64,000 nucleotides of DNA. Source: Actinomadura craniellae. Lineage in GTDB: Bacteria > Actinomycetota > Actinomycetes > Streptosporangiales > Streptosporangiaceae. The notes below the pieces were generated by a model, which saw nothing but the letters and a program-made list of their open reading frames with translations, was not told where the DNA came from and made no database searches. The translations under genes were made by a program, and so were the position numbers. The stretch is taken from the NCBI RefSeq assembly GCF_003289645.1, contig NZ_QLYX01000001.1, forward strand, positions 62,001 to 126,000. The letters are read 5' to 3'. This document shows positions 1 to 64,000 of this stretch, one piece after another. Position 1 is the stretch's first letter, and each line of letters begins with the position of its first letter.

Positions 1-1672
<1,672 letters not shown>

Positions 1673-1673
1673 C

Positions 1674-2771
1674 TCAGGCCGCCTTTCGCTTGAGGAAGTC
1701 GATGATCGTGGGGAAGACATCGGCGTGGGCGTTCTTTCCCAGGAAGGGGTCCATGTGCCCGTAGCCGGGCAGGATCTGCAGTTCGTGCAGACCGGGCATC
1801 CGCTCCGAAAGCCACCGGTGGCAGATGACGTTGGAGTCGGCGAAGGCCTTGTTGCGGTCGCCGGTCAGCAGCAGCAACGGTGTCTGAACCTCGGTGGCGC
1901 CGGCCAGGTAGTCGTCCGGCAGGTCCGCGTGCCGCGGCTCCTTCCGGTTGTACTTCACCGCCCGGCCGGCCTCCACCATCTTGTGGACGTGCCGGTAGTA
2001 GTGCACGCCGACGCCCCCGCAGATGTCGGCGATGCGCTGGTGAGTGGCGTCGTCCAGGTTCCCGTGCTCGTACAGGGCCGGCCGGCCCGCCCCCCACATG
2101 AAGCTGAGCATGTGGCAGGCCCGTACGTCGCACTCGCGATGGAACAGCGACATGAAGCGCGAAAGCGCCCAGCCACGGGTCAGCACCGGGGCGTCGCCGA
2201 ACCTCGGGTCGAGGAAGGAGAAGCCCAGCACGTACTCGGCCATCGCCGGCCCGTACGCGAGCTTGTACTTGGCCCACAGCGGCACCCGGGGGGTGAGCGC
2301 CACGCTGTTGCACACCATGCTGGCGACGTCGTCGACGAGCCCGGCGCACAGGCTCATCATGTACGTCACCGATCCCAGGCAGTGCGCGACGACGTGCACC
2401 CGGCGGTCACCCACGTGCTTGCGCAGTTCGGCCATCGCGGCCGGATGGTCGAAGAGCGCGCAGTCGTCGAGGGTGAACCGGTGGGTCTCCAGGTCGTAGG
2501 GGAACCGGTTGCTCATCCGGAAGTCCAGCGCCCACACGTCGGTGAAGCCCTCGTCCAGCAGGCAGGTCACCAGGTTGCGGTGCTCCGGCATGATGAACAT
2601 GTCGCTGGCCATGGTCAGACCGTGCAGGAGCAGGACGATGTCGTCGCAGTCGGCACGGCGGAACCGGGTCAGGCTCAGGCCGAGCCCGTCCTCCGTCGAA
2701 AAGGGGTGCGTGGAGACTTCTGCGTCGTCCGGTACGCCCGCCCAGGTGAACCGCGGGATGCGGTGTTCCAT
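1674..2771 (-). CDS. alpha/beta-hydrolase with Cys nucleophile, paired with GMC oxidoreductase
   Basis: A 365-residue alpha/beta-hydrolase. It has an oxyanion-region motif LLLHGLT, a nucleophile elbow VVAHCLGS, a candidate acid in LLTGDRNKAF and a candidate catalytic histidine in LPGYGHMDPF. The elbow has cysteine where lipases and esterases have serine, as in dienelactone hydrolase and PHA synthases. It could therefore be a thioesterase, acyltransferase or lactone hydrolase; the substrate is unknown. The ATG at 2771 has GGAAGG about 9 nt upstream. Its stop is directly followed by the GMC gene, suggesting successive steps on one lipid or sterol-like compound (inference). No signal peptide or membrane segment is seen. 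Confidence 0.85.
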   Translation of the reverse strand: MEHRIPRFTWAGVPDDAEVSTHPFSTEDGLGLSLTRFRRADCDDIVLLLHGLTMASDMFIMPEHRNLVTCLLDEGFTDVWALDFRMSNRFPYDLETHRFTLDDCALFDHPAAMAELRKHVGDRRVHVVAHCLGSVTYMMSLCAGLVDDVASMVCNSVALTPRVPLWAKYKLAYGPAMAEYVLGFSFLDPRFGDAPVLTRGWALSRFMSLFHRECDVRACHMLSFMWGAGRPALYEHGNLDDATHQRIADICGGVGVHYYRHVHKMVEAGRAVKYNRKEPRHADLPDDYLAGATEVQTPLLLLTGDRNKAFADSNVICHRWLSERMPGLHELQILPGYGHMDPFLGKNAHADVFPTIIDFLKRKAA

Positions 2772-2890
2772 CTGATCTGTCCTTCCGGGGTTCGCCCGGC
2801 GTGCGTGCCGGACGTGCCGAGGTCAACGATGTCGCGCGGCCACTGAACCGCGCATCGTGGTAAACCCGTACATCCGCGAGCGGGTACGCG

Positions 2891-5836
2891 TTACGGGGTG
2901 TCGGGGCGGCCCAGCGCGGTGACGACACCGACCCGCGAGCCGACGCCGAGCTTGGCGAAGATGTGGGAGAGGTGGGTCTCGACGGTGCGGATGCTGAGGA
3001 ACAGCTTCTCGGCGACCTGCTGGTTGGTGTAGCCCTCGGCGACGAGCTGGGCGACCTGGAACTCGCGCTTGGACAGGCCGTGCGGCCCGGTGCCGCGGCC
3101 GGCGGCCCCGCCGACGCGGACGCCGAGGCGCCGGCGTTCGCGCTGGGCCTGGGCGTGCAGGGCGTCGGCGCCGCAGGCGGCGAAGGTTTCGGCGGCGGCG
3201 CCCAGCTCGGCGCGGGCGCGGGCGCGGTCGCCGGCGGCGGCCAGCGCGGTGCCGGCGCGCAGGCGGGCACGGCCGGCGTCGACGCGCTGCCCGGCGCGGG
3301 TGAACGCGGCGGCGGCGGCCAGGGCGTGCTCGGCCGCGGCGGCCGGGTCCTTGCTCTGGACGGCGTGCGCGCGGGCCAGCCGGGCCGACCCGGTGTCGGT
3401 GTCCAGCATCGCGTGGGCGAGTTCCGCGGCCCGGTCGGCGTGCGCCAGGGCCTGCTTCGGCTCGGCCGTGGCCAGCAGCTCGCAGGCCGACAGCACCGAG
3501 CCCGGGTCCAGCAGGGGGGAGTCGAAGTCGTTGCAGGCGGTGTAGAGCGCCCGCGTGCCCTCGTCGGCGCGGCCCGCGTTGACCAGCGCGACCCCGTGCG
3601 CGTACCGGGCCTGGTTGCCCCACCACTCGGTGCTGTGGCCGCCGAGACGGACGGCCTCCTCGGCGTAGGCCAGCGCGTCGGCGTCCTCACCGGACCAGCT
3701 CGCCACCAGGGCCCGCTGCGCCAGCGCGATCACCAGGGCCTGCCCGGAGTTGAGCATCCGGGCGACCTCCATGGCCTCCTCGGCGGCGATCGCGGCCTCG
3801 GCCAGTCGGCCCTGCAGGCCGTAGCCGCGGGCCTGGCCGGAGAGCATGGTGGTGACGATGTAGCTCTGCCCGGTGGTGCGGGCCACGCTCAGGGCCCGGT
3901 CCAGCCGGCGCAGCGCGGCGGGGTAGCGGCCCATGAACAGCTCGGCCCAGCACAGCCAGGTCACCGCGTCCATCCACTCGGCCAGGTGCGCGTCGGGGGC
4001 GGCGGCCAGCAGCGCGTCGGCCGCCTCCACGTGGGCGAGCGCGGCGGCGACGGCGCCCGCGGCGTAGGCGGGCATCGGCCGCAGCGCGGCGATGGCCAGC
4101 GGGAGGCTGGAGGGGTCCCAGCCGTCGCCTTCGCGGTCCCACTCGGGCACGGCGCCGGGGACCAGGTCCAGCACCGCCTGGGCGGCGCGGTAGTCGACCC
4201 GCATCAGGCTGTCGGCCACCAGCCGCAGCCGCAGCATCACCGCCGGGGCGGACCGGGGGTCGGGCATCTGCCGCAGCTCGGCCAGCAGCAGCGCGCGGCC
4301 CTTCTGCGGGCGGTCGAGCAGCCGTTCCATCATCGCGGAGAGCCGGGCGGCGCGGGCCCGGCGGTCGAGGTCGGCGAGGGGCAGCCGCGACAGCACGTCG
4401 CGGGCCGTCTGCACCCCTTCTTCGAGCTGGCCGCCGAGCGCCTGGGCCTGGGCCAGCTTCAGCAGCAGCTCCACCCGCTCGGGGACGTCGTCGGGCATCA
4501 GCTTCAGCGCGGCCTTCAGCCACCGGGCGGCGGTGGTGGGGGCGCGGGGGGCCAGGGCGCCGGCGGCCTCGACCAGGGTGAGGATCGCGCCGGCGTCGCC
4601 GAAGCGGGCCGAACCCTCCACGTGCCGGGCCCGCACGGTGGCGGGCACCCCCAGCTCCGCCAGGTGCGCGGCGACCCGGGCGTGCACGCCCACCCGCCAG
4701 CCGGCGGCGGCCGACTCGTAGGCGGCGTGCCGCACCAGCGGGTGCCGGAACCGGAACCGCCCGCCGGCCGGGCGCACCACGTCGCGGGCCACCAGCTCGT
4801 CGAGGGCGGCCAGCGCCGCGTCCTCGGTCACCTCGGCGGCCACCGCGGCCAGCGCGGGCTCGAACTCGTCGGCGGTCACGGCCGCGGCCTGCGCGACCTT
4901 CAGCGCGGCCGGCGGCAGCCCGCTCAGCTCCACCTGCAGCGCCGCGCGCACCGGGCCGGGCAGCTCGCCCTCGCCGGTCATCCCGTCGGGGCTGCCGGGG
5001 CCGTCCATCCGGGCCAGCGCCTCCAGGTAGAAGGGGTTCCCGCCGCTGGCCTCGAACAGCGCCCGCACCCGTGCCCGGGACACCTTCGGGCCCAGCAGCT
5101 CGGCCGCCTCGGCCTCGGTCAGCGGCCGGACCGGGACCTGCACGCCCACCGGGCCGGCCGCCTCCACCAGCGTGGCCAGCCGGGGCGAGGCCTGCGCCGG
5201 GCGGTAGGACACCGCCAGCAGCACCCCGGCCCGCGGCGGGTGCCGCACCAGATGGTCGATCAGCTCCACCGAGGTGTCGTCGGCCCAGTGCAGGTCGTCC
5301 AGGATCACCACCAGCCCGGACGGCCCCGCCAGCTCCTCCAGCAGCTGCCGTACGGTACGGAACAGCCGGTACCGGGCCAGGCTGGTGGAGTCGGCCACCG
5401 AGTCGGGTGCGGGATCGGCCGGTGCCGACAGCGCCGGGAACACCGAGCCCAGCAACCGCGTCGCCCCCGGCCCCAGATCCGGTGCGGACTCCTCCAGGTG
5501 GTCGTCGATCGCGTCGATCACCACGCCGAACGGCATGTCCTGCTCGAACTCGGCCGCCCGCCCGGCCAGCGCCGGCAGCTTGCGCCCGCTCGCCGCCGCC
5601 GACAGCTCGATCAGCAGCCGGGTCTTGCCCGCGCCGGGCTCACCGACCAGCGCCAGGAACCGGAACCCGCCGTCGCCGACGGTGTCCAGGGCCTGCTCGA
5701 AGGTGTCCAGGGCGTCCCGCCGCCCGACCAGCGGAGCAGGGCCGGGCGGAAGGTCCTCGGTTCGCCGGTCAGTACGACTCACCACCACACCCCACAGCGA
5801 CTCGCGGCCGGGATTGCCGCAGAACCGATCCGTCAT
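2891..5836 (-). CDS. LAL-type LuxR family transcriptional regulator with AAA ATPase domain
   Basis: A large ATP-dependent activator of about 981 residues. The N-terminal P-loop (LVGEPGAGKTRLL, about residues 62-74) and Walker B (LVVILDDLHWAD) form the STAND/AAA domain after the typical LVGRRDALDTFEQAL entry motif. The middle is helical, TPR/MalT-like and alanine-rich. The C-terminus is a LuxR HTH (LSKREFQVAQLVAEGYTNQQ, then VAEKLFLSIRTVETHLSHI). Length and architecture fit the LAL family. The gene precedes the hydrolase/GMC pair on the same strand with a 119-nt gap, so it may activate them (inference). The start is uncertain: GTG 5878, ATG 5836 and GTG 5782 are all in frame, none with a strong ribosome site. 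Confidence 0.88.
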   Translation of the reverse strand: MTDRFCGNPGRESLWGVVVSRTDRRTEDLPPGPAPLVGRRDALDTFEQALDTVGDGGFRFLALVGEPGAGKTRLLIELSAAASGRKLPALAGRAAEFEQDMPFGVVIDAIDDHLEESAPDLGPGATRLLGSVFPALSAPADPAPDSVADSTSLARYRLFRTVRQLLEELAGPSGLVVILDDLHWADDTSVELIDHLVRHPPRAGVLLAVSYRPAQASPRLATLVEAAGPVGVQVPVRPLTEAEAAELLGPKVSRARVRALFEASGGNPFYLEALARMDGPGSPDGMTGEGELPGPVRAALQVELSGLPPAALKVAQAAAVTADEFEPALAAVAAEVTEDAALAALDELVARDVVRPAGGRFRFRHPLVRHAAYESAAAGWRVGVHARVAAHLAELGVPATVRARHVEGSARFGDAGAILTLVEAAGALAPRAPTTAARWLKAALKLMPDDVPERVELLLKLAQAQALGGQLEEGVQTARDVLSRLPLADLDRRARAARLSAMMERLLDRPQKGRALLLAELRQMPDPRSAPAVMLRLRLVADSLMRVDYRAAQAVLDLVPGAVPEWDREGDGWDPSSLPLAIAALRPMPAYAAGAVAAALAHVEAADALLAAAPDAHLAEWMDAVTWLCWAELFMGRYPAALRRLDRALSVARTTGQSYIVTTMLSGQARGYGLQGRLAEAAIAAEEAMEVARMLNSGQALVIALAQRALVASWSGEDADALAYAEEAVRLGGHSTEWWGNQARYAHGVALVNAGRADEGTRALYTACNDFDSPLLDPGSVLSACELLATAEPKQALAHADRAAELAHAMLDTDTGSARLARAHAVQSKDPAAAAEHALAAAAAFTRAGQRVDAGRARLRAGTALAAAGDRARARAELGAAAETFAACGADALHAQAQRERRRLGVRVGGAAGRGTGPHGLSKREFQVAQLVAEGYTNQQVAEKLFLSIRTVETHLSHIFAKLGVGSRVGVVTALGRPDTP

Positions 5837-5929
5837 GACCGCTCGATGGGAGCCCCATGAGAATCGCGCGCCTGCCACTTTACAGATGCGGCAGGTGACG
5901 CGAAGCAGGCCCGGAAGGTTCGGTGCCGT

Positions 5930-7372
5930 TCAGTCGAGCCCGACCCGGGCCGCGGCCTCGGCCCACCGCGCCTCGTTGCTGGTGGGGTCACCGGACGGTT
6001 CGTACCGGCGCAGCGGCTGGGTGCGCGCCACCAGCGCCCGCATCTCGGCGCGGTCCTTGACCACGCCGAACGCCCGCGCCTGCACGAGCACGTTGCCCAG
6101 GGCGGTCGCCTCCACCGGCCCCGCGACCACCGGCAGCCCGCAGGCGTCGGCCGTCAGCCGGCACAGCAGCGCGTTGCGGGAGCCGCCGCCGACGAGGTGG
6201 ACGACGTCGATCTGGCGGCCCGACAGCCGCGCGGCGGTGCGCAGCGCGGCGCGGTGCCCCAGCGCGAGGCTGTCGAGGATGCACCGCACGGTCGCGGCCC
6301 GGTCCGCGGGCTCGGGCTGGCCGGTGCGCCGGCAGTACGCGGCGATCCGGGCCGGCATGTCGCCCGGCGGCAGGAACTCCGGCGCGTCCGGGTCGACCAC
6401 CGACCGGAACGCGGGCGCGGCCTCGGCCGCCGCCAGCAGTTCGGGCAGGTCGGGGGAGCCCCAGGCGCGCATCGACTCCTGGAGCAGCCACAGGCCCATG
6501 ACGTTGCGCAGGTAGCGGATGGTGCCGTCGATCCCGGCCTCGTTGGTGAAGTTCGCGGCCCGGCCCTCCTCGTCCAGGACGGGCGCCGGCAGTTCCACCC
6601 CGACCAGTGACCAGGTGCCGCTGGAGATGTAGCCGAACCGCTCGCCCTCGGCGGGGACGGCGGCCACCGCGGAGGCAGTGTCGTGCGAGGCCACCGCGGT
6701 GACGGGCAGTCCCGCGGGCAGCCCGGTCTCGGCGGCGACCTCGGGCAGCAGCCCGCCGATCGGGTCGCCCGGGGAGCGCAGCGGGGCGAACAGCCGCTCC
6801 GGCAGGCCCAGCCGGTCCAGCAGCGGGCGGGACCAGTCGCGGGTCCGCACGTCGAGCAGCCCGGTGGTGGAGGCGTTGGTCAGCTCGGCGCCGGCCTCGC
6901 CGGTCAGCCAGTACGCCAGCAGGTCGGGGATCAGCAGCAGGGTCTGCGCCCGGTGCAGGTCGTTCTCGGCGGCGACGAGCTGGTAGATCGTGTTGAAGGG
7001 CAGGAACTGCAGGCCCGACACCTGGTAGAGCCGGGCGTGGTCCACCTGGGCGTGGACCCGTTCGGGCACCCCCGCGGTCCGGGTGTCGCGGTAGTGCACC
7101 GGGTTGCCCAGCAGCGCCCCGGCGTGGTCGAGCAGCCCGTAGTCGACCGCCCAGGAGTCGATGCCGATCGAGTCGAGGTCACCGGCGGCCCGCAGCCCGT
7201 CCAGCACGCCGCCGTACAGCCCCAGGACGTCCCAGTGCAGCGTTCCGGTCACCCGCACCGGCCGGTTGGGGAACCGGCGCACCTCGGTCAGCTCCAGGGT
7301 CTCGGCGGTCACCCGGCCGGTCATCACCCGGCCGCTGGACGCACCGAGGTCCACCGCGGCGAACGTGTTCAT
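5930..7372 (-). CDS. rhaB: L-rhamnulokinase (FGGY family)
   Basis: Phosphorylates L-rhamnulose to L-rhamnulose-1-phosphate with ATP in the cytoplasm. The 480-residue protein starts [16 protein letters not shown] (FGGY_N phosphate-binding loop), contains VASHDTASAV with the likely catalytic aspartate, and has the FGGY_C motif HLVGGGSRNALLCRLTADAC. Length matches E. coli RhaB. The ATG at 7372 overlaps the lutC-like stop by 4 nt (ATGA), so it is the last gene of the repressor-lutABC-rhaB operon. This is unusual because the kinase sits on the opposite strand from the isomerase and aldolase. Assignment to rhamnulose rather than another ketose rests mainly on the mutarotase, isomerase and aldolase genes across the divergent promoter. 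Confidence 0.92.
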   Translation of the reverse strand: MNTFAAVDLGASSGRVMTGRVTAETLELTEVRRFPNRPVRVTGTLHWDVLGLYGGVLDGLRAAGDLDSIGIDSWAVDYGLLDHAGALLGNPVHYRDTRTAGVPERVHAQVDHARLYQVSGLQFLPFNTIYQLVAAENDLHRAQTLLLIPDLLAYWLTGEAGAELTNASTTGLLDVRTRDWSRPLLDRLGLPERLFAPLRSPGDPIGGLLPEVAAETGLPAGLPVTAVASHDTASAVAAVPAEGERFGYISSGTWSLVGVELPAPVLDEEGRAANFTNEAGIDGTIRYLRNVMGLWLLQESMRAWGSPDLPELLAAAEAAPAFRSVVDPDAPEFLPPGDMPARIAAYCRRTGQPEPADRAATVRCILDSLALGHRAALRTAARLSGRQIDVVHLVGGGSRNALLCRLTADACGLPVVAGPVEATALGNVLVQARAFGVVKDRAEMRALVARTQPLRRYEPSGDPTSNEARWAEAAARVGLD

Positions 7373-8010
7373 GAGTAGATCAGTACCTCCAGGGTGCGGG
7401 GGCCGTGGACGCCCTCGACCCGGGACAGCTCGATGTCGCTGGTGGCCGAGGGGCCGGAGATGAACGTCAGCGGGCGCCGCGGGTCGAGGCGGTCGAGGGC
7501 GTCGGGGACGTCGGCGGCGATCTGGTCGGCGCCGACGACGATCAGGTGGTGGTCGGGCACCAGGCTGAGCGCGCGGGCGCCCTGGCCGGGCCCGTGGTCG
7601 AGGACGATCGTGCCGGTCTCGGCGACGGCGACCGCGCAACCGGTGACCGCGCCGGCCAGCGCGTCCAGCCGGGCGGCCGGGGGGTCGGTGACCAGCGTCG
7701 CGGAGTCGGTCGCGGTGAGCCATTCGCCGGGCAGCCCGGCCGGCACCCCGTGCACGCCCGGCCGGCCGGCCAGCACCTCGGCCACCGCGGCGGGCAGTTC
7801 GGCCCGGGAGACCCGCCGGACGTTCGCCCGGTAGTCGGCGGCGCGCTCGGCGAACAAGTCGACCAGGTCGCCGCCCTCGTGGTGCCGGCGCAGGTAGGGG
7901 CGCTCGATCGCGGCGTACGCGGCGGCCACCTCGCCGGCCGGGCGGCGCGGCACGATCGCGTCCACCCGCGCCAGGATCTCGTCCCGGGCCCCGGGAACAT
8001 GACGGCTCAT
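7369..8010 (-). CDS. lutC: LUD-domain protein, lactate utilization subunit LutC-like
   Basis: A 213-residue LUD-domain protein, the third component of the LutABC (LldEFG) complex that oxidises L-lactate to pyruvate. Family motifs include [13 protein letters not shown] and [12 protein letters not shown], with a C-terminal [19 protein letters not shown] block typical of LutC. The ATG at 8010 overlaps the lutB stop by 4 nt (ATGA), and its stop overlaps rhaB the same way, implying translational coupling. Here the likely source of lactate is lactaldehyde released by the rhamnulose-phosphate aldolase on the divergent operon. Confidence 0.9.
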
Positions 8011-9461
8011 TGGTCGCGGCCTCCGTTCGTCCGGGACCACCAGGAGCGGAAGGACTCCGGGGGCGGGGCCGGGGCGTCGCGGGTGTCGGTCCAGGCGTGC
8101 AGCGGGCCGGGCAGCCGGCGGATCCGGCCGCGCCGGGCCACGATCCGGCGGCTCAGCGACGCCGCCCGCTGGGCGAGGGCCAGCCGGCGCGGCGAGCGCA
8201 GCGTCCAGCCCGCCGCCGCCATGGCGGAGTTCACCAGCGGGTGCCGGGGGCCGTCCTCCACCGCCTTGGCCCGCAGGTGCACCAGCACCTCGGGGATGTC
8301 GATCGCGACCGGGCAGACCTCGTAGCAGGCCCCGCAGAGGGTGGAGGCGTACGGCAGCGAGGCGTCGACCTCGGAGCCGACCCCGCGGATCTGCGGCGAC
8401 AGGATCGCGCCGATCGGCCCCGGGTAGGGCGAGCCGTAGGCGTGGCCGCCGGCCCGCGTGTACACCGGGCACACGTTCAGGCAGGCCGAGCAGCGGATGC
8501 AGCGCAGCGCCTGGCGGCCGACCTCGTCGGCGAGCGTCGCCGTCCGGCCGTTGTCCAGCAGCACCAGGTGGAAGTCGCGGGGGCCGTCGCCGGGCGTGAT
8601 CCCGGTCCATGCGGAGGTGTAGGGGTTCATCCGCTCGGCGGTGGAGGAGCGGGGCAGCAGCTGGAGGAAGACCTCCAGGTCGCGCCAGGTCGGGACCAGC
8701 TTCTCGACCCCCATCACCGAGATCAGCGTCTCGGGCAGGGTCAGGCACATCCGGCCGTTGCCCTCGGATTCCAGCACCACCAGGGTGCCGGTCTCGGCGA
8801 CGGCGAAGTTGACCCCGGAGACCGCGACCTTCGCGGTCAGGAACTTCTCCCGCAGGTGGACGCGGGCGGCCTCGGCCAGCTCGGCGGGGGAGTCGGTCAG
8901 GTCGGCCGGGGCGTCGGGCATCTCCCGGCGGAAGAGGTCGCGGATCTCGGTGCGGTTGCGGTGGATCGCCGGGACGAGGATGTGCGAGGGACGGTCGTCC
9001 CCGAGCTGCACGATCAGCTCGGCCAGGTCGGTCTCGTGCGCGGTGATCCCGACCTCGGCCAGGGCCTCGTTCAGCCCGATCTCCTGGGTGGCCATCGACT
9101 TGACCTTGACGACCTCGGTCTCGCCGGTGGCCCGGACCAGGTCGGCGACGATCTGGTTGGCCTCGGCGGCGTCGCGCGCCCAGTGCACGGTGCCGCCGGC
9201 CGCGGTGACCCGCTCCTCCAGCTCGCGCAGGTAGTGGCCGAGGTGTTCGAGCGTGTGGTCCTTGATCTGGCGGCCGGCCTCGCGCAGCTGCGCCCAGTCG
9301 TCCAGTTCCGCCACCGCGGCGGCCCGCCGGTCGCGGATCGTCGAGGTGGCGTGCGCCAGGTTCCCGCGCAGCCGGGCGTCGGCCACCGCGGTGCGCGCGG
9401 CGGACGGGAAGGCGGGCATGCCGAGGTAGGTGGGCATGTTCGCCGCGGCGGGTTCATGCAT
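8007..9461 (-). CDS. lutB: LutB-like iron-sulfur protein of lactate utilization
   Basis: A 484-residue LUD plus ferredoxin-domain protein. The LUD half contains [18 protein letters not shown]. The C-terminal third has two 4Fe-4S cysteine sets, [12 protein letters not shown] and CGACYEVCP, matching LutB/LldF. It should carry electrons from lactate to LutA and the respiratory chain. The ATG at 9461 lies inside the end of lutA (8-nt overlap) and the stop overlaps lutC. The length is normal for the family. No membrane segment is visible, consistent with a peripheral cytoplasmic complex. Confidence 0.93.
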
Positions 9462-10197
9462 CGGTGTCCTCCTCGGTGGCGGCGAGGATCTCGGCCAGGT
9501 GGAGGGTGCGGGGCCCGGCGCCGGTGCGGGTGAGCGTCCCGCCGATGTGCATCAGGCAGGAGTTGTCGGCCGCGCAGAGCACCTCGGCGCCGGTGGCCCG
9601 CGCGGCCGTCACCTTGTCGGCGGCCATGGCGGCGGAGACCGCGGAGTTCTTCAGTGCGAACGTGCCGCCGAAGCCGCAGCATTCGGCGGCGTCGGGCAGC
9701 TCGACCAGGTCCAGGCCGCGCACGGCGCGCAGCAGCCGCAGCGGCCGGTCGCCCACGCCCAGCAGCCGCAGCGAGTGGCAGGTGGGGTGGTAGGTGACCC
9801 GGTGCGGGAAGTACGCCCCGACGTCGGTGACGCCCAGCACGTCCACCAGGAACTCCGACAGCTCGTACACCCGGGGCGCGACCCGGGTGGCGGCCGCGGT
9901 GAGCGCGGGGTCGCCGGTGCCCGCGGCGATCCCGGGGTGCTGGTCGCGGACCATGGCCGCGCACGACGCGGACGGGGTGACCACCGCGTCGTAGCCGTCG
10001 AAGGCGGCGGTGAAACCGCGGACCAGGGGGACGCACTGCTTGCGGTAGCCGGTGTTGAAGTGCATCTGGCCGCAGCACGTCTGCCCGGCGGGGAAGTCGA
10101 CTTCGCAGCCCAGCCGGGTCAGCAGCCGGACCATCGCCCGCCCGGTCTCGGGGTAGAGGGTGTCGTTCACGCAGGTGATGAACAGCGCGACCTTCAT
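9454..10197 (-). CDS. lutA: LutA-like CCG-domain protein of lactate utilization
   Basis: A 247-residue protein with two cysteine-rich CCG domains ([14 protein letters not shown] and [14 protein letters not shown]), the hallmark of LutA/LldE and heterodisulfide-reductase-type subunits that bind iron-sulfur or redox centres. With LutB and LutC it forms the non-flavin L-lactate dehydrogenase. The ATG at 10197 overlaps the repressor stop by 4 nt (ATGA). It follows the repressor and precedes lutB, so repressor level and lactate oxidation are tied to one transcript. Confidence 0.93.
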
Positions 10198-11243
10198 CGG
10201 GTGGACTCCCGGACGACCAGTTCCGGCTGGAACATGACTTGCTGGTGGGCGTGGCCGGCGGGGTCGTCGCACTCGTCGAGCAGCAGTTCGGTGGCGATCC
10301 GGCCGAGCTGGTAGGTCGGCTGGCGCACCGAGCTGAGCGGCACGGCCGCGGCGGCGGAGAACTCGATGTCGTCGTACCCGATCAGGACGACGTCGGACGG
10401 TACCTTGACGCCCGCCTGCAACAGGACCCGCAGCACGCCCAGGGCCAGCAGGTCGTTGGCGCAGAAGATCGCGTCCGGCAGCGGGCCGTCCAGCAGCCGC
10501 GCGGCGGCCTCCTGCCCGGCCCGGGCGTTCATGGCGGAGACGGGGACGTCGCGCAGCGCCGCGGGGTCGATCCCGGCCGCGCGCAGCGCCCGCAGCGCCC
10601 CGCGCCGCCGGTCGGTGCACTGCCGCAGCGATGGGGGGCCGGTGACGTAGGCGATGCTCCGGGCCCCCTGGCCCAGCAGGTGGCCGACCGCGAGCTCGCC
10701 GCCCGCCACGTCGTCGACCGCGACCGAGCACTGGTTGGCCTGCGGTGTGGGGTGGTCGAGCAGCACCACCGCGACGCCGCGCTCGCGCAGCCGGCCGATG
10801 TGCTCGCCGTCGTCGGCGGCCGGGGTGATCAGCACCCCGCGGACGCGCTGCTCGGCCAGCACGAGCAGGTTGCGCTGCTCGCGCTCGCCCGAGCCGCCCG
10901 AGCTGGACAGCAGCACCGCGTAGCCGCGCTCGCTGACGACGTCCTCGACCCCGCGCGCCACGTCGGTGAAGAACGGGTTGGCCAGGTCGAGCACCATCAG
11001 CCCGACGGTGCGCCCCTGGCCGGCCCGCAGGGTGGAGGCCGAGCCGTTGCGGACGAAGCCCAGCTCGCGGATGGCCTCCTCGACCCGGGCCCGGGTGGCG
11101 GCGGCCACCCGCTCGGGCCGGTTGAGCACGTTCGACACGGTGCCGGGGGAGACCCCGGCGTACCGGGCGACCTCCTTGATGCCCACCGAGCCGGGGCGCG
11201 GACGAGGCACGCCGGTGCGCGTCTCGTCGCTCGATGTGGTCAT
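10194..11243 (-). CDS. LacI-family transcriptional repressor of the rhamnose locus
   Basis: A 349-residue LacI/GalR regulator. The HTH near the N-terminus reads GIKEVARYAGVSPGTVSNVL, followed by the hinge VRNGSASTLRAGQ and a periplasmic-binding-protein-like effector domain (VGLMVLDLANPFF, AIFCANDLLALGVL, IGYDDIEF). The ATG at 11243 is chosen over the upstream one at 11285 because AGGAG lies about 5 nt before it. It heads the lutABC-rhaB operon and faces the import/catabolic operon. Two AAAACGT-containing sites in the shared promoter look like its operators, one over its own -35, suggesting autoregulation. The ligand is probably rhamnose or a pathway intermediate (inference). Confidence 0.92.
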   Translation of the reverse strand: MTTSSDETRTGVPRPRPGSVGIKEVARYAGVSPGTVSNVLNRPERVAAATRARVEEAIRELGFVRNGSASTLRAGQGRTVGLMVLDLANPFFTDVARGVEDVVSERGYAVLLSSSGGSGEREQRNLLVLAEQRVRGVLITPAADDGEHIGRLRERGVAVVLLDHPTPQANQCSVAVDDVAGGELAVGHLLGQGARSIAYVTGPPSLRQCTDRRRGALRALRAAGIDPAALRDVPVSAMNARAGQEAAARLLDGPLPDAIFCANDLLALGVLRVLLQAGVKVPSDVVLIGYDDIEFSAAAAVPLSSVRQPTYQLGRIATELLLDECDDPAGHAHQQVMFQPELVVRESTR

Positions 11244-11296
11244 CCCTGCTCCTGGACTGTGGTCGGCGGTGCCGAGGCTCCTCATGTGTGAAGGTC

Positions 11297-11325
11297 ACTC
11301 TGACCAAGTCATTAAAACGTGTCAA
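11297..11325 (-). promoter_or_regulatory. Candidate promoter for the repressor-lut-rhaB operon
   Basis: On the minus strand TTGACA (11325-11320) is followed after 17 nt by CAGAGT (11302-11297), a perfect -35 with a weak -10. The -35 overlaps the first LacI-type operator, so the repressor would block its own promoter. Predicted from sequence only. Confidence 0.45.
11312..11325. promoter_or_regulatory. Candidate LacI-family operator O1
   Basis: TTAAAACGTGTCAA is an imperfect 14-bp palindrome centred on CG, the central step typical of LacI/GalR operators. It overlaps the -35 of the minus-strand promoter. It shares TTAAAACGT with a second site at 11467. Confidence 0.5.
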
Positions 11326-11420
11326 CCCCGGCACGCTGCGCGGCGGGTCCCCGAACGCTCAGGTCGGAGCGGGTGCGGCGTCGAAACCTGGTCGTGACCA
11401 AAGTTTCTGCAGGTCACCAC

Positions 11421-11450
11421 TTGACGGGTGCGCGGAGTCACATCTAGCGT
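11421..11450 (+). promoter_or_regulatory. Candidate promoter for the rhamnose import/catabolism operon
   Basis: TTGACG (11421-11426), an 18-nt spacer, then TAGCGT (11445-11450). Transcription would start near 11457, just upstream of the second operator, so bound repressor would act as a block. Weak consensus; inference. Confidence 0.35.
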
Positions 11451-11466
11451 CCTTCGCAACATCCTG

Positions 11467-11480
11467 TTAAAACGTTTTTT
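11467..11480. promoter_or_regulatory. Candidate LacI-family operator O2
   Basis: TTAAAACGTTTTTT contains a perfect 10-bp palindrome, AAAACGTTTT (11469-11478), in otherwise GC-rich DNA. It lies 42 nt upstream of the ABC-transporter GTG start and shares nine bases with O1. Confidence 0.55.
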
Positions 11481-11521
11481 ATGTATCGGACACACACGAG
11501 TCCAGACGAGGAGGGTGGCGC

Positions 11522-13057
11522 GTGGATGCAGAGACCCCGCCGACCCCGCCGACACTGGCGCTGGTCAACGTAGGTAAAGCGTTCGGCGCCGTGCAGGCCC
11601 TGCAGGGCGTCACCCTCGAACTCCACGCGGGCGAAGTGCACGCGCTGGCGGGGGAGAACGGCGCCGGGAAGTCCACCATCGTAAAAACGTTCGCAGGCGT
11701 GCACCGCCCCGATTCGGGCGAAGTGCGGCTGGACGGCGAACCGGTGGTCTTCGGCGGCCCGGCCGACGCGCAGCAGGCGGGCGTCGCGGTGATCTACCAG
11801 GAGCCGACCCTGTTCCCCGACCTGTCGGTCGGCGAGAACATCTTCATGGGGCGCCAGCCCCGCACCGGCCTGGGCCGGATCGACCGCCGCGCCATGCACG
11901 CCGCCGCGGCCGAACTGTTCACCCGGCTGGGCGTCCCGCTGGACCCGCAGCAGCCCGCCCGCGGCCTGTCCATCGCCGACCAGCAGGTGGTCGAGATCGC
12001 CAAGGCCATCTCCCGGGACGCCCGGGTGCTGATCATGGACGAGCCCACCGCCGCGCTCACCGGCCAGGAGGTGGCCCGGCTCTTCACGGTCACCCGCACG
12101 CTGCAGAGCCAGGGCTGCGCGATCCTGTTCATCTCGCACCGGCTGGAGGAGATCTTCGAGCTGTGCCAGCGGGTGACGATCCTGCGCGACGGCCGGTGGA
12201 TCACCAGCGAGCCGCTGGCCGGGCTGACCGCCGACGACCTGGTGCGGCGGATGGTCGGCCGCGAGCTGTCCGCGCTCTACCCCAAGCAGGACGTCGTCCC
12301 CGGCGAGGTCGCGCTGGAGGTCTCCCGGCTCACCCGCGAGGGCGTCTTCACCGACGTCTCCTTCCAGGTGCGCCGCGGTGAGATCGTCGCGCTGGCCGGG
12401 CTGGTCGGGGCCGGCCGCAGCGAGGTGGCCCGCGCGATCTTCGGCGTCGACCGGCGGGACGCCGGTGAGGTCAAGGTGAACGGCCGCGGGATCACCGGCG
12501 CCGGCCCCACCGCGGCCATGGACGCCGGGCTGGCCCTGGTCCCCGAGGACCGGCGGCAGCAGGGCCTGGTGATGGACATGTCCATCGAGCGCAACATGGG
12601 CCTGACCCAGCTGCCCGCGCTGCGCCGCGCCGGCAGGCTCGGGCCGCTGCTCTCCCGCAAGGTGGAGCGCGACCGCGCCCGCGGCTGGGCGGAGCGGCTG
12701 CAACTGAAGTTCTCCCAGCTGAGCGACGCGGTCGGCGTCCTGTCGGGCGGCAACCAGCAGAAGGTGGTGCTGGCCAAGTGGCTGGCCACCGACCCGGCGG
12801 TGCTCATCGTGGACGAGCCGACCCGCGGCATCGACGTGGGCACCAAGTCCGAGGTGCACCGGCTGCTGTCCGAACTCGCCGGCCGGAACCTGGCGGTGCT
12901 GATGATCTCCTCCGACCTGCCCGAGGTGCTCGGCATGGCCGACCGGGTGCTGGTCATGCACGAGGGCCGCCTGGTCGCCGAGATCCCCCGGGCGGAGGCC
13001 ACCGAGGAGTCGGTCATGGCCGCCGCCACCGGACAGAACGGGAAGGCAGCGGCATGA
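11522..13057 (+). CDS. rhaT: Sugar ABC transporter ATPase, rhamnose importer
   Basis: A 511-residue protein with two tandem ABC domains, as in carbohydrate-uptake (CUT2) ATPases. The first has Walker [13 protein letters not shown], signature [15 protein letters not shown] and Walker [12 protein letters not shown]. The second has a degenerate Walker A ([13 protein letters not shown], no lysine), signature [16 protein letters not shown] and [14 protein letters not shown]; this asymmetry is normal for the family. The GTG start at 11522 has GAGGAGGG a few nt upstream. Its stop overlaps the first permease (ATGA). Naming as a rhamnose (RhaSTPQ-type) system relies on the adjoining rhamnose enzymes. 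Confidence 0.92.
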
Positions 13058-14127
13058 CGGCGCACCACGCCAAACCCTCCAACCGCGGCAGCCTGGTCGA
13101 TCTGGTGCTGCGCGCCCGCGAGCTGAGCATCTTCGTCGCGCTCGTGCTCCTGGTGGTCATCACCACCCTGGTCAACCCCCGGTTCCTGTCGGCCCAGGGC
13201 GTGGAGGACATCTTCCTCAACGCCTCGATCCTGGCGCTGCTGGCGGTCGGGCAGACCCTGGTGGTCATCACCCGCAACATCGACCTGTCGGTCGGCTCGG
13301 TGATCGGCCTGGTCGCCTTCGTGGTGGGCGACTTCGTCTCCGGCACCGACCACGGCGTGCTCGTGGCGGTGCTGCTGGGCGTGGCGATCGGCGCCGGCTG
13401 CGGCCTGGTGAACGGGCTGCTGGTCAGCTTCCTGCAGGTCCCGGCGCTGGTGGTCACCCTCGGCACGCTGTACGTGGTGCAGGGCGTCAACCACTACATC
13501 GCGCACGGCCGGCAGATCAACGCGGCCGAGGTGCCGTCGGCGATCCTCGGCCTGGGCAACGGCGACATCCTCGGCATCCCCTACCTGCCGCTCATCACCG
13601 TGGCCGTGATGCTCCTGGTCGGCTACTACCTGCGGGCCTACCCGTCGGGCCGGGAGTTCTACGCGATCGGCTCCAGCCCGGAGGCGGCCCGCCTGGCGGG
13701 CGTGCCGATCCGGCGCCGGGTGCTCGCCGCCTACGTGGCCGGCGGTGTGCTGGCCGGCCTGGCCGGGGTGCTCTGGCTGGCCCGCTTCGGCACCGTCATC
13801 GCGGACCCGGCCAAGGGCTGGGAACTGCGGGTGGTCGCCGCGGTCGTGGTCGGCGGCGTGGCCATCGTCGGCGGGGTCGGCTCGGTGTACGGGGCGGCCC
13901 TGGGCGCCCTGCTGATCACCACCATCGGCAGCGTGCTGGTGGTGCTGAAGATCAACTCGTTCTGGCAGGAGGCCATCATCGGCCTGCTGCTGCTCCTGGC
14001 GATCAGCGCGGACCGGGTGGTGGCGCTGCGGGTCGCCCAGGTGCTGCGGAAACGTAACGCGGCCGCCCGAACATCGCCCGCGCCCGCCGCGGGCGAGCGG
14101 GAGCCGGTGAACGGAGTGAGCCGATGA
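13054..14127 (+). CDS. rhaP: ABC sugar transporter permease 1
   Basis: A 357-residue CUT2-type inner-membrane permease with about 8-10 hydrophobic segments and family motifs [30 protein letters not shown] and [20 protein letters not shown]. It forms the rhamnose channel with the second permease. ATGA overlaps link it to the ATPase upstream and to the second permease downstream. Confidence 0.92.
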
Positions 14128-15116
14128 AGACGTCCGCACTCGGACAGATCGTCCGCTGGGACGTGGTCGTCACGATCCTGCTGATCGCGGTGTTCTTCGG
14201 CGGGGCCGGGCTGTCCCCGGACTTCGCCAACACCGACAACCTGTCCTTCGCGCTCAGCGACCTCGGCGAGATCGCGCTGATCGCGCTGCCCATGACGCTG
14301 CTGGTGGTCTGTGGCGAGGTGGACCTGTCGGTGGCGTCGGTGCTCGGCCTGTGCAGCGCGCTGACCGGCTCGCTGTGGGACGCGGGCTGGACCTTCGAGA
14401 CGATCGTCCCGGCGGTCGTGCTCGTCGGCGTGCTCTGCGGCCTGCTCAACGGGCTGCTGGTCACCCGGCTCGGCCTGCCGTCGCTGGCGGTCACCATCGG
14501 CACGCTCAGCCTGTACCGGGGCCTGGCCTACGTGGTGCTGGGCACCGAGGCGATCTCGGAGTTCCCGCAGCAGTACGCCGACCTGGCGGTGCAGACCGTG
14601 CCGGGGACACCGATCCCGTACCCGGTGGCGCTGTTCGTCCTGCTCGCGGTGATCACCGCCCTGGTGCTGCACTCCACCGGCCTCGGCCGGTCGCTGTTCG
14701 CCATCGGGTCCCAGGAGGAGGCGGCCTTCTTCGCCGGCGTCCGGGTCAAGCGGATCAAGCTCGTGCTGTTCGTGGTGTCCGGGGTGGTGGCCGCGTTCGC
14801 CGGCGTGATCTACACGCTGCGGTACGGCAGCGCCCGGGCCGACAACGGCGCGGGCCTGGAACTCGCGGTGATCGCCGCGGTGCTGCTCGGCGGGGTGGAC
14901 TTCGACGGCGGCAAGGGCACCCTCGGCGGCGTGATCGCCGGGGTGCTGCTCATCGGCCTGCTGCGCAACCTGCTCATGCTCAACGACGTCGCCACCGAGA
15001 TTCAGTCCATCGTCACCGGGCTGCTGCTGATCGTCTCGGTGGTCACCCCACGGCTGATCGTCTCGATCCGGGCGGCCCGGTCCAGACGCCGGAGCGCCGC
15101 GGTCGCGGCCTCCTAG
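14124..15116 (+). CDS. rhaQ: ABC sugar transporter permease 2
   Basis: A 330-residue CUT2 permease, paralogous to the preceding one, with CGEVDLSVASVLGL, LFAIGSQEEAAFFAGV and LLGGVDFDGGKGTLGG. Multiple hydrophobic helices span most of the length. The start overlaps the first permease stop (ATGA), favouring equal synthesis of a heterodimeric channel. A 48-nt gap follows before the binding protein. Confidence 0.92.
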   Translation: MKTSALGQIVRWDVVVTILLIAVFFGGAGLSPDFANTDNLSFALSDLGEIALIALPMTLLVVCGEVDLSVASVLGLCSALTGSLWDAGWTFETIVPAVVLVGVLCGLLNGLLVTRLGLPSLAVTIGTLSLYRGLAYVVLGTEAISEFPQQYADLAVQTVPGTPIPYPVALFVLLAVITALVLHSTGLGRSLFAIGSQEEAAFFAGVRVKRIKLVLFVVSGVVAAFAGVIYTLRYGSARADNGAGLELAVIAAVLLGGVDFDGGKGTLGGVIAGVLLIGLLRNLLMLNDVATEIQSIVTGLLLIVSVVTPRLIVSIRAARSRRRSAAVAAS

Positions 15117-15164
15117 CGGTTCTTCATCTCCCACCCCTCACGGAAGTCTCGAAAGGCAGAGATC

Positions 15165-16265
15165 ATGTCCCAGCGTTCCTTCGCCCCGCGCCGGGCGGCG
15201 AGGTCCTTCGCGGCCATCGCCACCGCGGGCGTGCTGGCCCTCGGGCTGGCCGCCTGTGGCGGTACCACCAAGGACTCCGGCTCCAGCTCCGGCGGGTCCG
15301 CCGGCACCGGGTCCGCCGCCTCGGCGAACCCCAACGCGCCGATCAAGGAGGGCCTGAAGCTCGCCTTCCTGCCCAAGCAGATCAACAACCCGTACTCCAC
15401 GATCGTCAACAACTCCGGCATCGCGGCGGCCAAGGAGTACAAGGGCGAGGCCAAGGAGGTCGGCCCGTCCGACGCGTCCGCGTCCTCCCAGGTCTCCTAC
15501 ATCAACACGCTGATCCAGCAGCGCCAGGACGCCATCCTGATCGCGGCCAACGACGCCAACGCCGTCTGCGGGCCGCTCAAGCAGGCCATGTCCCGCAACA
15601 TCAAGATCGTCGCCTATGACTCCGACACCAACCCGGACTGCCGCGACATCTTCATCAACCAGGCCAGCTCCGAAGAGGTCGGCCGCAGCCAGGTGAAGCT
15701 GCTGGCCGAGCAGATCGGCCACAAGGGTGAGATCGCCGTCCTGTCGGCCACGGCCAACGCGACGAACCAGAACACCTGGATCAAGTACATGCAGGAGGAG
15801 CTGAAGAAGCCCGAGTACAAGGACATGAAGCTGGTCAAGATCGCCTACGGCGACGACGACGACCAGAAGTCCTTCCAGCAGACCCAGGGCCTGCTCCAGG
15901 CGTACCCGAACCTCAAGGGCATCATCTCGCCGACCACCGTGGGCGTCGCCGCCGCGGCCCGGTACATCTCCGGCACCAAGTACAAGGGCAAGGTCGTGCT
16001 GACCGGCCTGGGCACGCCGAACCAGATGCGCAAGTTCATCAAGGACGGCACCGTCGCCAAGTTCGCCCTGTGGAACCCCAAGGACCTGGGCTACCTGGCC
16101 TCCTACGCCGCCGCCGCGCTGGCGTCCGGCCAGATCACCGGCGCCCAGGGCGAGAAGCTCAAGGCCGGCCGGCTCGGCGAGCGCACCATCGGCGCGAACG
16201 GCGAGATCGTCCTCGGCCCGCCCTTCACCTTCGACAAGAGCAACATCGACGAGTTCGACTTCTGA
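15165..16265 (+). CDS. rhaS: Rhamnose ABC transporter substrate-binding lipoprotein
   Basis: A 366-residue solute-binding protein exported as a lipoprotein: basic N-terminus, hydrophobic core, and lipobox LAAC with the acylated cysteine at residue 31, followed by a Ser/Gly linker. The body is a type-I periplasmic-binding fold (LAFLPKQINNPYST, AILIAANDANAV, AYDSDTNPDCRDIF). It captures sugar outside the membrane for the two permeases. The gene ends 8 nt before a strong hairpin that may stabilise its transcript and raise its level relative to downstream enzymes. Confidence 0.93.
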   Translation: MSQRSFAPRRAARSFAAIATAGVLALGLAACGGTTKDSGSSSGGSAGTGSAASANPNAPIKEGLKLAFLPKQINNPYSTIVNNSGIAAAKEYKGEAKEVGPSDASASSQVSYINTLIQQRQDAILIAANDANAVCGPLKQAMSRNIKIVAYDSDTNPDCRDIFINQASSEEVGRSQVKLLAEQIGHKGEIAVLSATANATNQNTWIKYMQEELKKPEYKDMKLVKIAYGDDDDQKSFQQTQGLLQAYPNLKGIISPTTVGVAAAARYISGTKYKGKVVLTGLGTPNQMRKFIKDGTVAKFALWNPKDLGYLASYAAAALASGQITGAQGEKLKAGRLGERTIGANGEIVLGPPFTFDKSNIDEFDF

Positions 16266-16273
16266 CCGTCCGT

Positions 16274-16304
16274 CCCGTCCCCGGCGCGCGCCGCCGGGGA
16301 CGGG
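16274..16304 (+). terminator. Intercistronic 13-bp perfect hairpin after the binding-protein gene
   Basis: CCCGTCCCCGGCG (16274-16286) pairs perfectly with 16292-16304 across a 5-nt loop. No U-tract follows, and the rhamnose mutarotase starts at 16320, so partial termination or 3'-end protection of the binding-protein mRNA is more likely than full termination. Confidence 0.6.
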
Positions 16305-16319
16305 GCCCGGGGGGATCCC

Positions 16320-16640
<321 letters not shown>

Positions 16641-16661
16641 ACACTCGGGGAAGAGGAATCC

Positions 16662-17822
16662 ATGACTGACATCGGGGCGGTGAAGGAGACCCTGCGCGCC
16701 CAGCGCATCGAGACGCCCTCCTGGGCGTACGGGAACTCCGGCACCCGTTTCAAGGTCTTCGCCCAGCAGGGCGTGCCGCGCACCCCGCAGGAGAAGATCG
16801 ACGACGCCGCGACGGTGCACCGCTACACCGGTGTCGCGCCCACCGTGGCGCTGCACATCCCCTGGGACCGGGTCGACGACTACGCCGCCCTGGCCGACCA
16901 CGCCCGGAACGCCGGCATCACCCTGGGGGCGATCAACTCCAACGTCTTCCAGGACGACGACTACATGCTGGGCAGCGTCACCAACCCCGACCCGGCGGTG
17001 CGCAAGAAGGCGCTGAACCACCTGCTGGAGTGCGTCGACATCATGGACGCCACCGGCTCGCGCGACCTGAAGCTGTGGTTCTCCGACGGCACCAACTACC
17101 CGGGCCAGGACGACGTCCGGGAACGCCAGGACCGGCTGGCCGAGGCCCTGTCGGCGGTGTACGACCGGCTCGGCGACGACCAGCGCCTGCTGCTGGAGTA
17201 CAAGCTCTTCGAGCCCGCCTTCTACACCACCGACGTGCCGGACTGGGGCACCGCCTACGCGCACTGCCTGCGACTCGGCCCCAAGGCCGTGGTGTGCGTG
17301 GACACCGGCCACCACGCCCCCGGCACCAACATCGAGTTCATCGTGGCGGTCCTGCTGCGCGAGGGGAAGCTCGGCGCGTTCGACTTCAACTCCCGCTTCT
17401 ACGCCGACGACGACCTGATGGTCGGCGCCGCCGACCCGTTCCAGCTGTTCCGGATCATGCACGAGGTCGTCCGGGGCGGCGGGCTGGGCCCGCAGGTGGC
17501 CTTCATGCTCGACCAGTGCCACAACATCGAGCCCAAGATCCCCGGCCAGATCCGCTCGGTGATGAACGTCCAGGAGGCCACCGCCAAGGCGCTGCTGGTG
17601 GACGCGGACGCGCTGCGCGCCGCCCAGCGCTCCGGTGACGTGCTCGGCGCCAACGCGGTGCTGATGGACGCCTACAACACCGACGTGCGCCCGCTGCTCG
17701 CCGAACTGCGCGAGGAGATGGGCCTGGACCCCGACCCGATGGCCGCCTACCGCCGCTCCGGATACGCCGAGCGGATCGTCGCCGAGCGCGTCGGTGGCAC
17801 CGCCGCCGGCTGGGGCGCCTGA
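16662..17822 (+). CDS. rhaI: L-rhamnose isomerase (RhaI type)
   Basis: A 386-residue TIM-barrel aldose-ketose isomerase converting L-rhamnose to L-rhamnulose. Metal and substrate residues lie in blocks such as LLLEYKLFEPAFYTTDVPDW, VCVDTGHHAPGTNIEF and AFDFNSRFYADDDL, matching the RhaI group of rhizobia and actinobacteria rather than the longer E. coli RhaA. The ATG at 16662 follows GAGG. It sits 21 nt after the mutarotase and 28 nt before the aldolase fusion. Confidence 0.94.
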   Translation: MTDIGAVKETLRAQRIETPSWAYGNSGTRFKVFAQQGVPRTPQEKIDDAATVHRYTGVAPTVALHIPWDRVDDYAALADHARNAGITLGAINSNVFQDDDYMLGSVTNPDPAVRKKALNHLLECVDIMDATGSRDLKLWFSDGTNYPGQDDVRERQDRLAEALSAVYDRLGDDQRLLLEYKLFEPAFYTTDVPDWGTAYAHCLRLGPKAVVCVDTGHHAPGTNIEFIVAVLLREGKLGAFDFNSRFYADDDLMVGAADPFQLFRIMHEVVRGGGLGPQVAFMLDQCHNIEPKIPGQIRSVMNVQEATAKALLVDADALRAAQRSGDVLGANAVLMDAYNTDVRPLLAELREEMGLDPDPMAAYRRSGYAERIVAERVGGTAAGWGA

Positions 17823-17850
17823 ACCACCCGCTACCCGAAGGAGCGTTTCC

Positions 17851-19887
17851 ATGACCGGCACCCCGCCCGAGGTGGAGCAGCTGCTCGACCGGGCGCACGC
17901 CCTCGGCGCCGACCCGCGCAACACCAACTACGCGGGCGGCAACGCCTCGGCCAAGGGCACCGTCACCGACCCGGTGACCGGTACCGCCGCCGAGCTGATG
18001 TGGGTGAAGGGATCGGGCGGTGACCTCGGCACGCTGAAGGCGGCCGGGCTGGCCGTGCTGCGGCTGGACCGGCTGCGCGCCCTCGTCGACGTCTACCCCG
18101 GCGTCGAGCGCGAGGACGAGATGGTCGCCGCGTTCGACTACTGCCTGCACGGCCGGGGCGGCGCCGCCCCGTCGATCGACACCGCCATGCACGGCCTGGT
18201 GGACGCCGTCCACGTGGACCACCTGCACCCCGACTCCGGCATCGCGATCGCCACCGCCGCCGACGGCGAGGAGCTCACCCACCGGATCTTCGGCGACCGG
18301 GTGGCGTGGGTGCCCTGGCGGCGCCCCGGCTTCCAGCTCGGCCTGGACATCTCCGCCATCAAGGCCGCCAACCCGCAGGCCATCGGGGTCATCCTCGGCG
18401 GGCACGGCGTCACCGCCTGGGGCGACACCAGCGCCGAGTGCCAGGCCAACTCCCTGGAGATCATCCGCACCGCCGAGGCGTACATCGCCGAGCACGGCCG
18501 GCCGGACCCGTTCGGGTCGGTGGTGTACGCCACCCTGCCGGAGGCCGAGCGGCGCGCCCGCGCCGCAGCGCTGCTCCCGCTGGTCCGCGGGCTGGCCTCC
18601 ACCGACCGGCCGCAGGTCGGCCACTACACCGACACCCCCGAGGTGCTCGACTTCGTCTCCCGCTCCGAGCACCCCCGGCTGGCCGCGCTCGGCACGTCCT
18701 GCCCGGACCACTTCCTGCGCACCAAGGTCGCCCCGCTGGTGCTCGACCTGCCGCCGGACGCCCCGCTGGAGCAGGTGGCCGAGCGGCTGCGCGAGCTGCA
18801 CGCCGAGTACCGGGACGACTACCGGGCCTACTACGAGCGGCACGCCACCCCGGACTCCCCGCCGCTGCGCGGGGCCGACCCGGCGATCGTGCTGGTGCCC
18901 GGCGTCGGCATGTTCAGCTTCGGCGCCAACAAGCAGACCGCCCGGGTCGCCGGCGAGTTCTACGTCAACGCCATCAACGTGATGCGCGGCGCCGAGGCCC
19001 TGTCGTCGTACGCGCCGATCGACGAGGCCGAGAAGTTCCGCATCGAGTACTGGGAGCTGGAGGAGGCCAAGCTCCGCCGGATGCCCAAGCCGAGGCCGCT
19101 GGCCACCCGGGTGGCGCTGGTCACCGGCGGCGGCTCCGGGATCGGCCGGGCCACCGCGCTGCGGCTGGCCGCCGAGGGCGCCTGCGTCGTGGTCGCCGAC
19201 CGGGACGCCGCCGCGGCCGAGAAGGTCGCCACGGAACTCGGCGGTCCCGACGTCGCCGTCGCGGTCACCGTGGACGTGACCTCCGAGGAGCAGATCGCCG
19301 CCGCGTTCCAGGCCGGGGTGCTGGCCTTCGGCGGGGTGGACCTGGTGGTCAACAATGCCGGGCTGTCGATCTCCAAGCCGCTGCTGGAGACCACCGCCGC
19401 CGACTGGGACCTCCAGCACGACGTGATGGCCAAGGGCTCCTTCTTGGTCTCCCGCGCCGCCGCCCAGATCATGACCGAGCAGGGGATGGGCGGCGACATC
19501 GTCTACATCTCCAGCAAGAACGCGGTCTTCGCCGGCCCCAACAACGTCGCCTACGGCGCCGCCAAGGCCGACCAGGCGCACCAGGTCCGGCTGCTGGCCG
19601 CCGAGCTCGGCGAGCACGGCGTCCGGGTGAACGGGATCAACCCCGACGGCGTCGTCCGCGGCTCCGGCATCTTCGCCGGCGGCTGGGGCGCCAAGCGGGC
19701 CGCCGTATACGGCGTCGAGGAGGAGAAGCTCGGCGAGTTCTACGCCCAGCGCACCCTGCTCAAGCGCGAGGTGCTGCCCGAGCACGTCGCCGCCGCCGTC
19801 TTCGCCCTCACCGGCGGGGACCTGACCCACACCACCGGGCTGCACATCCCGGTGGACGCCGGCGTGGCCGCCGCCTTCCTGCGGTAG
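17851..19887 (+). CDS. rhaEW: Bifunctional rhamnulose-1-phosphate aldolase / lactaldehyde dehydrogenase
   Basis: A 678-residue fusion. Residues 1 to about 410 are a class II aldolase domain (NYAGGNASAKG, WVKGSGGDLGTL, zinc-ligand segment VDHLHPDSGIAIA) that splits rhamnulose-1-phosphate to DHAP and L-lactaldehyde. Residues about 415-678 are a short-chain dehydrogenase (ALVTGGGSGIGRATAL, VVNNAGLSISKP, AYGAAKADQ with the YxxxK pair), known in this family to oxidise lactaldehyde to lactate. The fusion would channel the toxic aldehyde. The ATG at 17851 is preceded by GAAGGAG. The lactate product fits the lutABC genes on the divergent operon. Confidence 0.93.
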   Translation: MTGTPPEVEQLLDRAHALGADPRNTNYAGGNASAKGTVTDPVTGTAAELMWVKGSGGDLGTLKAAGLAVLRLDRLRALVDVYPGVEREDEMVAAFDYCLHGRGGAAPSIDTAMHGLVDAVHVDHLHPDSGIAIATAADGEELTHRIFGDRVAWVPWRRPGFQLGLDISAIKAANPQAIGVILGGHGVTAWGDTSAECQANSLEIIRTAEAYIAEHGRPDPFGSVVYATLPEAERRARAAALLPLVRGLASTDRPQVGHYTDTPEVLDFVSRSEHPRLAALGTSCPDHFLRTKVAPLVLDLPPDAPLEQVAERLRELHAEYRDDYRAYYERHATPDSPPLRGADPAIVLVPGVGMFSFGANKQTARVAGEFYVNAINVMRGAEALSSYAPIDEAEKFRIEYWELEEAKLRRMPKPRPLATRVALVTGGGSGIGRATALRLAAEGACVVVADRDAAAAEKVATELGGPDVAVAVTVDVTSEEQIAAAFQAGVLAFGGVDLVVNNAGLSISKPLLETTAADWDLQHDVMAKGSFLVSRAAAQIMTEQGMGGDIVYISSKNAVFAGPNNVAYGAAKADQAHQVRLLAAELGEHGVRVNGINPDGVVRGSGIFAGGWGAKRAAVYGVEEEKLGEFYAQRTLLKREVLPEHVAAAVFALTGGDLTHTTGLHIPVDAGVAAAFLR

Positions 19888-19903
19888 CCGCGCCCCTGAT
19901 CGG

Positions 19904-19946
19904 ACGGGGCCGTCGCCTGGCCGCGCAGGAGCCGCGGCGGCCCCGT
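19904..19946 (+). terminator. Intercistronic hairpin after the aldolase fusion gene
   Basis: ACGGGGCCG (19904-19912) pairs with CGGCCCCGT (19938-19946) across a 25-nt loop. There is no U-tract, and the next gene starts 27 nt later, so this is probably a transcript-processing or attenuation element. Confidence 0.4.
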
Positions 19947-19972
19947 TCCCACCACCCCTGGAGGAGCAGACG

Positions 19973-21391
19973 ATGACCGAAACCACCATCCCCTCCCGCG
20001 TCAAGGTGGGTCTGGTCGCCGGCGGGCTGGGCGCCTACTGGCCCCAGTTCCCCGACCTGCTCCCGCAACTGCGCCGCTCGGCCGAGCGCGTCTCGGAGCG
20101 GATGCGCGAGCTGGGCGCCGACGTCGTGGACGTCGGGTTCATCTCCGACGCGCAGGAGGGTGCCGCCGCCGCCGAGAAGCTCCGCGCCGCCGGCTGCGAC
20201 ATCATCGTCGGCTTCCTGACCACCTACATGACCGCCACCATGCTGGTGCCGGTCGCGCAGCGCGCCGACGCCCCCGTGCTGCTGATCAACCTCCAGCCGA
20301 CCGAGTCGATGGACCACGCGACCTTCGACACCGGCCAGTGGCTGGCCTACTGCGGCGCCTGCCCGCTGCCGGAGATGGCCAACGCCTTCATGCGGTGCGG
20401 TGTCCCGTTCCGCTCCGTCTCGGGGTACCTGGAGGACGAGCGCGCCTGGGCGCGGATCGGCCGCTGGGTGCGCGCCGCCGGGGTCCGCGCCGCGCTGCGC
20501 CGCGGCCGGCACGGGCTGATGGGCCACCTCTACCCGGGAATGCTGGACGTCTCCACCGACCTCACCCTGGTCAGCGCCAACTTCGGCGGGCACGTCGAGG
20601 TGCTGGAGTTCGACGACCTGCGGGTGCGGGTGGAAAAGGTCACCGACGCCGAGGCCGCCGCGAAGAAGGCCCAGGCCGCGGAGATCTTCGAGCTGGCCGA
20701 CTCGGTGGACGACGAGGACTTCACCTGGGCCGCCCGGGTGTCGGTCGGCCTCGACCGCCTGGTCGAGGACTTCGAGCTCGACAGCCTGGCCTACTACCAC
20801 CGCGGGCTGGACGGCGAGATCCACGAGCGGCTCGGCGCCGGCATGATCCTGGGTGCCTCGCTGCTCACCGCCCGGGGCGTCCCCGCGGCGGGCGAGTACG
20901 AGCTGCGCACCTCCCTGGCCATGCTGATCATGGACCGGCTGGGCGGCGGCGGCTCGTTCACCGAGCTGCAGGCCCTGGACTTCCACCGGGGCCACGTCGA
21001 GATGGGCCACGACGGGCCCGCCCACCTGGCCATCAGCGACGCCAAGCCGCTGCTGCGCGGCTTGGGCGTCTACCACGGCAAGCGCGGCTACGGCGTGTCG
21101 GTCGAGTTCGACGTCAAGCACGGCCCCGTCACCGCGTTCGGCGTCATCCAGCGCCGCGACGGGTCCTTCGCGTTCGTCGCCTCCGAGGGCGAAGTCGTGG
21201 ACGGCCCGCTGCTGGAGATCGGCAACACCACCTCGCGGGTCGACTTCGGCTGCGACCCGGGGGAGTGGACCGACGCCTGGAGCGCCACCGGGATCTCCCA
21301 CCACTGGGCGCTGGGCACCGGGCACCGGACCGCCGACCTGCGCGCCCTGGCCGACCTCATGCGGGTCGAGCTCGTCGAGGTCAACCCCTAG
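19973..21391 (+). CDS. L-arabinose/fucose-isomerase-fold protein, function unassigned
   Basis: A 472-residue protein of the AraA/FucI sugar-isomerase superfamily. The N-terminal Rossmann-like part reads VKVGLVAGGLGAYWPQFPDL; a middle block is MGHLYPGMLDVSTDL; the C-terminal barrel has ASLLTARGVPAAGEYELRTS and ISDAKPLLRGLGVYHGKRG. The Glu in PAAGEYE and histidines near GHVEMGHDG are candidate metal ligands. A classical RhaI is already encoded upstream, so its role in a rhamnose operon is unclear. It may act on a second deoxysugar released by the rhamnosidases, or on a downstream ketose. A GGAGGAG ribosome site precedes the ATG. Confidence 0.75.
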   Translation: MTETTIPSRVKVGLVAGGLGAYWPQFPDLLPQLRRSAERVSERMRELGADVVDVGFISDAQEGAAAAEKLRAAGCDIIVGFLTTYMTATMLVPVAQRADAPVLLINLQPTESMDHATFDTGQWLAYCGACPLPEMANAFMRCGVPFRSVSGYLEDERAWARIGRWVRAAGVRAALRRGRHGLMGHLYPGMLDVSTDLTLVSANFGGHVEVLEFDDLRVRVEKVTDAEAAAKKAQAAEIFELADSVDDEDFTWAARVSVGLDRLVEDFELDSLAYYHRGLDGEIHERLGAGMILGASLLTARGVPAAGEYELRTSLAMLIMDRLGGGGSFTELQALDFHRGHVEMGHDGPAHLAISDAKPLLRGLGVYHGKRGYGVSVEFDVKHGPVTAFGVIQRRDGSFAFVASEGEVVDGPLLEIGNTTSRVDFGCDPGEWTDAWSATGISHHWALGTGHRTADLRALADLMRVELVEVNP

Positions 21392-21405
21392 AACGGCGCA
21401 TGCCT

Positions 21406-21419
21406 GGGGAGTCCTCCCC
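21406..21419 (+). terminator. Short perfect inverted repeat after the isomerase-fold gene
   Basis: GGGGAGTCCTCCCC is a 6-bp-arm perfect inverted repeat 15 nt after the stop, embedded in G/C-rich sequence. It could be a minor terminator or pausing hairpin; it lacks a U-tract. Confidence 0.3.
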
Positions 21420-21456
21420 GGGCGGGCGGCCCGTCCCGTACCCGCCACGAGTCTCG

Positions 21457-21540
21457 CCGGTCGTGCCCGCACCCGCGGAAACGGCCTCCCGCGGGGAGTG
21501 CACCGCACCTCCCGCGGCCGGTCGTGCCCGCACCAGCGGA
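21457..21540 (+). repeat. Two 23-bp direct repeats upstream of the GH106 gene
   Basis: The 23-bp unit starting CCGGTCGTGCCCGCACC occurs at 21457-21479 and 21518-21540 with one mismatch, 61 bp apart (about six helical turns). They lie in the 260-bp leader before the first rhamnosidase. They could be paired regulator sites or a local duplication. CCTCCCGCGG also appears twice between and beside them. Confidence 0.5.
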
Positions 21541-21651
21541 GGCGGCGCGGGACCCCGATCGCCCCAACCCTCGATCCGCCACGGCCCCGCGGCGAAAGGA
21601 ACGGTCGTCCTCCCGCCGCGTTTTGCTGGAACACCCCTGAGGAGAACATCC

Positions 21652-24639
21652 TTGAACACCGAAGAGCGCGGCTTCACCCGCCGCCGCGTCCTCCAGGCCG
21701 GCACCGCCGCCGGCGCCGGCCTGGCCCTCACCTGGGGCACCCCCCTGAACCCCGCCACCGCCGACGCGTCCGTGCCCGCCGACCGGTTCGTCCGGCCCGG
21801 CGCGGCCGTCCGGCCCAAGTTCCGCTGGTGGTGGCCGGACGGCCACATCGACCCCGCCGAGATCCGCCGGGAGATCGACCAGATCGCCGACGCCGGGTTC
21901 GGCGGCGCCGAGATCGTCGCGGTGCACCACAGCATCCGCGACAAGTCGGTCCTCGACCCGATCAAGCACGGCTGGGGCACCCCGGCGTGGAACGCGGGGG
22001 TCGAAGCCGCCCTGGAGCAGGCCAAGCGGCGCGGGATCACCGTCGACCTCACCATCGGCCCCGCCTGGCCCGCCGCCGTGCCGACCCTCACCCCCGACAG
22101 CCCCGCCGCCGTCAAGGAACTGGCCTACGGCAGCGCCGAAGTGGCCGGCGGCACCACCTACGGCGGCCCGGTGCCGGCCGCCGTGGTCGCCCCCGAGCAC
22201 GGTGTGACGCAGCAGAAACTGCTGCTCGTCCAGGCCGTCCGGCTCGACCCGGCCCTGTCCACCAAGGACGAGACCGGGCTGGCGGCGGACTCCGTCCAGG
22301 ACGTGACCGGCCGGGTGACCGGCGACCGGATCGAGTGGACCGCTCCCGCCGACGGGACCTGGCTGCTGCTGGCCTACTGGGAGCGCGGCTCCGGCCAGAC
22401 CCCCGAGTCCGGCCCGCACACCAGCCCCGAGTCCTCCGTGGTCGACCACTTCAGCCGGGCCGGCACCCAGGCGGTCATCGACTTCTGGGAGTCCCGGCTG
22501 CTGACCAAGAACATCCGCCGGCTGCTGAAGGACGCGGGCGGGGCGCTGTTCGAGGACTCCATCGAGCTGGAGACCCAGTCGCTCAACTGGACCCCGAACC
22601 TGCTCGCCGAGTTCGCGCAGCGGCGCGGCTACCGGCTGGAGCCCTACCTGCCGGTCGTCCTGCGCAACGACGAGGACCCCGTCCACACCTACGAGTCCCA
22701 GCTCACCCGGCATGTCCGGCACGACTACTGGCAGACCGTCTCCGACCTGTTCAACGAGTACCACTTCGAGCCGCTGACGAAGTGGGCGCACTCGCTGGGC
22801 CTGGAGTTCCGCGCCCAGCCGTACGGGCTGGAGACCGACTCGATCCAGAGCGCGGCGATCATCGACATCCCCGAGGGCGAGTCGCTGGGCTTCAAGAACC
22901 TCGACGACTACCGGGCGCTGGCCGGCGGCCGGGACATGGCCGGCCGGAAGATCCTGTCGTCGGAGGCCGGCGCCTACCAGGGCGGTGCCTACAACACCAC
23001 CTGGGAGAAGCTGCTGCTCACCATGAACGGCGCGTACGCGGCCGGGCTCAACCAGACCGTGCTGCACGGCTTCTCCTACGCCACCGCCCCGGGCGTGAAG
23101 TGGCCGGGCTTCGCCGGGTTCACCCCCTACAACGGCGGCATCGGCTTCTCGGAGTCCTGGGGGCCGCGGCACCCGACCTGGCGGCACGTCCGGGACGTGG
23201 CCGACTACTTCGCCCGGGTGCACCAGACCACCCAGGCCGGCACCAACAAGATCGACGTGGCGGTCTTCCGGCAGAAGGGCCGCAGCAAGACCGGGCTGGG
23301 CGCCGGCTGGTTCACCGCCACCGGCATCCCGCTGGGCTGGACGCACCAGCTGGTCAGCGCACCGCTGCTCGACCTGCCCGCGGCGAAGGTGTCCGGCGGG
23401 CGGCTCGCCCCGCACGGCCCGGCCTACAAGCTGCTGGTCGTCGAGGGCGACGTGCTCGGCGGCAACGAGTGCACCCTGCCGGTCGAGGTGGCCGAGCGGC
23501 TGCTGAAGCTCACCAGGGCGGGCCTGCCGCTGCTGTTCATCGGCGACTGGTCGGCCGCGTCGGTGCCCGGCGTCGCCCGGCCCGGCGAGAACGAGAAGCT
23601 GCGCGCCCTGCTCGCCGGACTGCTCCGCCAGCCGCGGGTGCGCAACGTCCCCGACCGGGCGTCCACCCCCACCGCCCTGGCCGACCTGGGCCTGCGGCCC
23701 GACGTGGAGCACGCGCAGAGCTCCACCCTGCTGCACGCCCGCCGCACCGACGGCGACACCGACTACTACTACTTCTCCAACGGCAAGCACGCCGAGACGG
23801 TGAAGCCCCCGGTGGCCGCCATCGACCACCAGGTCACGCTGACCCGCGCCGACCGGGACGCGGTGCCGTACCGGCTGGACCCGTGGACCGGCGAGATCGA
23901 GCGCATCGCCCTCTACACCGAGGACCGCGACCGCGTCACGCTGCGGGTCGCGCTGCGCCCCGGCGAGTCGACCGTCGTCGTCCTGGCGAGCTCGCGCTGG
24001 CTCAAGGGCCGCCCGTCCCGCGACCCGCACGCCACCGCCACCGAGGCCGAGGAGATCCGCTTCGGCGTCCGCGGCCTGGTGATCCGCGGCAGCAGCGCCG
24101 GAACGTACGCGACCACGCTGTCGGACGGCCGCACCGCCCGCACCACCCTCGGCGCGGTGCCCGCCCCGATCGAACCGGCCGGCTGGACCCTGGAGGTGGA
24201 CGACTTCCGCCCCGGCGCCACCCCGACCCAGACGGAGATCGCCAGGGTCTCGGTGACGCTGGACGCGCTGAAGGCGTGGCCCGACATCCCTGAGCTGGCG
24301 GACGCCTCGGGCGTCGGCCGGTACCGCACCACCGTGCACCTGCCCGAGTGGGCCGCCGACCACGGCGCCCGCCTGGAGCTGGGCGAGGTGTTCGACACCT
24401 GCCGGGTCACGGTCAACGGCCACCGGCTGCCCCCCGTCGACCCGCTCAACCCGGTGGTGGACGCCGGCCGGTACCTGCGGCGCGGCACCAACACCATCGA
24501 GGTCGAGGTCGCCACCACCCTCAACAACCGGCTCCGCGTCGCCGACCCGGCCGTCTACGGCGGGGCGTCCCGCCAGAAGTACGGCCTGCTCGGCCCGGTC
24601 CGCCTCGTCCCCTACCGGGAGGCCGGCGTCCAGCGCTGA
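21652..24639 (+). CDS. Exported GH106-type alpha-L-rhamnosidase
   Basis: A 995-residue glycoside hydrolase. The family-like N-terminal block reads PKFRWWWPDGHIDPAEIRRE followed by IDQIADAGFGGAEIV, as in GH106 enzymes. A C-terminal beta-sandwich (ELGEVFDTCRVTVNGHRLPP) resembles a carbohydrate-binding module. The N-terminus carries a twin-arginine motif (TRRRVLQAG) with a hydrophobic stretch ending near TADA, so folded export by Tat is likely. The start is TTG at 21652 because GAGGAG lies 7 nt before it and no ATG is suitably placed. It would trim terminal rhamnose from plant or microbial glycans for the ABC importer. The exact linkage is unknown. Confidence 0.85.
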   Translation: MNTEERGFTRRRVLQAGTAAGAGLALTWGTPLNPATADASVPADRFVRPGAAVRPKFRWWWPDGHIDPAEIRREIDQIADAGFGGAEIVAVHHSIRDKSVLDPIKHGWGTPAWNAGVEAALEQAKRRGITVDLTIGPAWPAAVPTLTPDSPAAVKELAYGSAEVAGGTTYGGPVPAAVVAPEHGVTQQKLLLVQAVRLDPALSTKDETGLAADSVQDVTGRVTGDRIEWTAPADGTWLLLAYWERGSGQTPESGPHTSPESSVVDHFSRAGTQAVIDFWESRLLTKNIRRLLKDAGGALFEDSIELETQSLNWTPNLLAEFAQRRGYRLEPYLPVVLRNDEDPVHTYESQLTRHVRHDYWQTVSDLFNEYHFEPLTKWAHSLGLEFRAQPYGLETDSIQSAAIIDIPEGESLGFKNLDDYRALAGGRDMAGRKILSSEAGAYQGGAYNTTWEKLLLTMNGAYAAGLNQTVLHGFSYATAPGVKWPGFAGFTPYNGGIGFSESWGPRHPTWRHVRDVADYFARVHQTTQAGTNKIDVAVFRQKGRSKTGLGAGWFTATGIPLGWTHQLVSAPLLDLPAAKVSGGRLAPHGPAYKLLVVEGDVLGGNECTLPVEVAERLLKLTRAGLPLLFIGDWSAASVPGVARPGENEKLRALLAGLLRQPRVRNVPDRASTPTALADLGLRPDVEHAQSSTLLHARRTDGDTDYYYFSNGKHAETVKPPVAAIDHQVTLTRADRDAVPYRLDPWTGEIERIALYTEDRDRVTLRVALRPGESTVVVLASSRWLKGRPSRDPHATATEAEEIRFGVRGLVIRGSSAGTYATTLSDGRTARTTLGAVPAPIEPAGWTLEVDDFRPGATPTQTEIARVSVTLDALKAWPDIPELADASGVGRYRTTVHLPEWAADHGARLELGEVFDTCRVTVNGHRLPPVDPLNPVVDAGRYLRRGTNTIEVEVATTLNNRLRVADPAVYGGASRQKYGLLGPVRLVPYREAGVQR

Positions 24640-24673
24640 GTGCCCGCCCCGGACACCACAGCGAAGAAGTAGC

Positions 24674-24703
24674 GGCGGGAGGGCGTTGCCCCGCCCTCCC
24701 GCC
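24674..24703 (+). terminator. Intercistronic 12-bp hairpin between rhamnosidase genes
   Basis: GGCGGGAGGGCG (24674-24685) pairs perfectly with CGCCCTCCCGCC (24692-24703) across a 6-nt loop. There is no U-tract. It lies between the first two exported glycosidase genes and may set their relative mRNA levels. Confidence 0.55.
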
Positions 24704-24751
24704 CACCGAACCCCTCAGCGATCCCCGTCACAGCTGGAAAGTGAGGAATTC

Positions 24752-26818
24752 ATGCAGGCCAGAGTACTGAAAGGCCGCCGTAACCGGGCCGTGGTCGCGC
24801 TCGGAGCGGCCGCGGTCGCCGCACCGCTGCTGCTCGCCGGGGCCCCGGCCGGTATCGCGGCCGGCCCGCCCGCCAAGCCGGGCGGCCACTCCCGCCCCTG
24901 GGAGGCCTACAACCTGTCGCCGACCAGCCGCACCCTGGCCCCGGCCACGGTCTACGGCACCGCCGGCGAGGTGACCGACCCCGGCGCGGTGCTCCGCGGC
25001 CGGCCCACCCGGCTGTCGGGCGCCGGCGCGCGCCTCACCCTCGACTTCGGCAAGGACGTCACCGGCCTGGTGACCCTCCGGTTCGCCGGCTCCGACGGCC
25101 CGCAGCGGGTCGGGCTGGCGTTCAGCGAGTCGTCGGAGTACATCGCCACCACCACCGACGCCTCCACGGGCGGCCCCCGCAGCCGGGACGGGGCGCTGTA
25201 CGCCGACGTCGACGGCAGGACCACCTACACCACCCCCGCCAAGCACCTGCGCGGCGGCTTCCGCTACCTGACGATCTTCATGGAGTCGGCCGGCCGGGTC
25301 GACCTCACCGGGGTCTCGGTGCACTTCACCGCGGCGCCGGCGATGAAGAACCCCGCCGCGTACGCCAACTACTTCTACTCCAGCGACACGCTGCTCAACC
25401 GCATCTGGTACGCGGGCGCGTACACCGTCCAGCTCAACACCATCGACCCCCGCACCGGCCGGATCTGGGAGGCGCCCGCCGAGGCGTGGGACAACAGCGG
25501 CCTGGTCGGAGTCGGCGACACCATCCTCGTCGACGGCGCCAAGCGCGACCGCACGGTCTGGCCGGGCGACCTGGGCATCGAGGTCCCCGCCGCGTACGCC
25601 GCGTTCAACGACACCGTGTCGGCCCGCAACGCGCTCACCACCATCTACCAGCACCAGCGCGACACCGGCGAGCTCCCCTACGCCGGGCCGATGCTGAACA
25701 AGTACGGGTCCGACACCTACCACCTGTGGACCCTGGCCGCCACCTGGGACTACTACCTCTACACCGGCGACCGGCGCTGGCTGGACGGGGTGTGGGAGGA
25801 CTACCGGCAGGCCGTCGACTTCAGCACCGCCAAGCTGAGCGAGCGCGGGCTGCTGTCGATCACCGGCACCTCCGACTCCGTGCGAATCCTGGCCAAGGGC
25901 GAGAACCTCATCGCCAACGTGCTGCTGTGGCGGGTGCTCGACACCGGGTCGCGGCTGGCCCAGACGATGGGTGACACCACCCTCGCCCGCTCCTACGCCG
26001 ACCGGGCCGCCGCGCTGCGCACCGCCGTCAACACCCACATGTGGGACGAGACCGCCGGTGCGTACCGCTTCTACCCCGACTCGGCCATCCACCCGCAGGA
26101 CGGCAACTCGCTCGCCGTCTGGTACGGCCTCGCCGACCAGAACAGGGCCCGGCGGATCAGCAAGGACCTCACCGGCAACTGGAACGAGGTCGCCGCCACC
26201 GCCCCCGAGAACAAGGGCAACCCCGGCGTCTTCTCCGGCTCCATGGAGGTCAACGCCCACTTCGCCGCGGGCGGCACGGCCGGCGACCAGGCCGGGGTGG
26301 ACATCATCCGCCGCCAGTGGGGCTACATGCTCGACCACCCGAACGGCACCCGGAGCACCTTCTGGGAGTCGTTCCGCAACCCCGGCGACGGCTGCGTGTT
26401 CTGCAGCTCGTACGTCAGCCTGGCGCACGCCTGGGCGACCGGGCCGACCCCCGCGCTCACCTTCTACGTGCTCGGGCTGCGCCCCACCGGCACCGGCGGG
26501 CGGACCTACGACTTCGTGCCGCACACCGCCGACCTGACCTTCGCCGAGGGCCGCATCACCACCACCCGCGGCCCCGTCGAGGCGTCGTGGCGGATCGACC
26601 GGGCCCGCGGCACCTACACCGCCCGGCTCACCGCCCCGCGCGGCACCGGCGGCCGGGTCGGCGTGCCCGTCCTCGGCGCCCGGACCAAGGTCTTCGTCGA
26701 CGGCCGCCTCGTCTGGGACGGCACCCGCGGCAAGGCGTACCACGCGCACACCGACGGCGAGTACGTCTACCTGGAGGGGGTCCCCTCCGGCCGGCACACG
26801 ATCACCGCTCGCCGCTAG
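24752..26818 (+). CDS. Secreted GH78-like alpha-L-rhamnosidase
   Basis: A 688-residue exported protein with a basic N-terminus, a hydrophobic core (VVALGAAAVAAPLLLAGAPA) and a probable cleavage near IAAGPPA. The middle is an (alpha/alpha)6 barrel of the rhamnosidase type; ILVDGAKRDRTVWPGDLG replaces the usual TDCPQRDE block and holds candidate acid residues. A C-terminal beta domain follows (VFVDGRLVWDGTRGKAYH). It lacks the N-terminal Fn3/CBM modules of the next gene and is shorter than most GH78 enzymes, so specificity may differ. The ATG at 24752 follows GTGAGG. Same operon as the flanking glycosidases. Confidence 0.78.
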   Translation: MQARVLKGRRNRAVVALGAAAVAAPLLLAGAPAGIAAGPPAKPGGHSRPWEAYNLSPTSRTLAPATVYGTAGEVTDPGAVLRGRPTRLSGAGARLTLDFGKDVTGLVTLRFAGSDGPQRVGLAFSESSEYIATTTDASTGGPRSRDGALYADVDGRTTYTTPAKHLRGGFRYLTIFMESAGRVDLTGVSVHFTAAPAMKNPAAYANYFYSSDTLLNRIWYAGAYTVQLNTIDPRTGRIWEAPAEAWDNSGLVGVGDTILVDGAKRDRTVWPGDLGIEVPAAYAAFNDTVSARNALTTIYQHQRDTGELPYAGPMLNKYGSDTYHLWTLAATWDYYLYTGDRRWLDGVWEDYRQAVDFSTAKLSERGLLSITGTSDSVRILAKGENLIANVLLWRVLDTGSRLAQTMGDTTLARSYADRAAALRTAVNTHMWDETAGAYRFYPDSAIHPQDGNSLAVWYGLADQNRARRISKDLTGNWNEVAATAPENKGNPGVFSGSMEVNAHFAAGGTAGDQAGVDIIRRQWGYMLDHPNGTRSTFWESFRNPGDGCVFCSSYVSLAHAWATGPTPALTFYVLGLRPTGTGGRTYDFVPHTADLTFAEGRITTTRGPVEASWRIDRARGTYTARLTAPRGTGGRVGVPVLGARTKVFVDGRLVWDGTRGKAYHAHTDGEYVYLEGVPSGRHTITARR

Positions 26819-26822
26819 GCCG

Positions 26823-26851
26823 CGGCCGGGCCCGCCGGGCGGGCCCGGCCG
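26823..26851 (+). terminator. Intercistronic hairpin between the two GH78-type genes
   Basis: CGGCCGGGCCCGCC (26823-26836) is the reverse complement of 26838-26851, starting 4 nt after the upstream stop. Extremely GC-rich, no U-tract; probably pausing or 3'-end protection. Confidence 0.5.
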
Positions 26852-26910
26852 CCTTCCCGTCACGGTTCCCACCCCTTCGACCCCCCTTTCCGGACGGCCA
26901 AGGAGCCATC

Positions 26911-29900
26911 TTGCGAAACCCCCTCCCCCCGCGGCGCGGCGGCCGGATCGCTGCCGTCGCCGTGGCGTTCGGCCTCGTGGTGCCGGGCACCATCCCGGCG
27001 GCGCTGGCCGACACCCCGGCCGGAGCCACCGGGCTGCGCGCCGCCGACCTCACCGAGGCCCTCGGCATCGACGACACCACCCCGCCGCTCACCTGGCGGC
27101 TGGACTCCGCCGGGCGCGGCATCCGCCAGGTCGCCTACCAGGTGCAGGCCGCCACCGGCCGGGACCGCCTGGAGCGCGGCCACCCCGACCTGTGGGACAC
27201 CGGCCAGGTGAGCGGCGACCGGCAGCGGATCGACTACGCCGGCAAGAAGGTCGGCAGCCGCACCCGGGTGTACTGGCGGGTCCGGGTCTGGACCGGCGGG
27301 AAACCGTCCCGCTGGTCCTCGCCCGCCTGGTTCGAGACCGGCCTGACCGGCTCCACCGACTGGACCGGCCAGTGGATCACCCACCCCGACTGGCGGTTCA
27401 AGGACAAGCAGCCCTCACCGGTCGAGGTGAAGGTCCCGGCCACCACCGCCCGGTACGTCCGGATCGACGTGACCAGGCTCGGCCTGCCCACGGTGGAGCA
27501 GCTGCCCGACCGCACCTGGCGGCTGCAGCTCGCCGAGATCGAGGTCCGCGGCCCCGACGGCACCAACCACGCCGCCGGGACGACCATGACGCCCTCCGAC
27601 ACCGGCGGCAACGTCAACCGCGTCTGGGCACCCCGCTACGTGACCGACGGCACCCAGACCACCAACCAGGGCTTCGCCGGCTGGTCCAGCTCGGCCTACC
27701 CCGGCCCGGACGTGTCCGGCACGCCCATCGTCCTCACCCTCGACCTGAAGTCCGCCCAGACCTTCGACCGGGTGCTGCTCTACCCGCGCACCGACGCCCC
27801 CGCCGAGGGCGGCCGGGTGCCCTACGCCCCGGTGGACTTCTCGGTCTCCGCGGCCGACGACACGGCCGGGCCGTTCACCCGGCTGGCCGCGGTCGAGGAC
27901 CAGGAGCCGCCCGCCTCCCCGGTGCCGCCCGCCATGCCGATCTTCGCCCGGGACTTCGCCCTCCCGGCCGGGGTCCGCTCCGCCCGGCTGTACGTGACCG
28001 GGCTGGGCGTCTACGAGGCCAGCCTCAACGGCCGCCGGATCGGGGACGCGGTGCTGGAACCGGCCAACACCGGCTTCCAGGACCGGGTCTCCTACGCCAC
28101 CTACGACGTGACGAAGCTGCTGCGCCGCGGCGCCAACACCCTCGGCGTCGAGCTGGGCAACGGGGCCGCCAACGTCATCTCCACCCCCGACCGGTACCGC
28201 AAGTTCGCCGCCACCCTGAGCGACCCCAAGCTGATGGCCCAGCTGGAGGTCACCCTCGCCGACGGCCGGGTGCAGCGGATCACCAGCGGTGACGGCTGGC
28301 GGACCACCCTCGGCCCCACCACCTTCTCCAACTGGTACGGCGGCGAGGACTACGACGCCCGGCTGGAGCGTCCCGGCTGGGACCGCCCCGGCGCGAGCCG
28401 GAGCGGCTGGGCCCCGGCGGTCACCGTCGGCGCGCCCGGCGCGGCCACCGTGCTCAGCGGGCGCGCCGCCGAACCCGTCCGGGTGATCGAGACCCTGCGT
28501 GGGAAGAAGGTCGGGTCCGGCGACGGCTACCAGGTCTTCGACCTCGGCCGGAACATCGCCGGCTGGCCCGAGCTGACCATCGACGCCCCCGCCGGCACCG
28601 CGGTCCGGATCTACCCGGCGGAAAGCCTCAAGGACGGCCGGCCCTACCAGTCGGCGAGCAACGTCGGCGCGCCGCTCTGGGACCAGTACACCGCCCGGGG
28701 CGGCCGGGGCGCCGAGACCTGGCACCCGCGGTTCTCCTACCACGGCTTCCGCTACCTGGAGGTGCGCGGCCCGCTGCCCGCGGGCGCCACGGTGTCGGTG
28801 CGCGGCCACGTGCTGCACGCCGACAACGTCTCGGCCGGGAGCTTCTCCTCCTCCAACGAGCTGATCGACGGCATCCACGGCCTCGTCCGCCGGGCCATCG
28901 AGGGCAACATGATGAGCATCTTCACCGACTGCCCCAGCCGGGAGAAGCTCGGCTGGCTGGAGCAGAACCACCTGGTCCACGGCGCCCTGGCGGGCAACTA
29001 CGACGTGCACGCCCAACTGCGCAAGGTCGTCCAGGACATGGCGGACGCGCAGACCGAGACCGGGCTCATCCCCTCGACGGTGCCCGACTACACGGTGCTG
29101 TCCGGTTCCTACCGGGACGACTCCAACTGGGGCGGCGCGTTCGTGGTGGTGCCCTGGCAGCTCTACCGGGCCTACGGCGACACCGAGACCATGCGCGTCC
29201 ACTACGCGGCGATGAAGAAGTACGTCCAGCACCTGGAGGGCCGGGTGACCGGCGGCCTCACCGACTACACGCTCGGCGACTGGATCACCCCCGACCGGAC
29301 CTTCCCCAAGCTGGCCTCCGGCACCTACGGGTACTGGCGGGTCGTCGACACGATGTCCCGGATCGCCGGCACCATCGGCGAGCAGGACGACGCCCAGGCG
29401 TACCGGGCCAAGGCCGACACCAGCGCCAAGGCGCTGTCGGACAAGCTGTACGACCCGGCCACCGGCACCTTCGGCGGCGGCGGCATGGGCGCCGAGGCAC
29501 TGGCCCTGGACATGGGCGCCGTCCCCGCCGACCAGCGGCAGCGGCTCCTGGACCACCTGGTGGGCAGCATCGAGCAGGCGGGCTGGCACCTGCTGCTCGG
29601 CGAGATCTCGCTGCCCTCCGCGTTCCGGGTGCTCTCCCAGGCCGGCCGCGACGACGTCATCTACAAGATCGCCACGCGGACCGACAGCCCCAGCTACGGC
29701 TACCAGGTCGTGAACGGCAACACCGCGCTCGGCGAGATGTGGGACGGCGGCAGCGGGCAGTCGCAGAACCACTTCATGCTCGGGTCGATCGACTCGTGGT
29801 TCACCGAGCGGCTGGCCGGCATCGAGCAGGCCCCCACCTCGATCGGCTACCGCGAACTGCGGATCGCCCCGTCCGTGGTGGGCGACCTCACCCGCGCCGC

Positions 29901-30132
29901 CGGCACCCGGCGCACCCCGTACGGCGAGGTGCGCACCGCCTGGACCAGGAAGGGCGACGAGTTCCGGCTCACCGTGACCGTGCCCCCCGGCAGCACCGCC
30001 ACCGTGCACGTGCCGCTGCTGGCCGCGGGAGCGAAGGCCACCGCCCACCCGGCGGCGACCCGCGGCCCGGTGTCCGGTTCCGAGGCCGTCTACACGGTCG
30101 GGTCGGGCAGCTGGACCTTCACCTCCGGCTGA
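26911..30132 (+). CDS. Secreted multidomain GH78 alpha-L-rhamnosidase
   Basis: A 1,073-residue enzyme. Order: Sec-type signal (GRIAAVAVAFGLVVPGTIPA then ALAD), an N-terminal Fn3-like domain (LRAADLTEALGIDDTTPPLT), an inserted discoidin-like carbohydrate-binding segment (about residues 165-330), the Bac_rhamnosid_N domain (GLGVYEASLNGRRIGD), the catalytic (alpha/alpha)6 barrel with FTDCPSREKLGWLEQN and GNTALGEMWDGG, and a C-terminal beta-sandwich. The hallmark TDCP block carries the likely general-acid region. The start is TTG at 26911 with AAGGAG 5 nt upstream; both this gene and the GH106 gene use TTG. It ends the rhamnose operon. Confidence 0.9.
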   Translation: MRNPLPPRRGGRIAAVAVAFGLVVPGTIPAALADTPAGATGLRAADLTEALGIDDTTPPLTWRLDSAGRGIRQVAYQVQAATGRDRLERGHPDLWDTGQVSGDRQRIDYAGKKVGSRTRVYWRVRVWTGGKPSRWSSPAWFETGLTGSTDWTGQWITHPDWRFKDKQPSPVEVKVPATTARYVRIDVTRLGLPTVEQLPDRTWRLQLAEIEVRGPDGTNHAAGTTMTPSDTGGNVNRVWAPRYVTDGTQTTNQGFAGWSSSAYPGPDVSGTPIVLTLDLKSAQTFDRVLLYPRTDAPAEGGRVPYAPVDFSVSAADDTAGPFTRLAAVEDQEPPASPVPPAMPIFARDFALPAGVRSARLYVTGLGVYEASLNGRRIGDAVLEPANTGFQDRVSYATYDVTKLLRRGANTLGVELGNGAANVISTPDRYRKFAATLSDPKLMAQLEVTLADGRVQRITSGDGWRTTLGPTTFSNWYGGEDYDARLERPGWDRPGASRSGWAPAVTVGAPGAATVLSGRAAEPVRVIETLRGKKVGSGDGYQVFDLGRNIAGWPELTIDAPAGTAVRIYPAESLKDGRPYQSASNVGAPLWDQYTARGGRGAETWHPRFSYHGFRYLEVRGPLPAGATVSVRGHVLHADNVSAGSFSSSNELIDGIHGLVRRAIEGNMMSIFTDCPSREKLGWLEQNHLVHGALAGNYDVHAQLRKVVQDMADAQTETGLIPSTVPDYTVLSGSYRDDSNWGGAFVVVPWQLYRAYGDTETMRVHYAAMKKYVQHLEGRVTGGLTDYTLGDWITPDRTFPKLASGTYGYWRVVDTMSRIAGTIGEQDDAQAYRAKADTSAKALSDKLYDPATGTFGGGGMGAEALALDMGAVPADQRQRLLDHLVGSIEQAGWHLLLGEISLPSAFRVLSQAGRDDVIYKIATRTDSPSYGYQVVNGNTALGEMWDGGSGQSQNHFMLGSIDSWFTERLAGIEQAPTSIGYRELRIAPSVVGDLTRAAGTRRTPYGEVRTAWTRKGDEFRLTVTVPPGSTATVHVPLLAAGAKATAHPAATRGPVSGSEAVYTVGSGSWTFTSG

Positions 30133-30139
30133 CCGTTTT

Positions 30140-30167
30140 CCCCGGGCGCGCCACGGCGCGCCCGGGG
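30140..30167 (+). terminator. Hairpin ending the rhamnose/rhamnosidase operon
   Basis: CCCCGGGCGCGC (30140-30151) pairs perfectly with GCGCGCCCGGGG (30156-30167) around a CACG tetraloop, 8 nt after the stop. There is no U-tract, as is common for high-GC actinobacterial terminators. Confidence 0.65.
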
Positions 30168-30356
30168 CCCTCACCGGGAGGCCGAGGCCGGTTCACGGCC
30201 GGGGGCCTCCCCGCAAAGCCGACGTGCGGCTCGGGGGAGCGCGCGTCGATCCGGGCGCCGGGCCATCAGGCCCGGCGCCCGGCCCTTTCCGGCGGGAAGC
30301 CGCCGCACGCCGGGCCCGGTGCGGCGACCTTCCGGAAGGCACGTGGATCGGCTGGT

Positions 30357-30395
30357 GCTCGCCCGGCCGCGCGGGATCGGCGCGGCCGGGCGAGC
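30357..30395 (-). terminator. Hairpin downstream of the MHS transporter gene
   Basis: GCTCGCCCGGCCGCG (30357-30371) pairs perfectly over 15 bp with 30381-30395 across a 9-nt loop. It lies 18 nt past the stop of the minus-strand transporter and faces the operon terminator at 30140, so convergent transcription is insulated from both sides. Confidence 0.6.
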
Positions 30396-30412
30396 GGGGT
30401 GCGCGGTCCGGG

Positions 30413-31756
30413 TCAGGCGTCGGCGGGTTTCGGGGTGGGGCCCGCCTCGGATCCGGTGTCCGTGACCCCGGCCACGTAGTGGACGCCGCGCAGCGACAGC
30501 GCCGCGAACGCGATGAGGCACACGGCGACGATCCAGATCCCGGGGCTGAGCGTGGAACCCGTTGCCGCCACCAGGAGCGCGGCGACGAAGGGCGCGATGC
30601 CGCTGCCGAACACCGTCCCGATGTTCTGGCCGAAGTTCGCCCCGGTGTAGCGGACCCGGGCCGGGAAGTGCTCGGCGATGTAGGTGAAGGCGGGCGCCTG
30701 CACCAGCGCGCCCAGCGAGCCGAACACGCCCATGACGAGCGCCAACTGGAGGACGCCGCTCGCCGTCGAGATCAGGTGCAGTACGGGGAAGGAGACGACG
30801 AGGTACCCGCACAGCACGCCGACGAGGACCCGGCGCTGGCCGAACCGGTCGGTCAGCCGCCCCGACAGCGGGGAGAGCAGGGCCATCGGGATGCCGGTCA
30901 GCGCCGTGGCCAGGAAGACCTGCTCGCCGGGGATGTCACGCTCGCCCACCAGGTAGGACGTGAACCAGATCGCGACGTTGGGCGCCCCGTTCGCGGCCAT
31001 CGCGATACCGCCGGCGATGAGCAGGTTGCGCCGGTGCCTGACGAGCACCTCGCGCAGCGGGGTGCGGACGACCTCCCGGTGCGCGACCACCTCGGCGAAC
31101 TCGGGGGAGTCCTCCAGCCGCGACCGGATCACCAGGGCGAGGAGGGTGAGCGGCCCGGCGATGAGGAAGGCGATCCGCCACCCGTACGACTCCATGGCCT
31201 CCGAGCCGAGGGTGCCCGCGAGGATCGCGGCGACGATGGAGCTCAGGGACCCTCCCATCATCGCGCCCATCGGCGTCAGCGAGGCCATGAGGACCCGCCG
31301 CGACCGGGGGACGGACTCCAGCACGTAGGTGATCGAGCCGAGCATCTCGCTGCCCGCGGAAACCCCCTGCCCGAGCCGCAGGACCACCAGGAGGATCGGG
31401 GCCAGGACGCCGATGGTCTCGTAGGTCGGGAGCACCGCGACCAGGGTGCTGCACGCCCCCATCAGGAGCACGCTGAGGACGAGCGCGTTCCGCCGCCCGT
31501 ACCGGTCCCCGAACCGCCCGAAGAGGATGCCGCCGACGGGCCGGGCGACGAAGCCCGCCCCGAAGACGGCGAGCCCGGTGAGCAGCGAGGTCGAGGGGTT
31601 GTCGGAGGGGAAGAAGAGCGGCGCGAAGTAGACCGTCAGCACGCCGTAGAGGGCGAAGTCGTAGTACTCGATGAACGTGCCGACGAACCCGGCGAACGCG
31701 GCTCGCCGGGCCATGGGGGGCAGGGGTTCGCGGGCGGGGGAGGGGTCTCGTCGCAT
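30413..31756 (-). CDS. MFS transporter, metabolite:H+ symporter (MHS) family
   Basis: A 447-residue membrane protein with about 12 hydrophobic helices. FAGFVGTFIEYYDFALYG, GRFGDRYGRRNALVLSVLLM and RLGQGVSAGSEMLGS are characteristic of ProP/ShiA/KgtP-type MHS symporters. The substrate is unknown, perhaps a carboxylate; lactate or another rhamnose product is possible by position but unproven. The ATG at 31756 follows an untranslated leader with a strong promoter-like sequence and a palindrome. It is transcribed towards the rhamnosidase operon and is not part of it. Confidence 0.88.
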   Translation of the reverse strand: MRRDPSPAREPLPPMARRAAFAGFVGTFIEYYDFALYGVLTVYFAPLFFPSDNPSTSLLTGLAVFGAGFVARPVGGILFGRFGDRYGRRNALVLSVLLMGACSTLVAVLPTYETIGVLAPILLVVLRLGQGVSAGSEMLGSITYVLESVPRSRRVLMASLTPMGAMMGGSLSSIVAAILAGTLGSEAMESYGWRIAFLIAGPLTLLALVIRSRLEDSPEFAEVVAHREVVRTPLREVLVRHRRNLLIAGGIAMAANGAPNVAIWFTSYLVGERDIPGEQVFLATALTGIPMALLSPLSGRLTDRFGQRRVLVGVLCGYLVVSFPVLHLISTASGVLQLALVMGVFGSLGALVQAPAFTYIAEHFPARVRYTGANFGQNIGTVFGSGIAPFVAALLVAATGSTLSPGIWIVAVCLIAFAALSLRGVHYVAGVTDTGSEAGPTPKPADA

Positions 31757-31840
31757 GGAGTCTCCGAGCAGAGGGGGTGGGGGACTCGTCGGAAGGCGCG
31801 AAGGCCCTGGTCAGGATCGAGACGGCGATACAACCATTGA

Positions 31841-31858
31841 TAGATATTTATAAATCTA
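31841..31858. promoter_or_regulatory. AT-rich 18-bp palindromic operator candidate upstream of MHS transporter
   Basis: TAGATATTTATAAATCTA pairs at 7 of 9 positions and overlaps the -10 of the transporter promoter. It is strikingly AT-rich in a GC-rich region, the form expected of a GntR/TetR/MarR-type repressor site. No regulator gene adjoins it. Confidence 0.5.
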
Positions 31859-31883
31859 TAGAACTCAAGTGCTCGCCTGTCAA
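31855..31883 (-). promoter_or_regulatory. Strong sigma-70-like promoter for MHS transporter
   Basis: On the minus strand TTGACA (31883-31878), a 17-nt spacer and TATAGA (31860-31855) give a near-consensus promoter about 100 nt upstream of the transporter start. The rest of the 31757-32138 gap holds no recognisable gene. Confidence 0.7.
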
Positions 31884-32138
31884 GGATCACAACCGGCGGC
31901 TGCTCGCCGGCCCCGGCGGCGCGCCGGCCGGTGATCATTGAGGATCCAGGGGGCCATGACACCTCGAAAACTCAAGGATCATGTGGTCGCCCGGGCCCCG
32001 TGCGGTGCGGCCGCGCAGGCCCGGCGCGAACCCGGCCGGGAGCCGGAGCCGATCCGGTAATTCGGCATAGAGCCCGGCGGGCCACCTGGCTACCCTGACA
32101 CCGAAGTGGAGCCAAAGGGAGTCAGAGGGAGTCGTGGC

Positions 32139-32273
32139 GTGGGCAAGCACGGAAAGAAGGTCCAGTGCGGCATGTGCAGCGGCACCGGGAAGATCAAGAC
32201 CGGCGGCAACGGCAGCGGCCAGAAACAAGAGGTCCAGTGCACCGGATGCGCCGGCAGCGGGAAGCAGGGATGA
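32139..32273 (+). CDS. DnaJ-type zinc-knuckle microprotein (44 aa)
   Basis: A 44-residue product starting at GTG 32139 with two CxxCxGxGK motifs (CGMCSGTGK and CTGCAGSGK) separated by a Gly/Lys/Gln linker, the same half-sites that bind zinc in DnaJ. It is highly basic. The stop overlaps the methyltransferase ATG (ATGA), and GGGAG precedes the start, so both position and motifs support a real gene although it is very short. Possible roles are an RNA- or protein-binding adaptor, or a partner or substrate of the methyltransferase; these are inferences. A longer reading in another frame of the same DNA loses all cysteine motifs. Confidence 0.7.
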   Translation: MGKHGKKVQCGMCSGTGKIKTGGNGSGQKQEVQCTGCAGSGKQG

Positions 32274-33079
32274 AGCCCGCCGACATCCGCCGGGCCGTAC
32301 CGCGCGAGGCGTTCGTCCCCGACACGATCTGGGTCCGCCGCGCTGACGGCTGGGCGGTCCCCCTCAGCCGCCGGGACGCCCCCCGGGAGTGGGAACGCAT
32401 CGTGGCCGCCGACGACGAGCCGGTGATCACGCAGGTGGACGACGGCGCCACCGGCAAGGGAACCTGGCCCACCTCCTCCGGCAGCTCCCCCGAGGTCATG
32501 GCCATCATGCTCGACGCGCTCCAGGTGCGCCCCGGCCTGCGCGTCCTGGAGATCGGCACCGGCACCGGCTACAACGCGGCCGTGCTGGCCACCATCGCCG
32601 GCCCCCGGAACGTCACCACGCTGGAGATCGACGCGACGATCGCCGAGCAGGCACGCACGGCACTCGACCGGGCCGGCCATCCGGTGCACCTCGTGGTGGC
32701 GGACGCCACGCACGGCTACCCGCCCCACGCGCCCTACGACCGGATCATCGTCACCGCCGCCGCCCACCACATCCCCTACGCCTGGATCCGCCAGACCGAA
32801 CCCGGCGGCCTGATCGTGGTCCCCTGGGCACCGACCTTCCACCCCGACTGGCCCCTGTGCCGGCTGACCGTCCACCCCGACGGCACCGCAACCGGACGAT
32901 TCATCGGCCCCTCGTCCTTCATGCCGCTCCGCGGCCAGCGCCTACCACAATCGGTGATCCACGACACCGAACAACGCTGGGCGGACGCAGGTGAGCCCGA
33001 CTGCACCCGCTACGGCATCACCGTCACCGCCCAGGAACAACAGATCTGGCTGGACACCCCCGACACCGTCATCGCCTGA
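32270..33079 (+). CDS. Protein-L-isoaspartate-type SAM methyltransferase
   Basis: A 269-residue class I methyltransferase of the PCMT family. The SAM-binding motif is LRVLEIGTGTGYNAAVLA, preceded by the PCMT-like TSSGSSPEVMAIML and followed by YDRIIVTAAAHHIPYAW. The ATG at 32270 overlaps the zinc-knuckle microprotein stop, implying coupled expression. In actinomycetes such PCMT relatives occur both as repair enzymes and as modifiers of ribosomal peptides; no ATP-grasp partner is visible here. A decayed DUF6879 gene follows directly on the same strand. The substrate is unknown. Confidence 0.85.
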   Translation: MKPADIRRAVPREAFVPDTIWVRRADGWAVPLSRRDAPREWERIVAADDEPVITQVDDGATGKGTWPTSSGSSPEVMAIMLDALQVRPGLRVLEIGTGTGYNAAVLATIAGPRNVTTLEIDATIAEQARTALDRAGHPVHLVVADATHGYPPHAPYDRIIVTAAAHHIPYAWIRQTEPGGLIVVPWAPTFHPDWPLCRLTVHPDGTATGRFIGPSSFMPLRGQRLPQSVIHDTEQRWADAGEPDCTRYGITVTAQEQQIWLDTPDTVIA

Positions 33080-33080
33080 C

Positions 33081-33415
33081 AGTCGGTCGTGCGGCTTCCC
33101 CATCGACCCTCGTGAACGCTGGGGAGACTGGCTCGACCTCGCGGGGGCCACGGTTGCGCGAGGCGTCGAGATCCGGCGTCTTCGGATCGTGTCCGAGCCG
33201 GCCACCCCATTCATCCGGTATGAGTGGGACCTCACCCAAGGCTTGAACCTTGCCGCGGGTGAGAACGTCCGATAGCTGCCTTGTAGCAAGGCGTCGGACC
33301 TCATGCTCCCGGGTAACGACCTGTGGGTTTTCGATGACCACCTCGTCGAGTTCAACCTCTTCGCCGGTGACGGTGAGTAGACCGGCCAGGAACTGTCGAA
33401 GGACCCCTGGTTAGC
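33081..33415 (+). pseudogene. DUF6879 gene remnant 1 (two in-frame stops)
   Basis: Reading one frame through 33081-33415 gives a recognisable DUF6879 domain: RERWGDWLDLAG, RRLRIVSEPATPFIRYEW, GLNLAAGENVR, then a TAG at 33273, then DLMLPGNDLWVFDDHLVEFN, a second TAG at 33378, and GQELSKDP. The N-terminal third and the C-terminus are missing. DUF6879 proteins are commonly encoded beside XRE regulators in actinomycetes. The 3' end is invaded by the tail of the convergent Nudix gene. Confidence 0.75.
33338..33406 (+). repeat. 69-bp DUF6879 repeat, left copy
   Basis: A 69-bp stretch matching 39230-39298 with roughly eight differences, in the same orientation. Both copies encode the HLVEFNLF-GDG segment of DUF6879. 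The divergence is too great for a recent target duplication. Confidence 0.7.
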
Positions 33416-33828
33416 CGGCCTTCAGCGATGGCTTGGTGGATCCGGTCGGTGACCTCCTGGGGCTTGAGGTCGATTCCGTTGAGGCCTTCTGGTGTGAGGG
33501 GGATTTCCTCTAGGAGGTATTCGCCGCGATCGCTCTGGCTGAATTCTGGTCCGCTGCGTTCGTTGAAGTTCCAGGTTGCGATGTGGGCCAGGTAGAAGAA
33601 CTGTTGCTCGCTGTTGGATTCCATGGTGTGGAGGAGGCCGGTGATTTCGGCATGGCCGACGATCTCCTCCCACACCTCGCGGTGCAGCGCGGCTTCGAGG
33701 CTCTCGTCGCTGTCTTGGACTCCGCCGCCGGGCAGGACCCAGTACGCGGGGGTGCCGTGGCGGATCCGTTTGATGGTCAGCATGGTGTGCTGTGGCGTGA
33801 TCAGTACGGCGCGGACGCGTTGCTTCAT
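33352..33828 (-). CDS. Nudix hydrolase
   Basis: A 158-residue Nudix-fold protein. The Nudix box spans about residues 36-58: GVQDSDESL then HREVWEEIVG, giving G-x5-E-x7-RE-x2-EE. It probably hydrolyses a nucleoside-diphosphate-linked compound. The last ~17 residues are translated from the antisense strand of the DUF6879 remnant, so the C-terminus looks acquired by read-through into the neighbouring pseudogene. The ATG at 33828 has GAGG upstream. It is the last gene of the minus-strand kinase/nucleotidyltransferase unit, 29 nt after the SDR stop. GC is lower than in the rhamnose region. Confidence 0.85.
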   Translation of the reverse strand: MKQRVRAVLITPQHTMLTIKRIRHGTPAYWVLPGGGVQDSDESLEAALHREVWEEIVGHAEITGLLHTMESNSEQQFFYLAHIATWNFNERSGPEFSQSDRGEYLLEEIPLTPEGLNGIDLKPQEVTDRIHQAIAEGRLTRGPSTVPGRSTHRHRRRG

Positions 33829-33857
33829 GGATGCCTCATGTTGGGGTGGGACTGGGG

Positions 33858-34640
33858 TTAGTTGAGGAGCCAGCCGCCGTCGACGTGCAGGGACTGGCCG
33901 GTGATGAAGGACGAGGAGGGGGCGGCCAGGAAGGCGACGGCGGCTGCGACGTCTTCGGGGCGCCCGCGCCGGGGGACGCACTGGCGGCGGATCTGTTCTG
34001 CGGGAGCAGTGCGGTGCTGGAGCGGTATGTCGTGCTCGGCGTCGACCTGGATGGCTCCCGGCAGGACGGTGTTCACGCATACCCCGTGCGGACCGAGTTC
34101 GCGGGCCAGAGAACGGGTGAGGCCGTGGAGTCCGGCTTTGGCAGCACTGTAGGCGACGAGACCAGCGCGGCCGGCGCGGGCGTTGACGCTGCCGATGTTG
34201 ATGATCCGGCCCCAACGGCGTTCGGTCATGGCCGGGGTGAGGGCCTGGCATACGCGGTAGTGGGCGGTCAGGTTCACCTCCAGAGAGTAGGCCCATGCGG
34301 CCTCGTCGGTGTCGGGCCAGGGGACGCGAGGGTAGGAGCCGGCGTTGTTGACCAGGACGTCGACGGGCCCGAGTCGGGCGCGGACCTGATCGTGTATCGC
34401 GGTGACCTGCGCGGGGTCGGTGAGGTCACCGTGGACCGCGACGCCCTCGTACGGCAGCGACTGGACGATGACGTCGGCCTCCTCGTGCTGAGCGAGGTGG
34501 TTGACGGCCACTGCTGCTCCGGCCGCGGCAAGGGCGCGGGCGATCTCGGCGCCGATGCCGGTGGCTGCGCCGGTGACCAGCGCGATCCGGCCGTGCAGAG
34601 GCCGGGAGCGAAGAGGGGCTTCACGAACGCTGAGAGGCAC
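33858..34640 (-). CDS. SDR family NAD(P)-dependent oxidoreductase
   Basis: A 260-residue short-chain dehydrogenase. The cofactor motif is VTGAATGIGAEIA (TGxxxGxG about residues 23-30); LVNNAGSYPR, the catalytic Ser of INIGSVNARAG and YSAAK (Tyr 164, Lys 168) are all present, so it should be active. The C-terminus ITGQSLHVDGGWLLN is FabG-like. The start is GTG 34640 with GGAG about 8 nt upstream, overlapping the upstream kinase stop by 20 nt; an ATG at 34700 would overlap by 80 nt. Probably oxidises or reduces an intermediate made by the linked kinase and nucleotidyltransferase genes (inference). Confidence 0.88.
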   Translation of the reverse strand: MPLSVREAPLRSRPLHGRIALVTGAATGIGAEIARALAAAGAAVAVNHLAQHEEADVIVQSLPYEGVAVHGDLTDPAQVTAIHDQVRARLGPVDVLVNNAGSYPRVPWPDTDEAAWAYSLEVNLTAHYRVCQALTPAMTERRWGRIINIGSVNARAGRAGLVAYSAAKAGLHGLTRSLARELGPHGVCVNTVLPGAIQVDAEHDIPLQHRTAPAEQIRRQCVPRRGRPEDVAAAVAFLAAPSSSFITGQSLHVDGGWLLN

Positions 34641-35736
34641 GGTGATCGCTCCGTTCGGCTCGATTGGTAAGCGGGACGGGTGTGGGGTTGAACAGGTCAC
34701 CGAGCGTTGTGGTGGGGTTGTTGCATTCGGCGGCTTTGATCAGGACCAGGAGGAGGTCTTCGCTGCTGAGGAGAGCAGGAGGGAGAACCCCGAGGATGCG
34801 CAGCGTCAGGAAGGCCCGGGCCTGCTGAAGAAACGCATCAGACGGCGTGGCGAGATGGTCGAGGGCGCGGGTGAGGGCGGCGTGACGGCCAATGCCGGTG
34901 TTCCAGGTGTAATGGACGCTGATGTGCCGGTCGGTTTTCGCCAGAGTGCAGTGCTCGATCCAGGGAGCGGTGTGCGGGGAAAGGGCTAGGCGGAGTGTGC
35001 GCTGATAGGTGCCGGGCTGGTAGCGGGGGACAAGCCAGCCGCCCAGGGCCATGAGGTACCACAGGAGGTTGGCGCTCTCGCCGGTGAGGGTGTTACGGCC
35101 GGCATGCTCGAAGTCGAGCCAGCACAAGGGGTCGGCGATGTTCGGTTCGGTGGGGTCACCCTGGGTGATGGCGGTCAGCCACCGGCTGGCCGGATTCAGG
35201 GCGTGCCGGGTACGGCCGATGATGGCGGGCAAGTCCACGACAAGATCACGGCCGTTGGCAGTGAGGGTGTAGCGGCGCAGTTGGCCGGTCGTGATCGTAG
35301 TGCCGGTACCGGGCAGAGTAAGGGGTAGGTCCTGGTGGAGGTACCAGGCGTCGAGTCTTCCGCCGTTCTTGATCCGGTTGGCGTACAGGCCAGGCATGCA
35401 TTGCGAGAGCGGGGCCAGTTCGCCGGTGGTCTCGGCAGCCGCTCGCAGGTCCCGGCAGACACCCTCAAGGAGGGCATGTAGCCGGGGCAGAACGCTCTGG
35501 TCGCGGTCGGCCAGCGCGATTAGGTCGCCGAGCAGGAACCGGCAGCGACCGCTGGCAAAGACATCCTCGTAGATCACCACATGCGACTGCGCCAGAGCCC
35601 GGCGGCCCAGGAGCGCCGGAGCAGAGAAACGGGAGGCGATCTGGTGCCAGCCGCGAACCTCGACGTCGGCCTGCTGCGCGGTGGTGCGCTTGCCGAACAC
35701 CGGCCGGCGGGCCGCCGGTCGCCTGCCGCTGCTCAC
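34621..35736 (-). CDS. APH-like (aminoglycoside/choline kinase fold) phosphotransferase
   Basis: A 371-residue protein with APH-type kinase features: an N-lobe helix DVEVRGWHQIASRF, a catalytic loop TQGDPTEPNI (Asp 194, Asn 199) and a metal motif WLDFEHAGRN (Asp 208). The usual HGD is QGD here, as the histidine is replaced by glutamine. It probably phosphorylates a small hydroxylated molecule. The start is GTG 35736, overlapping the upstream gene stop as GTGA, so translation is coupled to the kinase-nucleotidyltransferase fusion. Not assignable to a resistance phenotype from sequence. Confidence 0.72.
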   Translation of the reverse strand: MSSGRRPAARRPVFGKRTTAQQADVEVRGWHQIASRFSAPALLGRRALAQSHVVIYEDVFASGRCRFLLGDLIALADRDQSVLPRLHALLEGVCRDLRAAAETTGELAPLSQCMPGLYANRIKNGGRLDAWYLHQDLPLTLPGTGTTITTGQLRRYTLTANGRDLVVDLPAIIGRTRHALNPASRWLTAITQGDPTEPNIADPLCWLDFEHAGRNTLTGESANLLWYLMALGGWLVPRYQPGTYQRTLRLALSPHTAPWIEHCTLAKTDRHISVHYTWNTGIGRHAALTRALDHLATPSDAFLQQARAFLTLRILGVLPPALLSSEDLLLVLIKAAECNNPTTTLGDLFNPTPVPLTNRAERSDHRASQRS

Positions 35737-37634
35737 GGTGTGCCCTCCCGCACTGTCGACAGCCACAGCTCCAAGACGAGACGGGCGAGGGCCTCGGCCT
35801 GGTCGTGATCGGTGCGGGCCGCGCTTAGCAGGCCGTTGATCTCGGGATGGATGCCGGTGAGGAGCGTGGTGAGGGCGTCGTCGTCGGCGGGGCATTCGGT
35901 GCCCGCGAACCGGAGCTGGATCTTCGCCAAGAGCGCGGTGACCTTGTACAGGGTGCGTAGGTCGAAGGTGGGGCGCAGAAGCTGGCGGCGGATCTCGATG
36001 GCGGCTTGGATACCGTCGCGGACACTGGCTTCGACATCGTCGGCGGCCGCGGGGGTTGGGAGCGTCAGGCCGGGAGCGCACCACAGGGCGGTCAGCGCTC
36101 CAGTGCCCAGGAGGGCCAGGACGTGCAGCAGGCGGGAGGAGACCACACCGGTGGCGCACTCCTCACGGGTGAGGACCGTCAGGCCCAACTTGACGCCGCC
36201 GAGCTCGCCTTCCAGGCCGGCCAGGATCTCCCGCATGCCAGGAAGCGCGTCTGAGGCGGCAACGACGAAGACGTCAAGGTCGCTCCAGCAGTGCTGGTAC
36301 TTGCCCTGGGCGCCGCTGCCGGTGACGGCCAGCAGGTCGATCAAGGGCTGTGCCCCGGTCATCTGCTCTAGGACGGCCGACAGGTACGCCTCCAGATGAA
36401 CCGGCAGACCAAGGGTGTTCACCGGAACCGTGGACGGTCGATGGGAGGGCCAGCGGATGCCCAGCGCGAGGCGGTCCAGACGTCGCTCCAGCTGAAGGCG
36501 GCTTCCGCTGTTGTCGATGACCTCATGAGCGATGCCGGCGATTTTCTCGGCACCACGGCTGATCTTGGTTCTGTCGCGTTCGGTGACGTCGCGCGCACCG
36601 AGTGGGCTGCGGGCAGCACGCACCGCGAAGGGCGTTTGGAGGTAGGTGATGGTCAGTTGCGGGCCGAGCATCCGTGTGAGTTCGGCGGTGGAGCCGAGGC
36701 TGTGCAGAGACTCGATGCTCACCTGGTCCAGGAAGTGGTGGGCCGCGCAGTACCGGTCCAGAGCGTCCACGATCAGCTCGGCCTGCGTGGCATCGCCGAG
36801 TGCGTACGGGTCGGTGATCTGGCACCGGTCGGCGGTGTCCGCGAGGAGATGGCCGATCTTGAGGCGGGCGTGCCCGTGGCGGGTACGCAGGTACTCGCCG
36901 GCTGTGCTCTTACCGCTCTCGGAGAGCCCACCGAGTGCCACAACACGCACGCCTGCGAGCGCCCGTGTGGGGATGGCCAGGTGGAGCGCGTGCACCCGCT
37001 GGCGGAGTTCGTCCTGGACGGCGATGGTGGGCCGGTCCCCGACGGTGATGACGTAGGCGAACCGGCCGCTTGCTACAAGGCGGTTGACCTGGTCGTGGAG
37101 GTGCCGCTGGTAGGCGGCGTAGGCGTTGGTGACGCGCGCCTCGTGGGACAAACTGCGCCTCGTCCCCTCTGCCGGGTCGGTGCAGTGCACAAGGACGACT
37201 GCATGCTCGGCCGCCTCCGCCGCCTGGAGGTCCCGAACATAGGGGGCCAGCAAAGCACGGGCCCGGTCGGCGGCTGCCTGCGGCGCCAACTGCTCCCGGA
37301 AGGCCACGGTTGCGGCCACGGACGCTTCCAGCATCGGGACGCCCCGATCAAGGAACCGGACCGGTGCTGAGGGGCGGCGATGCGCGCGTTCGAGGTAGGA
37401 GCAGGCCAGCACGTCGACGACCTCCTCCACGAGGCCGGTCTCGAACCACCAGCGACCCATCCCGTTGGCCTTGATCGGTTCCCAGCGGGCGTCGTAACCG
37501 TCGAGCGGGCCGCCGGTGCAGGCGGCCGCACCCATTCGCCGGGCCAAGAGCCTGATTTGTGTGGTTTTGCCGGTGTTATCTGGGCCGCTGAGCGCGATCG
37601 ACACGAATTGCGCCGGTGGGGCGGGAACGGTCAT
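35733..37634 (-). CDS. Tri-domain fusion: two P-loop kinases plus nucleotidyltransferase
   Basis: A 633-residue protein. Domain 1 (about 9-215) is thymidylate-kinase-like, with P-loop GPDNTGKTT (17-25) and an RFLDRG motif near 93-98. Domain 2 (about 229-395) is a second P-loop kinase fold with LGGLSESGKSTAGEYL (Lys 242) and KIGHLL, like NMP or dephospho-CoA kinases. Domain 3 (about 405-633) is a minimal nucleotidyltransferase with TGSGAQGKY and SDLDVFVV (Gly 439-Ser 440, Asp 452, Asp 454) plus a helical tail with LRTLYKVTALLAKIQ. All three active sites look intact. The ATG at 37634 has GGAG upstream. It heads a four-gene unit with an APH-like kinase, an SDR and a Nudix protein. The substrate is unknown. 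Confidence 0.82.
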   Translation of the reverse strand: MTVPAPPAQFVSIALSGPDNTGKTTQIRLLARRMGAAACTGGPLDGYDARWEPIKANGMGRWWFETGLVEEVVDVLACSYLERAHRRPSAPVRFLDRGVPMLEASVAATVAFREQLAPQAAADRARALLAPYVRDLQAAEAAEHAVVLVHCTDPAEGTRRSLSHEARVTNAYAAYQRHLHDQVNRLVASGRFAYVITVGDRPTIAVQDELRQRVHALHLAIPTRALAGVRVVALGGLSESGKSTAGEYLRTRHGHARLKIGHLLADTADRCQITDPYALGDATQAELIVDALDRYCAAHHFLDQVSIESLHSLGSTAELTRMLGPQLTITYLQTPFAVRAARSPLGARDVTERDRTKISRGAEKIAGIAHEVIDNSGSRLQLERRLDRLALGIRWPSHRPSTVPVNTLGLPVHLEAYLSAVLEQMTGAQPLIDLLAVTGSGAQGKYQHCWSDLDVFVVAASDALPGMREILAGLEGELGGVKLGLTVLTREECATGVVSSRLLHVLALLGTGALTALWCAPGLTLPTPAAADDVEASVRDGIQAAIEIRRQLLRPTFDLRTLYKVTALLAKIQLRFAGTECPADDDALTTLLTGIHPEINGLLSAARTDHDQAEALARLVLELWLSTVREGTP

Positions 37635-37680
37635 CCTGCGGCTCCTTTCGCAAGGCGTGCGTGAGGGCGTGGTGCACCGT

Positions 37681-37692
37681 CTGGTCGACCAG
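37681..37692. promoter_or_regulatory. 12-bp palindrome in the divergent XRE/kinase promoter region
   Basis: CTGGTCGACCAG is a perfect palindrome 47 nt upstream of the kinase-fusion start. Possible operator; no experimental support. Confidence 0.3.
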
Positions 37693-37785
37693 TTGAAAAG
37701 GGCTTCACGGTCACCCGGTGCTGTCTCCCACCACAGCGGGCCTCATCGCGTGCATGAAGCCGCTGCCCGCCGCACGCACGCCGTT

Positions 37786-37798
37786 TGCGCGTTGCGCA
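37786..37798. promoter_or_regulatory. TGCGC-GTT-GCGCA inverted repeat, XRE operator candidate
   Basis: A perfect 5-bp-arm inverted repeat with a 3-nt centre, upstream of the XRE regulator and between the divergent transcripts, the usual place for an XRE autoregulatory site. Confidence 0.4.
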
Positions 37799-37871
37799 CA
37801 CGGCCTCGATGAACGGCTACCGCCCGGCTACCGTTGTCAGGCTGATGTCTGTCGGCTCTCCAGGGGCGGCC

Positions 37872-39182
37872 ATGCGCTCACAGGTACCGAACTGGGACTC
37901 CTCCCGGGCACGAATCCTCATCGCCCAGGGCGACGTGGGCGGGCTCATCCGCTGGGCCCGTAGCGAACGCGGATGGCGCCAGATCGACCTCGGTAAGGTC
38001 ACTGGCTACTCCGCATCCGCCGTCAGCCGGCTCGAGACAGCGAAACGTTCGGCCACCGACCTCGACATGCTCAAGGCCTTCGCTGATGCACTGGTCATCC
38101 CCTCAGGTGTTCTGACTGCGGTTTTGGGCGTGGCACCTGCCCAGAGCACTACAGTTGCCAGCGCTGGGTGGCATGCCGAGTGCAAGGAGGATCCGATGAA
38201 GCGCCGGTCCCTGCTCCAGGCCGCCGGCCTCGCCGTGCCCCTCAACGTCATCAACGGCTTCAACGAAGCCCTTGCGCTGCTACCGAGCCCCACCTCGGCG
38301 CCCACCCCGGCTGCCCTGTCCGCCGAGTACCGTACGGCGCGTTCCCTGTTCAATCAGGGAGCTCACACCGAACTCATCAAGATGCTGCCCAACCTCCTGG
38401 CCACCGCCCAGGCCCGTGCCGACGACGGGGGCGAGGCCGACTACGCCAGGCTCGCGGGCTGCTACGACCTGGCGACCGAAGCCTTAGCGAAGATCGGCCG
38501 GTACTCCGCGAGCCGTATCACCGCCGACCGGTCCAACACCTACTCCCGCCTGTCCGGCTCGCCGCTGGTCGCAGCCGCCTCGGCCCGCGCTTTCAGCATC
38601 GTGCTGCGCCACGAGGGCCGCGCCGACACCGCTCAGCGAGTCACTCTCAGCGCCGCCGCCCAGGTCGAAGCGACCGGACTGACGACGCCCGCCCAAGCTG
38701 TGACCTTCGCGCAGATGCTCTGCACCGCGGCCTACACCGCCGCCCAAGCCGGCGACCGCGACCGCGCCCTGGAAATGATCGGCGACGCCGAACGCGCCAC
38801 CGCCCTCCTGCTCGACCAGCCCACCGGCCCTGGCCATGGCTTCAATGTCACACCGGCCTCCGTCACCCTCTACAAGGTCGGAGTGCTGTGGTCCCTGGGC
38901 GACGCCGGCGCGGCCGTTCATGCGGGCCGGGACCTCCGCGCGGCGCAGTTCCCCACCGCCGAACGCCGCGGACGGCTCCACACCGACATGGCCCGAGCCT
39001 GGTGGCAGTGGAAGAAGCCAGAACAAACCGCACACGCCCTCCTGGCCGCCTACCACGCGGCGCCCTCCGAAGTCCGCGACCGCCCTAGCATCCGTTCCAT
39101 CGTCACGGACCTTTCCAAGCGATACCCCCGTACCAGCGGTGTACGGGAACTGATCACCGCCACACGCATCCGCCCCGTATAA
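37872..39182 (+). CDS. XRE-family regulator with TPR-like C-terminal domain
   Basis: A 436-residue regulator. The N-terminal HTH is LIRWARSERGWRQIDLGKVT then GYSASAVSRLETAKR. A helical, TPR-like domain fills about residues 150-430 (ARLAGCYDLATEALAKIG, AQAGDRDRALEMIGDAERAT). Between them the internal Met 109 begins MKRRSLLQAAGLAVPL, a twin-arginine-like segment preceded by AAGGAGG at 38184-38190, so a second, TPR-only product is possible. The start is uncertain: ATG 37785, 37809, 37845 and 37872 are all in frame; the last is nearest the conserved HTH. It is divergent from the kinase/nucleotidyltransferase unit and is its likely regulator. Confidence 0.85.
   Translation: MRSQVPNWDSSRARILIAQGDVGGLIRWARSERGWRQIDLGKVTGYSASAVSRLETAKRSATDLDMLKAFADALVIPSGVLTAVLGVAPAQSTTVASAGWHAECKEDPMKRRSLLQAAGLAVPLNVINGFNEALALLPSPTSAPTPAALSAEYRTARSLFNQGAHTELIKMLPNLLATAQARADDGGEADYARLAGCYDLATEALAKIGRYSASRITADRSNTYSRLSGSPLVAAASARAFSIVLRHEGRADTAQRVTLSAAAQVEATGLTTPAQAVTFAQMLCTAAYTAAQAGDRDRALEMIGDAERATALLLDQPTGPGHGFNVTPASVTLYKVGVLWSLGDAGAAVHAGRDLRAAQFPTAERRGRLHTDMARAWWQWKKPEQTAHALLAAYHAAPSEVRDRPSIRSIVTDLSKRYPRTSGVRELITATRIRPV
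38184..38198 (+). promoter_or_regulatory. Internal ribosome site and start within the XRE gene
   Basis: AAGGAGG (38184-38190) is followed after 5 nt by the in-frame ATG at 38196, better than the site at the proposed gene start. It would make a 328-residue product starting with two arginines and a hydrophobic stretch. Confidence 0.4.
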
Positions 39183-39224
39183 CCTTGGCGACGCACCCCC
39201 AGCCCAGGGGAGGCACGGCGATCC

Positions 39225-39341
39225 GATAGCCACCTCGTCGAGTTCAACCTCTTTGTCGGCGACGGTGGGTACACCGGCCAGGGGTTGTCGAAGGACCCTG
39301 CGGTCATCCAGTCACGCGTGGCGGCATCGGTAAAGTCGTAG
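39225..39341 (+). pseudogene. DUF6879 gene remnant 2 (3' part only)
   Basis: Encodes DSHLVEFNLFVGDGGYTGQ then GLSKDPAVIQSRVAAS and a stop. This is the C-terminal portion of DUF6879, frayed at its end. It overlaps the left remnant (33081-33415) over 69 bp. The two fragments bracket the Nudix-to-XRE block. Confidence 0.65.
39230..39298 (+). repeat. 69-bp DUF6879 repeat, right copy
   Basis: Direct-orientation partner of 33338-33406, about 88% identical by eye. Confidence 0.7.
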
Positions 39342-39408
39342 CTCCAACGACATCCATCCAGTGTCCTATGGGGAAGCGTAAATAGTGTGCCCTCTGCGAA
39401 CTGAGCCA

Positions 39409-39804
39409 ATGGCGAGGCGGGTAAAGTTACCCTCTCTATTACCAATTCTGTTCCGCAGCCTTGCGCTGATCACATTGCTGAGTCTTGCTCTAGGCTGCAC
39501 AGGTGAAGATGAAGTCCGAGGTAGTGGCCATGTAGCCAGCAAATCTCTGCGGGCATATGTATCACCCGATGGCAGATGTATCGTCTTCACCTTCAACCGG
39601 GGAGTAAACGAAATCGTCGACGTGAAGCTCGACGAGCGACCGAAGGAAGTGGTCGTTCGGCTACAGATAACCGGATCGAACGACCCTGCGGTCGCCATGG
39701 CGGTGGAAGGGTCTGCAACTGTCGATCTGGAAGCTCCGCTGGGAACCCGGGTGGTCCGGACCGAGGAGGGAACGCCCGTCGAGGTACACCGCCGTTCGCA
39801 GTGA
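39409..39804 (+). CDS. Small lipoprotein of unknown function
   Basis: A 131-residue protein not recognised. The N-terminus is basic then hydrophobic (LPILFRSLALITLLSLALGC) with a lipobox-like LALGC, cysteine about residue 30, suggesting a membrane-anchored lipoprotein. The mature part is short and acidic with beta-strand character (YVSPDGRCIVFTFNRGVNEI). GC is lower than its surroundings. An in-frame GTG at 39385 is an alternative start. It sits between a DUF6879 remnant and an orphan RHS fragment, so it may belong to mobile material. Confidence 0.5.
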   Translation: MARRVKLPSLLPILFRSLALITLLSLALGCTGEDEVRGSGHVASKSLRAYVSPDGRCIVFTFNRGVNEIVDVKLDERPKEVVVRLQITGSNDPAVAMAVEGSATVDLEAPLGTRVVRTEEGTPVEVHRRSQ

Positions 39805-39821
39805 CCGCCACCATTTTTCGG

Positions 39822-40016
39822 GACGGTGACGCTGGTGCGGTTGCCCGACGGGTCGTAGCCGAAGCCGACGGTCCGCGGCACGGTGCCGTTCTCGTCCAGG
39901 TCCCTGGCGGTGATCCGCCGTCCGGCCCGGTCGAAGCCAGCGATGGCGCTGGTACCGAGGGGGCCGGTGGCTTTGACCAGCCGCCCGGCAGAGTCGTATT
40001 CCGGGTCCTGGGCGTC
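39822..40016 (-). pseudogene. Orphan RHS-repeat fragment, inverted to the main RHS gene
   Basis: On the minus strand this DNA encodes AGRLVKATGPLG, IAGFDRAGRRITARDLDENG and VGFGYDPSGNRTSVT, nearly the same as AGRMVKATDPLG, VAGFDRAGRQTTARDLDENG and VGFGYDPAGNRTSVT in the large RHS gene (about 49606-49780). No start or extended reading frame belongs to it. The upstream lipoprotein stop lies at its edge. It looks like a leftover from a duplicated or displaced RHS cassette. Confidence 0.75.
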
Positions 40017-40893
40017 AGGTAAGGGTCTGGGCGGCCCTGGCATGCGCCTGTGTTGCGATCTGGTGCAGGATGCTCACCATGTCGCCGCGCGGCCCGGGCT
40101 CCTGGTTGGGAATGCGGATCTCGATGAGGTGGTCCCGGAAGCGGACGACCTGCACCCAGTGCCAGACGTAGCCGGTGGCGTCGACGATCCGGTACGCCCA
40201 CGAGCGGTCGCCGACCGGTGCCGCAGGAAGCGGCTCGACGCGTCCGGCCGCTCCATTGCCGCCGGTCATCCGGGAGCAGTCGCCGGGCGCGCGCTCATCG
40301 TCCAGCAGGCCCAGGACCTGCGGCGGCCCGGTGATGATCGCCTCGCTGAACGTCAGGCTCTCCTGCGGGGTACGGGCATCGGGGCCGAGCGAAGGCCGGG
40401 GCGAGCTCAGCTTGCTGATGGCCAGTTGCACCCCGGGCGTGGTGGTGAAGTCACCGGCGAGCACCACCCACATCCCCGCGGCCCGCTTCCGGCAGGATGC
40501 AGCTCCGGCGAAGGGGCTGCTGATCTGACGGAACCCGAAGAACAGCGACCCGCGGTCCCGGACGGGAAACCGCACGGCCGCGCCGGGAACATCCGGGACC
40601 GCGGCCGGCGCCGCGGACCCGTCCGCCTGGAACCGGGTGAGCAGCGCGGCGACCAGGCGAGGGTCGGCGTCGCCGCTGCCGGGATTGGGGACCCCGGCGT
40701 CGTCGCCGGGCCGTGAGAGCCGCACCCTCAAGCTCGGCGTGGACACCACGGTGTCCGCCGAACGGGACGACGCGGGCACCGGATCCGTGGCGGCCCGCTC
40801 GGCTCCGCAGCCCGCCGACAGCACGACCAGCGCCACGACCGGGACCGCGCGTGCGGCCATGCCCACCGGTGCGTTCCTCAGGACCGAGCGCAT
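40015..40893 (-). CDS. Putative lipoprotein, unknown function
   Basis: A 292-residue protein with a hydrophobic N-terminus ending in VVLSAGC (cysteine about residue 29), so probably exported and lipid-anchored. The mature domain has FPVRDRGSLFFGFRQI, AAGMWVVLAGDFTTTPGVQL and a late tryptophan-rich block GYVWHWVQVVRFRDHLIEIR. The family was not recognised. The ATG at 40893 is used; upstream codons to 40926 add little. The stop abuts the orphan RHS fragment. Function cannot be inferred; the neighbourhood suggests a toxin locus. Confidence 0.65.
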   Translation of the reverse strand: MRSVLRNAPVGMAARAVPVVALVVLSAGCGAERAATDPVPASSRSADTVVSTPSLRVRLSRPGDDAGVPNPGSGDADPRLVAALLTRFQADGSAAPAAVPDVPGAAVRFPVRDRGSLFFGFRQISSPFAGAASCRKRAAGMWVVLAGDFTTTPGVQLAISKLSSPRPSLGPDARTPQESLTFSEAIITGPPQVLGLLDDERAPGDCSRMTGGNGAAGRVEPLPAAPVGDRSWAYRIVDATGYVWHWVQVVRFRDHLIEIRIPNQEPGPRGDMVSILHQIATQAHARAAQTLT

Positions 40894-41012
40894 GCTCGCC
40901 ACCTCCCCATCCGTCGACCCGACCATGATCCATCACAGCGGTGAGAGGCGGTCATGGCCTGGCCACCTCCGGCCTGCCCGTACCGGGACATCCACGCGGC
41001 CCCACTCGGATA

Positions 41013-41024
41013 ATCTTTAAAGAT
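41013..41024. promoter_or_regulatory. 12-bp palindrome upstream of orphan SUKH gene
   Basis: ATCTTTAAAGAT is a perfect AT-rich palindrome overlapping a GATAAT -10-like hexamer (41010-41015), 84 nt upstream of the immunity gene. Possible promoter/operator. Confidence 0.3.
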
Positions 41025-41107
41025 CGCGCTGGATGAGCCTGATTCCATATACCCTCCGGGTTCGCTTCAGGAGTCGGGTGGGTGTCCTTATGGGAAGGCA
41101 GAAGTCC

Positions 41108-41659
41108 ATGTCTGCGTTCGAAGAACTCAAGGCGCTGGTCGGGCCGCCCGACTGGGAAGTCCCGGTGCTGGACTGGGTGGGGATACGGGACGAGATCGGA
41201 TTCGAGCCCCCTGCGGACTACCGGCTTCTCGTCGAGTCATATCCTCCGTTCGCCTTCGATAATTTCCTCGATACCCATCATCCGGGCACTCCTGGCTGTA
41301 AGCACTTGCAGACCTGCGCAGACAACATCCTCGAAGGCGCCCGCATGCTACAAGAAGAATTCGAGGACATGGTTCCGTACCCGCTGTATCCCAAGGAAGG
41401 CGGGCTCTACCCGTGGGCTAGAACGGCGAATTCCGATAACATTTTCTGGCGAACCGCCGGCCATCCGGATTTGTGGACGATCGTGGTCGCCGGTCGCAGC
41501 TACGGTGAAGGCGACTGGTGGGAGTTCGCTGGATCCACCACCGAGTTCCTGGTCGGTGTGATCACCCGGAGAGTGCGGTGTCCGGCTCTGACAGAGGATT
41601 TCCCCGGCCCTGATCCAGTCATCAGTCAGTACCTTCGGGATGAGCTGGGCTGGGATTGA
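41108..41659 (+). CDS. SMI1/KNR4 (SUKH) family protein, orphan immunity gene
   Basis: A 183-residue SUKH-family protein. Motifs DWVGIRDEIGFEPPADYRLL, PYPLYPKEGGLYPWARTANS and GSTTEFLVGVITRRVRCP align with the immunity protein downstream of the RHS toxin at 52547 (PPAVDWLVLEHYIGLTLPGD, PYPIYPEPGGLFKWGDTVNG, GFTEFLIGVMGGGVYCP). It probably neutralised a nuclease toxin whose module is now missing; the orphan RHS fragment nearby supports this. The ATG at 41108 follows GGAAGG. In-frame starts at 41033 and 41093 are less likely. Confidence 0.8.
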   Translation: MSAFEELKALVGPPDWEVPVLDWVGIRDEIGFEPPADYRLLVESYPPFAFDNFLDTHHPGTPGCKHLQTCADNILEGARMLQEEFEDMVPYPLYPKEGGLYPWARTANSDNIFWRTAGHPDLWTIVVAGRSYGEGDWWEFAGSTTEFLVGVITRRVRCPALTEDFPGPDPVISQYLRDELGWD

Positions 41660-41972
41660 TATTGCTGTCGATATTAGATTGCCTGACATGCTTTTAGTGA
41701 GGCGGAGACTTCATTAGACCGGTTGGTGGGCCTGTCCATCGGCTTACTTTGCGTCCATCGTGGCTCAGGTCGTTTTCCCGAAACTAGCCGTGCTCTCGTT
41801 GGTGCGCTCGGGTTCGGCCGGACACCACTCCGCACTTTGTCGCAGTGGCGGTCGGGCCAGTACCAGCCCCAGTCTTTGATGATGGTCTGGAAGCCAGGTC
41901 TTCATTGCCTCGACATCCGATTCCCAACTTGCGATCCCCAGTAGATGCCCATGCTCTGGATGCTTGCCCCGT
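41660..41972. other. 313-bp gap with no recognisable gene
   Basis: Mixed-composition sequence between the orphan SUKH gene and the quinone reductase. Short open stretches on either strand show no known motif, start context or hairpin. It may be decayed toxin-locus or mobile-element DNA. Confidence 0.4.
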
Positions 41973-42956
41973 TCATGGCAGCAGGAGGGTCTTCCCGACG
42001 ACGGCGCGGGACTCGATCGCGGCGTGCGCGTCGGCCGCCCGTTCCAGCGGGAACGTCCGGCCGATGACCGGGGTGAGGCGGCCCGCCGCGGCCTCGGCCA
42101 GCGCCCGCCCGATCAGCCGGTCGCGCTCCGCGGGGACGAGCTGGACGTGCTGGATGCCGCGGACGGTGATGCCCCGCCGCCCGGCCTCGGCCGGGTCGAT
42201 CTCGGTGAACCCGCCACCGGGGGCGCCGTGCGCGGAGAACCGCCCGCCGGGCGCGGTGATCTCGAACGCCTCCCGGCCGATCCGCCCTCCGGCGCCGTCC
42301 AGGACCAGGTCCGGCCCGGCCCCGCCGGTCGCCTCGACCACCCGGCCGGCCCAGCCCGGCCCGGTGTAGTCGACGGCGACGTCCGCGCCCAGCTTGCGGG
42401 CCAGCTCCAGCTTCGCCCCGCCCCGGGCGGCGGCGACGACCCGGGCCCCGGCCGCCCGGGCCAACTGGACGAGCAGCACGCCCATCCCGCCGCCCGCCGC
42501 CAGGATCAGCACGCGCTCGCCCGGCCGGATCCCGTTCTGCTCGAGGAGGGCCAGCGCGGTGGGCCCGTCGTGCAGCAGCGCGGCGGCCTCGGCGAGCCCC
42601 AGCCCCTCGGGCACCTCCGCCAACCGCCCGGCCGGCACCGCCACCCGCTCGGCGTACCCGCCTCCGGCCCCGTCCTTGACGCCGACGCGGGCGGCCACCC
42701 GCCGGCCGACCCATCCCGCCTCCACGCCCGCCCCGGCCGAGACGACCGTGCCGGCCACCGCGCCGCCCGGCACGTAGGGCGGACGCACGTCGAAGAACTC
42801 CTCCCCCCACCCGCCGCGGATCGACGTCTCAACGAAGATCACGTCCACGGCGGCCACCTCGATCATCACCTGCCCGTCCTCGGCCACCGGCTCGGGCGCG
42901 TCCACCGCCACCAGCACTTCGGGCCCACCGAACCGCTCCACCCGAATCACCCGCAT
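41973..42956 (-). CDS. Zinc-type alcohol dehydrogenase-like / NADPH:quinone reductase
   Basis: A 327-residue medium-chain dehydrogenase/reductase of the QOR group. It starts MRVIRVERFGGPEVLV, has a GroES-like N-terminal domain (PPYVPGGAVAGTVVSAGAGV) and a Rossmann domain with VLILAAGGGMGVLLVQLARA, and ends PLERAADAHAAIESRAVVGK. No zinc-ligand cysteines are evident, as expected for quinone reductases. It probably reduces quinones or enones with NADPH. It interrupts the toxin neighbourhood, has the high GC of core genes and no operon partner. Confidence 0.9.
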   Translation of the reverse strand: MRVIRVERFGGPEVLVAVDAPEPVAEDGQVMIEVAAVDVIFVETSIRGGWGEEFFDVRPPYVPGGAVAGTVVSAGAGVEAGWVGRRVAARVGVKDGAGGGYAERVAVPAGRLAEVPEGLGLAEAAALLHDGPTALALLEQNGIRPGERVLILAAGGGMGVLLVQLARAAGARVVAAARGGAKLELARKLGADVAVDYTGPGWAGRVVEATGGAGPDLVLDGAGGRIGREAFEITAPGGRFSAHGAPGGGFTEIDPAEAGRRGITVRGIQHVQLVPAERDRLIGRALAEAAAGRLTPVIGRTFPLERAADAHAAIESRAVVGKTLLLP

Positions 42957-43142
42957 GTCTGCTCCTCACTCGGCGAACGTCCCGGCCAGTCTCAAACCTC
43001 AACCCCGATCGAGGTCAACCTCCGGTTACGGAACGGATTGTTCGAGGGCAGCAAGGCCGCGCCGGCGGCCGGTGACGTCACGCTCAGGTGATGTGCATTA
43101 GGGGCAGGGTGGTCATTTCCTGATAAGCAGTCCGATTTGGTT

Positions 43143-43160
43143 ATGTGATGCAGATCACAT
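43143..43160. promoter_or_regulatory. Perfect Crp/GlxR-type binding site upstream of RHS gene
   Basis: ATGTGATGCAGATCACAT contains TGTGA-N6-TCACA exactly, the cAMP-receptor protein consensus also used by actinobacterial Crp/GlxR. It lies about 290 nt before the RHS start in the 494-bp gap 42957-43450, which shows no gene. Confidence 0.7.
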
Positions 43161-43450
43161 CACGCACAGTGGTGGTGATCATCGCTGGACTCTCGGTCAA
43201 CTTCCCAGCTCGGATTCGATCTTCCAGGGCCGCCGGGAGGGGATGCGAGTGATCTTGCAGGGAGTGAGAGGCGGCCGGCCGGAATCGTTCACCTCGCGGC
43301 CCTGTACGTCCGCTCGGAAGTTGATCTAGCCTGCGGGCGTCCGACGGGTTGTTCGCGGCTTTCACTGAGAATCCCCCGCACAGGGGTCTCTTTGGCATGC
43401 CCGCGTTCTCCCCGGCGGACCTGCGCGTTGGAAACGGAGCGGAGGCCCGG

Positions 43451-46400
43451 GTGGGACGTTCGCGGTTCGTCGTCTGGCTGGCGGAGTCACAGTGGGTTCG
43501 CCCAGTGGCCCTGCTCCTGGCACTGTCACTGACCGTCGGGCTACTGGGCGGAGGCGGCACCCCGTCGATGCCCTCCCTGATGAACAGGGCCGACGTCGTC
43601 ACCCCTGATCAGCAGGCCGGCACCGCCAAGGGCCGCTCCCACCGCGCCACTGCCCGGCAGACCACCGCCGGAAGCGACGGCCGCCGCGTCATGCCCAAGC
43701 CGCCGAAGGACGTCCTCCCCCTCGACGGCAAGCACACCCCCAAGGTGGTGACCGACACCGCCGCGCAGCGCCCCGCACCCCCGGCCCTCAAGCGGATGCC
43801 GGAGCCGGAACCACCCAAGATCACCGGCTTCGACGAGCAGAAGAGCCAGGAGGACCCCGCCCAGCGCACCCGGTACGCTACCGCTACAAGAACCCCGACG
43901 GCACCTGGACGGGCCGCTTCCACACCCGCCCGGTGAACTACCAGGCCCCGAACGGAGCCTGGCAGCCCATCGACCCGAGACTGGTCACCACCGGCCAGGG
44001 CAACTGGCGCAACACCGCCGACAGCGTGCGGCTGGAGTTCGGCGGCACCGCCACCGGCCGGGACCTGGCCCTCATCGACTTCGGGAACGGCCGCCGCTTC
44101 GGCTTCGGCATCGAGGGCGCGGGCACCACCCCCGGCACGGTCGAGGGCGACGTCATCACCTACGCGAACGTGCGCCCCGGCGCCGACCTGGTGCTGCAGT
44201 CCCTCAACGGCGGCAGCGTCAAGGAGAAGATCGTCCTGCGCTCGCCGGACGCCCCGGCCGAGTGGGAGTTCTCGCTGCGCACCGAGGGCGTCACCCCGCG
44301 GCTCGCCGCCGACGGCAGCGTCGAACTGGTCGACGCCACGGGCAAGGTCATCGCCCACATCCCACACGGCTTCATGATCGACTCCAAGGTCGACCCCCGC
44401 TCCGGCGACCCCGCCCGCTCCGAGCAGGTGACCTACGCCCTGGAGCAGCGCGCCGGGATCTGGATCCTCAAGGTCTCCGCCGACCGGCAGTGGCTGGCCG
44501 ACCCCGCCCGGGTCTACCCCGTGACGATCGACCCGACGGCGGTGTGGAACTACAACGACACCTCCGACACCTACGTCCAGACCGGGTACGGCTCCAGCCC
44601 CTACACCGAGCACGAGCTGAAGGCCGGCACCTACAACGGCGGCGGCTCCAGGGCCGCCACCTACCTGGGCTTCTCCCAGGTCGACAACGAGCTCAGCCAC
44701 GCCAAGATCTACGACGTCGACCTGCAGCTGTTCAACTTCTGGTCCTACTCCTGCACCGCCCGCGCGGTCTCCGTCCACCCGGTCACCCAGAGCTGGTCGC
44801 AGAGCGGCATCGCCAACTACCCCGGCCCCTCCTACGGCGCGGCGCTCAGCTCGCGCAGCTTCGCCAGCGGCTGGATCCCCGAGGGGTCCGGCAGCAGCCC
44901 CTGCCCGGCCAGGTGGCAGGGCATTGACCTCGGCGACAACGGCAACGCGCTGGTCCAGGGCTGGGTGAACGGCACCAAACCCAACTACGGCCTCACCGTG
45001 CGGGCGTCGGGTTCGGACAGCTACGGCTGGAAGAAGTTCGGTTCCCGGGAGACGCCCAACGGCCCGTACCTGACGATCACCTACAGCCCCTACAACGCGA
45101 CGTACGCCTTCGCCGACAACCCGCCCCAGGTGAACCCGCCGATCCTGAACAACCAGGCCGGCAACATCAAGGTGAAGGTCACCAACAAGGGCCACGACAC
45201 CTGGACACCGTCCAACGGCTACAAGCTGACCTACGGCGTGTTCGACAAGTCGGGCAACCAGGTCTGGCACACCGCGGCGGCGACGGCCATGCCGAGCAAC
45301 GTCGCCTACAACCAGACGGCCACGGTGAACGCCCAGGTCAACCCGCTGCCGCCGGGCACCTGGACGATCAAGTTCGACATGGTCTACGACCCGCCCGGCA
45401 GCGGGCTGTGGGCGACCTTCTCCGAGTGGGGCGTGCCGCGCACCGCCCAGGTGCAGGTGACGGTCCCGGACATCCCGAGCCAGCTCAACGAGATGTCCCC
45501 GCGCAACAACTTCCAGGTGAGCACGCTGCGCCCACAGCTGTTCGCCGAGGCGCAGAGCGGGGACACCTGGCCCTCGGCCAACGTCTCCTACCAGTTCACG
45601 GTGTGCGCCCCGCCGTGGGTCTCCTGGGAGTGGTGCGAGAACTCGCCCTGGCAGCAGAACCCCAAGTGGACGCCCCCCGACCGGCTCGCCTGGGGCAAGG
45701 AGTACTACTGGACGGTCTCCGTCAACGACGGCGGCGGCACCACCACCAACGGGCCCTGGTACAAGTTCGTCACCAACCCGCAGCAGCCCACGATCACCTC
45801 GCACCTGGCCGGCCCGGCGTCCGCGGGCCAGGAGTTCGACCACCAGACCGGCAACTACACCACCACGGTCACCGACGCCCACGTCGCCACGGCCGGCCCG
45901 CCGCTGTCGGTGGTGCGCAGCTACAACAGCCTTGACCCGCGCACCGGCGGGGCGTTCGGCGCCGGCTGGAGCACCCGCTTCGACATGCGCGCCGTGCCCG
46001 ACGACGACGGCACCGGCAACGTCGTGGTCACCTACCCCGACGGCCAGGAGGTCCGGTTCGGCCGCAACAACGACGGCACCTTCTCGCCCCCGCTGGGCCG
46101 GACGGCGACGTTCGCGGCCGTGTCCGGCGGCGGCTGGCGGCTGATGGACAAGGCGTCCGTCTCCTACGTCTTCGACGCCTCGGGCCGGCTGGAGAAGGTC
46201 ACCGACCACAGGGGCCGCGAGCAGGTCCTGACCTACGGGACCGGCGGGAAGCTGCAGACCGTCACCGCCACCGGCGGCCGCTCGCTGACCTTCACCTGGA
46301 CCGGCGACCACGTGACGTCGGTGAGCACCGACCCGGTGAACGGCAGCCCGCTCACCTGGACCTACACCTACACCGGCGACCGGCTCACCAAGGTCTGCCC

Positions 46401-49400
46401 GCCGGGTTCCACCACGGAGTGCACCCTCTACGAGTACGAGGGCGGCTCCCACTACCGCACCGCGGTGCTGGACGACAACCCGACCGGCTACTGGCGGCTG
46501 AACGAGCCCAGCGGAGCGACGATCAACAACGTCGTCCCCACGGTCCTGGGCGGCGGCAACGCCACCGCGACCAGCACCACCTACGGCCACACCGGGGCGC
46601 TGACCGGCACCGGCGACACCGCGCTCGGCTTCAACGGCACCACGTCCCGGGTCAGGCTGCCCGACCGCCTGATCAGCCGGGAGGACGGCCACCTCTCGGT
46701 GGAGCTGTGGTTCAAGACCACCGGCAAGGGCACCCTCTTCTCCCACCAGAACGCGACCATGGGGACGGCGTCCAGCAGGTACACCCCCGCCGTCTACATC
46801 GGGAACGACGGCAAGCTCCGCGCCCAGTTCTGGAACGGCTCGGCCAACCCGATCACCTCGGCGGCCGCGGTCAACAACGGCCAGTGGCACCACGTCGTCC
46901 TGTCCGGCCAGGGCGGCAGCCAGACCCTCTACCTCGACGGCGACGTGGTGGGCACCCGCACCGGCGCCATCGACCACCTCAACACCCCCTACGCCTACCT
47001 CGGCTACGGCTGGGCCTCACCGAGCTGGCCGCAGACGGTCGCCGCGCACGGCGCCTTCATGTACACCGGCCAGATCGATGACGTGGCCGTCTACGACCGG
47101 ACCCTGGACCTGGGCGCGGTCCGCGCCCACTACGCCACCCGGCTGGAGGCCCAGCAGCTCGACAAGGTGACGCTGCCCAGCGGCCGGATCCAGGCGATCA
47201 ACACCTACGACGTCGCCAACGACCGGCTGGCCACGCACGTGGACCGCAACGGCGGCACCTGGACGCTGGGCACCCCCACCTACACCGGCACCGCCGACGA
47301 GCCGGTCCGCAACATCACGCTGACCGACCCGCGCAGCGGCACGCTCGACTACACCTACGACCCGCTGCGCGGTAACCGGCTGGTCACCGAGAAGGACCAG
47401 CTCGACCACACCACGACCTACGCCTACGACACCGGCGGCAACATCTCCAAGATCACAGACCGGAACGGCAACGTCACCGACCTGTGGTACGACGAGCGCG
47501 GCAACAAGCGCTACCAGCAGCGCTGCCGCGACGCCGACACCTGCCACCGGGAGTACTGGGAGTACTACGTCAACGCGGCCGACCCGTTCGACCCGCGCAA
47601 CGACCAGCTCACCCAGTACACCGACGGCCGGACCCTCAACCCGTACTCCACCCCGTACGCGTTCTGGTGGCAGTACGACACCCACGGCCAGCAGATCTCG
47701 GCGTTCATGCCGCCGACCGATGACCACCCCTACCGCGGCCTGAACTACACCTACACCGACGGCACCGAGCCCGCGGTCGGCGGCGGCACCACCCCGGCCG
47801 GGCTGCTCAAGACCCGCACCAACAACAGCGGGACCACCGTCCTCACCAACGCCTACAACTCGGCCGGCGACCTGGCCCGCACCACCGACGCCGCCGGCAA
47901 GGTCGTCGAGTTCGGCTACGACGCGCTCGGCCGGGTGACCGGCCGGACCGAGATCACCACCGCCCACCCCGCCGGCGTCACCACCACCTTCGGCTACGAC
48001 GGCCAGGGACGGCTGATCCGGCAGACCGGCCCGCCGGTGCTCAACGAGATCACCAACGCCACCCACACGGCAGAGCTGCGCCGCACCTACGACGCCGACG
48101 GCAACCCGCTCACCCAGACCCTCGCCGACACCACCGGCGGCAACCCCGACCGCGTCACCACCCACACCTACGACGCGCACGGCCGGATCCACACCACCAC
48201 CGACCCCGAGGGCGGGACGGAGACCTACGGCCACGACACGACCGGCGCCCGGACCAGCCTGACCGACGCGGCCGGCGCCCAGTACACGTTCGCCTACTCG
48301 GTGCGCGGCGAGCTGCAGACCCGCACCCTGGAGGACTGGACCGGCAACCCGAACAACCCCAGCCCCGCCGCCGACGTCGTCCTGGACTCCTACGCCTACG
48401 ACCCCGGCGGCCGGCTCGCCTCGCACACCGACGCCATGGGCCGGACCAGGGCGTACGCGTACTACGGTGACGACCTCCTCGCCACCGTCACCGCCCAGAA
48501 CGCCCGGGTGAACGGCTCGACCACCCCGCAGAACGTGCCGCTGGAATCCCGCACCTACGACGGCGGCGGGCGGCTGACCTCCCTGGTCGCCGGCGGGCAG
48601 CAGCGCACCGACTACGTGTACGACGAGACCGGCACGCTGATCGCGGAGATCATCGACCCCGAGGGCGTCGCCCGCCGCACCGACTACCGGCTGAACCCCG
48701 ACAACCAGATCATCAAGATCACCCGGACGGGCGCCGACACCGAGGACGACGACGTCACCGACTTCACCTACGACGACCTGGGCCGGATGACGGGCCAGAC
48801 CGTCGACAACGGTGACGAGAACCTCACCACCACGCTCACCCTGGACCAGCGGGGCCTGGTCACCCAGGTGGTCGAACCCCGGGGGAACGCCCCCGGCGCC
48901 ACCCCCGCGAACTACGCGACCACCATGCGGTACGACGCCGCGGGACAGCTCGTCCAGGTGACCGCGCCCCCGGTGCAGGTGGTCCGCGGCGAGGGGACCC
49001 CCGCCACCGCCCAGCCCGTCACCCGGATGGGCTACAACGCCGGCGGCGAGCAGACCCACGTCACCGACCCCGAGGGACGCACGGTCACCACCGGCTACGA
49101 CAAGGCCGGCCGGCCGATCTCAACGACCTCTCCCGCGTACACCCCGCCGAACGGGACCGCCCTCACCCCGCAGGTCACCACGGAGTACGACGCCGCCGGA
49201 CGGATCATCGAGGCGACCAACGCCCGCGGCCACACCACCAAGCACTTCTACGACGTGCTCGGCAACCTCGTCCGCACCGAGGACCCCAAGCTCGCCGACG
49301 AGAGCCAGCCCGGCAAGTGGCGGTTCGAGTACGACCTGCTCGGCGAGCAACTGGCCGCCACCGACCCGACCGGCGCCCGGGTCGAGGCCACCTACGACGA

Positions 49401-52400
49401 CCTGGGCCGCCAGATCACCCAGACCGTCCTGGAGCGGTACCCGACGCCCGCCGCGTACACCACGCACACGGCCTACGACCCGGCCGGGAACCCGACCTCC
49501 ACCACCCGGCCCGCCGGGGACTCGATCACGAACGTCTACAACGGCGCAGGCGACCTCACCGAGGTCACCAACGCACTCGGCAAGACGTCCACCTTCGGCT
49601 ACGACTTCGCCGGCCGGATGGTCAAGGCCACCGACCCGCTCGGCCACAGCACCGTCGCGGGCTTCGACCGGGCCGGCCGGCAGACCACCGCTCGGGACCT
49701 GGACGAGAACGGCGCTGTGCTGCGGACCGTCGGCTTCGGCTACGACCCGGCGGGCAACCGCACCAGCGTCACCTCCGCCGAGGGCCACACCAAGCAGTAC
49801 GCCTACGACGCGGGCAACCGGCTCACCCAGCTCGTCGAACCGGTGTCGGCCGGCACGTCCATCACCACCGCCTTCGGCTATGACGCCGGCGGCCAGCGCA
49901 CCCGGCTGACCGACGGCCGCGGCAACACCACGGTCACCACCTATAACACCCTCGGCCTGGTCGAGGCGGTCATCGAACCCGTCACCAGCGCCTACCCCAC
50001 CCTGGAGGCGCGTTCCTGGACGACCTCCTACGACGGCGCGGGCAACCCCGTCTTCGAGGACAAGCCCGGCGAGGTGACCGTCACCCGGACCTTCGACGAG
50101 CTCGGCCGGCTGACCAGGGAGGCCGGGGTCGGTGGCACGGGGACCACCCCTGATCGGCGGTTCGGGTACGACCTGGCGGGCCGCAGGCTCCGCGTCTCGG
50201 CCCCCGACGCCGACATCCTCACCACCTACAACGACCGCAGCCTGCCGCTGTCCACGATCAGCCCCGGCGGCCAGACCGCCCAGTTCGCCTACGACGCCAA
50301 CGGCCGCCCCACCAGCCGCACGGACGCGGCCGGGACCACCGGGTTCTCCTGGAACGGCGCCGACCTGCTGGACGCGGTCACCGACCCCGCCACCGGCTAC
50401 GCGACCACCCGGGCCTATGACGACGCGGGACGGCTGACCGACCTCATCTACGGAGCCGGCGGAGCACAACGCCACTACGACTACGACCCGCTCGACCGGC
50501 CGACGACCGACGAGCTCACCACGCCTGGTGGGGCCACTCTGGCCAAGATCACCTACGCCTACGACGATGACGACCGGCTCACCCAGAAGACCACCACCGG
50601 CACGGCTGGGGCGGGCACGAACGGCTACGAGTACGACCACGCCGGCCGCCTGACCAAGTGGACAGCCCCCGGCGGCGCCATCACCGACTACGGCTGGGAC
50701 GCCGCCGGCAACCTCGTCCAGGCCGGCTCGACCACCTACACCTACAGCGCACGCAACCGCCTGACCTCCGACGGCACCAAAACCTACGAGTACTCCGCCC
50801 GCGGCACCCTCCGCACCGACGGGCCGGTCGCCATCGGCTACGACGCCTTCGACCGCCTAGTCAGCGAAGGCAACATCAGGTACGCCTACGACGGCCTGAA
50901 CCGCGTCGCCAAACGCACCGACACCTCGACGGGCACCACCACCCGCTCTATCTACTCCACCGATGGCAACGACCTGTCGGCGATCCTCAATCCCGACGGC
51001 ACCGTCCAGTCCGCCTTCGCCCGCGACCCAGGGGGTGGCCTGCTCAGCGTTCAGTCCGGCAGCCAGTCCCATCTGGCGTACTCCGACCGCCACGACGATC
51101 TGACCGCCACCTTCAACCCCGCTGGTACGACCCTGACCGGCTCCAAGTCCTACGATCCCTTCGGTAAGGTCACTGCCAATGGCGGGGCCGGTACTCCACT
51201 GGGTTACCAGGGTGAATACACCGACGGCACCACTGGCCGCGTCAACATGCACGCCCGCTGGTACACCCCTGGGACGGGAAGCTTCGCCTCCCGTGACGAC
51301 TGGACTCTGGAACCTGACCCCAGCGCTAGGGCGAATCGCTATACCTACACCGGCGGCGATCCTCTGTCCCGCATCGACCCATCCGGCCATGATTGGCTTG
51401 ATTTTCTCAACCACACACTACAACTGGCTATCAAGCCCAGCCCTATGGGGTGGGTTGTGTGGGGTGCGGAAGCAATGTGGTGGATCATAAAGCCCAAGCC
51501 GGTAGCCGCCCATCCGTGTGAGATGCCAGGGGGTCCCCCGTGTCCTGTAGTTAGGGGGGATGAGGAGCCTAAAGGTGGTCACCATCAAATCTATTACGAG
51601 ACAGATTCCATCTATAGAAAAGGTGGCCCTGTATGTGATTGGCGTTGTGTAGCTGTAGGGGGAGCGGGGGCGGCAGCAGCAGCGGCGGCGGCAGCAGCCC
51701 GGGCAGCGATGCAAGCGGCGTTGGCTAGGGCTGCGGCCCTCGCTCCGGCACCTCGACCACCGACAAAGCCGGGAATCAGCCAAAAAGATCTGAACAAGAT
51801 CCGCGACATTGCGGAAAGGGCGGTTCAAGTTGCCGGCGGCATAAACAAGGTCGTCGATATAATCAACGGGATCGATAATGCTCCCGATGCCCGCCCTGAT
51901 GAGTCGCCAGTTGATGGCGGGGGAGGTGGAAACCGCGACAGGGGCTGCACTCCTGTGAATGACTACGGGCCGGCAGTTCCTTACGAAATATACAAGGCCG
52001 CTCCTAATGGGAGGATGGCCAAGGATGGTGTTTATAAGAAAGGACTAGCGCACCCCCAGGGGATCTATGTGAGGTTCTGTAGTGCGCAGCAGTTGGGTGG
52101 TGGGAGTGCGGCAAATCCAAGCCTGCTTCCTCTAGGGTTTCCCCTCCCAGATGAAGCTACTGGAAAGTCGCGCAATCCAATCTATTCGAAAAAGCGTGGG
52201 GGTGGTTATAAGTGGGCTCGCTGTCATCTGAGAGGGGACAGTTTGGGGGGATCGGGGGATCTGCTCCAGAATCTGGTAACTTGCTATCAGACTCCAGTAA
52301 ATAGTCCTACGATGAGTAAGTATGAGGAAGACGTTGCCAGGGCAGTGAAACGCAATCAGATAGTGGACTACTGGTCCAGGCCAGTCTCTCCAGCGACTGG

Positions 52401-52557
52401 AGGTCCTCCACTGTATATACGCATTACTGCAAGGGGGAGATATCGCAATGGAGCGCCCGGTATAAACTTCGATGTGTGTATACTGAACAGCAGGTTCGGG
52501 TATCGTCCGGACAATAAAAGGGCTATGGTGATTCGAGGTGACGTTTGTGGATCTTGA
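43451..52557 (+). CDS. Secreted RHS-repeat polymorphic toxin with C-terminal nuclease (frameshift near 43870)
   Basis: A ~3,000-residue toxin. The N-terminus from GTG 43451 (GGAGG 5 nt upstream) has a signal or anchor segment (VRPVALLLALSLTVGLLGGG). One base appears missing at the CCC of 43869-43871: upstream frame ends QRTR, downstream continues PVRYRYKNPDGTW. Without the shift, only a GTG at 43933 would start the rest and export would be lost. Then follow a DNRLRE-type domain (about 44540-45090), DUF6531-like HQTGNYTTTVTD, a LamG domain (about 46450-47140), many YD repeats, and the RHS core end (GRVNMHARWYTPGTGSFAS). From about 51400 the sequence is AT-richer and variable: a poly-Ala stretch and a DNA/RNA non-specific endonuclease-like domain (WARCHLRGDSLGGSGDLLQN). 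The stop overlaps its immunity gene. Confidence 0.85.
51660..51745 (+). repeat. Poly-alanine-coding low-complexity tract in the toxin tip
   Basis: GCA/GCG-rich DNA encodes about ten consecutive alanines and then alternating Ala/Arg/Met, forming a probable flexible or helical linker between the RHS shell and the nuclease. Confidence 0.6.
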
Positions 52558-53101
52558 AACGATGATCGGGGCGCCGACGGTAACTCCACCGGCTGTAGAT
52601 TGGCTAGTATTGGAGCATTATATCGGCCTGACGCTTCCTGGTGATTACAAAGGTCTTTTTACGAAGTATGCCGATTTGGAATTCGATTCCTTTCTCTACC
52701 TTCCGCACCCTTATCTGGGGGAAGATGTCGACCAGGCTAAAAGTATTTTTGCGTACACTCTCGGCCCGCTGGCCGAAATGAATATGGGCCGAAATGAAAT
52801 TACCATGTTGGATAATTCGGGCAATCGGTTCGAAGTGGATCCTTACCCGATTTATCCCGAGCCCGGTGGGCTATTTAAGTGGGGCGATACCGTAAATGGT
52901 GATTATTGCCTATGGTCAACAATGGATCCCGATCCGGAAAAATGGACCGTGGTGGTTACGAATAGCTCGCTGTGGTGGCATTTTCCGGGTGGATTTACCG
53001 AATTCTTGATTGGGGTGATGGGGGGAGGGGTTTATTGCCCGCTGTTTCCCGAGATGTCGCCTGGTGCAATTCCTGATGTTGATCAAATTGAGGTAGTTTG
53101 A
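52547..53101 (+). CDS. SMI1/KNR4 (SUKH) immunity protein for the RHS nuclease
   Basis: A 184-residue SUKH-family protein, the usual partner of RHS nuclease tips. Motifs: LEHYIGLTLPGDYKGLFTKY, PYPIYPEPGGLFKWGD, GFTEFLIGVMGGGVYCP. It overlaps the toxin stop by 11 nt. GTG 52547 is preferred because GAGGTGA (52535-52541) lies 5 nt upstream; GTG 52538 is also in frame. GC is markedly lower than the RHS shell and equals the toxin tip, so tip and immunity gene moved as one cassette. Related to the orphan gene at 41108. Confidence 0.85.
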   Translation: MDLETMIGAPTVTPPAVDWLVLEHYIGLTLPGDYKGLFTKYADLEFDSFLYLPHPYLGEDVDQAKSIFAYTLGPLAEMNMGRNEITMLDNSGNRFEVDPYPIYPEPGGLFKWGDTVNGDYCLWSTMDPDPEKWTVVVTNSSLWWHFPGGFTEFLIGVMGGGVYCPLFPEMSPGAIPDVDQIEVV

Positions 53102-53217
53102 TTTATTGAAATCGAGACGGCCGTGCTGCAGTTCAGTGAGCTGGCCGGCAACGTCGTGGTGAGCCGCCGCCTGGTGGGAGCATCGCCCTGCGCTGGATGG
53201 CACCCGACGCTGGTGGT

Positions 53218-54423
53218 TCACCTGCTGAGCCATAGGTCCGGGCCGAAGACCTCATAGTGGATTGCTGAGGCGGTCAGGGCGTTGTTCAGCAGGTCGCTGC
53301 GTACCGCGCGCATGAAGGGCAGCGGGCCGCAGAGGTAGGCGGTCGTCCCGCCGGGCAGGGAGAGGCCGTTCAGGTCGGCCCGGCCGGTGGAGACGTTCGG
53401 GGTGGGGAGCAGGTCGGCGCCCGATTCGTACCACAGGTGCAGGGAGGCGTTCGGCAGCCGTCCGGCGAGTTCGACCTGCTCGTCGCGGTGGATGTGGTCG
53501 GCGGGTGACCGGTCGGCGTGCACCACGATCACCCGGCGTCCGGAGGAGGTGGCCGCCAGGTGGTCCAGCATGGACAGCATGGGGGTGACGCCGATGCCCG
53601 CCGAGGCCAGCAGGAGCGGGGCGTCACCCTCGGGAAGCGTCAGGTCGCCGAAGGGCAGGGAGACTTCCAGGACGTCACCGGCCTGGGCGTGGGCGTGTAG
53701 CCAGGACGACACTTCGCCGTCGGGGACGGAGCCGTCGGCCGCCCTCTCCCGCTTGACGGTGATGCGCCAGTTCTCCCGGCCGGGTGCGGCTGACAGGCTG
53801 TATTGGCGGATCTGCCGGGCGCCGTCGGGGAGTTCCGCCCGCACGCTGACGTACTGCCCCGGCCGGAACGGCGGCAGCGGCAGCCCGTCGGGTCGCCGCA
53901 GGACGAAGGAGGCCGCGCCGGCGGACTCGTCCCGGCGTTCGGCGATCTCCAGTTTCCGCCAGACGTCGCCGTCGGCGACCGACGCCTGCTCGTACAGCCG
54001 GGCCTCCAGGGCGATGAGCGCGTTGGCCATCAGCCAGTAGACCTCGTCCCACGCGGCGGCGACCTCGGGGGTGACGGCGTCGCCGAGCACCTCGGCGACG
54101 GCGCCCAGCAGGTGCCGGCCGACGACCGTGTACTGGTCGGGGGTGATCCCCAGCGAGGCGTGCTTGTGGGCGATGCGCGACAGGACGGCGTCGGGGCGCT
54201 CGTCGGGGCGCTCCACCAGCATGGTGGCGAAGGCGGCGACGGCGCCGGCGAGGGCCTCCCGCTGGGCGCCGCTGGCCTGGTTCGCCCGGTTGAAGAGGTT
54301 CCGCAGCAGGTCGGGGTGCTCCTCGAACAGCCGCCGGTAGAACAGTTCGGTGATGGCGGGCAGGGCGGCGCCCACGGCCGGGAGGGTGGCTCGCACGACC
54401 GGGGTCGACTGGACGGAAAGCAT
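53218..54423 (-). CDS. hmp: Flavohemoprotein (nitric oxide dioxygenase)
   Basis: A 401-residue enzyme oxidising NO to nitrate with O2 and NAD(P)H. The globin domain (about 1-135) has the B10 tyrosine of ELFYRRLF (Tyr 29), NQASGAQREAL, and the proximal heme histidine in IAHKHASLG (His 88). The FAD domain has RQYSLSAAP and the NAD domain has GIGVTPMLSML and YLCGPLPFM. Length fits. The ATG at 54423 has AGGAGT upstream; a longer reading to 54498 has no support. The NsrR-type regulator lies just upstream on the same strand, with a candidate operator between them. Confidence 0.95.
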   Translation of the reverse strand: MLSVQSTPVVRATLPAVGAALPAITELFYRRLFEEHPDLLRNLFNRANQASGAQREALAGAVAAFATMLVERPDERPDAVLSRIAHKHASLGITPDQYTVVGRHLLGAVAEVLGDAVTPEVAAAWDEVYWLMANALIALEARLYEQASVADGDVWRKLEIAERRDESAGAASFVLRRPDGLPLPPFRPGQYVSVRAELPDGARQIRQYSLSAAPGRENWRITVKRERAADGSVPDGEVSSWLHAHAQAGDVLEVSLPFGDLTLPEGDAPLLLASAGIGVTPMLSMLDHLAATSSGRRVIVVHADRSPADHIHRDEQVELAGRLPNASLHLWYESGADLLPTPNVSTGRADLNGLSLPGGTTAYLCGPLPFMRAVRSDLLNNALTASAIHYEVFGPDLWLSR

Positions 54424-54433
54424 CGGCACTCCT

Positions 54434-54456
54434 TTACTGGTATCTGATACTCCAAT
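54434..54456. promoter_or_regulatory. Candidate NsrR operator at hmp
   Basis: An 11-1-11 inverted repeat centred at 54445 with a perfect core GTATCTGATAC (54440-54450); the outer arms pair weakly. It abuts the hmp ribosome site, the expected position for NsrR repression. Confidence 0.5.
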
Positions 54457-54505
54457 TTTTGGTCCGGCGCGGGCCGCGCGGGCGGCACCGGCCGGCACGC
54501 GACCG

Positions 54506-54946
54506 TCAGTCCGGGGCCCGGCCCAGGGACAGCAGCACGGGCCCGGTGGGGGAAGCCGCGAGATCGTCGACGGTGACGTGGTCCAGCGAGGCGTAGAAGG
54601 CCTCCTGCGCCTGGCGCAGCGCGTACCGCAACCGGCAGGCGCCCGCCAGGGGGCAGGGGTGGTCCCCTTCGCACACGACCGTCTCCCGGTCGCCCTCCAG
54701 CGCGCGGACCAGCTCGCCCACCCGCGTGCGGCGGCCCGGATCGGTGAGCGCGAGCCCGCCGTTGCGTCCCCGCCGGGCCTCGATCACGCCCAGATGCTGC
54801 AGGTGGGAGATCGCCTTCGCCATGTGCGTGTAGGGGACGTTCATGGCCTCGGCGATCTGCCGGGTGGTGAGCAGGTCCTCGCCGCCCATGACGGCCAGGC
54901 GCATCACCGCCCGGAGCGCCAGATCCGTGTACCTGGTCAGTCGCAC
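54506..54946 (-). CDS. nsrR: Rrf2-family nitric-oxide-sensing repressor NsrR
   Basis: A 146-residue Rrf2 regulator. The winged HTH reads RYTDLALRAVMRLAVMG and TTRQIAEAMNVPYTHMAKAI; the iron-sulfur ligands are in VCEGDHPCPLAGACRL (Cys-x5-Cys-x5-Cys), typical of NsrR. NO destroys the cluster and relieves repression. The start is GTG 54946 (VRLTRYTD). Adjacent hmp on the same strand and matching palindromes before both genes support NsrR rather than IscR or RsrR. Confidence 0.92.
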   Translation of the reverse strand: MRLTRYTDLALRAVMRLAVMGGEDLLTTRQIAEAMNVPYTHMAKAISHLQHLGVIEARRGRNGGLALTDPGRRTRVGELVRALEGDRETVVCEGDHPCPLAGACRLRYALRQAQEAFYASLDHVTVDDLAASPTGPVLLSLGRAPD

Positions 54947-54961
54947 ACCTGCACGCTAGCA

Positions 54962-54984
54962 AAGTTGCATCCAAGATTCGTATT
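54962..54984. promoter_or_regulatory. Candidate NsrR operator upstream of nsrR
   Basis: AAGTTGCATCC-A-AGATTCGTATT has the 11-1-11 geometry of NsrR sites; the right arm is close to the family half-site AAATGCGTATT. It sits 16 nt before the nsrR start, suggesting autoregulation. Confidence 0.45.
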
Positions 54985-55085
54985 TAACGGACTGTGATAC
55001 GCACCTCACCGGGGACCGACCCCGGGCCGGGCGCCCTGCGACGGCTCCCTTGCCCGCGCGGGCGGGAGGCCCCAGGCTGGCGGGC

Positions 55086-55445
55086 ATGCGGTTGATGCAT
55101 CTGGGCCTGCCCGTGCGCGACGTCCGGCGCAGCCGGCGGTTCTACGAGACCTACTTCGGGTTCGACCCGGCCACCGTCCAGGAGTACGAGGACGGGACGA
55201 CGATCATCCGGGACGTCGGCGGGTTCGACCTCGCCCTGCACGGCGGCCAGGAGGTCGGAGCGCTGCCGGAGTTCCTGCACTTCGGCTTCCGGCTGTCCGG
55301 CCCGGAGGCGGTGCGCGAGCTGCTGGCCCGGGTGGAGGCCGGCGGGGCCGAGATCATCGAACGGTACGACACGCCCGCCCACGTGTCGTTCAAGTGCGCC
55401 GACCCGGACGGCCACCGGGTGGAGGCGTACTGGGAACCCGGGTGA
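55086..55445 (+). CDS. VOC superfamily (glyoxalase-like) protein
   Basis: A 119-residue VOC-fold protein with the opening strand MRLMHLGLPVRDVRRSRRFY, FHFGFRLSGPEAVRELL and the closing CADPDGHRVEAYWEP. The metal ligands of the fold (His near the start, Glu near the end) appear present. It could be a lyase, dioxygenase-like or resistance protein; the family is too diverse to assign. The ATG at 55086 is used; the ribosome site is weak. Divergent from nsrR. Confidence 0.85.
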   Translation: MRLMHLGLPVRDVRRSRRFYETYFGFDPATVQEYEDGTTIIRDVGGFDLALHGGQEVGALPEFLHFGFRLSGPEAVRELLARVEAGGAEIIERYDTPAHVSFKCADPDGHRVEAYWEPG

Positions 55446-55613
55446 GGGCTCGGTGCGGTGAACCCAGGTGCCGTGCGGTGCCGGAGCGCGGAGGAAATGC
55501 CGGTGGGCCAGGGGGCGGCCGCCGGCTCTTCGGCGGTTGCCGGGCTGCGAGGCGCGACGTGACCATGCCGGTGGTGGCGGATCCTGCGCAACGGTCGCTC
55601 AGTCACCGGGCAA

Positions 55614-55627
55614 GGTTGCATGCAACC
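55614..55627. promoter_or_regulatory. Perfect 14-bp palindrome, VapBC autoregulatory operator candidate
   Basis: GGTTGCATGCAACC lies 20 nt before the antitoxin ATG, followed by another TGCATGC and a TAAAGT -10-like hexamer. Ribbon-helix-helix antitoxins typically bind such sites with their toxin. Confidence 0.6.
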
Positions 55628-55646
55628 TGCATGCTAAAGTGCTGGC

Positions 55647-55871
55647 ATGGGAGTCATACAGATCCGGGACGTCCCTGACGAGACCGAGCGGACGCTGAAG
55701 GCGCGGGCCGAGCGCGAGGGCAAGTCGCTGACGGCCTACGTGCGCGACCTGCTGAACGAGGAGGCCGCCACCCCGACCCTGGACGAGGTGATGGCCAGGA
55801 TCGCCGCTGATGAGCCGGTGCCCTACGACCCCGACTTCGTCCGCGAGAGCCTGCGCGAGGGGCATCGGTGA
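55647..55871 (+). CDS. vapB: Ribbon-helix-helix antitoxin (VapB/FitA-like)
   Basis: A 74-residue antitoxin. The N-terminal RHH reads MGVIQIRDVPDETERTLKAR followed by AEREGKSLTAYVRDLLNEE, like FitA-type VapBs. The acidic C-terminal tail would wrap the toxin. The ATG at 55647 follows the palindrome; its stop overlaps the toxin GTG by 4 nt, the standard coupled toxin-antitoxin layout. Confidence 0.9.
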   Translation: MGVIQIRDVPDETERTLKARAEREGKSLTAYVRDLLNEEAATPTLDEVMARIAADEPVPYDPDFVRESLREGHR

Positions 55872-56281
55872 GCCTGGTCGTCGACGCCTCCATCGTCTTC
55901 CGCCTGCTGGCCAACGTGAAAGGCGACGACCTTCTCCGGCAGCGGCTGGCCCGCAAGCTCCATGCCCCGGCGGTGATCGACGTGGAGATCGCCTCGGTGG
56001 TGCGCGGGCATGTGATCACCAGCAAGCCGCAGGTGCGCATCTCCGAAGCGCGGGCGCAGATCATGCTGGAGCGCTACTCCCAGCTCAAGATCGTCCGCCA
56101 TCCCATGCAACCGCTCCAGCGCCGCGTGCTGGAACTGCGGAACAACCTCACCGCCTACGACGGCATGTACGTGGCCCTCGCCGAACTGCTGGGGGTGCCG
56201 CTGCTCACCGACGACGCCAAGTTCGCCGGTTCGACGGGACACCGGGCCGAGATCCACCGCTACCCGCCACCCCAGGCGTAG
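55868..56281 (+). CDS. vapC: PIN-domain ribonuclease toxin VapC
   Basis: A 137-residue PIN-domain RNase. The acidic metal-binding set is intact: Asp 6 (VVDASIVF), Glu 40 (IDVEIASV), Asp 98 (AYDGMYVALAE) and Asp 115/116 (LLTDDAKFA). The start is GTG 55868, overlapping the antitoxin stop. It should cleave a tRNA or rRNA target when free of VapB. Length is typical. Confidence 0.92.
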   Translation: MSLVVDASIVFRLLANVKGDDLLRQRLARKLHAPAVIDVEIASVVRGHVITSKPQVRISEARAQIMLERYSQLKIVRHPMQPLQRRVLELRNNLTAYDGMYVALAELLGVPLLTDDAKFAGSTGHRAEIHRYPPPQA

Positions 56282-56358
56282 CACGACGGCCGCACCGGGC
56301 ACCTCGGGATGCGCCCGCGGCCCTCGGGCGGAGGCGTGCCGGAAATCCGGAAAGGCGC

Positions 56359-58803
56359 TCAGCGCAGTTCGACGCCGATGACGCAGGTGTCGTCGTCGGT
56401 GTCGGAGTTGCTGTGCGTGAGCAGGTGGTCCAGCCGCTGCTCCAGCGGCACGGCCGCCGCCCCCTCCGCGGTGGTCAGCAGGCGGTTCAGCGACTCGTCG
56501 AGGGAGCCGTCCCGGCGCTCCACCAGGCCGTCGGTGTACATCAGCAGGACGTCCCCGGCCTCCAGCGTCAGCCGCTCCTCGCCGTACTCGGCCTCGTCCA
56601 GCGCGCCGAGGATCAGGCCGCCGACCATCGGCAGGCCGGCCGTCCGGCCGCCGCGGAGCAGCACGGGCGGCAGGTGCCCGGCCCGCGCCCAGCGCAGCAC
56701 CCGGGTCTCCGGGTCGTAGAGGGCGCACAGCGCGGTGGCGGTGACGTTGTCGGTCAGGTGGCAGGTGACCAGGTTGAGCCAGGCCAGCAACTGGCCGGGG
56801 CCGGCGCCGGTGGCGGCCAGGCCGCGCAGCGCGTTGCGCAGCACGACCATCCCGGTGGCGGCCTCGATGCCGTGCCCGGCGACGTCGCCGATGCTCAGCA
56901 GCACCTCCCCGGACGGCAAGACCACGGTGTCGTACCAGTCGCCGCCGACCAGGTGGTCGCTCTCGGCCGGCCGGTAGCGGACGGAGACGCGCAGGTCGGA
57001 GACGTCGAACGGCCCCCGGGTGGGCGGCATGATGGCGTGCTGCAACTGCCGGGCCAGCCGGTTGCGCTCGGCCGCCTGCTGCTCGGTGTGGGCGAGCCGG
57101 TCCCGGGTGGCGGCCAGCGCCACCTCCGTCCAGTGCTGGGCCGAGATGTCCTGGTAGGCGCCGCGTGTCGCGAGCAGGTGCCCGCCCTCGTCCAGGACGG
57201 GTTCGGCGACGACCCGGATGTGCCGGGTGACCCCGTCGGGGCGCTGCAACCGGAACGCGGCGGAGGCGGGCCGCCGGTGGTGCAGCAGGGCGCGCAGGAA
57301 CCGGCCGATGTCGTTGCCGTCGTCGGGGTGGGCGTGCCCGGGCAGGCCGGCCAGCGGGACGGGCGGCGCCGTGGGCGGCAGCCCGTACAGGTCGAAGAGC
57401 TGGTCGTTCCAGGTGATCTCGCCGGTGAGGGCGTTCTCCTCGAACCCGCCGATGCGGCCCAGCCGCTGGGCGTGCTGGAGCAGGCTGGCCAGCCGGGCCG
57501 CCTCGTCCTGCACCCGCCAGATGAGCAGCACGCTGTCGCCGTGCCGGCTGACGCTGATCCCGGCGACGGCGGTCAGCGGCACCTCGTCCACCAGCGCGGT
57601 CAGCGCCATCCGCTCGGCGCGGAACGGCTCGCCGGTGGCGTGGACCCGCTCGACCTTGTCGAACAGCCCGCCTCCGTCGGCGGCCAGCGGGTACGCCTCC
57701 AGCAGCAGCGTCCCGGCGAGGACGCCGCGCGGGCGGCCGGCCGGGTCCACGAAACGGGCGTTGATGTGGTGGATGCGGAAGTCGGCGAGCCGCCCGTTGG
57801 CGTCCAGGTGCGGCCGGAGCACCAGGGCGGGGTCGTGCAGGCCGTCGGTGAGGTCGACGAGTTCCACCAGGTCGCGGGGCGGCGCGGGCAGGGCGGTGCC
57901 GCAGGCGGGACGGGTCTCCAGGGCGTGCGCGCACAGCTCGGCCAGGGCCTCGATCTGCCGCTCGACCCGCGGCGGCTGCGGCTCCAGCGGCTCCGGCCAG
58001 CAGATCTCCAGGACGCCGATGATGCGCCCGCCGGTGCCCGCGGGCACGGTCACCCGGCCGCCGCCGGGGACCTCGCGGTGCCCGACCGAGGGCAACCCGG
58101 ACTCGGCGAGGGACGGGAACCACACCGCGCGCCGCTCCAGCAGGGCCCGGCGGGCCGGGGTGGCGACGCCCGGCGGGACGTAACGCCACCGCCCGGCCTC
58201 GCCGGCGGGGAACCCGGCGCAGCCGGCGAGGGCGAGGGACTCGTCGGGCCCGGCGGCCCAGACGGCGACCGCCGTGGCGCCCAGCGGGGCCAGCGCGTTC
58301 TGCAGCAGGGACTCGGCGACCGCCTGCGCGTCGCCGGCGGCCAGGGCGCCGCTCTCGGCGGTGCGCAGCCGCACCCCCAGGGAGGGGTCATCGGCGGCGG
58401 TCCGCTCCAGGAAGGTGCGGGTGACCTCGGCGAGGCGGTCGTGCGCCGCCTGGTTGACGATCTCGGCGGCCAGCTCCAGCGGGGACACGTTGGACTGCCC
58501 GGCGAGGGAGTCGAGCTGCCGGGCCGCCTCCGCCGGGCCGCAGCGCAGCCGCTCCACCAGGACGCCCTTGGCGAGCTCGATCACGCCGCGCCCGTCGGCC
58601 GCGGCGTGCGCCTGCCGCACCTCCAGGCGCAGCCGCTCCACGGTGGCCGCCAACCGGCCCAGGCTGGGCAGCGCCGGGGCACCGCTCCCGGCCGGCAGCC
58701 CCGGGACGGGGCTGCCGGGCGTGTCCCCCGCCGGGGCTCCGGGGGCGTCGCCGGGCGGCCGGTCCTCGGCCGCGGGCTCGCCGGGCCGCCGGGAAGAGTG
58801 CAC
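56359..58803 (-). CDS. ANTAR-GAF-PAS-PAS-SpoIIE serine phosphatase
   Basis: An 814-residue cytoplasmic signalling protein. Order: a Pro/Gly-rich N-terminus, an ANTAR-like RNA-binding helical domain (about 50-115: ADGRGVIELAKGVLVERLRC), a GAF-like sensor (about 130-300), two PAS modules (about 320-440 and 440-560, the second with GGFEENALTGEITWNDQLFD), and a PP2C/SpoIIE phosphatase (about 595-814) with VGGDWYDTVVLPSG, SIGDVAGHGIEAAT and LLMYTDGLVERRDG. It probably dephosphorylates an anti-anti-sigma factor, though no STAS or RsbW gene is nearby. It starts 46 nt after the poly-HAMP kinase stop, same strand. Confidence 0.9.
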   Translation of the reverse strand: MHSSRRPGEPAAEDRPPGDAPGAPAGDTPGSPVPGLPAGSGAPALPSLGRLAATVERLRLEVRQAHAAADGRGVIELAKGVLVERLRCGPAEAARQLDSLAGQSNVSPLELAAEIVNQAAHDRLAEVTRTFLERTAADDPSLGVRLRTAESGALAAGDAQAVAESLLQNALAPLGATAVAVWAAGPDESLALAGCAGFPAGEAGRWRYVPPGVATPARRALLERRAVWFPSLAESGLPSVGHREVPGGGRVTVPAGTGGRIIGVLEICWPEPLEPQPPRVERQIEALAELCAHALETRPACGTALPAPPRDLVELVDLTDGLHDPALVLRPHLDANGRLADFRIHHINARFVDPAGRPRGVLAGTLLLEAYPLAADGGGLFDKVERVHATGEPFRAERMALTALVDEVPLTAVAGISVSRHGDSVLLIWRVQDEAARLASLLQHAQRLGRIGGFEENALTGEITWNDQLFDLYGLPPTAPPVPLAGLPGHAHPDDGNDIGRFLRALLHHRRPASAAFRLQRPDGVTRHIRVVAEPVLDEGGHLLATRGAYQDISAQHWTEVALAATRDRLAHTEQQAAERNRLARQLQHAIMPPTRGPFDVSDLRVSVRYRPAESDHLVGGDWYDTVVLPSGEVLLSIGDVAGHGIEAATGMVVLRNALRGLAATGAGPGQLLAWLNLVTCHLTDNVTATALCALYDPETRVLRWARAGHLPPVLLRGGRTAGLPMVGGLILGALDEAEYGEERLTLEAGDVLLMYTDGLVERRDGSLDESLNRLLTTAEGAAAVPLEQRLDHLLTHSNSDTDDDTCVIGVELR

Positions 58804-58849
58804 TGGGCTTGCTCCTTGCCAGGAAGGGGACGGGTCGGGCGGTCGCGGC

Positions 58850-63427
<4,578 letters not shown>

Positions 63428-63648
63428 GCCGGTCCGGCCGGCTCCGCCCGTGCGAGCGTTTGCCCTGGGGCAAATGTATGGACCGTTGCGAGGCTACCCG
63501 ACCTCCCAGGACGGTCGTCCCGCCGTCGCGTACCGATCCCGCACCGGTTTCCCCGGGGCCGGGGCGTGCCCCCGACGGGGAGATTCCGCCGGCGGTGCCC
63601 GCGTGAAACGATCGTGGCGGAACCGGACGCCGGGAGGGTGAGGGGACG

Positions 63649-64000
63649 ATGAGCGTACCGAACGTCACGTTAAACAACGAGGTCACGATGCCGCAGCTCG
63701 GGTTCGGGGTGTGGCTGATGGACGACGCCGAGGCCGCGGAGTCGGTGGTGACCGCGCTCCGGGCCGGGTACCGCAGCGTGGACACCGCGATGATCTACCG
63801 CAACGAGGAGGGGACGGGCCGGGCGCTGCGCGCCTCCGGCGTCCCGCGCGCGGAGGTGTTCGTCACCACCAAGGTGTGGAACACCGACCAGGGCCACGAC
63901 CCCGCGCTGCGGGCGTTCGACGCCAGCATGGCCCGGCTCGGGCTGGACGTGCTGGACCTCTACCTGATCCACTGGCCGGCGCCCGCCCAGGACCGGTACG
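63649..64000 (+). CDS. Aldo/keto reductase, 3' end cut by window
   Basis: The first 117 residues of an AKR-family oxidoreductase. [15 protein letters not shown] is the family opening; [20 protein letters not shown] carries the catalytic Asp and Tyr of the DxxxxY motif; VFVTTKVWN has the catalytic Lys; [12 protein letters not shown] has the catalytic His. It resembles 2,5-diketo-gluconate reductase-type enzymes that reduce aldehydes or ketones with NADPH. The ATG at 63649 follows GGGAGG with a second AGGGG nearer. Divergent from the poly-HAMP kinase across a 221-bp gap. Confidence 0.92.

Follow-up and report, generated by a model that had tools for sequence, protein, structure and literature searches.

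In the biosynthesis of puromycin an SDR acts on a nucleotide and a Nudix enzyme trims it (Pur10/Pur7), and in the strategy used for FR-900098 and fosfomycin a nucleotide is attached and later removed. We identified in Actinomadura craniellae a cassette of four coupled genes in which an SDR and a Nudix gene likewise adjoin genes for nucleotide-phosphorylating enzymes. However, the cassette core lacks an aminotransferase, a peptide ligase and a methyltransferase, and two P-loop kinases and an MNT nucleotidyltransferase are extra relative to puromycin. As in the FR-900098 and fosfomycin strategy, the cassette has a nucleotidyltransferase together with a hydrolase able to remove the nucleotide, but there are no phosphonate genes in its core and the nucleotidyltransferase is of the MNT type. 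A longer form of the cassette appears to resemble the angustmycin pathway (PMC8599513) in its phosphoribosyltransferase (PRT)-type coupling, its phosphatase and its nucleotide intermediates. However, neither an allulose-phosphate/sugar-phosphate epimerase nor a pyrophosphokinase was recognised among the four genes or among the gene families common to at least three loci. Both were found only in a Bradyrhizobium cluster that contains a stand-alone relative of the second kinase (profile probability 99.6%) alongside PRT, PRPP synthetase, ribulose/allulose-phosphate epimerase family, phosphatase and PEP-mutase-like genes, and that resembles the angustmycin (agm) nucleoside enzymes (PMC8599513).

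No described pathway or defence system was found to match the cassette. An earlier note on this DNA had inferred that no known pathway fits all members. Among the matches listed for open-licence PMC papers (in one case 6 of 11), none describes the gene combination, and DUF4254, a component of the longer form, is named in a single paper there, once, without a description of the cassette. The passages of PMC12648386 searched mention no nudix, kinase, nucleotidyltransferase or glycosyltransferase.

The four genes occupy positions 33352–37634 on the minus strand of the window, the whole stretch of 64,000 nucleotides analyzed. All four ORFs are present and are confirmed as genes by homologues elsewhere. 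A tri-domain fusion protein of 633 aa (35733–37634, minus strand) begins at an ATG at 37634 preceded by AAAGGAG. An APH-like small-molecule kinase of 371 aa (34621–35736, minus strand) starts at a GTG at 35736 that overlaps the fusion stop by four bases (GTGA), and the GTG at 34640 of an SDR-family dehydrogenase/reductase of 260 aa (33858–34640, minus strand) in turn lies within the 3' end of the APH-like gene. The last gene encodes a Nudix hydrolase of 158 aa (33352–33828, minus strand; ATG at 33828). The parts and the coupling are thus as the earlier note had described them. It had also proposed a divergent XRE/TPR regulator. The XRE-type regulator of 436 aa (37872–39182, plus strand) does match Pfam HTH_31, but no Pfam match supports the TPR portion. 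A scan of the divergent intergenic region (37635–37871, no strand) identified no sigma-70-like site. BLAST relatives of the regulator occur near four other window-like loci (L027, L028, L067 and L110) and near one relic (L043).

The fusion consists of a thymidylate-kinase-like P-loop domain (about residues 1–220), a dephospho-CoA/AdkA-like kinase domain (about 229–400), and an MNT/Pol-beta nucleotidyltransferase with a C-terminal extension (about 400–633). The window protein matches Pfam weakly (AAA_18 at 1.7e-4 and NTP_transf_2 at 0.29) and is not recognised by NCBIfam. Among the 23 rows of the fusion alignment, some of which do not hold every domain, NTP_transf_2 (PF01909) matches 12, AAA_18 matches 8 and Thymidylate_kin (PF02223) matches 3, the best of these at E 9.5e-4. 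The first domain carries GPDNTGKTT and DRG (the P-loop and DR motif), and its profile aligns with thymidylate kinases at a probability of 93.6%, yet over 24 columns only. A P-loop is also present in the second domain, whose profile aligns with a true CoaE over 67 columns (probability 94.8%). Against the PDB, the fusion profile matches AdkA-like and dephospho-CoA kinases (3lw7, E 5.5e-5; CoaE, E 0.019), and CdnD only at E 0.026. One further candidate relative (G344) proved to be an ordinary dephospho-CoA kinase and was dropped. Of 54 called proteins, 51 carry the GS-x(n)-SDxD motif of the third domain; the exceptions are a relic (L043), a true CoaE (L068) and a fragment (L069).

The APH-like protein is recognised neither by NCBIfam nor by Pfam, with none of 18 members matching PF01636 at 0.1. 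Its profile nevertheless aligns with genuine APH proteins from the same genome over 212 columns (E 4.3e-5, probability 69%), compared with E 0.14–0.4 for unrelated profiles. The catalytic loop QGDxTxxN and a WxD motif are invariant in all 18 sequences, with Q replacing the H of HGDxxxxN. The SDR and Nudix proteins have clear Pfam assignments. The Nudix motif is intact and the SDR motifs TGxxxGIG and YxxxK can be read from the translation, but neither sequence points to a substrate. AlphaFold models built from alignments of only the window and L027 sequences failed (pLDDT 35–37; means of 34.6 for the APH-like run and 36.6 for the fusion run), so the fold assignments rest on sequence profiles. 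The key motifs of the fusion, like those of the APH-like, Nudix and SDR proteins, are intact, which supports the earlier claim of intact key residues.

We examined synteny around the fusion at 53 loci. The form seen in the window (fusion, APH-like kinase, SDR, Nudix) is found at 22 of these, and Nudix, APH-like and SDR genes adjoin the fusion in every one (the SDR match is partial in L109 and L111). The longer form, found at 24 loci, adds PRT, a GT9 glycosyltransferase, DUF4254 and a histidine phosphatase (HisP). PRT, GT9 and the APH-like kinase are present in 24/24 long-type loci, and SDR, Nudix and HisP in 23/24, the remaining locus (L032) running off its contig. DUF4254 occurs in 24/24 long-type loci compared with 0/27 other non-relic loci, and none of these 27 has PRT, GT9 or HisP at E<=0.01 in the fetched stretches. 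A PRT of the kind used in angustmycin-like coupling accompanies all 24 long-type copies, and none lies in the stretches fetched around the 22 window-type loci; the long-form PRT matches the Ter-system-type PF15609 below the cut-off. At two loci a third form adjoins a BTAD/NB-ARC regulator, two further loci are relics, and at three the fusion stands alone. The earlier note had raised the case of a lone fusion with a known function; these three copies do stand alone, with degenerate kinase motifs, but a known function was not found.

All core genes are present together at 47 of the 53 loci, and a 48th locus (L032) ends at the contig edge. This recurrence shows that the gene arrangement is not due to chance, and the possibility raised in the earlier note, that the neighbours are nowhere conserved with the fusion, clearly fails. 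Median gaps are –4 bases between the fusion and APH-like genes, –16 between APH-like and SDR, and 30 between SDR and Nudix, as given by a simple gene caller whose starts and small ORFs in the relatives are uncertain. The codon model of the caller was trained on window genes, these four included, and its calls are thus not independent evidence for them. Left out of the 53 were L064; L069, a fusion fragment (59% identical) on a Streptomyces plasmid, one of three such plasmids; and the plasmids L071 and L072, which carry APH-like remnants.

The cassette genes are inherited together, are tightly coupled and for the most part evolve under purifying selection. Distances among partner genes are congruent (Mantel r 0.962–0.975, 0/5000 shuffles; 17–18 of the 53 loci), and dN/dS is 0.06–0.38 in all tested window-type pairs except the close pair L125/L127, where it is 0.43–1.99 at very low dS. 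These values are simple Nei-Gojobori estimates for chosen pairs; the fusion was compared in 8 window-type and 3 fusion-only pairs, and the APH-like, SDR and Nudix genes in 5 window-type pairs. The cassette is actinobacterial and probably found mostly in Streptomyces. The window copy falls within a group of copies from a different family, 7 of the 22 window-type loci have an integrase or relaxase in the flanking sequence fetched, and carriage is patchy (34/392 and 9/40 genomes in two genera). No plasmid match was obtained with GT9 or PRT as query, and no relative was found in viral contigs scanned with the APH-like alignment. Together these data support the cassette as an undescribed conserved unit: a recurring mobile actinobacterial gene set whose core protein is barely recognised by Pfam, in two sister forms, one of which has a defined additional block (PRT, GT9, DUF4254, phosphatase). 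The short and long forms, together with the three degenerate fusion-only copies, make its chemistry testable by comparison of natural variants.

The product and chemistry of the cassette are inferred. The window copy may plausibly, if tentatively, be read as the short version of a cassette that moves horizontally and serves to build or mature a nucleotide-like small molecule. In the long form, PRT would make an N-riboside 5'-phosphate and GT9/DUF4254 would attach a sugar. In both forms, the two P-loop kinases of the fusion would further phosphorylate a nucleoside phosphate or sugar phosphate, and the nucleotidyltransferase would put a nucleotide onto a hydroxyl. The APH-like kinase might phosphorylate another hydroxyl, and the activated intermediate would be oxidised or reduced by the SDR before the Nudix hydrolase releases the product by cutting the pyrophosphate link. 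No scaffold-making step is visible in the short form, which has no adjoining PRT or GT9, and the window's genome lacks both (best PRT match E 0.008); its scaffold would have to come from elsewhere in metabolism. The earlier note's interpretation is supported in part, and its nucleotide-sugar or small-molecule reading is strengthened by the relatives in which PRT, GT9 and phosphatase are added. The synteny, the congruent distances, the low dN/dS and the angustmycin-like Bradyrhizobium cluster also count in favor of a nucleotide-like product, as does the BTAD/NB-ARC regulator beside the third form, such regulators being of a type usual at secondary-metabolite clusters. However, the usual targets of MNT-type nucleotidyltransferases are proteins, antibiotics or RNA, and nucleoside construction is not their typical role. 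Also counted against this reading were the 24-column thymidylate-kinase match, the dN/dS of the L125/L127 pair, the failed models, the SDR and Nudix proteins silent as to substrate, and the lack of a recognised transporter or resistance gene among families common to at least three loci.

APH and MNT folds are the classical antibiotic-modifying pair, and the APH-like kinase and nucleotidyltransferase could act together to disarm an antibiotic or a toxic nucleoside taken up by the cell, whose breakdown SDR and Nudix would complete. The patchy distribution and mobile-element neighbours are consistent with this, as is a nonsignificant PDB profile match (E 0.24) to an aminoglycoside nucleotidyltransferase. 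We nevertheless consider resistance or detoxification unlikely, since inactivation needs neither the two extra fused nucleotide-type kinases nor the PRT/GT9/DUF4254 block of the sister form, and the APH-like members uniformly fail to match the Pfam APH family. Patchy carriage and the integrases and relaxases, with an operon under an HTH regulator, would also suit anti-phage or stress signalling, in which the fusion would make an unusual nucleotide upon infection that Nudix and SDR tune. PADLOC matches the Nudix protein to candidate PDC-S07 (2.9e-8), the fusion to candidate PDC-M51B (0.0035), and the regulator to HTH_VI (1.3e-5), capH (2.6e-4, an HTH match) and RmrA (4.5e-4), although all of these may reflect common folds. 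The mobility fits the defence signal suggested earlier, but the window fusion has no PADLOC match at 0.001, only 2 of 23 alignment members match one candidate model (PDC-M05A), and the fusion has no relative in 50,697 phage records. With no recognisable effector or sensor, and no effector-like family of the CBASS/CD-NTase kind among those common to at least three loci, we regard a defence role as distinctly improbable.

A kinase, an MNT nucleotidyltransferase and a Nudix enzyme are also a combination seen in RNA processing, where the first two would repair RNA or tRNA ends and Nudix would decap. This is very unlikely here, as no RNA-binding domain, ligase or nuclease is recognised in the core genes, and such a role leaves SDR, GT9, PRT and DUF4254 unaccounted for. 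The genes could also be an ordinary metabolic operon kept together by chance or shared regulation and having no joint product, given that the SDR and Nudix folds are widespread and that none of the members has a known substrate. However, the same set recurs in nearly the same order at 46 window- and long-type loci in two families, with congruent distances and the same domains fused and split, which makes this the faintest of prospects.

It is conceivable, though doubtful, that the product is a nucleotide not known before, carrying two phosphorylations or a nucleotidyl group, that serves as a mobile weapon or infection signal. If so, nucleotide natural products or defence messengers would gain a new class, passed among actinobacteria on mobile elements in short and long forms. 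Part of the long-form block has a counterpart on a Burkholderia multivorans plasmid. There, with no adjoining kinase, nucleotidyltransferase or PRT annotated, DUF4254 is paired with GT9, an association shared with the 24 long-form loci.

The cassette is a real, conserved and mobile unit, and no description of it was found in the literature searched. Its four genes follow one another in the same direction on the minus strand (33352-37634), with overlaps or very short gaps between neighbours. The fusion begins at 37634, preceded by an AAAGGAG site. The APH-like gene begins at 35736 and shares four bases (GTGA) with the stop of the fusion, the SDR gene starts at 34640 inside the 3' end of the APH-like gene, and the Nudix gene starts at 33828, 29 bases past the SDR stop. 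An HTH regulator is encoded divergently at 37872-39182. The G+C content is 68–69% in 2-kb bins over the four genes and 72–73% in the bins either side of the 32–42 kb stretch, with a window-wide range of 60–77%.

The Nudix and SDR proteins are unambiguous by Pfam. Compared with the consensus Nudix box, the catalytic glutamate and the REUxEE residues are kept, and a valine replaces the canonical glycine after them. The first part of the fusion carries a P-loop (GPDNTGKTT) and a DRG motif in the style of thymidylate kinases, which it matches with a profile probability of 93.6% over 24 columns only. The second part, kinase 2, contains GGLSESGKST, IESLH and KxxRGA; its profile finds AdkA-like (5.5e-5) and dephospho-CoA kinase (0.019) structures in the PDB, and matches one true CoaE with a probability of 94.8% over 67 columns. 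The third part shows the motif TGS...SDLD, and 12 of the 23 rows of the alignment match Pfam NTP_transf_2. For the APH-like protein Pfam gives nothing relevant, and PF01636 is matched by none of 18 members at E 0.1. QGD, an asparagine five residues past the catalytic aspartate, and WxD are kept in all 18, and the profile aligns with 12 genuine APH proteins from the same genome over 212 columns (E 4.3e-5, probability 69%), versus E 0.14 or worse for three unrelated profiles. AlphaFold, run with two- and three-sequence alignments, gave no usable model.

We compared 53 loci (the window, L027, L028–L043, L065–L067 and L102–L133). The earlier note had proposed that the fusion and its neighbours belong together, and the neighbourhood comparison bears this out: matches to the APH-like, SDR and Nudix genes adjoin the fusion in all 22 window-type loci, the SDR match being partial in L109 and L111 and the Nudix gene on the opposite strand in L067. 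In L105 the gene called as APH-like (627 aa) appears to combine APH-like and SDR sequence in one open frame, possibly a gene fusion. Another 24 loci are of the long type, with Nudix, a thymidylate-kinase-like part (separate or fused), DUF4254, kinase 2 plus nucleotidyltransferase, a phosphoribosyltransferase (PRT), GT9, APH, SDR and a histidine phosphatase. All 24 contain PRT, GT9 and APH; SDR, Nudix and the phosphatase are found in 23, and the remaining locus, L032, is cut by the end of its contig. DUF4254 is present in 24 of 24 long-type loci versus 0 of the 27 other non-relic loci, in whose fetched stretches no PRT, GT9 or phosphatase was detected at E 0.01. A third form (L128, L129) has the order SDR, fusion, thymidylate kinase, APH and Nudix next to a roughly 1000-aa regulator, in L128 of the BTAD/NB-ARC/TPR type. 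On the other side lie an NTP_transf_5 protein and ABC transporter genes in L128 and exopolysaccharide-type genes in L129. Two loci (L043, L133) are relics.

The fusion is present without partner genes in three loci (L130:7958-9976, L131:8060-9898 and L132 from 8905). The kinase-2 P-loop pattern and the DN and DRG of the first kinase are absent from all three (kinase 2 was read directly in L130 and L131), and the nucleotidyltransferase motif is kept. Since dN/dS is 0.40–0.60 in the nucleotidyltransferase part versus 0.24–0.44 in the kinase parts, the former is not more constrained, which gives no support for the domain still being used by itself. Near these copies lies an EF-Tu gene (397 aa, identified from sequence in L131), next to genes that, from their size, would encode EF-G and ribosomal proteins.

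Pairwise identities between fusions correlate with those of APH (Mantel r 0.970, 18 loci), SDR (0.975, 17) and Nudix (0.962, 17), and for each pair none of 5000 shuffles reached the observed value. Shared species history alone could explain these matched distances. When 50 fusion cores are placed in a midpoint-rooted tree, however, the window sequence (family f1) falls inside a clade of family f20 (support 0.99), apart from L029, L030 and L067 of its own family; such nesting points to horizontal transfer. Window-type pairs tested gave dN/dS of 0.06–0.38, except L125/L127 (0.43–1.99), where dS is very low. Integrase or relaxase genes, some partial, lie within the fetched flanks of 7 of 22 window-type loci (L102, L103, L104, L106, L109, L111, L124) and of three among the 24 long-type ones (L035, L118, L120), both being raw counts; two calls were confirmed by Pfam.

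Fusion relatives occur in 17 of 297 genomes sampled from the family, 5 of 394 from the class, 34 of 392 from genus g87 (probably Streptomyces) and 9 of 40 from genus g47, and 18 of 345 matched in the order, these samples overlapping one another. One order-level match was rejected as ordinary background CoaE. No relative of the fusion was found among the records of the phage collection.

Kinase 2 has a free-standing relative (29.5% by BLAST; profile 99.6%, 165 columns) in a 17-gene run on a Bradyrhizobium japonicum plasmid (NZ_CP066352.1; L064:3343-18561). The run includes phosphonate-type genes (PEP-mutase-like, HMGL synthase, aconitase-like, isocitrate-dehydrogenase-like) and nucleoside-type genes (PRT, PRPP synthetase, a ribulose/allulose-phosphate epimerase family member and an inositol-phosphatase family enzyme), and is possibly an undescribed phosphonate-nucleoside cluster. 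The latter four match enzyme classes that make angustmycin C (PMC8599513). Orotate and purine phosphoribosyltransferases lead the PDB matches of the long-form PRT, and adenine phosphopsicosyltransferase is among them (E 5.8e-4). This context and these relatives place kinase 2, and the whole long-form cassette, in nucleotide-type chemistry; the exact reactions are inferred. No PRT or GT9 partner was found elsewhere in the window genome, so the short form would be self-complete or fed by a common metabolite. We tentatively favour a cassette acting on a nucleotide-like metabolite, at somewhat under even odds. Modification of an antibiotic by these enzymes appears unlikely, and a part in defence or signalling more doubtful still.

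Several neighbours accompany subsets of the loci. A further putative regulator (about 439 aa), in which Pfam shows only a TPR below threshold, is common to 13 of 22 window-type loci. In five window-type loci a membrane-protein-like ORF of 60–61 aa lies just upstream of the fusion (L104:7951-8136, and similarly in L065, L102, L103 and L124). In the window, a PCMT-like methyltransferase gene (32270-33079, plus strand) resembles the methyltransferase family of ATP-grasp peptide maturases below the cut-off (228.7 of 380 bits) and is absent from the gene families common to other loci. Beyond the regulator are an RHS-repeat ORF (39366-40043, minus strand) and a 2874-aa protein (43933-52557, plus strand) with RHS repeats and a laminin-G-like domain within its first 1600 aa; this stretch may be a hot spot for insertions. 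Eleven long-type loci, L066 among them, carry a divergent HTH regulator, an isochorismatase-family hydrolase and an FAD-oxidoreductase-like gene, a set replaced in six g47 loci by a nearby TauD-type dioxygenase and second Nudix gene. On a Burkholderia multivorans plasmid (L070:8732-12692), a DUF4254 gene of 1752 bases is flanked by two GT9 genes; all 24 long-form loci likewise contain both DUF4254 and GT9.
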